Shown one piece after another: positions 1-29,088 of a DNA stretch of 29,088 bases; within the stretch, counting starts at the first letter, position 1; every line of letters begins with the position of its first letter. This DNA comes from a virus: positions 1 through 29,088 of the IMG/VR virus record IMGVR_UViG_3300034356_000089; one strand, 5' to 3'. The position numbers and the translations under genes are program-made. A model generated the notes under the pieces. That model searched no databases and was not told the origin of the DNA. It saw only the letters and a program-made list of their open reading frames with translations.

Positions 1-4
1 TATG

Positions 5-12
5 TATTTATA
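5..12 (-). promoter_or_regulatory. T4-type late promoter at the left edge
   Basis: An exact minus-strand TATAAATA just past the gp21 stop, pointing out of the window. In T4 the next genes are 22 (scaffold) and 23 (major capsid), which are strongly expressed. The gene it serves is not visible here. Confidence 0.6.
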
Positions 13-17
13 CAAAA

Positions 18-668
18 TTATAGCTTGGAGATGAAATCTTTAAACACTTTTATCATGTTTTCTTCTAAGTCTTTTTGTGAAGACTTTTGAATAACTTGTT
101 TTTGTGTTGAAACATCAGCTTCTCTGATGATTCCGTTATCCCAAACCCACGCTTTATTTTCCATAATACCACGTACATATGCATCTGGTGCTGAAGGGTC
201 TGCTACAATATCTGCACAAGTTGCAAGATAAAAGTCATTGCCAACAACCTTAACTCCATTCTTTCCTTCAACAAGACTTCCTAGACCTCTTGTTGACACA
301 CCAACTACTGCACCTTCACTCATTAAGTTTTTTACAATGTTGCCGTATGGTGTGTCCATAATTTTTGCTTTGCCGATGAAATTGTTTCCATCTTGACGCA
401 AACTTTTAGTGATGTGTGAAACACGTTCTAAATTAATTGTTGGACCATCTGGATGTCCCAACTCACCGTAAGCACGATTTTTCATTACATACTCAGTAAC
501 ATATCGTTCTGTTTCTTTTTGCAAAACTTCTAACGGATACATTCTCTTGTTTCTGTTTTCTTGTTCTGCTTGCATGAAGATGCCTTCAATGAAGAAGTTT
601 TTACCGCCAGCTTCGTTTGCTTCAGTAATGATATTTACTTGCTCATTGATTTCTGTAATTAGTTTCAT
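18..668 (-). CDS. 21: gp21-like prohead core protease
   Basis: A 216-residue serine protease of the T4 gp21 family (herpesvirus-assemblin-like fold). The catalytic elements are visible: H72 in YGELGHPDG, S125 in VVGVSTRGLGS, and candidate acidic partners D153 and D157 in CADIVADPSAPDA. It cleaves the scaffold, the core proteins and the capsid N-termini after assembly and then itself. N-terminal ITE sequences (residues 4-6 and 14-16) are possible self-cleavage points. It starts at an ATGA overlap with the basic core protein behind an AGGAC ribosome site. The gene ends 6 nt after a TATAAATA box at the window edge, so scaffold gp22 and capsid gp23 probably follow outside. Confidence 0.95.
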   Translation of the reverse strand: MKLITEINEQVNIITEANEAGGKNFFIEGIFMQAEQENRNKRMYPLEVLQKETERYVTEYVMKNRAYGELGHPDGPTINLERVSHITKSLRQDGNNFIGKAKIMDTPYGNIVKNLMSEGAVVGVSTRGLGSLVEGKNGVKVVGNDFYLATCADIVADPSAPDAYVRGIMENKAWVWDNGIIREADVSTQKQVIQKSSQKDLEENMIKVFKDFISKL

Positions 669-955
669 TTTAGTCCTGCCGATGTTCGTTTTTTAAGTGA
701 TCTTGTTCTTTTGCGTAAAATCAATGCAAGTTTTGGTGCACGTTTTCTAGCCGCTTTACGCTGTGCAATTCTACGATGCATTTTTTCTTGTGAAGACATT
801 CTCACAAGTTTACCATCTAAAACTTTATACCCAGGTGTTGCTGATACAGCTTTTCTGCGCTGAACAACTCCAGCACGTACTCTGTTGACTTTGACAAGCC
901 TAGCTTCGTCCAATTTTTCTTCAGACAAATATATAAAGTCTTTAAACCTAATCAT
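665..955 (-). CDS. Very basic prohead core protein, gp68-like in position
   Basis: A 96-residue protein, strongly basic through its second half (HRRIAQRKAARKRAP and LRKRTRSLKKRT). The N-terminus MIRFKDFIYLSEEKLDE carries the FK-x-FI and L-x-E pattern also seen in the 184-residue neighbour, with two possible gp21 cleavage sites (LSE, LDE). T4 gene 68, directly before gene 21, encodes a basic prohead core protein, so position and charge agree, although similarity cannot be shown here. The basic part could bind DNA inside the head after cleavage. It has no clear ribosome site; a CATAAATA overlaps the start, which is more likely chance. It overlaps the gp21 start as ATGA. Confidence 0.7.
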   Translation of the reverse strand: MIRFKDFIYLSEEKLDEARLVKVNRVRAGVVQRRKAVSATPGYKVLDGKLVRMSSQEKMHRRIAQRKAARKRAPKLALILRKRTRSLKKRTSAGLK

Positions 956-957
956 AT

Positions 958-1404
958 TTATGGACTTACACCATCATCGGTAGTTTCACGACTAGCATAA
1001 CCGGCAGTTTTCTTGCCTTCCATAACAATAGTATATGTTGCACCTGCAACAAAGCCTAATGTTGATAGGTAAATGTCACCAATTGTATTTGCTGTTGTGT
1101 TTACAAACGGTGTTGTCAAATTTGTTGCTAAATCAAATGTGCCAGTGCCTGTGAGAATTGCAAACGTATTTGCGCCTGTTCCACTCCACATTAATTTTAC
1201 TTTAGAGTTTGCGCCAGCAATAGTCCAAGCAATCTTATTAACTGTCAATCGCTGTGATGATCCATCTCCAGTTGATGCAATCAAAGTGTTTGCATTAACT
1301 TTTCTGACGTTAGTTTCACCAGTGCCGTCTGATTCATTTGTAAATGCATATGCCCATGCTGATGCATGATCTTTTAATTTTGTTGAGATTACTGAATCTG
1401 CCAT
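958..1404 (-). CDS. Beta-rich protein in the prohead cluster, function unknown
   Basis: A 148-residue Thr/Ala-rich protein starting MADSVISTKLKDHASAW, with GDGSSQRLTVNKIAWTI, then KLMWSGTG and a hydrophobic stretch IGDIYLSTLGFVAG. The pattern suggests a beta sandwich. I know no secure family. A GGAAGA ribosome site lies about 7 nt before the ATG at 1404. It is placed between two proteins with prohead-targeting N-termini but lacks that motif itself, so it may be added to the outside of the capsid instead of packaged in the core; this is speculation. No signal peptide or membrane helix is evident. Its gene ends 2 nt before the next start. Confidence 0.65.
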   Translation of the reverse strand: MADSVISTKLKDHASAWAYAFTNESDGTGETNVRKVNANTLIASTGDGSSQRLTVNKIAWTIAGANSKVKLMWSGTGANTFAILTGTGTFDLATNLTTPFVNTTANTIGDIYLSTLGFVAGATYTIVMEGKKTAGYASRETTDDGVSP

Positions 1405-1405
1405 T

Positions 1406-1960
1406 TTATTCTTCCGCTATAGTTTTAGCAAATGCTAAAAGTACTTCAGCATCTTCTTCCAACTGATTCAAAAAGATTTCTTGATTGCTTTCATCTAACT
1501 GATCGTAAAGATTAGAAAGCAAATCAACTTCTTCATTTTTTAAAGCACCACGTTTCTTTGCCGCATCAAGCATTGCTAATCTATCACGAACACCACTAAT
1601 GCCCGGTTTGATATCTTTAGCGGCTTTCTTTTCGGCTGCATTAGGATTGCTAATATGCTTCATTGTAGTCTTAGACTGATGACTTTCTGCTTCGCTCATT
1701 TTGTTTGTCATCATTGCTTTTCTAGCGGCAAGAGCGGCTAGCTTCGCACGTGCGGCTGCGGCTTCTTTGTCGTGTGCTTTTGGACTAGCTTTAACGTCTT
1801 TGTCGTATGCATCGCCTTCACCAAACGGTTGCTTGTTGTCAAGCCTATTACCTTTAGTTTTGACTTCATCATTCGCATATGCCATTTTATTGGCAATGCC
1901 GTCTTTATATTTGACTCTTTCTACTTCATCCAACTGGATAAAACTTTTAAAGTTCTTCAT
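1406..1960 (-). CDS. Probable prohead core / internal head protein with N-terminal targeting motif
   Basis: A 184-residue, highly charged and Ala-rich protein. Its N-terminus MKNFKSFIQLDEVE matches in pattern the start of the 96-residue neighbour (MIRFKDFIYLSEE): a basic amphipathic decapeptide with FK-x-FI, followed by L-x-E. T4 core and internal proteins carry short N-terminal capsid-targeting segments cleaved by gp21 after I-x-E or L-x-E. Further possible sites (QLDE, QLEE, TIAE) occur in the acidic C-terminus. The middle is a Lys/Ala-rich helix (AAAARAKLAALAARKAMM). The start is supported by GAAGGAAA about 7 nt upstream. It is possibly a scaffold or DNA-associated head protein; the function is inferred from the motif and position. 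Confidence 0.65.
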   Translation of the reverse strand: MKNFKSFIQLDEVERVKYKDGIANKMAYANDEVKTKGNRLDNKQPFGEGDAYDKDVKASPKAHDKEAAAARAKLAALAARKAMMTNKMSEAESHQSKTTMKHISNPNAAEKKAAKDIKPGISGVRDRLAMLDAAKKRGALKNEEVDLLSNLYDQLDESNQEIFLNQLEEDAEVLLAFAKTIAEE

Positions 1961-2174
1961 CTACATTTCCTTCTGAACTGGATTGAAATTCTTCTTCACC
2001 GCTAGATGCGACTTCTACTTCTTCGCTATCTTTGAAAAGTGAACTAGCTAATTCCATTCTTTTTACTTCAATATGATTCTGTATCTTGTCGTTTAGTGCG
2101 TCAAGAATTGAGTTTTTAAACTCAGCCGGTCTTGCATCATATGCGTGTTGAATTGCTGTCTGTACATTTTCCAT
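1947..2174 (-). CDS. Acidic prohead core protein, gp67-like
   Basis: A 75-residue protein with a helical first half (IQHAYDARPAEFKNSILDAL, then KIQNHIEVKRMELASSLF) and a strongly acidic, Ser-rich tail (SSGEEEFQSSSEGNVDEEL). T4 gene 67 encodes a small acidic prohead core protein, cleaved during maturation, in exactly this position after gp20 and before 68 and 21. Size, charge and synteny agree, and the helical DALxxKIxxxxExKRMELA segment looks like aquatic-phage gp67 relatives. No closer test was possible. It has a late promoter and a good ribosome site, and it overlaps the next gene by 14 nt, so the two are probably coupled. Confidence 0.68.
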   Translation of the reverse strand: MENVQTAIQHAYDARPAEFKNSILDALNDKIQNHIEVKRMELASSLFKDSEEVEVASSGEEEFQSSSEGNVDEEL

Positions 2175-2200
2175 GTTATATTTCCTTTTGTTTGCTAACT

Positions 2201-2208
2201 TATTTATA
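2201..2208 (-). promoter_or_regulatory. T4-type late promoter before the gp67-like core gene
   Basis: An exact minus-strand TATAAATA 26 nt upstream of the 75-residue gene start, followed by an AAAAGGAAA ribosome site. It would drive the core and protease genes down to gp21. Confidence 0.72.
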
Positions 2209-2219
2209 CTTTATCGGTT

Positions 2220-3182
2220 TTAAGCATTGTAATATGGCATTAAATAATCTGTTCCGCCAATATTTACAGATATAAATCCTACTGGATTGTTTGGTAAAGT
2301 TGCGCTTCCTGATGTTGCAGTTCCTGAAATTGCGCTTGATGGATTAACTCTAATACCACCAGCTATGACTGTAGCATCGTTTTCACCAATCTTAGAGATG
2401 TTGTCATCTTTAAAAACAAGCAATCTATGAATGTTATCAATAAATCCAGCAACACCAAAACTGGCAGTTGTTGCTATACTTAACGGATTGATATTAAATC
2501 TAACGCTTGGCTGTGAAATTACTAATGTTGAAGATATCGATGGAAACGGAACATCATCAATTTCCATATTGATCTGAGGAACACCAAATGTGATAGCAGA
2601 TTCATATGAATTAGAATACAATATATAATTTAATTGCGGTGTTCCAAAACTATTCTGTATTGTAACTGACTCTGGTGATACTAATGGTATAACAGAAATA
2701 TTACCAATAGTCAATTCAGAATTTACAGAATTTATATTTACTGTAAAGTTTAAGTTTCCAACGGAACCAAATGAAACTGTTGATTCTGCGCTTTCTGCGT
2801 AAATTATTGAATTTAATTGTGATGAACCAAATGCAAGTGTGGATTCAGTTGAGTTTGGACGTATCTGAACAAATAAATTGTCTATTTCTCCAAAAGCAAG
2901 TCCACTTACAATAGAACGGTCAAAAGCATCCGTTAATTGCTGAATCGTATTTGACTGATATACTTGAATTTCTGCATTTTGAACACCGAATAAATTATCA
3001 GAAAGATATAAATTCTGTCTAATATTTACATATACATTATGCGTGTTCGGAAACTCCACCGTAGAGTCAATTGCCCTATCGTTGGTGTCTATAAATTGTA
3101 TTATCGGTGTGTCTTGCTGTGCTGATAAAAGTGTATTAGCAAATTCCGATAATGCAACATCTAAGACTATCACTTGATTCAT
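2220..3182 (-). CDS. FG-repeat virion protein
   Basis: A 320-residue protein starting at the ATG at 3182; a TTG two codons earlier lacks support. The centre (2439-2894) is a run of units of 20-23 residues, each beginning FG and often continuing xPQLNxxI, with an ES pair near the end. Phe-Gly, or a conservative substitute, occurs at residues 99, 120, 140, 161, 181, 201, 224 and 244 counted from the TTG. The C-terminus (LPNNPVGFISVNIGGTDYLM) resembles short endings seen on phage fibre proteins. It has no signal peptide. The leader AGAGAGACT is nearly the same as the gp20 leader. It is probably an extended beta fibre of the virion; its location in the head cluster leaves head or tail open. Confidence 0.72.
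   Translation of the reverse strand: MNQVIVLDVALSEFANTLLSAQQDTPIIQFIDTNDRAIDSTVEFPNTHNVYVNIRQNLYLSDNLFGVQNAEIQVYQSNTIQQLTDAFDRSIVSGLAFGEIDNLFVQIRPNSTESTLAFGSSQLNSIIYAESAESTVSFGSVGNLNFTVNINSVNSELTIGNISVIPLVSPESVTIQNSFGTPQLNYILYSNSYESAITFGVPQINMEIDDVPFPSISSTLVISQPSVRFNINPLSIATTASFGVAGFIDNIHRLLVFKDDNISKIGENDATVIAGGIRVNPSSAISGTATSGSATLPNNPVGFISVNIGGTDYLMPYYNA
2439..2894 (-). repeat. About seven degenerate 20-23 residue FG units
   Basis: Units begin with FG (or a conservative substitute) at spacings of 21, 20, 21, 20, 20, 23 and 20 residues. The repeat is clear at protein level but has largely diverged at the DNA level, which implies an old expansion. Confidence 0.75.
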
Positions 3183-3214
3183 AATCAAGTCTCTCTATTC
3201 TCTAATTAATTATT

Positions 3215-3616
3215 TTAAAGGGCGAATATTTTACTTGCGCCAGAAGAGAAGACTACTGTAATGTCACCGCCGTTAGGTAGAATTGGCAAACCAGTTGCGC
3301 TGTCAATATAAGCAATCAATCTGGAAGTAGATTGCACTCCTGTATCTTGAAATATCAATAATGCTTCACAATTTGCACCAGTAACGGATGTAAATGTTGC
3401 ATCATCTGCGTCAAAAACTCCATTGGTAACAGTTTTATTTGATAATGCCGTACTTGATATCACAGCACTATTTGATACTTCACTACGATATTGGTGTGAT
3501 GCGCTGTAAGTGTATACTCCAGTGTCAACAAGTGCAATAGTAATTGTATTTGCGCTCATATTGATATGACCATTGATAAATGATTCTTTTGCTTTTGGGT
3601 ACAATGCGTTTGCCAT
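3215..3616 (-). CDS. Small beta-rich phage protein, function unknown
   Basis: A 133-residue protein starting MANALYPKAKESFINGHINM, then TITIALVDTGVYTYSASHQY. This opening resembles a widespread small phage protein of unknown function in which the same sequence style (MANALY..., then IKVALVDT) recurs; the link is from memory. Sequence alternation suggests beta structure. It has its own exact late promoter and a strong AAGGAG ribosome site, unlike its neighbours, which points to high expression and so to an abundant virion component. It lies between the collagen-like protein and an FG-repeat protein. A decoration protein is conceivable but unproven. Confidence 0.75.
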   Translation of the reverse strand: MANALYPKAKESFINGHINMSANTITIALVDTGVYTYSASHQYRSEVSNSAVISSTALSNKTVTNGVFDADDATFTSVTGANCEALLIFQDTGVQSTSRLIAYIDSATGLPILPNGGDITVVFSSGASKIFAL

Positions 3617-3638
3617 AAAATTCTCCTTAATTTTTACT

Positions 3639-3646
3639 TATTTATA
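3639..3646 (-). promoter_or_regulatory. T4-type late promoter before the 133-residue gene
   Basis: An exact minus-strand TATAAATA that contains the stop codon of the collagen-like gene, 22 nt upstream of the next start. The leader has an AAGGAGAATTTT ribosome site. Promoter and ribosome site together suggest strong late expression of the small protein. Confidence 0.72.
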
Positions 3647-5174
3647 ATACGATTGGTGTTCCGATTTTTATAAATGCTTTTGTTGCCGATATTGCATATC
3701 CAAGTTTTAATGAAAATGCCGCACCATTGATAGTGGAAGTTGTCACAACATCACCATTACTTCCAAGATATAAAGATTGTTCTGGTGTCCAAGTCCACGA
3801 TGGATTAGTTATTGAACCAAAAGTTACTGTCTCTCCTGAACTATCCAAAATTCCTAAAATTTTATCTACTTGAGTTATATCTGATGCTGAAGCCAAAACA
3901 GTATTGGCTGTAGAATCCAAAGCAACAACTTTATACGTAGCACCGGTACTATTGTCAAATTGAACATTTAAAGATTCTGCAACACCTCCACCACCACCTG
4001 TGTTAGCTTGTGCGAATGCAGATTGTGCAATGCTAAGTGCTGAGTTTGCTGTAGAAAATGAACTATTTGCAATAGAACGTGCTAAGTTATCTGTACCAGC
4101 GGCACCACCAGTATTTGCTTTTGCAAATGCTGAGTTTGCAAGATCAAGCGCAGAATTTGCTTGATTGTATGAATTATTGGAGGTAGAGAATGCGCTATTA
4201 GCTTGTGTATATGCTAAGTTTGCGGTGTACCAAGCGGATGTTGCTCTTGTTCTTGCTACGGTGTCTATAGTGCCGCCACCAGCACCACCTTCAACGAATA
4301 CAAACTTCTGTGATGCTTGATCGTAAGATAAAACATAACCATCAGTAATACTATCTCTATCAACGTCATCTAAGTAACGTAGATTTACTTCACCAGATCC
4401 GCTTGATCCTCCGTGTTGTCCACCAGATTTAACAATTACGGCATTGACTTTTGTTTTAAATGCGCTAACATCTTTCTGAACATTATCAATAAACTTCTGA
4501 AACTTTTCTTCAACAGGTTTTATGTCTGCGTCTTTACCATCCTTACCTGCAACACCTTGAATACCCTGTGGTCCAATCTCACCTCTTGGCCCAACTGATC
4601 CTTGAATTCCTTGTCGTCCGTCTTTTCCTGAATCGCCTCGCTCGCCTCTGTCACCCTTCTCACCTCGCTCACCTTGAATTCCCTCGGCGCCAGCTGGTCC
4701 AGCGGGACCAATTTTGCCCGCTTCTCCATCTCTTCCGTCCAAACCATTTTTGCCGTCTTCACCCTTGTCACCCTTTTCGCCACGCTCTCCAGCAATACCC
4801 TGTACACCTTGTTCGCCTTGCAGACCACGTTCGCCCTGTTCGCCTTGTGGACCAACATCCCCTTTTATTCCCTGCAGGCCTTCAGGCCCGATTTCGCCTT
4901 GTAAACCAACATCACCTTTTTCACCACGTTCGCCAACATCGCCCTTGTCACCCTTGTCACCTTTAGGTCCCTGAGCGCCAGTTGCACCAAGGGCTCCACG
5001 TGGACCGACTGGACCAGGAACTTGTTCAACGATTACTTCTGTTGTTTTCTTTTCTAGAAGAGATACTAACTCTGTCTTAAGTTTTTGTATCTCTTGTCTT
5101 GTGTATGCTACTGATGTTGCAACAGAAACCGCTTCGCTGAGTGTACCGCTAAGATTAGTTTCCTTCTTTGTCAC
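3642..5174 (-). CDS. Collagen-like virion protein with heptad repeats
   Basis: A 510-residue protein read from GTG at 5174. A TTG at 5189 is also possible, but only the GTG has a GAGG ribosome site 6 nt upstream. Either start overlaps the gp20 end. There is an N-terminal coiled coil ([18 protein letters not shown]), then 54 uninterrupted Gly-X-Y triplets (4530-5015) rich in GDKGDKGD- and GERGEKG-type charged triplets. A linker follows, then heptads of the form ANSAFxx, as in [20 protein letters not shown], and a beta-rich C-terminal domain ending [11 protein letters not shown]. This order suggests a trimeric, rod-like fibre. Because it sits between the portal and core genes it may be a head fibre, but a tail or free virion fibre is equally possible. 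The plus-strand ORFs opposite it are shadows. Confidence 0.85.
4530..5015 (-). repeat. 54-triplet collagen-like Gly-X-Y tract
   Basis: Glycine occupies every third residue for 54 consecutive triplets, without interruption, in the collagen-like protein. X and Y positions are rich in Glu, Asp, Lys, Arg and Gln, with relatively few prolines. Bacterial and phage collagens without hydroxyproline often gain stability from such charged triplets. Confidence 0.92.
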
Positions 5175-6822
5175 CTTTAGCCTCTTCAACTAGTGTGCCA
5201 AAAAATGCAGTCATAGACTTAGCCAATTCTCTTTGGTCTACGTCATCAATTACTCCAGTGTTTTCAGTTTCTTCTTTCTTTACACTTACAACAAGTTGTT
5301 GTGGTGGAGGTGCGACTGGTGCTGGAGGTGGTAAATCTTCTGGAGACATACCATCTTCTTCCATGTTTGCTTTGTCTTCTTCCATCTCTTCGTCCATTTG
5401 TTTTATATCTTCTTCGCTTTGATGCAAAACATTTTTTCTGATATAATTAATGGAGAAGTATTTGCCAACATATCCGTCAATGTCTGAAAGAAGACCCAAT
5501 CGATCTTTCATCAATTCAGCATTTTTGAGTTCGGCAAAGTGTGAGTCTGATTGATAGTCATAGCTGATTTCTTCTTTCATTTGTTCCCACTCTTTACGAG
5601 TGCAAACACCTTTAAGTAGAAGCTGTGTTTCAAGCATCTTGTCAAACAGGTGTGAGAATCTTAAACGTAAACGTGAAACAAACTTACCAAACTTCAATTC
5701 ATCTCTACTAATTTCAGAAGCACGACCTAAAGAAAATCCATTGTCAGATTCTATGCGAGAAACTGGAACGTTCAATGACTTGAACATTTTCTTTTGAAAA
5801 TACAATACGTCATCAATCTCACCTAAGTTTTGTCCACCTTGTAGTGTGGTAATCTCAGTACCTTTACCACCTTCTCTACGTGGCAACCAGTAATCTTCTA
5901 ACATCGTTTGAAATCTTCTGTCATCACGAATTTCACCAGTCTGTGCGTCATAGACTAATTTGTTTTTATACTTCTGCATGATTTCACGCAAGTATTGTTC
6001 AGCCTTCATCTTAGGCAAATTACCTACGTCAATGTAAAAGATTCTACGTTCTGGCGCACGGGAGATACGATAGATAACTGTCGCATCTTCAAGCATACGC
6101 AATTGATTGAGTGGTTTAATTGCTTTGTGTAGATGTGAAACAATTACTTTGCCATCTTTGTCTGTGATACCTGAGTTAGTGTAGCAAACTGAGTCTACTG
6201 CAATTTTGATACCTTGTGAACCATCTCTAGCAAATCCTTTATCAGAGTAGATAAAGTATTCGTGATACTGTTGTGTTATGTCTGCTGTTCCAGGACGATT
6301 GTCTGTTCTTTTGTTTTCACGCACTTTACGAATTTTACGTGGATCAATGTAACGAACTTCTTTCAATCCTGATCTAGGATTCTTTTCGTCAATGACCATG
6401 TGATAATACAAACGCCCATCAACATACCATCTACGAAAGATATCGTAACCCTGATTGTTGAAATCAAGAAGTTTCATAATGTAATGATATTCATCACGAA
6501 TTTTTTTCTTGATTGATTCTGGTTGTTCAAGTTTATCCAAAATGATTTGAACTGGATAATCACCATCTTCAAAGACTAATGATTCATTCACAATATCTTC
6601 AATTGCCGCATCACATTCTGGCTGAAGTGCCATCTCACGATACTTCTTAATTAAATCTGCGTCTGTTCTAATCTGACCTTCAAGATCCAGGTATGTACCA
6701 TAGACACCACCGCCAGAAATTGCAACGGATGCATCGTCATCGGTAGGTGGAACAAACGATTTTAACTGTTCTGCTTCAACATCATCTTTACCAATCTTAT
6801 ATCCAAAAAGTTTTATCGCCAT
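5155..6822 (-). CDS. 20: gp20-like portal protein
   Basis: A 555-residue portal vertex protein. It opens MAIKLFGYKIGKDD and has YGTYLDLEGQIRTDADLIKK, ECDAAIEDIVNESLV, FRRWYVDGRLYYHMVIDE and VRYIDPRKIRKVRE, the conserved gp20 core used as a marker for T4-like phages. A later segment, LNVPVSRIESDNGFSLGRASEISRDE, also fits. The dodecameric portal starts prohead assembly and is the DNA channel docked by terminase. The C-terminal 60 residues are a Pro- and Glu-rich tail (LPPPAPVAPPPQQ) that is likely flexible. The leader ribosome site is a purine stretch AGAGAGA rather than AAGGAG, and a terminator-like hairpin lies directly upstream, so expression may be deliberately low. It overlaps the next gene. 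Confidence 0.96.
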   Translation of the reverse strand: MAIKLFGYKIGKDDVEAEQLKSFVPPTDDDASVAISGGGVYGTYLDLEGQIRTDADLIKKYREMALQPECDAAIEDIVNESLVFEDGDYPVQIILDKLEQPESIKKKIRDEYHYIMKLLDFNNQGYDIFRRWYVDGRLYYHMVIDEKNPRSGLKEVRYIDPRKIRKVRENKRTDNRPGTADITQQYHEYFIYSDKGFARDGSQGIKIAVDSVCYTNSGITDKDGKVIVSHLHKAIKPLNQLRMLEDATVIYRISRAPERRIFYIDVGNLPKMKAEQYLREIMQKYKNKLVYDAQTGEIRDDRRFQTMLEDYWLPRREGGKGTEITTLQGGQNLGEIDDVLYFQKKMFKSLNVPVSRIESDNGFSLGRASEISRDELKFGKFVSRLRLRFSHLFDKMLETQLLLKGVCTRKEWEQMKEEISYDYQSDSHFAELKNAELMKDRLGLLSDIDGYVGKYFSINYIRKNVLHQSEEDIKQMDEEMEEDKANMEEDGMSPEDLPPPAPVAPPPQQLVVSVKKEETENTGVIDDVDQRELAKSMTAFFGTLVEEAKGDKEGN

Positions 6823-6842
6823 ATTTGAGTCTCTCTAAAAAA

Positions 6843-6867
6843 AATGGGGGCCGTAATAGCCCCCATT
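6843..6867 (-). terminator. Terminator-like hairpin between the tail tube genes and the portal gene
   Basis: A perfect 9-bp stem, AATGGGGGC paired with GCCCCCATT, with a 7-nt loop, followed on the minus strand by an uninterrupted T run of about 7. This is a textbook intrinsic terminator 58 nt past the stop of the second tube gene and 20 nt before the gp20 start. Readthrough or a nearby promoter is needed for portal expression. Confidence 0.88.
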
Positions 6868-6879
6868 GTTTGACAACTA

Positions 6880-6904
6880 TTACGCAATTATTTATGTTGC
6901 GTAA
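6880..6904 (-). promoter_or_regulatory. Late-promoter-like CATAAATA inside a perfect inverted repeat upstream of gp20
   Basis: The box CATAAATA (minus strand, 6889-6896) lies in the 9-nt centre of an 8-bp perfect inverted repeat, TTACGCAA and TTGCGTAA (6880-6887, 6897-6904). It is upstream of the portal gene but also upstream of the hairpin at 6843-6867, so transcripts starting here would meet that hairpin before reaching gp20. It could be a promoter, an operator-like site or an RNA structure. Confidence 0.5.
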
Positions 6905-6925
6905 AATTCATTATTTAATTCTTTT

Positions 6926-7492
6926 TTATGATCCTGTTCCTGCCGAAGGTTCAGCACTTCCAACACCAACATCAAGATAGTGATATTGGAATGTAACAGT
7001 AAATTCTTGAACTGCATCTGTAGTATCGTAAGACAAGTCAATAGCAGAAACGTCAGTCGGAAATGCATCAAACAACTTATATACTCTAGCAACTGTGCCA
7101 TCAGGTTTTAACTGATTAACAGTAATAGTGGAACGATATGAATCCGTGCCTTCTCTTAATGCTTGTTCTCCATCGACATTGACGATTGTGTTTAGCCAAT
7201 TATCAAAAGATTTACGAATGTTTTGAGAGTCATCGTTGATAAATGTTGCTGTCCAGTCTGCGTATGTTCTATCGCCAGGAATTTTAATTCGTCTTCCTCT
7301 GAATGGAACTTCAATAACACCTAACGTAAATGCTGGAATAGCACCAGATTTACACAAAATAGGAAAATCAATTAGATTAACGCCAGTTATTGTTTCTTCA
7401 AGTCCAATTTCCATACGAAATAAATTTGCTTTTGATCCACCATTTAGTTTTTCTCTAAATGTGTCAATACTGAAAAAATTTGCGGTTGCCAT
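6926..7492 (-). CDS. Second gp19-like tail tube paralog
   Basis: A 188-residue paralog of the preceding tube protein. Shared signatures are KANLFRMEIGL, then CKSGAIPAFTLGVIEVPFRGR, GDRTYADWTATFIND, VSAIDLSYDTTDAVQEFTVTF. It has an altered N-terminus (FFSIDTFREKLNGGSK) and an added C-terminal tail rich in Gly, Ser and Ala (GVGSAEPSAGTGS). It starts 11 nt after the first copy with an AAGGAA ribosome site and is followed by the terminator-like hairpin at 6843-6867. T4 has gp54 and gp48 as tube-like initiator relatives, but they are encoded in the baseplate cluster, not here. This copy may be a minor tube component, a tube-end protein or a second structural tube. The exact role is not known. Confidence 0.88.
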   Translation of the reverse strand: MATANFFSIDTFREKLNGGSKANLFRMEIGLEETITGVNLIDFPILCKSGAIPAFTLGVIEVPFRGRRIKIPGDRTYADWTATFINDDSQNIRKSFDNWLNTIVNVDGEQALREGTDSYRSTITVNQLKPDGTVARVYKLFDAFPTDVSAIDLSYDTTDAVQEFTVTFQYHYLDVGVGSAEPSAGTGS

Positions 7493-7502
7493 TTTTTATT
7501 CC

Positions 7503-8033
7503 TTATTCGAATGTAAAGTAGTCGTATGACCAAGTTACAGTAAACTCTTCAAGAGTATCTGTAGAGTCATAAGACAAATCAATAGTGCTGATATCTTGTG
7601 GCCAACAGTTGACTAGCGTATATGTATAAACAACATCGCCTGCTTGATTGAGTTGTTCAACTGAAATAGTAGAGAAGTCTGTTGCGCTTCCACCAGTTCT
7701 GGCTTTGGAAGTTTCTGAATTATAATCAGTAGTTCCATATTCTCTCTGCAAATCTTCTAATGCTTCTCTAATCGTGTGATTAGAATCATTGATGACTGTT
7801 GTTGTCCAGTCAGCAAATGTTCTATCTCCAGCCGCTTTGAATCTTCTGCCCGCTGAAAATGGAACTTCGATGATGCCTAAAGTTGATCCCGGCAGCTGGG
7901 CTGCCTTGCACAAGTAACTAAAGTCATCATCTCTATCGGTATCAGCTAATCCTGTTAAGGTAACTCTAAACAAATTTGAACGGGCGCCCGTATTAAGAGC
8001 GTCCTTCAAATTCTGAATTGTTGTAATTGCCAT
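7503..8033 (-). CDS. 19: gp19-like tail tube protein, copy 1
   Basis: A 176-residue tail tube subunit, close in size to T4 gp19 (163 residues). It shows the family pattern SNLFRVTLTGL, then CKAAQLPGSTLGIIEVPFSAGR, GDRTFADWTTTVIND, ISTIDLSYDSTDTLEEFTVTW. The protein stacks in hexameric rings to form the inner tube for DNA delivery. It follows the sheath with its own promoter-like box and an AAGGAG ribosome site. Its position directly after gp18, as in T4, makes it the more likely main tube protein; the next gene is a clear paralog. It is shorter than that paralog at the C-terminus, ending in YDYFTFE. Confidence 0.92.
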   Translation of the reverse strand: MAITTIQNLKDALNTGARSNLFRVTLTGLADTDRDDDFSYLCKAAQLPGSTLGIIEVPFSAGRRFKAAGDRTFADWTTTVINDSNHTIREALEDLQREYGTTDYNSETSKARTGGSATDFSTISVEQLNQAGDVVYTYTLVNCWPQDISTIDLSYDSTDTLEEFTVTWSYDYFTFE

Positions 8034-8058
8034 ATAATTCTCCTTGTTTATTCTCTAT

Positions 8059-8066
8059 TATTTATG
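8059..8066 (-). promoter_or_regulatory. Late-promoter-like CATAAATA before gp19
   Basis: CATAAATA on the minus strand differs from the T4 octamer only in the first base. It lies 25 nt before the tube gene start and contains the gp18 stop codon. The leader has an AAGGAGAATTAT ribosome site. A dedicated promoter would fit the high demand for tube subunits. Confidence 0.55.
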
Positions 8067-9951
8067 CGGCAATTTCAGCAAATGTAGCGGTACCTCTTAC
8101 AGAGACAAAGTTAAGTTGAATGAAGTTAACAGAACGGATTGGTTGTACGAAAATATCGCAAACGAATTCGTTAGAATTTACTACATCTTCTGGATTATTT
8201 GTTGCGTCACAAACAACTCTGAATGCTGTAATACCTCTTCTAGACTGAACGCTTCTCAAGTAAGGAACAACTAGACTTACGAAACCACTTCTTGTTGTTT
8301 CATCATTTTGGTCAAACAATACATTGTCTGCGGCTTGTCCGATTGTCTTTTGTAATTCAATAAACAATCTACGAACGTTAACACGATTCATTGAAGTATT
8401 CTTCAATGTAAATGTCTTGTCACCAAACAATACAGTACCTTGACCAACTTGCGTGATAACTGGATTAACTGCGGCTTTGTACAATGTATCTCTGTCAGCT
8501 TGATTTGGATTGTATGCCAAACGAACTAAGTTTTGAATACGACCATTTTGGAAACCAGCTGGAGACAACCATGGTTCACGATTCAAATCGTTACGTGCCA
8601 TGCAACCTGCTGTGTCAGCATTCAATGGAACATAAACATATGTGTCATTGTATTTGTCATACTGATATTTCCAACCGCTGTCTGCAACTGCGTATGTTGA
8701 ACGTGTAACTGTGTCTGCCCATGTGCTGATAGCAGATGCTTCAGAACCAGCATTGTTAACAACGTTTGCTCTCAATGGAGAAATACAAACAACAGCGTCT
8801 TTTCTAACTTCAGCAACATCAGCAATAATTCGGTTTACCACTGAAGCAGTTGCTTGACCAGCTACAATGATAGATGTTGGAACTTCTTGTTTGTTTGAAA
8901 GCAAAACATAAGATGTTGATCTATCGCCATCTGTCAATGCGTTACCATCAGAACCACCAGCTAAAGAATATGCTTTAGGTGTCGTTACTGCTGTGTAAGT
9001 TGTGCTAGACAATGTGTTACCCCAATTAGAGCCAGCATTGTCGTGGGCAGCCCACCAAACGTAGTTAGAACGATCATTAACTACATCTTTGTAATAATTG
9101 CTACCACCAGTATCTGCTTTAGCATTAGAACCTTTAGAAAGGTAACCGAATTTCTCTAAAACTGTATTTGCTGTACCAGTAATTTCACCTGTTACGTCTT
9201 GAACAACAACGTGCAATTCATCGCCAGATGCGCCTAATGCGGCACCATTTGTAGATGTTCCTGGTGCAGAATCAAACTCACCAAAGAATTCCCAACGGCG
9301 TGTTCCTGAAACAGCAGATGCACCAGTTAAGTGTGCAGATTCTAATGTAAATGATGTTGCATTAGCAATCGCAACAACTTTAGATGTACGACCAGACAAT
9401 ACAATGAAATCGCCAACTTGCATTTGTGTATTTGCAGCCGATCCAGCACCAGTAACTGTTGTTGAACCTGCCGCTACAGTAAATGTTCCAGTCAATGCGC
9501 TAGTATAAGCCGCTGAACTTGGGCAAACAGAAACTTTAAGTGCGTTTCCTAATGCGCCAGCGTAGCGAGCCGCCCATGGACCAACGTTAAAAGATGCTGT
9601 GTTAATATATACGTCTTCATTTTTAATTGAAGTACCAGTACCTGCTGTGCCTGAACCAGTTGTTGCTTCTGCTGTAGCATTCAACGCTGTGTTTGCACTA
9701 CGAACAACGAACAATGAGCCAGAGTAACCCAAAAAGTTAGCGGCTGACAAAAAGTCAACAGCGTTAGTTGCATTTGGTTTACCAAATTTGTTTACTAATT
9801 CAGTTTCATTAGAAACTTGTACTGCTTTATCGATTGGACCCCAACGAAATTGTCCAGAAAATGCGCCAGATGTTGTAGATACCGACTGTGAGGAAGATAC
9901 CAAATCTGTTTCGGTGATCTTGATTCCTGGTGAAATTAGACTTATAGCCAT
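8062..9951 (-). CDS. 18: gp18-like tail sheath protein
   Basis: A 629-residue contractile sheath subunit. The N-terminus MAISLISPGIKITETDLVSS and FRWGPIDKAVQVSNETELV is the typical sheath start. The C-terminal half, with LQKTIGQAADNVLFDQND and FVSLVVPYLRSVQSRRG, is the conserved core of the contractile sheath. Near residues 152-220 there is a small beta module (LTGTFTVAAGSTTVTGAG through SGTRRW) that looks like an inserted surface domain and resembles two modules in the protein at 26124-29088. T4 gp18 is of comparable length. The ATG at 9951 has a strong AAGGAG ribosome site and its own late promoter. It polymerises around the gp19 tube and contracts on infection. Confidence 0.95.
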   Translation of the reverse strand: MAISLISPGIKITETDLVSSSQSVSTTSGAFSGQFRWGPIDKAVQVSNETELVNKFGKPNATNAVDFLSAANFLGYSGSLFVVRSANTALNATAEATTGSGTAGTGTSIKNEDVYINTASFNVGPWAARYAGALGNALKVSVCPSSAAYTSALTGTFTVAAGSTTVTGAGSAANTQMQVGDFIVLSGRTSKVVAIANATSFTLESAHLTGASAVSGTRRWEFFGEFDSAPGTSTNGAALGASGDELHVVVQDVTGEITGTANTVLEKFGYLSKGSNAKADTGGSNYYKDVVNDRSNYVWWAAHDNAGSNWGNTLSSTTYTAVTTPKAYSLAGGSDGNALTDGDRSTSYVLLSNKQEVPTSIIVAGQATASVVNRIIADVAEVRKDAVVCISPLRANVVNNAGSEASAISTWADTVTRSTYAVADSGWKYQYDKYNDTYVYVPLNADTAGCMARNDLNREPWLSPAGFQNGRIQNLVRLAYNPNQADRDTLYKAAVNPVITQVGQGTVLFGDKTFTLKNTSMNRVNVRRLFIELQKTIGQAADNVLFDQNDETTRSGFVSLVVPYLRSVQSRRGITAFRVVCDATNNPEDVVNSNEFVCDIFVQPIRSVNFIQLNFVSVRGTATFAEIAA

Positions 9952-9999
9952 TGAATTCTCCTTGTTATAATGATGTTTTGATGTTAGGTTTGTTTAATT

Positions 10000-10007
10000 T
10001 ATTTATA
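10000..10007 (-). promoter_or_regulatory. T4-type late promoter for gp18 (tail sheath)
   Basis: An exact minus-strand TATAAATA that contains the gp17 stop codon TAA. It lies 48 nt upstream of the sheath start, leaving a leader of roughly 40 nt that carries an AAGGAGAA ribosome site. The overlap of stop codon and late promoter recurs before gp19 and before the 133-residue gene. Confidence 0.75.
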
Positions 10008-11631
10008 AAAAATCAGATTTGCGATAGTCTTCTACTTGCCAAACTTGCCCCCCCGCATCAACTAATTGATTTTGTTCTTCACCATTATTTATAAATCCAA
10101 AAGGAGTGACTTCTTCTTCAATCATTTTGATTCTTGCTTCGTATAATTCTTTTCTTATGTTGATGTTTGTCAACTCTTTGAAATATGAATTTGTTGTCAA
10201 CCATGAAAATAACACTAGAGGCATAACTAAATCATCGTGATAGCCTTCGTCAGCAGAGTAACTGCTTCTTTTTTCAATGAATGTTGAAATCTCAGCTATA
10301 GTGTCAGCATCATTGATAATAAGTTTTTTCCCTTCAACCAATGACTTGAAGTTAGAGCATCCAATGCGTTTAACTTTCTTGTCCGTGATGACACCAAGTT
10401 GTGTTTTATTTCCACCAAAGCCACCATTGACGACTTGACCTTGTGGTGTTCTGCTAACAGAAATGATATTTTCATATTCATATTCTGCATACAAAATTTC
10501 TGCAACTTGTTCTGAAGAATTAATTTCAATTAGAACGTATGCTTCATTGTATTCTCTACCCACTCTGTACAATATTGACGGATACAAAAGAGGGCTGATC
10601 TGATTGTTTCTATACTTGCCAACAATTCTGTATGGCATTTTAGTTATGTCTAAGATTTGAAATGCTGAATAGTCACCACCGACACCCTTTGCTGTGTCTG
10701 CAACAATACAATATGCATGATCTTTTTCAACGTTTTCGTATATATCTAGCCCATCTTTTTGATAGATGATAGGGCTAGCCGACATTTGTGCAATAGAATC
10801 GGAAGCAATGAGTGTGAGACTAGAACCTAAGAAGTTACATAAAACTTCTTGATTGAACTTCAACTCACCCAACATTGCTTTTTGTTCAGCAGCCCACTTT
10901 TCATCACGTCCAGGAATCTCCCAATATGGAATAAACAAATTGACAAATCCATTTCTGTCACTCTCCGCATCATTCCAAAACTTCCAGAAGTGGTTGTATC
11001 CTAGAGGGGTAGAACTTAACAGAATCTTTGTTGTTTCACCAGCAGAAATCGTAGGATAAACTGAGGTGAAGAATTGTTCTGCTACATTGTTCGGTATGAT
11101 AGCGGCTTCGTCAACGTACAATAAGTTAACTGACTTACCACGAATACCTGATGCGCTTGTTGCGGCTGTGAATACGATTGACCCATTCTCTAAAGCAATG
11201 TCACCCTTGTTCCATGTAGTGACACCTTGCTGAAGCCATGTGGGAAGATTCTCATACATGATTTGATAACGATATAAAACTTCTCTAGCCGCTGTTGCTT
11301 TGTTCGCTAGAATTGCTACAGTCTTGCTTCCTTGAAACAATGTGTACCAAAGAATGTAAGCCGCTGATGTTGTTGTCTTACCTTGTTGACGCCCTTCCAT
11401 CAGAATAACTTTACGATTCTCATGGATAATCTTTACTTTGTTCTTTTGACAATCGTATAATTTGAATGGCTGAAGCCCGTGATCTAACGTGACAATCTTA
11501 CAATAACTTTCAATGAAGTATATCGGATCGTCAGCACATCTTAAATATTCTTCAATTTCTTCTTTAGTGAAATTGAGTGGTACGCCAGATGCTTTTAAAA
11601 GAGAATTTCCTAAGTAGGATTTTGCTGTCAT
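10003..11631 (-). CDS. 17: gp17-like large terminase (packaging ATPase and nuclease)
   Basis: A 542-residue motor protein that pumps DNA into the prohead and cuts it. The ATPase shows Walker A GRQQGKTT (residues 80-87), Walker B LLYVDEAA with D174 and the catalytic E175, and a coupling motif LLSSTP near 204-209. The RNase H-type nuclease has candidate metal ligands D312 in VADTAKG, E369 in VLIEIN, and D466/D467 in YHDDLVM, matching in order the T4 triad Asp, Glu, Asp. It starts at an ATGA overlap with gp16. The C-terminal tail carries an internal TATAAATA (10086-10093), and its stop codon lies inside another (10000-10007). It looks intact and is the best marker gene here. Confidence 0.97.
   Translation of the reverse strand: MTAKSYLGNSLLKASGVPLNFTKEEIEEYLRCADDPIYFIESYCKIVTLDHGLQPFKLYDCQKNKVKIIHENRKVILMEGRQQGKTTTSAAYILWYTLFQGSKTVAILANKATAAREVLYRYQIMYENLPTWLQQGVTTWNKGDIALENGSIVFTAATSASGIRGKSVNLLYVDEAAIIPNNVAEQFFTSVYPTISAGETTKILLSSTPLGYNHFWKFWNDAESDRNGFVNLFIPYWEIPGRDEKWAAEQKAMLGELKFNQEVLCNFLGSSLTLIASDSIAQMSASPIIYQKDGLDIYENVEKDHAYCIVADTAKGVGGDYSAFQILDITKMPYRIVGKYRNNQISPLLYPSILYRVGREYNEAYVLIEINSSEQVAEILYAEYEYENIISVSRTPQGQVVNGGFGGNKTQLGVITDKKVKRIGCSNFKSLVEGKKLIINDADTIAEISTFIEKRSSYSADEGYHDDLVMPLVLFSWLTTNSYFKELTNINIRKELYEARIKMIEEEVTPFGFINNGEEQNQLVDAGGQVWQVEDYRKSDFL
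10086..10093 (-). promoter_or_regulatory. Possible secondary late promoter within the end of gp17
   Basis: An exact minus-strand TATAAATA inside the gp17 coding sequence, 86 nt upstream of the better-placed box before gp18. The surrounding bases form the 10-bp palindrome ATTTATAAAT. It could be a tandem promoter for the sheath and tube genes, or chance in an A+T-rich stretch. Confidence 0.35.
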
Positions 11632-12056
11632 CTCTTGCCAATTAGTTTCTGTAATTCTGCTGTGCTACCAACAAACAATGCATTCGTTATATGCTGTGCT
11701 GGTTGTGTCGTGTCATCTTTTTTAGATTTCAAGTCTTTTACTTTTTTGCCTAAGTCTAACAAATCTTTATTAGTGTCTGACAATGTTTTAATTAGCTGAC
11801 CAACAACTTCATATGCTCTCGGAGACTCACCCTCTTTTGCTAAGAAGATAATGTTTTCCATAGCAACTTTGCCTTGCTCAATGAATAGTTTCAGATTCTC
11901 TCTCGCATATTCATAGTCAGCATCTATAGATTCATCGTTAGGTGCACCAGTAGAAACAGGTTCTTTAACTTGTTCTACTACTGGTAGGACTTGTTCAACA
12001 ATCTTACCTTGCACATCAAATATGTCATTCAACTTATCATCAACTGTTTTCTTCAT
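11628..12056 (-). CDS. 16: gp16-like small terminase subunit
   Basis: A 142-residue, mostly helical charged protein. It has an N-terminal hydrophobic helix (DIFDVQGKIVEQVLPVVEQV), a disordered linker, then the central helical hairpin (DADYEYARENLKLFIEQGK and AYEVVGQLIKTLSDTNKDLL) typical of the gp16 ring-forming coiled coil. A short C-terminal segment ends in TAELQKLIGKR. In T4, gp16 recognises DNA and regulates gp17 cleavage and packaging. It overlaps gp15 as TAATG and gp17 as ATGA, so terminase subunits are probably made by coupled translation. Its position between gp15 and gp17 is the T4 order. Confidence 0.9.
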   Translation of the reverse strand: MKKTVDDKLNDIFDVQGKIVEQVLPVVEQVKEPVSTGAPNDESIDADYEYARENLKLFIEQGKVAMENIIFLAKEGESPRAYEVVGQLIKTLSDTNKDLLDLGKKVKDLKSKKDDTTQPAQHITNALFVGSTAELQKLIGKR

Positions 12057-12811
12057 TATGATGTGTGTCCATTTTCTGTTGTTATGGTTTCACTCACTTC
12101 AAACTCAGAGTTTCCAGTAAATGTTTGTGTGGATATAATAGCTTTGTTAATTCCAGAACCATCATCAATAAGATTAACATCTTCTCTGATAATGTACTTG
12201 AATTTGTTGACAGGTCCAAATAGATATCCTTTGACTGTAAAATCTAATTGATACGTTTGAATTCTGCGAGACTCCATATCACCTTCGTATGTGTCTGATG
12301 AAGTTACTGAGTTTAACTCAATTGGAATATCCATGTTGAGTGCCATCTCTGGAATCATCTTCATTGTCACAGTAAAGTCTGGTGTAAAGAATGGCACAAT
12401 CTGTTCTACAATTTGTGTACCATCTTCGGTGTTTCTAAAAAGTGCATGTAAAGAAAAGCTGAAGTCATATGGCACAGGTGTGTACATATAGTTAAAATCT
12501 GTACCACCAGTATTAACGCCCCTAGTTATTTTGTGACTGCTGTTGAGTTTACGGCTTGGTGCATATGTCATACTGGTAAACTCAAATCCAAGTCTTGGCA
12601 ATGTAGTAGAAACACTACGATCCAAATCAGGATCACTAGTCACTCTTTGAATAAACTTTTGTTTTGGTCCATACTCAATTGGAACGTTGACAGTTTGAAG
12701 TTTAGTGCCCGCAGAATCGTATCTGTCAACTTGAATTTCGTTGAACAAATTACCAAACATGATTACGTAACGTCTTAGCGTTCCGTGATAGAAGTCGTGT
12801 CCGAACATCAT
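12056..12811 (-). CDS. 15: gp15-like tail completion / sheath stabiliser protein
   Basis: A 251-residue protein with FGHDFYHGTLRRYVIMFGNL and NVPIEYGPKQKFIQR, characteristic of T4 gp15. In T4 the gp15 hexamer caps the tail tube and sheath terminator gp3 and binds the neck. Two adjacent ATGs (12811 and 12808) are possible. Family members often begin MFG, which would fit the second, but the AAGGA ribosome site is 9 nt from the first and 12 nt from the second, so I keep the first. The stop overlaps the gp16 start as TAATG. T4 gp15 is slightly longer. Confidence 0.92.
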   Translation of the reverse strand: MMFGHDFYHGTLRRYVIMFGNLFNEIQVDRYDSAGTKLQTVNVPIEYGPKQKFIQRVTSDPDLDRSVSTTLPRLGFEFTSMTYAPSRKLNSSHKITRGVNTGGTDFNYMYTPVPYDFSFSLHALFRNTEDGTQIVEQIVPFFTPDFTVTMKMIPEMALNMDIPIELNSVTSSDTYEGDMESRRIQTYQLDFTVKGYLFGPVNKFKYIIREDVNLIDDGSGINKAIISTQTFTGNSEFEVSETITTENGHTS

Positions 12812-12812
12812 A

Positions 12813-13637
12813 TTAGAAAGTCCTTGTCAATGAGAATGGGTTTTGTTCTGAGAAATCTAGAATGTCATCGTCAATAATTTTCTGACCAATCTCTTCATTG
12901 TCTGCTGAAATCTCGGCTGCGATAACAACGTCAGCTTCGTTGACAATGAATGTGCCGTCTTCATGCAAGAATAAGAAGGCGTCTTCATCAAGTAATTTTT
13001 CATTGTTAGCAGTTGACAAACTGTATTGATCTTCAATCGCATCAATTTCGGTAACGTCAGTATTAATACGTTCGCTAGAGTATTCAATTCTGTCACAACG
13101 GAGTTCGTATGTGTAAAGTTTACCTAATTGAAAGAAGTTCTCAATGTTTTGAGTAAATTTAATTTCATACATGCTTGAAAACATAGGAATCCAAATCATG
13201 TCACCTTCTCTTGGTCTCACAATGGCATCGTAGTCATACTCTGAAACATCATTTCTGTTACTCAACAATTCATCTCCATCTTCAGTCAACATGTTATATG
13301 AATATTCTGTAATGATAGATGTTTTGAGTGATTGCGTGAATCGTTTTTGTGAAATAACAAATGTGACTGATTCGTCAACTTGAAGACCAAACTTCGCAAG
13401 AAAGTCTTCTTGTCCCATAAAGCCATCAAAACTTTTTACATACAATTCCATTTCAAGTGCATCATCAAAAAGCATAGACGCATCTTCACCATAAATCTTA
13501 TCTAAATTTACGTGCGTTCTTGGTAAGTAATAACCATCTATACCATAAATCTTGATAGATTCTATAATTAAATCTTCAACAAGACTTTGTTCCTGTTTGA
13601 CAGGAGTATATTGATTAAAAAAACGATTACGTGCCAT
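12813..13637 (-). CDS. 14: gp14-like neck protein
   Basis: A 274-residue protein with the characteristic start MARNRFFNQYTPVKQEQSLV, then IIESIKIYGIDGYYLPR and a segment GDMIWIPMFSSMYEIKF. These are features of T4 gp14, which with gp13 forms the neck ring joining head and tail. It follows gp13 by 5 nt and is followed by gp15 with essentially no gap. The ribosome site is weak (an AGGC-type purine stretch), so translation may be coupled to gp13. The C-terminal part is acidic and ends in DILDFSEQNPFSLTRTF. The assignment rests on both recognition and conserved order. Confidence 0.92.
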   Translation of the reverse strand: MARNRFFNQYTPVKQEQSLVEDLIIESIKIYGIDGYYLPRTHVNLDKIYGEDASMLFDDALEMELYVKSFDGFMGQEDFLAKFGLQVDESVTFVISQKRFTQSLKTSIITEYSYNMLTEDGDELLSNRNDVSEYDYDAIVRPREGDMIWIPMFSSMYEIKFTQNIENFFQLGKLYTYELRCDRIEYSSERINTDVTEIDAIEDQYSLSTANNEKLLDEDAFLFLHEDGTFIVNEADVVIAAEISADNEEIGQKIIDDDILDFSEQNPFSLTRTF

Positions 13638-13642
13638 TGTAA

Positions 13643-14392
13643 TTAGCCTAGCATATCAGTAACTGGTAAAGAATATGTGCTAATGACTTCTGCTTCTAAT
13701 GCTTGAATTTCGTCTGTAGCTTCATCCCAGATTTTCTGTCCGTTAAATGTGATACCACCTGGCATAGAAAGCCCTTCAAACTTTTTAAGGTTTTCACCCC
13801 ATTGTTTTTTGATTTGTGCAGTACAATACTTTTGCAAGAATCTATCATTGTATACATCCGTGAATGTGTCAGGATCAATCTTTTGATATCCTTCAATGAT
13901 AATGAATTCACCAGCAGTTATTTTTGTGTCCCAAGACATGTCAATGTAAACTCTGTTGATATGGCGATTGAATCTGAGAGATTGTTTACCAACAAACAGT
14001 TCTTCTGCCATTGCAACGTTTTGAAATGCCATGTAGTATGGCGCAAACGGACCCGTATTGAATGAATACAAATCATTCAAAGAAATTTGATATCGCAAGT
14101 TAAAAAGATTGTTTGTAGAATAACTGTCACCAATGTCAAAGATGTTCATAACACCAATGACTGCATCTGGTACTGTGATGTACTTGTTTGTTTTATCTTC
14201 TTCTGTGACTGCGTGTGCGAGATATACTTTTTCTGTTGCGTCATAGTGATAGTCGTAGTAATATTGAAATGCAATCTCAATGCAGTCTTCAACTTGTTCG
14301 TCAGCTACGTTTATCTCTAAGAGAGGTGCACCTAGTCTTCTAAGACAGAATTGTTTAAATTCTTCTCTTGATGCTGGTTTGCTAGTACTCAT
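13643..14392 (-). CDS. 13: gp13-like neck (head completion) protein
   Basis: A 249-residue protein with the family opening SREEFKQFCLRRLGAP, followed by INVADEQVEDCIEIAFQYYY and DYHYDATEKVY. I recognise this as the gp13 neck protein of T4-like phages; T4 gp13 is somewhat longer. In T4, gp13 and gp14 complete the filled head at the portal vertex and form the surface the tail binds. It is the first gene after a terminator and an exact late promoter, and it is followed at once by gp14 and gp15, as in T4. The ATG at 14392 has an AGGGGA ribosome site about 6 nt upstream. No oddities were seen. Identity is secure from sequence and synteny together. Confidence 0.93.
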   Translation of the reverse strand: MSTSKPASREEFKQFCLRRLGAPLLEINVADEQVEDCIEIAFQYYYDYHYDATEKVYLAHAVTEEDKTNKYITVPDAVIGVMNIFDIGDSYSTNNLFNLRYQISLNDLYSFNTGPFAPYYMAFQNVAMAEELFVGKQSLRFNRHINRVYIDMSWDTKITAGEFIIIEGYQKIDPDTFTDVYNDRFLQKYCTAQIKKQWGENLKKFEGLSMPGGITFNGQKIWDEATDEIQALEAEVISTYSLPVTDMLG

Positions 14393-14416
14393 TTTTTCCC
14401 CTTATAAATCATCTTC

Positions 14417-14424
14417 TATTTATA
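14417..14424 (-). promoter_or_regulatory. T4-type late promoter for the gp13-gp17 operon
   Basis: An exact TATAAATA on the minus strand, 24 nt before the gp13 start and downstream of the fibre-operon terminator. In T4 this octamer is the -10 element recognised by the gp55 late sigma factor. The leader also contains an AGGGGA ribosome site. The arrangement terminator, promoter, gene is clean here, making this the most convincing promoter of the window. Confidence 0.8.
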
Positions 14425-14440
14425 ATATCTAGAGAAACAA

Positions 14441-14465
14441 AAAACCCGCTGATGAGGCGGGTTTT
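14441..14465 (-). terminator. Rho-independent terminator after the fibre operon
   Basis: A perfect 9-bp stem, AAAACCCGC paired with GCGGGTTTT, around a 7-nt loop. On the minus strand it is followed by TTGTTT, giving a T-rich tract. It lies 30 nt past the stop of the 169-residue chaperone-like gene and just before the late promoter of gp13. The arms carry A and T runs on both sides, so it could also stop any plus-strand transcript. Confidence 0.88.
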
Positions 14466-14495
14466 GTTTATGTTACTTCTATCAGAGTAGTGACA

Positions 14496-15005
14496 TTAAT
14501 TCCAATTAGCAGATTGCACGGCTGTAATGAATGCTGGCATGTCAGCGGCTGCGGTTACGGCTGCCGTCAAGCGATCACATTCAGCAAAAATTGCCGCACG
14601 TTTAGCCACTACGTCAGTAGGAATAGCCACGTTACGCTCGGCTTTACGAATGACCATCCAGTCAGTCTGAGCCAAGATTGAGTTAGCTGTTTGTTTAAAC
14701 TGAGCAATGTAGTTGGACTTCAGCCCTTTGGTTGTGACGGGTTCTGTTGCGCCTACGGGCGTTTCAGTCACATCTTCCAAAACTTTGGGCGTGTTCACAT
14801 AGTTACGTGTGACGTATGTTTCGCCAACAGAGTAACTAGAAAAAACTACATTGTAGAAGCGTTGATCTTCTTGATTTCCATCAATGATTTCTTTAGCACC
14901 ATTTTGTGATGCGTATGAAGCCGTTGGATTGGGTTCGTTGGGAAACAACTTTTGAAGTTCACCAATTTCTGAGATTTCATTGTTTTGTGTTATGAGTGCG
15001 TACAT
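14496..15005 (-). CDS. Tail-fibre assembly chaperone-like protein, paralog 2
   Basis: A 169-residue protein paralogous to the one at 19510-20082. The N-termini (MYALITQNNEISEIGELQKL against MYALITENNEIAEVGELQAL) and the C-terminal 80 residues (TDWMVIRKAERNVAIPTDV and ITAVQSANWN) match at most positions. The linker after TPKVLED is shorter here. It follows its fibre by 10 nt with an AAGGA ribosome site, and it is the last gene before the strong terminator at 14441-14465, closing the adhesin operon. A chaperone role for the fibre just upstream is inferred from position and the LxxTDWxxxRKxE motif. A minor structural role, such as a fibre cap, is an alternative. Confidence 0.75.
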   Translation of the reverse strand: MYALITQNNEISEIGELQKLFPNEPNPTASYASQNGAKEIIDGNQEDQRFYNVVFSSYSVGETYVTRNYVNTPKVLEDVTETPVGATEPVTTKGLKSNYIAQFKQTANSILAQTDWMVIRKAERNVAIPTDVVAKRAAIFAECDRLTAAVTAAADMPAFITAVQSANWN

Positions 15006-15014
15006 ATTAAGTCC

Positions 15015-18000
15015 TTATCGTGCGAGTGAATATTTAAAGGGGTTAGAAGCAAAGGCCATATAAATGTATACTGCGGTGCCATCGTTATATCCTGCGGCGG
15101 TGTTTCTTAATTTAAAACCATTTGAAACAGCATCAAGCACACCATAACTATTATTTTCAGCATCATTTCCATTGGGCCAAAGTTGACCTGTCATTGCATT
15201 GTAAGTATTTCTTGCAACATCAAGAATAAGCCAGTAGCCTCCTGTAGTTTTTTGAATCAGAATAAATGCTGGTTTAAATCCTGTGTGTACAAACGGCCCA
15301 TCAGTAGTACCATTGCCTGTGTAAGAACCTATTGCAGAATATCCTGCTACGGGTGCAAAGCAGTAAGCAACCATTGTTACACCATTGTCATTGCTACCGC
15401 CATTGATATAAAAAACAGATGATGTAGGTGTTGTTGGGAAAGACCCATCAGTTGCAACTGCATCATTTGTATTTAGTTTTAAACGCTTCCCTGCGCCAGT
15501 TGTAGATGTGTAAACAGACCAATTAGATATTGCGCCTCTAAACTTATGTATCACCATACTAGGCACAACACCAAGCCCATGTCCAATAGACACATCGCTT
15601 CCATTTCCTGTCCAAGTAACAATTGAGAACCCACTTGTAGGATTTGCACTTACTGATGATGTGATAGAGCCTGATGTGTTCGTTACTGGCGTACCGCCTG
15701 CTTTCCATTGCCAACCCACATAATTGTAAGGAAGTTGATTTAAAGAACTAGAACTGGTAGTAAACGTAAATCCATTAGTGGTTCCTGCAATGCCAAAATT
15801 GTAGGTGTCTTCAGCGGCTGTGGAGTTTGTTGCGGAGTACTTTGTGTATCCTCTAACCGAATCAACAAGAAAATGACTTACTGCAACATCACGCCCTTTT
15901 GCCCATATTAAACCACCACCATTAGCTAAGTCAACATTGCTTGTGATAAGTCGAGGATTAACATTGTCACCATTTGCAGCCCATGTAGTGGCATCAAAAA
16001 ACTCACTAGCCAAAGTCGCACTTGTCGCACCAATCGTAGGCGTTGGCAAATTCTGTGTGCAAAGTGCTTTGAAGCCACTTGGGGCTGTGTAGGCAAATGG
16101 GCGTTGACCAAAATTGACTGTGGCAGTTGTACTGATTACGCCTGACAATGGGAAAATAGTTCTGCCGTTTAGTGTGCTTGATGAAAGACTGATGCTTCCC
16201 TGAGACACATTGTCCCTGTAGAAAACGATTGTCCCGCCATCAATATCCAACGCAACACCAATCGTTTGCGTACTAAAAGTAGAGCCGTATCCAGTATCTA
16301 CTGTGTCAATGCGCTTATTGCCTGTATTTCCGTAATACAGAATAGTTCCTGTAGAACTCTGCGGTGCGTCAGTACCTAGTGTGGCGTTATCTCCGCAGAT
16401 ACCAACAAAAGCATCTGAATTGCCGTTGACAATTTCCCAGTACCACTTACCGCTTGTCACGCCAATTGTGCCTACGGCTGAACTCCAACCCGCAGGGGCA
16501 GTAGAAAGAAGATTGCCATTACTTAGTGTCGGTTGAGACACAACTTTAATCAACGGGTTAAACGTAGCATAATTCCCTCGCACTTCACCACCCAAACCAG
16601 TATCTGTGCCATACAATGTTGGTGTATCAACAAGTGAATCATTACCAACGCCTGCACTTACGCTGAAGCCACTAGGTGTGAAGTTGTTGCCGTTACCTGA
16701 AGAGTCTGCACCAAGGGTGCCGGCAGTTGTGTTGGTGTTGTCTGAGAAGTTTAGATTGAAACCATTCGTACCATATGTTCCCACAAAATCAAGTGGTGCC
16801 CATACGCCTGTTGTTGGGTTTGTCCAACCGAATGACGAAGGTGTTAATGCTTGCCCGTCAATAAAGTTAACATCGGTTATGTAGCCTCTAAAATAAGTTG
16901 CGGCTGTGTATCCAATACTTGTAAGACCTGTTGAATTTATGTATGTATCCAAATTTTGTGATGGATAAGTTGAACTCCCATAAGAAACTTCAGAACCATT
17001 TACATACAGTCTTACTCTGTTAGCCGAAATTGTTTGAGTTGTATCTACAGCACAAACAATGTGATACCACGCAGACACATCACGATAAACACTTGCACTT
17101 TGAACGGAAAAAGCAGAACCAGAAACTGGACTGAAAAAACATAACGCATCTGTTGTTAATGCAGTCATATCTGTTCCACCAAAACACAAATACTGTGAGT
17201 ATGGTGAGCCTTGCGTAGAAAATATAGGAACACCTGCCGCAGGTAATGCACTTCTTTTAACCCAACCACTCCATGTAAATGTTTTACTATTTGTAGCACT
17301 CGCAGGAGTACGACTCAAATAAGCAGAATCTGCGCTATTAAACCTCAAAGAACGTGAAATCTGATAATCAGGATTTGCGTACAATGTTGGTGTTGTTGGA
17401 GCCAATGTACCATTAGCATAGAACGTGTGAACGATGTATCCATTAGCGTAGCTTAATGTACCACCAGTGAAGAACTGAGTTGTGCCTGGATAACGAATGA
17501 TGACAATACCGCTACCGCCATTGCCGCCAGCCGTTGGCGTTCCTGTACCACCATTACCGCCGCCACCGCCGCCCGTATTAACAGTTCCACTACCTGATGT
17601 ACCGCCCCTTGCGGCATTACCACCGCCACCAACACCGCCAACCCCCAATGTTCCAGATGTGTATGTGCCAGCACCACCGCCTCCAGCATAGGCAGTAACT
17701 GTTCCCGAAATAGAAGAAGCAATACCACCGCCCCCATTTCCACCAACAGTACTTGTTCCGTTTGATCCAACTGTTCCTGCACCGCCTCCACCACCGCCGC
17801 CATAAGCACTAGACGTATAAGTTCCTGTTCCGCCAGCATTACCTTGACCGTTAATACCAGAACCACCGGGACCAGGATCTAGTGAGCCAGTAGAACTACC
17901 ACCACCACCAGAACCACCAGACAAACCAGTAACCTCAGTCGTTCCAGAAGGCCGCTGATTACCACCCGCACCTCCACCAGTAGATGTAATAGAACCAAAT

Positions 18001-18287
18001 ACAGAGTTGGCGCCAGAAGTTCCTTGGACGGTAGATGACCCTACGCCACCAGCACCAACAGTAACTGTATAAGAAGACCCGGCTGTAATACCCACATGTC
18101 CAGCAAGAAAACCACCTCCACCACCTCCACCACTACCAGTTGAAGTGAGGATGGCGCCGCCACCAGACCCGCCACCAGCAACGACCAAATACTCCACAAC
18201 AGACGGAGGAAAGTTTCCCGTCCAAGTCTGGTTTTTAACCGCTTGACTGACCTGACTCAGCGTCCACATTCCACTATATTGGGGCAT
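15015..18287 (-). CDS. Long multidomain tail fibre, paralog 2 (Gly-rich + LamG + SPRY + C-terminal region)
   Basis: A 1090-residue fibre, the same length as its paralog at 20159-23431. The order is a leader with LSQVSQAVKNQTW, then a glycine-rich domain (about 31-275), then a LamG-like jellyroll (about 315-495, with SLRFNSADSAYL, AWYHIVCAVDTTQ, ITDVNFIDGQALTPSSFG). Next is a segment with LNFSDNTNTTAGTLG, then an SPRY-like domain (about 580-740, GKWYWEIVNG near 615, VNFGQRPFAYTAPSGFKAL at its end). The C-terminal fibre region (about 760-1090) contains LIWAKGRDVAVSH and YNYVGWQWKAGG, and both paralogs end in FKY(S/A)LAR. A TAGGAAT ribosome site precedes the ATG. Receptor-binding fibre is inferred from the domains; the host ligand cannot be deduced. 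Confidence 0.85.
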   Translation of the reverse strand: MPQYSGMWTLSQVSQAVKNQTWTGNFPPSVVEYLVVAGGGSGGGAILTSTGSGGGGGGGFLAGHVGITAGSSYTVTVGAGGVGSSTVQGTSGANSVFGSITSTGGGAGGNQRPSGTTEVTGLSGGSGGGGSSTGSLDPGPGGSGINGQGNAGGTGTYTSSAYGGGGGGGAGTVGSNGTSTVGGNGGGGIASSISGTVTAYAGGGGAGTYTSGTLGVGGVGGGGNAARGGTSGSGTVNTGGGGGGNGGTGTPTAGGNGGSGIVIIRYPGTTQFFTGGTLSYANGYIVHTFYANGTLAPTTPTLYANPDYQISRSLRFNSADSAYLSRTPASATNSKTFTWSGWVKRSALPAAGVPIFSTQGSPYSQYLCFGGTDMTALTTDALCFFSPVSGSAFSVQSASVYRDVSAWYHIVCAVDTTQTISANRVRLYVNGSEVSYGSSTYPSQNLDTYINSTGLTSIGYTAATYFRGYITDVNFIDGQALTPSSFGWTNPTTGVWAPLDFVGTYGTNGFNLNFSDNTNTTAGTLGADSSGNGNNFTPSGFSVSAGVGNDSLVDTPTLYGTDTGLGGEVRGNYATFNPLIKVVSQPTLSNGNLLSTAPAGWSSAVGTIGVTSGKWYWEIVNGNSDAFVGICGDNATLGTDAPQSSTGTILYYGNTGNKRIDTVDTGYGSTFSTQTIGVALDIDGGTIVFYRDNVSQGSISLSSSTLNGRTIFPLSGVISTTATVNFGQRPFAYTAPSGFKALCTQNLPTPTIGATSATLASEFFDATTWAANGDNVNPRLITSNVDLANGGGLIWAKGRDVAVSHFLVDSVRGYTKYSATNSTAAEDTYNFGIAGTTNGFTFTTSSSSLNQLPYNYVGWQWKAGGTPVTNTSGSITSSVSANPTSGFSIVTWTGNGSDVSIGHGLGVVPSMVIHKFRGAISNWSVYTSTTGAGKRLKLNTNDAVATDGSFPTTPTSSVFYINGGSNDNGVTMVAYCFAPVAGYSAIGSYTGNGTTDGPFVHTGFKPAFILIQKTTGGYWLILDVARNTYNAMTGQLWPNGNDAENNSYGVLDAVSNGFKLRNTAAGYNDGTAVYIYMAFASNPFKYSLAR

Positions 18288-18298
18288 AATTATTCCTA

Positions 18299-18649
18299 TT
18301 ATACAGTTGGTGCTACAAATTCAATCCAAGATGTTGTGGGTTCGTCCCAACGATAAATCTTGTTATCTGTCGGCATAGGTGTTGGCGCTTCCCACAAATA
18401 TGTATTTTCGTTCTTAGTCCAAGAAGCAAAGGGCTGTGGCCCATAAAAGCCTACGCCGTCATACAACATTCCAATGCCTGCGTAGTTCTTACGCAATGGG
18501 CGCCCTTCAGGATGCTGACCGCCATGGGTGTTGTATGAAGTTTGAACCCACAATGATGGATCACCCCAATGTCCAAGGTTCAATGTTTCTTGATCTATCA
18601 CGATGACTGAAGTCACTACACCGTTTTCTACTTTAGCAAAATGTGCCAT
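18299..18649 (-). CDS. Small conserved phage protein within the fibre cassette, function unknown
   Basis: A 116-residue protein opening MAHFAKVENGVVTSVIVID, with a central WVQTSYNTHGGQHPEG motif and YAGIGMLYDGVGFYGPQP later. It is rich in aromatic residues and has no signal peptide or membrane segment. I recognise this type as a small protein common near tail-fibre genes of aquatic T4-like phages, but its function is not known. A GGAGAT ribosome site precedes the ATG at 18649. It lies between the glycine-rich protein and the second 1090-residue fibre and has no counterpart in the first cassette, so it is either an insertion there or a loss from the other copy. It could be a fibre accessory or capping protein; this is a guess. 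Confidence 0.7.
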   Translation of the reverse strand: MAHFAKVENGVVTSVIVIDQETLNLGHWGDPSLWVQTSYNTHGGQHPEGRPLRKNYAGIGMLYDGVGFYGPQPFASWTKNENTYLWEAPTPMPTDNKIYRWDEPTTSWIEFVAPTV

Positions 18650-18662
18650 ATTTTATCTCCGT

Positions 18663-19505
18663 TTAAAAAGTAATTGTTCCACTACTTGTGAATGTATATA
18701 TCTGATATCCATCAGCATAGTTTATCTGAGGGCTTCCTGTTGTAGAAGCTGGTGCTGAAAAATATGCAGGGTAACGAATGATTACGATGCCGGAGCCGCC
18801 AGCAGTAGCCTTATAAGGTGATGACCCACCACCTCCACCACTACCAGAATTTGCTAAAGCAGAAGTACCCGGAACTGTGTTATACGCCGCACCAGTACCA
18901 CCGCCAGAATTTCCTAAACCACCAACTGGAAAACTTGCACCTCCTCCACCGCCAGCGTAAAAAACTCTTTGGCCTGTAATGGTTGAACAAGTACCCGCTC
19001 CAGCAATTCCAGCTATAATTGATGTTGAATTTCCACCAGCAGAACCAGAGCCACCTCCGCCACCGCCACCTGTGTTTCCAGAACCGGGATATATTGCATT
19101 GCCACCAGCAAAGCCTTGACCCGATGTACCAGCACCGCCAGAAACAGTTCCTGAAGTACTATCACCTGCGCCACCACCAGAGCCACCAGAAACGCCAGCA
19201 TAACCCCTATCACTACCATAGCCACCGCCAATTGTTTCAATGCTAGAAAAAACAGAACTAGTGCCTCTTGCTTCACCAGCGCCACCAGCGCCAATAGTAA
19301 TTGTGTTATTTGCACCAGCGGTAACAGCAAAACCTGTTGCAGTTAAAAGGCCGCCAGCACCACCTCCACCGCCTTGTGCGCCACTTGGCGTAATATTTCC
19401 TCCGCCACCACCACCAGCGACAACTAGATATTCAACAGTTGTTGGTTTACCGCCTGCTAGTGGATCAAAGTTTGCGGATATGAACCCGCCCAAGTTAGCT
19501 GACAT
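18663..19505 (-). CDS. Free-standing glycine-rich fibre/adhesin protein, cassette 2
   Basis: A 280-residue glycine-rich protein starting MSANLGGFISANFDPLAGG. I chose the ATG at 19505 over the longer in-frame ATG at 19532. It sits 4 nt past the stop of the previous gene with a GGAAC ribosome site about 8 nt upstream, whereas the longer start would be buried 23 nt inside the previous gene. The domain runs from VEYLVVAGGGGGG to SGIVIIRYP, and the tail ends YTFTSSGTITF, nearly the same as the ending of the 23438-24322 protein. It is one of four glycine-rich domains in the window and is probably a fibre tip or adhesin. Glycine codons raise the local G+C relative to neighbouring genes. Confidence 0.8.
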   Translation of the reverse strand: MSANLGGFISANFDPLAGGKPTTVEYLVVAGGGGGGNITPSGAQGGGGGAGGLLTATGFAVTAGANNTITIGAGGAGEARGTSSVFSSIETIGGGYGSDRGYAGVSGGSGGGAGDSTSGTVSGGAGTSGQGFAGGNAIYPGSGNTGGGGGGGSGSAGGNSTSIIAGIAGAGTCSTITGQRVFYAGGGGGASFPVGGLGNSGGGTGAAYNTVPGTSALANSGSGGGGGSSPYKATAGGSGIVIIRYPAYFSAPASTTGSPQINYADGYQIYTFTSSGTITF

Positions 19506-19509
19506 TATT

Positions 19510-20082
19510 TTAGTTCCAGTTAGCAGATGCAACTGCTGTGATAAAAGCTGTCATATCTGAGGCTGCGGTTACGGCTGCAATTAATCTATCGCATTCTGTG
19601 AGAATAGCCGCACGTTTAGTTGCTACATCAGTCGGAATTGCTACATTGCGTTCTACTTTGCGAATCACCATCCAATCAGTCTCGGAAAGCAATGAATTAG
19701 CTGTCTGCTTAAACTGAGTCTTGTATTGTGATTTCAATCCCTTAGTGACCATTTGTTCAGTTGAATCTACCATTGCGCCATGTTCACCAACAGTAGCATC
19801 CCAGACTTTAACATACATGGGTGTGTTATCTTCATTGACTTCTAATCTGTCTTCTAAAATCTTAGGTGTATTGACATATGTTCGTGTGACAGAATCTGCA
19901 CCCACTTCATATTTATCAAATGTAACGAAATAGAATTGTTGATTTTCTTGATGCCCGTCAACAATTGGTCTAGCGCCACGCTGAATAGCATAGAGATGAC
20001 TAGGGCGAGGTTCATTCGGAAACAAAGCCTGTAGTTCACCAACTTCAGCGATTTCATTGTTTTCTGTTATTAATGCGTACAT
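19510..20082 (-). CDS. Tail-fibre assembly chaperone-like protein, paralog 1
   Basis: A 190-residue soluble protein. The N-terminal half (MYALITENNEIAEVGELQAL to TYVNTPKILED) is a compact domain. Residues about 80-110 are a linker. The C-terminal 80 residues carry KQTANSLLSETDWMVIRK, then ERNVAIPTDV and ECDRLIAAV. The LxxTDWxxxRKxE segment is like that of phage tail-assembly chaperones that assist fibre folding and are encoded right after the fibre. Its place immediately downstream of a 1090-residue fibre fits that role, but the assignment is inference. A TAGGAA ribosome site precedes the start, and a possible variant late promoter (TCTAAATA) lies at 20111-20118. Compared with its paralog at 14496-15005 it has roughly 20 extra residues in the linker; the two ends are highly similar. 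Confidence 0.75.
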   Translation of the reverse strand: MYALITENNEIAEVGELQALFPNEPRPSHLYAIQRGARPIVDGHQENQQFYFVTFDKYEVGADSVTRTYVNTPKILEDRLEVNEDNTPMYVKVWDATVGEHGAMVDSTEQMVTKGLKSQYKTQFKQTANSLLSETDWMVIRKVERNVAIPTDVATKRAAILTECDRLIAAVTAASDMTAFITAVASANWN

Positions 20083-20110
20083 AGTTTTTTCCTATTATCT
20101 AACGATTGAA

Positions 20111-20118
20111 TATTTAGA
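20111..20118 (-). promoter_or_regulatory. Possible variant late promoter before the first chaperone-like gene
   Basis: TCTAAATA on the minus strand in the 76-nt gap between the first 1090-residue fibre and the 190-residue gene. It contains CTAAATA, a late-promoter core described for T4-like cyanophages. The rest of this gap shows no hairpin or other feature. Confidence 0.35.
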
Positions 20119-20158
20119 CGGGATGTTTAATTGATGCGTGGTTTACGAATTCTTTTTA

Positions 20159-23100
20159 TCACCGAGCCAAAGCGTATTTGAATGGATGGGAAGCAAAAGC
20201 CATGTAAAGAAAGCTATCTCCATTACCAGAATTAAAATAAGTACCGTCTCGTAATTTAAATCCGTTGCTTAGTATATCCATTCCGTTTCCTGCGGAATAT
20301 TCAACGGTTATGGCGTTTGCATCAAGTTCTAGAACGGCTGCGTTGTATGGACTTCTTATTGCGTCAATCATTGTCCAAGGCGCTCCAGATGCGTCAAAGC
20401 GTTTTAGCATAATAAAAGCAGGTCTAAATCCCGTGTATAAAAATGGTCCATCAGCATTCGCATTGGCTGTGTAAGAGCCAAATTTGCTATACCCTGCTAC
20501 TTCAGCAAAACAGTATGCGACATAAGTAGTGGCTGAAGTATTAACGGCGGCCGCCGAAGAAATTGAGAATACAGTTGATGTGGGCGATGTGTCACTCCAC
20601 AAAGCAACTACTGAGCCTTGTGCATCGGTTGTGTTCAAAGCAATATATTTTGTATTGCCTAAAGCAACATGATAACTATTCCAATTATAACTTGAACCGC
20701 TTCTCTCTTTAACAACATAAAAACTAGGCGCAACACCCAATCCATGGCCGACAGTAGCGGCCGACCCTGTACCCGTATACGTCACAATACTAAAACCACT
20801 TGTGCGATTTGCACTTACGTTTGAGATGGAACTGCCATCTTTGTTGGTTGACCCTGCGTTGTTGCCAGCCCTCCACTGCCATGCAACATAAGTTTCACCA
20901 GTTAGATTCATATTGTCAGTAGTGTTTAAAGTAAATCCATTACTGTTGATAGAACTAAGACATGAGCCTGTGTCTTCAGCAATTGCTAAATCTGTATATA
21001 AAACTTTGTTAATTCCACGAACACTATCCATCAATCTATGGCTTCTATTAACACTTCTATCTTTTATCCAAATCCAATCGGGTTGAAATGCACCTGAATT
21101 TACAATTGCTTGTGTTGCTGATGTACCAGTATAAAGATTTATACCAAAGAACTTACTAGCCAAAGTCTCACTTGAACCACCGATTGCAGGTGTAGGTAAG
21201 TTCTGTGTGTTTAGTGCTTTGAAGCCTGTTGGTGCCGTATATGCGAATGGGCGTTGACCGAAGTTATGTGTGCAACTGTCTGTGGTATCAAAACCGCTTG
21301 TAGCTGGATTTAATGTGTAGCCTGACAAATTAGTATATGCGGCATTTGTTCCCGCTACTGGGTCACCACTTGCAAACCAAGTGCCGTTTTTACCCCACCA
21401 AATTTTACCTGAATCCATATCCATGGCAACAATCATTACGTCATTTTGAGCAAACGCAGAACCATAAGCAGTTCCTGATCCTGTGTTATTTCTCTTTTGC
21501 CCGTTTGACGCATAAACACCCCAAGAATTATTGTATGCACCAACATAAGCACTGCTTGGATTGGTGGTTACGTTGTATGTATTGTCATCAACGCCATGCA
21601 TTACAGTTTGTGTTGTGCCTGTGATTGTTACTTCCCAATACCATTTTCCACTTGCTACAGCAATAGATGCCCGTGCAGAATTCCAACCACCAGAAGCAGT
21701 TACTTGGTCTAAGTTGCCATTTGACAGCGTTACTGTTGAACCTTTATTGATGGGGTTCATTGTCGAGTAATTCCCTCGCACAGTACCACCCACACCAGTA
21801 TCAAAACCGTATGGTGTTGGAGTATCTACCATGCTGTCATTACCGGCACCCGCAGTCACGCTGAAGTTATTAGGTGTAAAGTTGTTGCCGTTACCTGAGT
21901 AGTCTTTACCCAATGTAGCCGCTGTTGTGTTCGTATTGTCTGAGAAGTTGATGTAGAAGCCGTTAGTGCCGTATGTACCTGTATATTTAATAGGTGCCCA
22001 CACACCTGTGGTTGTGCTTGTAGCGCCAAACGATGATGGGGTTAGGGCTTGACCGTCAATGAAGTTCACCTCTGTCATATACGCACTTAAAAAAGACCCT
22101 GTGCCTATGCTACCCAAATTGGCACTGTAACCGCTAGTGTTTAATCTTGTAAATGTGTAATTTTGAGTTGGGTATGTTGCGGTTGTAAATGCCGTTACCT
22201 GCACCCCATTTATATACATCAAGATTCTGTTTGCCGCAGTTGCTTGCGTAGTGTCAATTGCAATAACAATGTGATACCAAGCAGACGAGTCACGAAATAC
22301 TTGCGTAGTAACCAAGTCTGCACTACTTGCGCCATTAAGGAAAAATCTTAAGGTGTCCCCTGTATTGTTCCATGTAAGAGTATCTGTATTTGATGTTCCA
22401 GCACTAAATAGTGTTGAATATGCGCCAATTGTTAAAGCACTGCGCTTTACCCACCCTGACCAAGTTGCTTTCTGTGTATCACCTGTTGTTTGGGCGCGGT
22501 CAAGATAAGCAGAGTCAGCACTATTAAACCGTAATGACCTGCTAATCTGATATGAAGTGTTATAAGCCGTTGGCGTTGTTGGAGCCAATGTGCCGTTTGA
22601 GTTGAAGATGTGACTAATGTATCCGTTGTTGTAGTTAACTGTACCGCCAGTGTAGAACACAATGTTCCCTGGATAACGAACGATTACAATACCCGAACCG
22701 CCTGCGGCTCCAGTATAACCTGCCGCTCCACCGCCCCCACCACCACCTGTATTGACAGCACCTGCGGTTGCCGTATTGTAGCCACCAGTTCCTCCTCCAC
22801 CTACACCACCAAGACCTGGCAAAACTGGGCCACCATCAGCATAACCAGAACCACCGCCTCCACCAGCATAGAGTGTTAAAGTTCCACTAATGTCGCTTGC
22901 AATACCAGCACCGCCTCTGCCGCCTCTAAGTTTGAATCCATTTTGTCCAGCAGTACCCGCTCCGCCTCCGCCACCACCACCAACATAGTTACTAGTACCT
23001 GCGCCAATATAAGCGTAATTACCACCAGCATTACCTTGACCAGAAACGCCTTGACCGCCTAAATTAGGAGTTGCACTTCCAAGTTGCCCAGAGCCACCGC

Positions 23101-23431
23101 CAGAGCCGCCATTGCCGCCCGGAGTTGCGCCAGCACCGCCACCTGTTGCAGAAATAACACCAAAAGCTGAACTAACGCCTTGATTTCCAACATTGGCTGT
23201 TGAAGAAGCGGCGCCACCAGCGCCAACTGTAACGCTATAAGAAGTCCCAATAGTAACGGGAACCATACCTGTTAGTAAACCACCTGCACCTCCACCGCCA
23301 ACATAGTGACCAGTACCACCACCGCCAGCAACAACAAGATACTCTACAAATTGAGGTGGATTAAATGCTGACCATGCGCCTTGACGAATGGCTTGGTTAA
23401 CTTGTTTGAGATTAAAAATACCTTGTGCCAT
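20159..23431 (-). CDS. Long multidomain tail fibre, paralog 1 (Gly-rich + LamG + SPRY + C-terminal region)
   Basis: A 1090-residue fibre. After a leader with LKQVNQAIRQGAW, residues about 28-250 form the glycine-rich domain (VEYLVVAGGGG to SGIVIVRYPG). Residues about 295-480 form a LamG/concanavalin-like jellyroll, with SLRFNSADSAYL, AWYHIVIAIDTTQ and MTEVNFIDGQALTPSSFG. Residues about 560-740 look SPRY-like, with GKWYWEVTI at about 595 and FGQRPFAYTAPTGFKAL closing it. From about 760 to the end there is a fibre C-terminal region of the kind labelled DUF7483 (family name uncertain), with WIWIKDRSVNRSH and YVAWQWRAG. LamG and SPRY domains suggest glycan or protein receptor binding. A clear AAGGAT ribosome site precedes the ATG at 23431. 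It is paralogous over its whole length to 15015-18287, which has the same residue count. Confidence 0.85.
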   Translation of the reverse strand: MAQGIFNLKQVNQAIRQGAWSAFNPPQFVEYLVVAGGGGTGHYVGGGGAGGLLTGMVPVTIGTSYSVTVGAGGAASSTANVGNQGVSSAFGVISATGGGAGATPGGNGGSGGGSGQLGSATPNLGGQGVSGQGNAGGNYAYIGAGTSNYVGGGGGGGAGTAGQNGFKLRGGRGGAGIASDISGTLTLYAGGGGGSGYADGGPVLPGLGGVGGGGTGGYNTATAGAVNTGGGGGGGAAGYTGAAGGSGIVIVRYPGNIVFYTGGTVNYNNGYISHIFNSNGTLAPTTPTAYNTSYQISRSLRFNSADSAYLDRAQTTGDTQKATWSGWVKRSALTIGAYSTLFSAGTSNTDTLTWNNTGDTLRFFLNGASSADLVTTQVFRDSSAWYHIVIAIDTTQATAANRILMYINGVQVTAFTTATYPTQNYTFTRLNTSGYSANLGSIGTGSFLSAYMTEVNFIDGQALTPSSFGATSTTTGVWAPIKYTGTYGTNGFYINFSDNTNTTAATLGKDYSGNGNNFTPNNFSVTAGAGNDSMVDTPTPYGFDTGVGGTVRGNYSTMNPINKGSTVTLSNGNLDQVTASGGWNSARASIAVASGKWYWEVTITGTTQTVMHGVDDNTYNVTTNPSSAYVGAYNNSWGVYASNGQKRNNTGSGTAYGSAFAQNDVMIVAMDMDSGKIWWGKNGTWFASGDPVAGTNAAYTNLSGYTLNPATSGFDTTDSCTHNFGQRPFAYTAPTGFKALNTQNLPTPAIGGSSETLASKFFGINLYTGTSATQAIVNSGAFQPDWIWIKDRSVNRSHRLMDSVRGINKVLYTDLAIAEDTGSCLSSINSNGFTLNTTDNMNLTGETYVAWQWRAGNNAGSTNKDGSSISNVSANRTSGFSIVTYTGTGSAATVGHGLGVAPSFYVVKERSGSSYNWNSYHVALGNTKYIALNTTDAQGSVVALWSDTSPTSTVFSISSAAAVNTSATTYVAYCFAEVAGYSKFGSYTANANADGPFLYTGFRPAFIMLKRFDASGAPWTMIDAIRSPYNAAVLELDANAITVEYSAGNGMDILSNGFKLRDGTYFNSGNGDSFLYMAFASHPFKYALAR

Positions 23432-23437
23432 ATATCC

Positions 23438-24322
23438 TTAGAATGTAATTGTGCCAGATGCAACAAATGTGTATACACGCCAGCCGCCAGTAACGATCAT
23501 TTCAGGCGAACCTGTTGTTGATTTAGCAGGCGCTAAGTAAGATGGGTAACGAATGATAACAATGCCTGAGCCGCCTGCACCTGATTCTGATGGACCGTTT
23601 GTGCCACCACCTCCACCACCGCCTGTGTTATAGAGACCATTGCCGCCCGCATAAGGTCCAGGAGAGTAATAGATACCACCAGTTCCACCACCACCCGCAC
23701 CACCTGAGGGAATATTTGATGAAACTGTGCCGCCACCTCCACCGCCACCGTAAAAAACTCGTGAGCCAGAAATTGAAGAAACGAATCCTGTTCCACCAAA
23801 ACTAGGATCGATACTATTGTCGGCACTGCCACTACCAGTACCGCCTATTGAGCCAGCACCTCCGCCTCCACCAGCAGAGTTAACGTTTGAAATATTGGAG
23901 TATACTCCACCAGCATTGCCCTGACCAAAAATTCCAGAACCCGTAGGAGTATTTGATGTTGTAGCACCACCGCCCGACCCGCCATTATTGCCGTATCCGT
24001 AAGATGAACCACCACCACCGCCGCCACCAACTGATGTTATAGAGCCAAATATAGAATTACTTCCGTTATCACCAGCGTAAGTAGATGCACCACCTGCACC
24101 ACCTGCACCCACAGTCACAGTAATGCTAGAGCCGCTATTGACAAGATATCCAGTAGCAGTTAATACACCACCTGCACCACCACCACCGCCAACACCAGAA
24201 ATATAATTCTGTCTACCGCCTCCACCACCGCCAGCAACAACTAGATATTCTACCTCTTTAACAGGAGAGTTGATGCCGTCAAGTCCGGTTGAAACAATAC
24301 CACCTACATATCGTTTAGACAT
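23438..24322 (-). CDS. Free-standing glycine-rich fibre/adhesin protein, cassette 1
   Basis: A 294-residue protein that is almost entirely one glycine-rich domain. After a short leader (MSKRYVGGIVSTGLDGI) the domain opens with VEYLVVAGGGGGG, continues through many runs of 4-7 glycines and closes with SGIVIIRYP near residue 256, followed by a short tail ending in FVASGTITF. This is the glycine-rich phage fibre domain (PF21722 type, assigned from memory). Related glycine-rich tips, such as the gp38 adhesin of Salmonella phage S16, fold as polyglycine-II sandwiches and bind host receptors; extending that here is inference. The ribosome site is weak. It closely resembles the 280-residue protein at 18663-19505 and precedes a 1090-residue fibre carrying the same domain. 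Confidence 0.8.
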   Translation of the reverse strand: MSKRYVGGIVSTGLDGINSPVKEVEYLVVAGGGGGGRQNYISGVGGGGGAGGVLTATGYLVNSGSSITVTVGAGGAGGASTYAGDNGSNSIFGSITSVGGGGGGGSSYGYGNNGGSGGGATTSNTPTGSGIFGQGNAGGVYSNISNVNSAGGGGGAGSIGGTGSGSADNSIDPSFGGTGFVSSISGSRVFYGGGGGGGTVSSNIPSGGAGGGGTGGIYYSPGPYAGGNGLYNTGGGGGGGTNGPSESGAGGSGIVIIRYPSYLAPAKSTTGSPEMIVTGGWRVYTFVASGTITF

Positions 24323-24331
24323 ATTAGATTA

Positions 24332-24706
24332 TTATGAAAGTTCTTCGTATGAAACTACATAAGCAATTTTTGATGCTGTGCTAGTTGTAACGACAACAGA
24401 ATTATTTTCTTCAAGATAAAACGCTGTTGACTTGTCAGACACAATCAAAGATGCATCAGCAGGAATAGAAATAGTTGATGCTAATGGGAATGATGTACCA
24501 GCACCATTTGCGGCAGTATTAAATGCTACAGTTGAATCAAAAGCAGTATTACCATCTACATTAGCCGCAATGATCGTATTGATCTTGAAGACTTTTCCCG
24601 ATGATGAGGGATTCGCAAGCAATACATTTGGTGCTGTATTTGCTGGTGTAAGATATGATGTTTTTGCTGTAATTGTTGCAACGTTTACGATATTGGGCGC
24701 AGCCAT
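24332..24706 (-). CDS. Small beta-rich virion protein, function unknown
   Basis: A 124-residue Ala/Thr/Ser-rich protein beginning MAAPNIVNVATITAKT, with alternating hydrophobic residues typical of beta structure and a central FKINTIIAANVDG motif. It has no signal peptide or transmembrane segment. The ATG at 24706 is preceded by a good AAAGGAA ribosome site about 8 nt upstream, which supports this start. Similar small proteins accompany fibre genes in aquatic T4-like phages; that statement is from general familiarity and is not a specific homolog call. Its place between a repeat fibre and the first glycine-rich adhesin suggests a virion or host-contact role, but none can be assigned. Confidence 0.65.
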   Translation of the reverse strand: MAAPNIVNVATITAKTSYLTPANTAPNVLLANPSSSGKVFKINTIIAANVDGNTAFDSTVAFNTAANGAGTSFPLASTISIPADASLIVSDKSTAFYLEENNSVVVTTSTASKIAYVVSYEELS

Positions 24707-24724
24707 AAGAAGTTCCTTTAAAAA

Positions 24725-25876
24725 TTAACCACCAAAGACTAACGCCATTGCGATAGCTTTACCTGTTGTTACACCACCGCCACTACTTGGTGTTTGCCAT
24801 GTTGCGGTTGTTGATCCTGTAGCAGTAAGAACCTGCCCGTTTGATGGTGTAGATGAACCCGCAACAGAAATAGCGCCTGTTGCATATGTTAATTTATCTA
24901 CACCGCCTGTTGTTGTAATCTTATTGTTTGCTTGAAGACTATCAACTATAAGGTTTGCATAAGCAAAACCATTGCCAGAAACGTCAATTGTAGTTGATGG
25001 TTCAACGTTGTAGTCTTTAAATAATTTCCAAGTGCCATCAGAAGCATCTCTGAAGAATCCTGAATGGACATTACCTGCACCATCACTATACTGTCCGAAG
25101 AAACCAACGTCAACTGTGTTTGCAACATTGTTATTAGCAATCTGCAACATGTTGTCTTCAATGTTAATTTGTGTCGTACTGATAGCAGAATTAGAACCGA
25201 GAATTGTTATGTTACCCGTAACTTGCATGTCGCCACCGACATACAAGTTCTTAGCGATACCAGCACCACCATCAACGATCAATGCACCTGTAGTAACACC
25301 TGTTGATTGTGTAGTATCAGTAACATCAATTATGCCACCAACGAATAAGTTCTTAGCAATACCAGCACCACCATCAACGATCAAAGCGCCTGTGGTATTA
25401 CTTGTTGATTGTGTAGTATTGGCAACATCAACTATACCACCAACGTATACGTTTTTAGCAACACCAGCACCGCCGGAAATAATTACTGCACCTGTAGTGC
25501 TTGAGGATGAATCTGTTGTTCCAGAAAGTGTCGTGTTTGCTGTAACATTTAAGTCTGTGCCTACATATAATTTCTTAGCGACACCAACACCACCAGTAAC
25601 AATCAAAGTTCCTGTAGTAGTTGAAGATGCGTCTGTAGCACCACCTAAAGTTAAAACATCAGTAGATGTATTGTATGTTAAATTTGAATCATCAACAATC
25701 AATCCAGAAGTTGACACTAATGGAACACGTCCAGAGGTCAAAGTCGCCACAGTAACTGTATTTGCAGAAATTGCACCCGTACCGGCAGTAAAAGAATTTA
25801 CTGTATTAGCCGCATCATTAAACGTGCTTCTAAATTCATTAAACGTGTTCGATAACGCTACTTGTGATATTGGCAT
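24725..25876 (-). CDS. Repeat-containing phage fibre/structural protein
   Basis: A 383-residue protein made mostly of beta-type repeats. Residues about 80-215 contain four imperfect units built on GALIVDGGAGIAKNLYVGG; three are spaced exactly 34 residues (102 nt) and one 40 residues. After this come an NITILGSN segment and a region with QINIEDNMLQIANN and FFGQYSDGAGNV, which resembles tail-fibre shaft or tip segments of aquatic T4-like phages. The C-terminus ends in GKAIAMALVFGG, an ending I associate with fibre-like phage structural proteins. The start overlaps the preceding stop as TAATG, with an AGAGAGAG-type purine leader just upstream. A possible late promoter (25986-25993) lies within the preceding gene. 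The exact position in the virion is not known; fibre is inferred from composition and neighbours. Confidence 0.75.
   Translation of the reverse strand: MPISQVALSNTFNEFRSTFNDAANTVNSFTAGTGAISANTVTVATLTSGRVPLVSTSGLIVDDSNLTYNTSTDVLTLGGATDASSTTTGTLIVTGGVGVAKKLYVGTDLNVTANTTLSGTTDSSSSTTGAVIISGGAGVAKNVYVGGIVDVANTTQSTSNTTGALIVDGGAGIAKNLFVGGIIDVTDTTQSTGVTTGALIVDGGAGIAKNLYVGGDMQVTGNITILGSNSAISTTQINIEDNMLQIANNNVANTVDVGFFGQYSDGAGNVHSGFFRDASDGTWKLFKDYNVEPSTTIDVSGNGFAYANLIVDSLQANNKITTTGGVDKLTYATGAISVAGSSTPSNGQVLTATGSTTATWQTPSSGGGVTTGKAIAMALVFGG
25248..25600 (-). repeat. Tandem 102-nt coding repeats in the fibre gene
   Basis: Three successive copies of a block (shared core TTCTTAGC then ACCAGCACC on the plus strand) begin at 25248, 25350 and 25452, exactly 102 nt apart, and a fourth begins 120 nt further at 25572. 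They encode 34-residue units with GALIVDGGAGIAKNLYVGG. The phase is conserved, so copy number could change without a frameshift. Confidence 0.85.
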
Positions 25877-26127
25877 TATTCTTCTCTCTCTTTAGTTATT
25901 TTTAACAACAATTGTTTGATTTCGCTGAGGTCTGATTTAATACTGTCCACTTCGTCACGAATTAAAGCAATCTCATTTCTACTCTTATTTATATCAGAAA
26001 TTTTTCGTTTTTGGATTTTATATTTTAACAATGAATCCATGTCTGTATTTAGTATGGCTTTAGAGTTTATATCTCTTTCGGTAAACCCACGAACAGGTTC
26101 TGCGATTTTAATCTTTTCTGCTATCAT
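25876..26127 (-). CDS. Small coiled-coil virion-cluster protein, function unknown
   Basis: An 83-residue charged protein. The C-terminal half (about residues 45-83, from RNEIALIRDEVDSIKSDL onward) has hydrophobic residues spaced as in a heptad coiled coil and is rich in Lys, Glu and Ile. The start ATG at 26127 overlaps the stop of the large upstream virion gene as ATGA, and its own stop overlaps the next start as TAATG, so translation is probably coupled through all three genes. No signal peptide or membrane segment is visible. I do not recognise a family. A small coiled-coil linker or trimerisation partner for the fibre encoded next is a reasonable guess from the context only. Confidence 0.65.
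   Translation of the reverse strand: MIAEKIKIAEPVRGFTERDINSKAILNTDMDSLLKYKIQKRKISDINKSRNEIALIRDEVDSIKSDLSEIKQLLLKITKEREE
25986..25993 (-). promoter_or_regulatory. Possible internal late promoter for the repeat fibre gene
   Basis: An exact minus-strand TATAAATA inside the 83-residue gene, 110 nt before the start of the 383-residue fibre gene. It may add transcription of the fibre and downstream genes. The A+T-rich coding context makes chance occurrence possible. Confidence 0.35.
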
Positions 26128-29088
26128 GCTAATGCTATGCCTCTCAAATCTTTGACCTTTGATGCAAAACTTGGATTGCTAGATAAGAAAACAATCTTAA
26201 TTGCAAACTGTTTGTATCCTTGGAATGTTCTTCCATCAGGTGTTGTATATGCAACTGTGTTATTTAGAACACGGAAAACGTCTTGGCTAGAAGCAAGTGT
26301 AGAGAACACAGATTCAACTGTCAATGATACGTTATTTGCAATGGTAGAAACTACACGTTCTGTTCTAGCAGTACCGACAGCAATTGTGTCACCAATCTTC
26401 AAGTCTTCTGTGAAGCGAGTAGATGTGCCAGTAACTGTTGTTGATACGTTAGAAATTGCAACTGTACCAGTAAGCAATTCAGAACCACCAGTTTTTGCTA
26501 CAGACGGAACAACATACTTTTCTTCTTTGTACTCATTCTGATTGAGTGTGAACGTTTCTGTTCCAACCAATTCCATAGGAGTATAGAATTTATCGTCAAA
26601 TGCGTCTGAGTCATTCTCATTCAATAATTTAGCATAGACTTTAATTGAAGTTCCTGGCGGACGATTGATTCTCAAATAGGTAACTAAATCAGCCGCTTCA
26701 AATCCATCGTTCAACGTCACAACTTTAGTGATGTATCTAGACTCAGAAGAATATGGTCCAGTTGGATTTTCTTCATTGCGAATAGACATTGCTTGATTGA
26801 CTGCGTTTGATGTAGTAAAATTGTTTATAACAGTCAAAACTGTGTTACTTGTTACTGAAGAAACTCTGCGGTATTCGTCACCAAAGTATGCATATTCACC
26901 AGGGAATACTTGTGTCGTAAAAGTTGTACCAGTACCAACAACAATATTATTGCCAGAACTATATGCAACTGTTCCGCTTACTTCTGTGCTATCTAAATTG
27001 TTGATAACATTTTTATCAAAGTGAAATCTAATACTTTCATTGTCAATGTATGGAGTAATAAACTTATTAGCTGTAGACAATGTTGCTCTTACTTGCAAAG
27101 ATTTAAATCCACTTGCCGTTTCTGAAGCCGTAGTAGAAATTTGTTTTCTAGAACGCAATACTAATCTTTCATAGTTTTTAACTGTAGTGAAATCAGTATC
27201 AACTGTAAACGTACTGTCAGCAGTCTTGATATCATATGTGATATTTGTCTCAGGAAGAATTTGATCGCTAATAGCTGGAGTCAATGCATCATAAGTAAAT
27301 GCAGTTGTTTGTGGAATATTAGCCCAAAATTCAACTTTTTCTGAAGTACTAAACTCTGCAACTCTCATTGTGAATTTCATATCAATATTTTGTTTTGCTG
27401 TCCATGTTGTGTCGGTAGAAGATGTGAATAACAATCCGCTATTATATGCTTGTTCAATTCTAGTCTGTCTGTCTGGATTAGTAATGTCAATTGCACCCAA
27501 TTCAGCAACCCAAATTGCATAATCTGGATCATTATTGTCTGGCTTAACAGCAAAACAATATTCATTACCAGGACTCAAATAGATAGGATTTTTAAATGTG
27601 AATTTAGTTGCGGTTGATGCATTTTCACTTATATTAATATTTACATTGTTGACAACTGCACTATCACTAGCACTAACAAATTGTAAAGATGGAAATCCAT
27701 TTTCCATTTCACGAACTTCAACTCTAACATTTCTAGCGTCTTCTTGTGATTTTGTTCTGAAAAACAGATCAATAGAAGTTAAATAGAATCCTTTTGAATA
27801 TGTATCTGGATCAACAAAGAAACTTTGCGACAATGGATCAGTATTTCTTGGTGGCGGTTGTGGAATTGGCACACTCGCAGTTTCAACTCGCTGTTGAGAA
27901 ATAACTTTTCTGCCCAATGATCTAATATTATCTGCGCCAACGAACGTAACGTTAAATGGGCGAGAGTTAATTGTGAATGAACCAGTCTTTTGTAAAATGC
28001 CTTGTGAGAAAATTGTGTTTCTTGCACTAGTTAATGTTGTTCCCTCAGAATTTGTGGGGCTATCTGTGATTTTAAATTCACGTGGACCAGTATAAAATTT
28101 ACCAGCTGGAACTTCAAACAATAATATAATTTGATTGTTTTTAACAATGAGTGGCTGTGTAGCACCATTAGCAATAGCTTCCCAAGTGCTTCCACTATTG
28201 CCAGTCAATTCACCCTTGCTGTTCATCAAATCGTTTAATGATTGTACAGTAGTACTACCGAACAATGAAATTTGAAAACAATTCGCAGTAACGTTTACGC
28301 CATCAAAGAATGCATAAACTCTAGAATTATTTTTCAATCCTGTAGCTTGAATAACAAAGTCACGAGGACGCATTCTAAGTGCGGCTTCAACTTGAACAAC
28401 TCTATCAAACTTAACATCTTGTGAAGACGATGTTGTTTGATTGCCTGCGGCTAATTGATTATATGCTTCTTGAGTCGTCTGTTGTAATGCAGTAGTGACA
28501 TTAAATTGACCAACTTGTGTTGTTTGATTTGTTCCAGCAACAATACCAGTTTGTGTCGTGCCACCAAGCCATTTTTGATTTAATGGTGCAACTTCTGTAT
28601 TCCATGCACTCACTAATGCTTTCCAGTTATCAGCACCTTGGTCATCATTGTAAACGACATTTTTTGTAGGATCATTTTCTGTCTCAAAGAAATTATCTGT
28701 AAATGGCACAGCAATTAAATCACCAGTCCAAATGAAGTTTAATTCTTCAGCAAGTCTTAATTGTCTAGATGCTTTATCTTGTTTTAATCCCTTTGCTTCA
28801 ACTTCAGTATATGGCAACATAATTTTGTTGCCAGAATTTATGGTTGTTGTTGAAGCAGTTGTTCCTGTAGTAGAATAACGAAGTCCGACTGTGTTTGCAT
28901 TGTCCTGTAAACATGTCAATAATTTATTCTTTTTGTCAATTGCACAATCTTTACCATCTTCAGATGTAGATGCTACAGACCAACCTGTAAATGGATCAAC
29001 AAGAATACCATTTTTGAATCTGTCTAATCCATCATTGTCCAATTCTGTCGTATCAGTCGCTTGCTTCTCTAAGAAACTCAATGCAGTA
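26124..29088 (-). CDS. Large T4-like virion structural protein (DUF4815-like), 5'-truncated by the window edge
   Basis: At least 985 residues of a large virion protein. The first possible start in view is a TTG at 29081, but the frame stays open to the last base with Thr and Ala codons before it and no ribosome site is visible, so the gene almost certainly begins outside the window. The visible N-terminus, with FLEKQATDTTELDNDGLDRF followed by an ILVDPFTGWS stretch, resembles the large DUF4815-type structural proteins of T4-like cyanophages and related aquatic myoviruses; this is recognition from memory. A middle segment with DPLSQSFFVDP and FYLTSIDLFFRTKS is also typical of that group. The C-terminal third holds two copies of a small beta module (about 26779-26985 and 26266-26478). 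It overlaps the next gene by ATGA. A baseplate or fibre-attachment role is inferred, not shown. Confidence 0.8.
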   Translation of the reverse strand, partial: TALSFLEKQATDTTELDNDGLDRFKNGILVDPFTGWSVASTSEDGKDCAIDKKNKLLTCLQDNANTVGLRYSTTGTTASTTTINSGNKIMLPYTEVEAKGLKQDKASRQLRLAEELNFIWTGDLIAVPFTDNFFETENDPTKNVVYNDDQGADNWKALVSAWNTEVAPLNQKWLGGTTQTGIVAGTNQTTQVGQFNVTTALQQTTQEAYNQLAAGNQTTSSSQDVKFDRVVQVEAALRMRPRDFVIQATGLKNNSRVYAFFDGVNVTANCFQISLFGSTTVQSLNDLMNSKGELTGNSGSTWEAIANGATQPLIVKNNQIILLFEVPAGKFYTGPREFKITDSPTNSEGTTLTSARNTIFSQGILQKTGSFTINSRPFNVTFVGADNIRSLGRKVISQQRVETASVPIPQPPPRNTDPLSQSFFVDPDTYSKGFYLTSIDLFFRTKSQEDARNVRVEVREMENGFPSLQFVSASDSAVVNNVNINISENASTATKFTFKNPIYLSPGNEYCFAVKPDNNDPDYAIWVAELGAIDITNPDRQTRIEQAYNSGLLFTSSTDTTWTAKQNIDMKFTMRVAEFSTSEKVEFWANIPQTTAFTYDALTPAISDQILPETNITYDIKTADSTFTVDTDFTTVKNYERLVLRSRKQISTTASETASGFKSLQVRATLSTANKFITPYIDNESIRFHFDKNVINNLDSTEVSGTVAYSSGNNIVVGTGTTFTTQVFPGEYAYFGDEYRRVSSVTSNTVLTVINNFTTSNAVNQAMSIRNEENPTGPYSSESRYITKVVTLNDGFEAADLVTYLRINRPPGTSIKVYAKLLNENDSDAFDDKFYTPMELVGTETFTLNQNEYKEEKYVVPSVAKTGGSELLTGTVAISNVSTTVTGTSTRFTEDLKIGDTIAVGTARTERVVSTIANNVSLTVESVFSTLASSQDVFRVLNNTVAYTTPDGRTFQGYKQFAIKIVFLSSNPSFASKVKDLRGIALA

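Follow-up and report, generated by a model that had tools for sequence, protein, structure and literature searches.

Two-slot array of Gly-rich fibres with mosaic LamG/SPRY/DUF7483 tips in a T4-like phage

The window, that is, the whole stretch of 29,088 bases analysed here, is a fragment of a T4-like phage, and the two long fibres encoded in it sit in two long-standing slots of an array shared with other phages rather than being copies of one cassette. Their tips, next to which a chaperone-like protein is encoded, are mosaics of domains held in common with different phages. The region is best read as a replaceable late operon for a receptor-binding array, and we are fairly confident that its two slots provide two adhesins and that conserved linkers are the points at which their lectin-like domains reassort. 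The phage type was judged from terL, which matches 2670 phage records, the best being those of the Methylophilales phage Melnitz and of cyanophages (about 50% identity; 51% for Melnitz). The T4-type order of terL, portal, sheath, tube, and neck is found, as is the gene order from gp13 to gp21; these names were assigned by recognition and synteny, and terL alone was matched to annotated records. Two independent contigs, L001 (99.60%, 25 mismatches) and L158 (99.95%), confirm positions 11166-17468 and 21687-29088, while no independent contig spanning the middle of the window (17469-21686) was found. Between the conserved flanks, the minus strand carries s24332, Gly-a, fibre 1, chaperone, Gly-b, a 116-aa gene, fibre 2, and chaperone, in this order:

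26124..29088, minus strand: large structural protein, one conserved flank; it runs off the window and has 2047 aa in L158
25986..25993, minus strand: TATAAATA, a T4-late-promoter-like motif upstream of the array
24332..24706, minus strand: s24332, a small protein of 124 aa, the first of the array in nearly all relatives, preceding Gly-a in most arrays with a visible left end
23438..24322, minus strand: Gly-a, free-standing Gly_rich_2 protein (Pfam PF21722), slot-1 companion, class a of the stem tree
20159..23431, minus strand: slot-1 fibre, 1090 aa (Pfam, AlphaFold, stem class f1), with leader 1-23, Gly stem 24-255, LamG-like part 293-526, SPRY 552-725, and DUF7483 741-1090
19510..20082, minus strand: slot-1 chaperone-like protein, 190 aa (PHROG 4912 in relatives, AlphaFold, BFVD)
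18663..19505, minus strand: Gly-b, free-standing Gly_rich_2 protein (Pfam), slot-2 companion, positional class b; its start is most likely the ATG at 19505, not the TTG at 19532
18299..18649, minus strand: small protein of 116 aa (PHROG 7759), consistently located between Gly-b and fibre 2 in the arrays
15015..18287, minus strand: slot-2 fibre, 1090 aa, with the domain order of slot 1, stem class f2
14496..15005, minus strand: slot-2 chaperone-like protein, 169 aa, sister of the L002 chaperone (95% identical) and not of the slot-1 copy
14441..14465, minus strand: intrinsic terminator closing the array operon, the top-ranking terminator-like site in the scan (9-10 pairs followed by a T run)
14417..14424, minus strand: TATAAATA, a T4-late-promoter-like motif before the neck gene
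13643..14392, minus strand: neck protein (gp13-like), the other conserved flank, 75-100% identical in 80 relatives, most of which have other content upstream

The limits of the operon are marked by the late-promoter-like motifs, the terminator, and a sharp loss of identity to relatives. Relatives whose neck protein is 96-98% identical to that of the window mostly have other genes at the array site, and the DNA identity with array-less relatives ends at 14426-14471, on top of the terminator.

The original prediction described two Gly-rich/fibre/chaperone-like sets in tandem, and its description is accurate as to their positions, with all genes on the minus strand. The two fibres are alike (49% identical over residues 261-1090, outside the Gly stem; E=0), share their domain order, and both contain the motifs SLRFNSADSAYL and FGQRPFAYTAP; the chaperone-like proteins match (64% identical, E=6e-86), and the DNA identity is indeed broken into short runs, exact shared runs being at most 20 nt. 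Gly-a and Gly-b are 45% identical, which is partly a composition effect. The equal length of 1090 aa, true of both fibres, is incidental, since relatives with the same domains have 1046-1136 aa and the alignment of the two contains 51 gaps. Purifying selection seems to act on both sets (dN/dS 0.18-0.38 per domain), but this ratio between the copies is only indicative because dS is 1.1-2.3 and silent sites are near saturation. The 116-aa gene (18299-18649), whose family has 555 related places in viral contigs, had been missed; it belongs to the downstream set only, and the upstream set has no counterpart.

If the entire cassette had simply been duplicated in tandem long ago within the lineage and the copies had then diverged, this would account for the shared gene order, the homologous genes, the purifying selection, and the saturated silent sites, and the Gly-rich stems do go back to an old duplication of a pair. 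We nevertheless consider it improbable, because the two chaperones as sisters are rejected (p-AU 1e-9), the upstream chaperone (chapU) has its nearest relative in the slot-2 chaperone of L126 (89%), slot-1 chaperones from phages of other backbones match the downstream one (chapD) at 80-83%, each SPRY domain is nearest to that of another phage, and one set only has the extra small gene. The age that was claimed for the duplication thus holds in the stem tree for the Gly-rich pair (Gly-a with the fibre-1 stem, Gly-b with the fibre-2 stem), and not for the tips and chaperones, which are closer to genes of other phages. The fibres are largely nearer to other phages' genes than to each other, the outcome that had been set beforehand as speaking against a duplicated cassette: the downstream tip is outscored by 42 other tips in similarity to the upstream tip, and the reverse case was counted 25 times. 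The two window tips as sisters are rejected in a 12-row tree (p 6e-7), but not in a 28-row tree (p 0.42), a disagreement that is unsurprising because the genes are mosaic. Whole-gene phylogeny, which was unstable across trees for the same reason, was dropped as the deciding test; such fibre trees mislead, as the histories of the individual domains differ.

In some 40 further phage contigs the genes follow the order s24332, Gly-a, fibre 1, (chaperone), Gly-b, small gene, fibre 2, (chaperone). L159, L160, and L161 carry the array with flanks in which no backbone gene in common with the window phage was detectable, and L159 matches an HK97-type major head family. The N-termini of the stems are position-specific, e.g., FNLKQVNQAI in slot 1 and WTLSQVSQAV in slot 2, and a tree of 50 stems falls into four positional classes (a, b, f1, and f2) with three changes, the minimum. 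In this tree the two companion types pair up, as do the two fibre types, a pattern that a single ancient duplication of a two-gene unit would produce; this duplication of the Gly-rich pair is older than the split between phages with unrelated backbones.

The tips, by comparison, are freely combined. In the 41 arrays with both slots visible, the states (slot 1/slot 2) include none/none, short/short, DUF7483/none, other/DUF7483, and DUF7483/DUF7483; the last of these was found in only three arrays (window, L119, and L273), and L119 and L273 look like one phage. It has been proposed that the two fibres form one heteromeric fibre, their stem paralogues co-assembling, rather than two separate adhesins. 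Four paralogous Gly-rich stems kept together in a fixed order are what the parts of one device would look like, but the slot tips vary independently, including none/none and tip/none, so separate plug-ins fit better and we regard the heteromeric fibre as rather unlikely. Two adhesins per virion are a reasonable expectation.

Four blocks in the window fibres are held in common with other phages:

21197..21766, minus strand: slot-1 SPRY block, residues about 556-745, common to the L126 slot-2 fibre (93% nt vs. 43-51% in the other variable segments)
16038..16577, minus strand: slot-2 SPRY block, residues about 571-750, horizontally shared with L160, which has an unrelated backbone (97% nt)
15633..16082, minus strand: first part of the slot-2 DUF7483, residues about 736-885, common to L126 and L002
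15363..15542, minus strand: middle part of the slot-2 DUF7483, residues about 916-975, common to L008 (88% nt)

The slot-2 SPRY block differs from that of L160 by a dN of 0.003 and a dS of 0.10, while the other variable segments of this pair are 41-53% identical. The first part of the slot-2 DUF7483 is 90-92% identical in nucleotides to L126 and L002 within 770-850 (dS 0.29); the block common to L002 could be vertical, the rest having been replaced. The ends of the SPRY blocks of the window lie at about 538-541 and 748-756 in fibre-1 numbering and fall at linkers of low AlphaFold confidence.

Such mosaicism is not confined to the window. Among 107 fibres (5671 pairs), 20 pairs have exactly one variable segment of at least 80% nucleotide identity and another below 62%, and none is alike in all five variable segments. 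The same kind of criterion applied to control genes of relatives gave 0 pairs for gp13, gp14, gp17, and gp20, and 10 of 406 for the sheath gene gp18. These counts come from a table of variable segments, which was used in place of a first block search in which conserved linkers had been taken for exchanges. Silent sites are more alike in conserved than in variable stretches (rho 0.46, p 4e-4, 54 bins), which fits repeated exchange through the conserved stretches, although conserved sequence also hampers the placement of breakpoints.

Because the sequences are metagenomic and the L001 and L158 contigs break inside fibres, we considered whether an assembler had joined domains of different strains at the conserved linkers. 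This we judge highly improbable: the slot-2 mosaic, including both SPRY junctions, is found independently in L001, which is not the same contig as the window because 25 mismatches lie between them, and the shared SPRY blocks are 93-97% and not 100% identical. Moreover, cultured and completely sequenced pelagiphages show the same single-domain swaps, so that assembly chimerism is not a general explanation. Greip and HTVC011P are 92% identical in SPRY and 52-61% in the other variable segments, and HTVC031P and Skadi-6 are 97% identical in LamG and 52-60% in the others; all four are recorded with the host Pelagibacter HTCC1062. In these four phages two genes encode the fibre, with the break between them at the SPRY/DUF7483 border.

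That the tips are far more variable than their flanks could also suggest local hypermutation (e.g., by a diversity-generating retroelement) or diversifying point mutation in place of recombination. We give this hardly any credence, since blocks of 88-97% nucleotide identity alternate with stretches of 41-60% inside one gene, dN/dS is 0.03-0.24 in the shared blocks, and no reverse transcriptase was seen by eye among the predicted proteins of the window. Recombination of single domains is the reading that we retain.

The Pfam order Gly_rich_2, SPRY, and DUF7483 is identical in both fibres. The AlphaFold model of the upstream fibre has a mean pLDDT of 82.6, with low-confidence linkers at 256-292, 527-551, and 726-740; its Gly stem is mostly well ordered, and the stem sequence had no match in the PDB. 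The SPRY/B30.2 fold was recognized both by Pfam (PF00622) and by structure comparison with the SPRY domain of RanBP10 (Z 25.6, rmsd 2.8 over 178 residues). The LamG part of the fibres has no Pfam match, and its LamG-like character is suggested by the AlphaFold strands and by structural matches to PAPP-A over residues 296-574.

The chaperone-like protein is a candidate tail fibre assembly chaperone. PHROG 4912 ("tail fiber assembly") matches 61 of 80 of its relatives and PF16778 matches 11 of 80 weakly, the window copies having no Pfam match above the cut-off; its BFVD matches are named "Phage tail assembly chaperone" (E 1.5e-4 and weaker). The AlphaFold model of the slot-1 copy (pLDDT 97.4) has a beta N-terminal half, with strands to residue 110, and a helical C-terminal half, with helices at 116-185. 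This layout resembles that of gp25 of the myocyanophage Pam3, a chaperone with a beta N-domain and a helical C-domain that accompanies the Gly-rich fibre gp24 (PMC9608196), but the window model has no match among solved structures by sequence or Foldseek. A PDB look-up with Foldseek and VIA likewise gave no convincing match, the VIA matches being helical hairpins (Z <8).

In the arrays the chaperone adjoins DUF7483 tips in 10 of 14 cases and other fibres in 0 of 85 (p 6e-11); the four DUF7483 tips without an adjacent chaperone indicate that it may be dispensable or act in trans. In all, 92 fibre-chaperone pairs were collected. The divergence of the chaperone correlates with that of the linkers (rho 0.45-0.47, a comparison in which linkers are favoured as they are less saturated), the C-terminal end of the fibre (0.40), and, least of all, SPRY (0.16). 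Other phages (L012, L017, L033, and L119) have two such fibres and one chaperone. The idea that each fibre has its own matched chaperone is therefore weak. Taken together, the association, the divergence pattern, and the phages with one chaperone make the protein look like a general folding factor, unmatched to specificity, that putatively helps DUF7483 tips to fold.

We propose the following mechanism. Four paralogous Gly-rich proteins make up the slots, Gly-a and a Gly-stemmed fibre in slot 1, and Gly-b, the small protein, and a Gly-stemmed fibre in slot 2; judging from the leaders, the position-specific N-terminus of each stem presumably attaches the protein to a separate site of the baseplate or tail. 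The end of the fibre is a plug-in tip: a slot may be tipless or carry one of several tips, and the window phage has the LamG/SPRY/DUF7483 tip in both, each followed by a chaperone-like protein of the tail-fibre-assembly type. From their folds, the variable faces of LamG, SPRY, and DUF7483 probably bind surface glycans or proteins. These domains are swapped singly between phages, and the swaps probably arise by homologous recombination in the conserved linkers when phages co-infect a cell; the virion would thereby have two adhesins, each able to change its specificity independently of the other.

More tentatively, the four-stem Gly-rich array might be a general plug-in adhesin device of different tailed phages, the linkers serving as recombination anchors and the two independent adhesins being re-specified domain by domain from the pool of phages of the same host; we hold this broader view to be possible rather than probable. 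The "duplicated cassette" is in any case replaced by a testable device in which the two slots are fixed and the tips, as well as the domains inside a tip, can be exchanged; it predicts that the variable faces of LamG, SPRY, and DUF7483 set host choice in common aquatic phages. Cultured pelagiphages that are alike in one domain are natural experiments.

In the adhesin locus of T-even phages (gp37/gp38), variable recognition segments lie between conserved motifs that serve as recombination points. The array resembles this locus in having variable segments between conserved motifs and a T4-like backbone, but its variable units are lectin-like folded domains and its Gly-rich part is the stem; no homology to gp38 was found. 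A survey of domain shuffling in phage receptor-binding proteins reported that tail fibres have become mosaic recently, in some cases between phage families (Smug et al., 2023; PMC10684548); the fibres described here are alike in this respect, while the exchange unit here is one domain inside a LamG/SPRY/DUF7483 tip of a two-slot array, and SPRY or lectin domains are not mentioned in the text of the survey. The Alteromonas phages A5, V22, and P24, which differ in morphology, have a fibre and a DUF4376-type chaperone in common (PMC10579305); whole fibre and chaperone genes are shared there, whereas here single domains are, and the chaperone follows the scaffold, not the variable domains. Modular, recombining adhesins are thus an already known principle, and on our best reading the array layout and the domain family are new. 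The two-slot Gly-rich array with single-domain exchange in LamG/SPRY/DUF7483 tips appears to be undescribed in the literature examined; a literature search on SPRY in pelagiphage tail fibers found no paper, which is weak evidence of novelty.

In cultured Melnitz phages the equivalent region has a gene of 2127 codons on one side and the neck genes on the other, and four isolates differ in part of it (PMC9004378). In the Melnitz annotation no Gly-rich array with DUF7483 tips was seen, and Melnitz is not among the listed tblastn matches of the fibre. It is T4-like and has the same site between a large gene and the neck genes, and the small protein family is present there, as in the array.

A different fibre layout is found in five other phage sequences (L012, L017, L033, L169, and L177), which carry two tandem LamG/SPRY/DUF7483 fibres without Gly-rich stems. 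These stemless pairs come after a homolog of s24332, the 124-aa small protein that opens the two-slot adhesin array, and each pair is accompanied by one chaperone-like gene. Some database labels on such proteins are doubtful (the records of L369, i.e., Greip gp2, of L384, and of two further matches, H3 and H5). The "SprT-like protease" label on a DUF7483 fibre part is likely a misannotation, as is, in all likelihood, the "N-acetylmuramidase/lysin" label on the fibre-adjoining chaperone-like proteins of Roseobacter phages CRP-406 and CRP-811.

Four other features of the window were noted:
18299-18649, a 116-aa small protein
8062-9951, gp18 (sheath gene)
6926-8033, two neighboring tail-tube-like (gp19) genes, of 188 and 176 aa
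3642-5189, a protein encoded beside the portal gene and containing a long Gly-X-Y tract that resembles collagen

The family of the 116-aa protein is very common, being found at 555 places in aquatic phage contigs, and also occurs in cultured phages, including Melnitz (3 places), Roseobacter phages, and Pelagibacter phages. Among relatives, 10 of 406 gp18 pairs combined one segment of at least 80% nucleotide identity with another below 62%, unlike gp13, gp14, gp17, and gp20, for which such pairs were absent under the same kind of criterion. The pairing of the two gp19-like genes is retained in relatives. The G+C content of the collagen-like gene rises to 0.47, versus ~0.37 in its surroundings.
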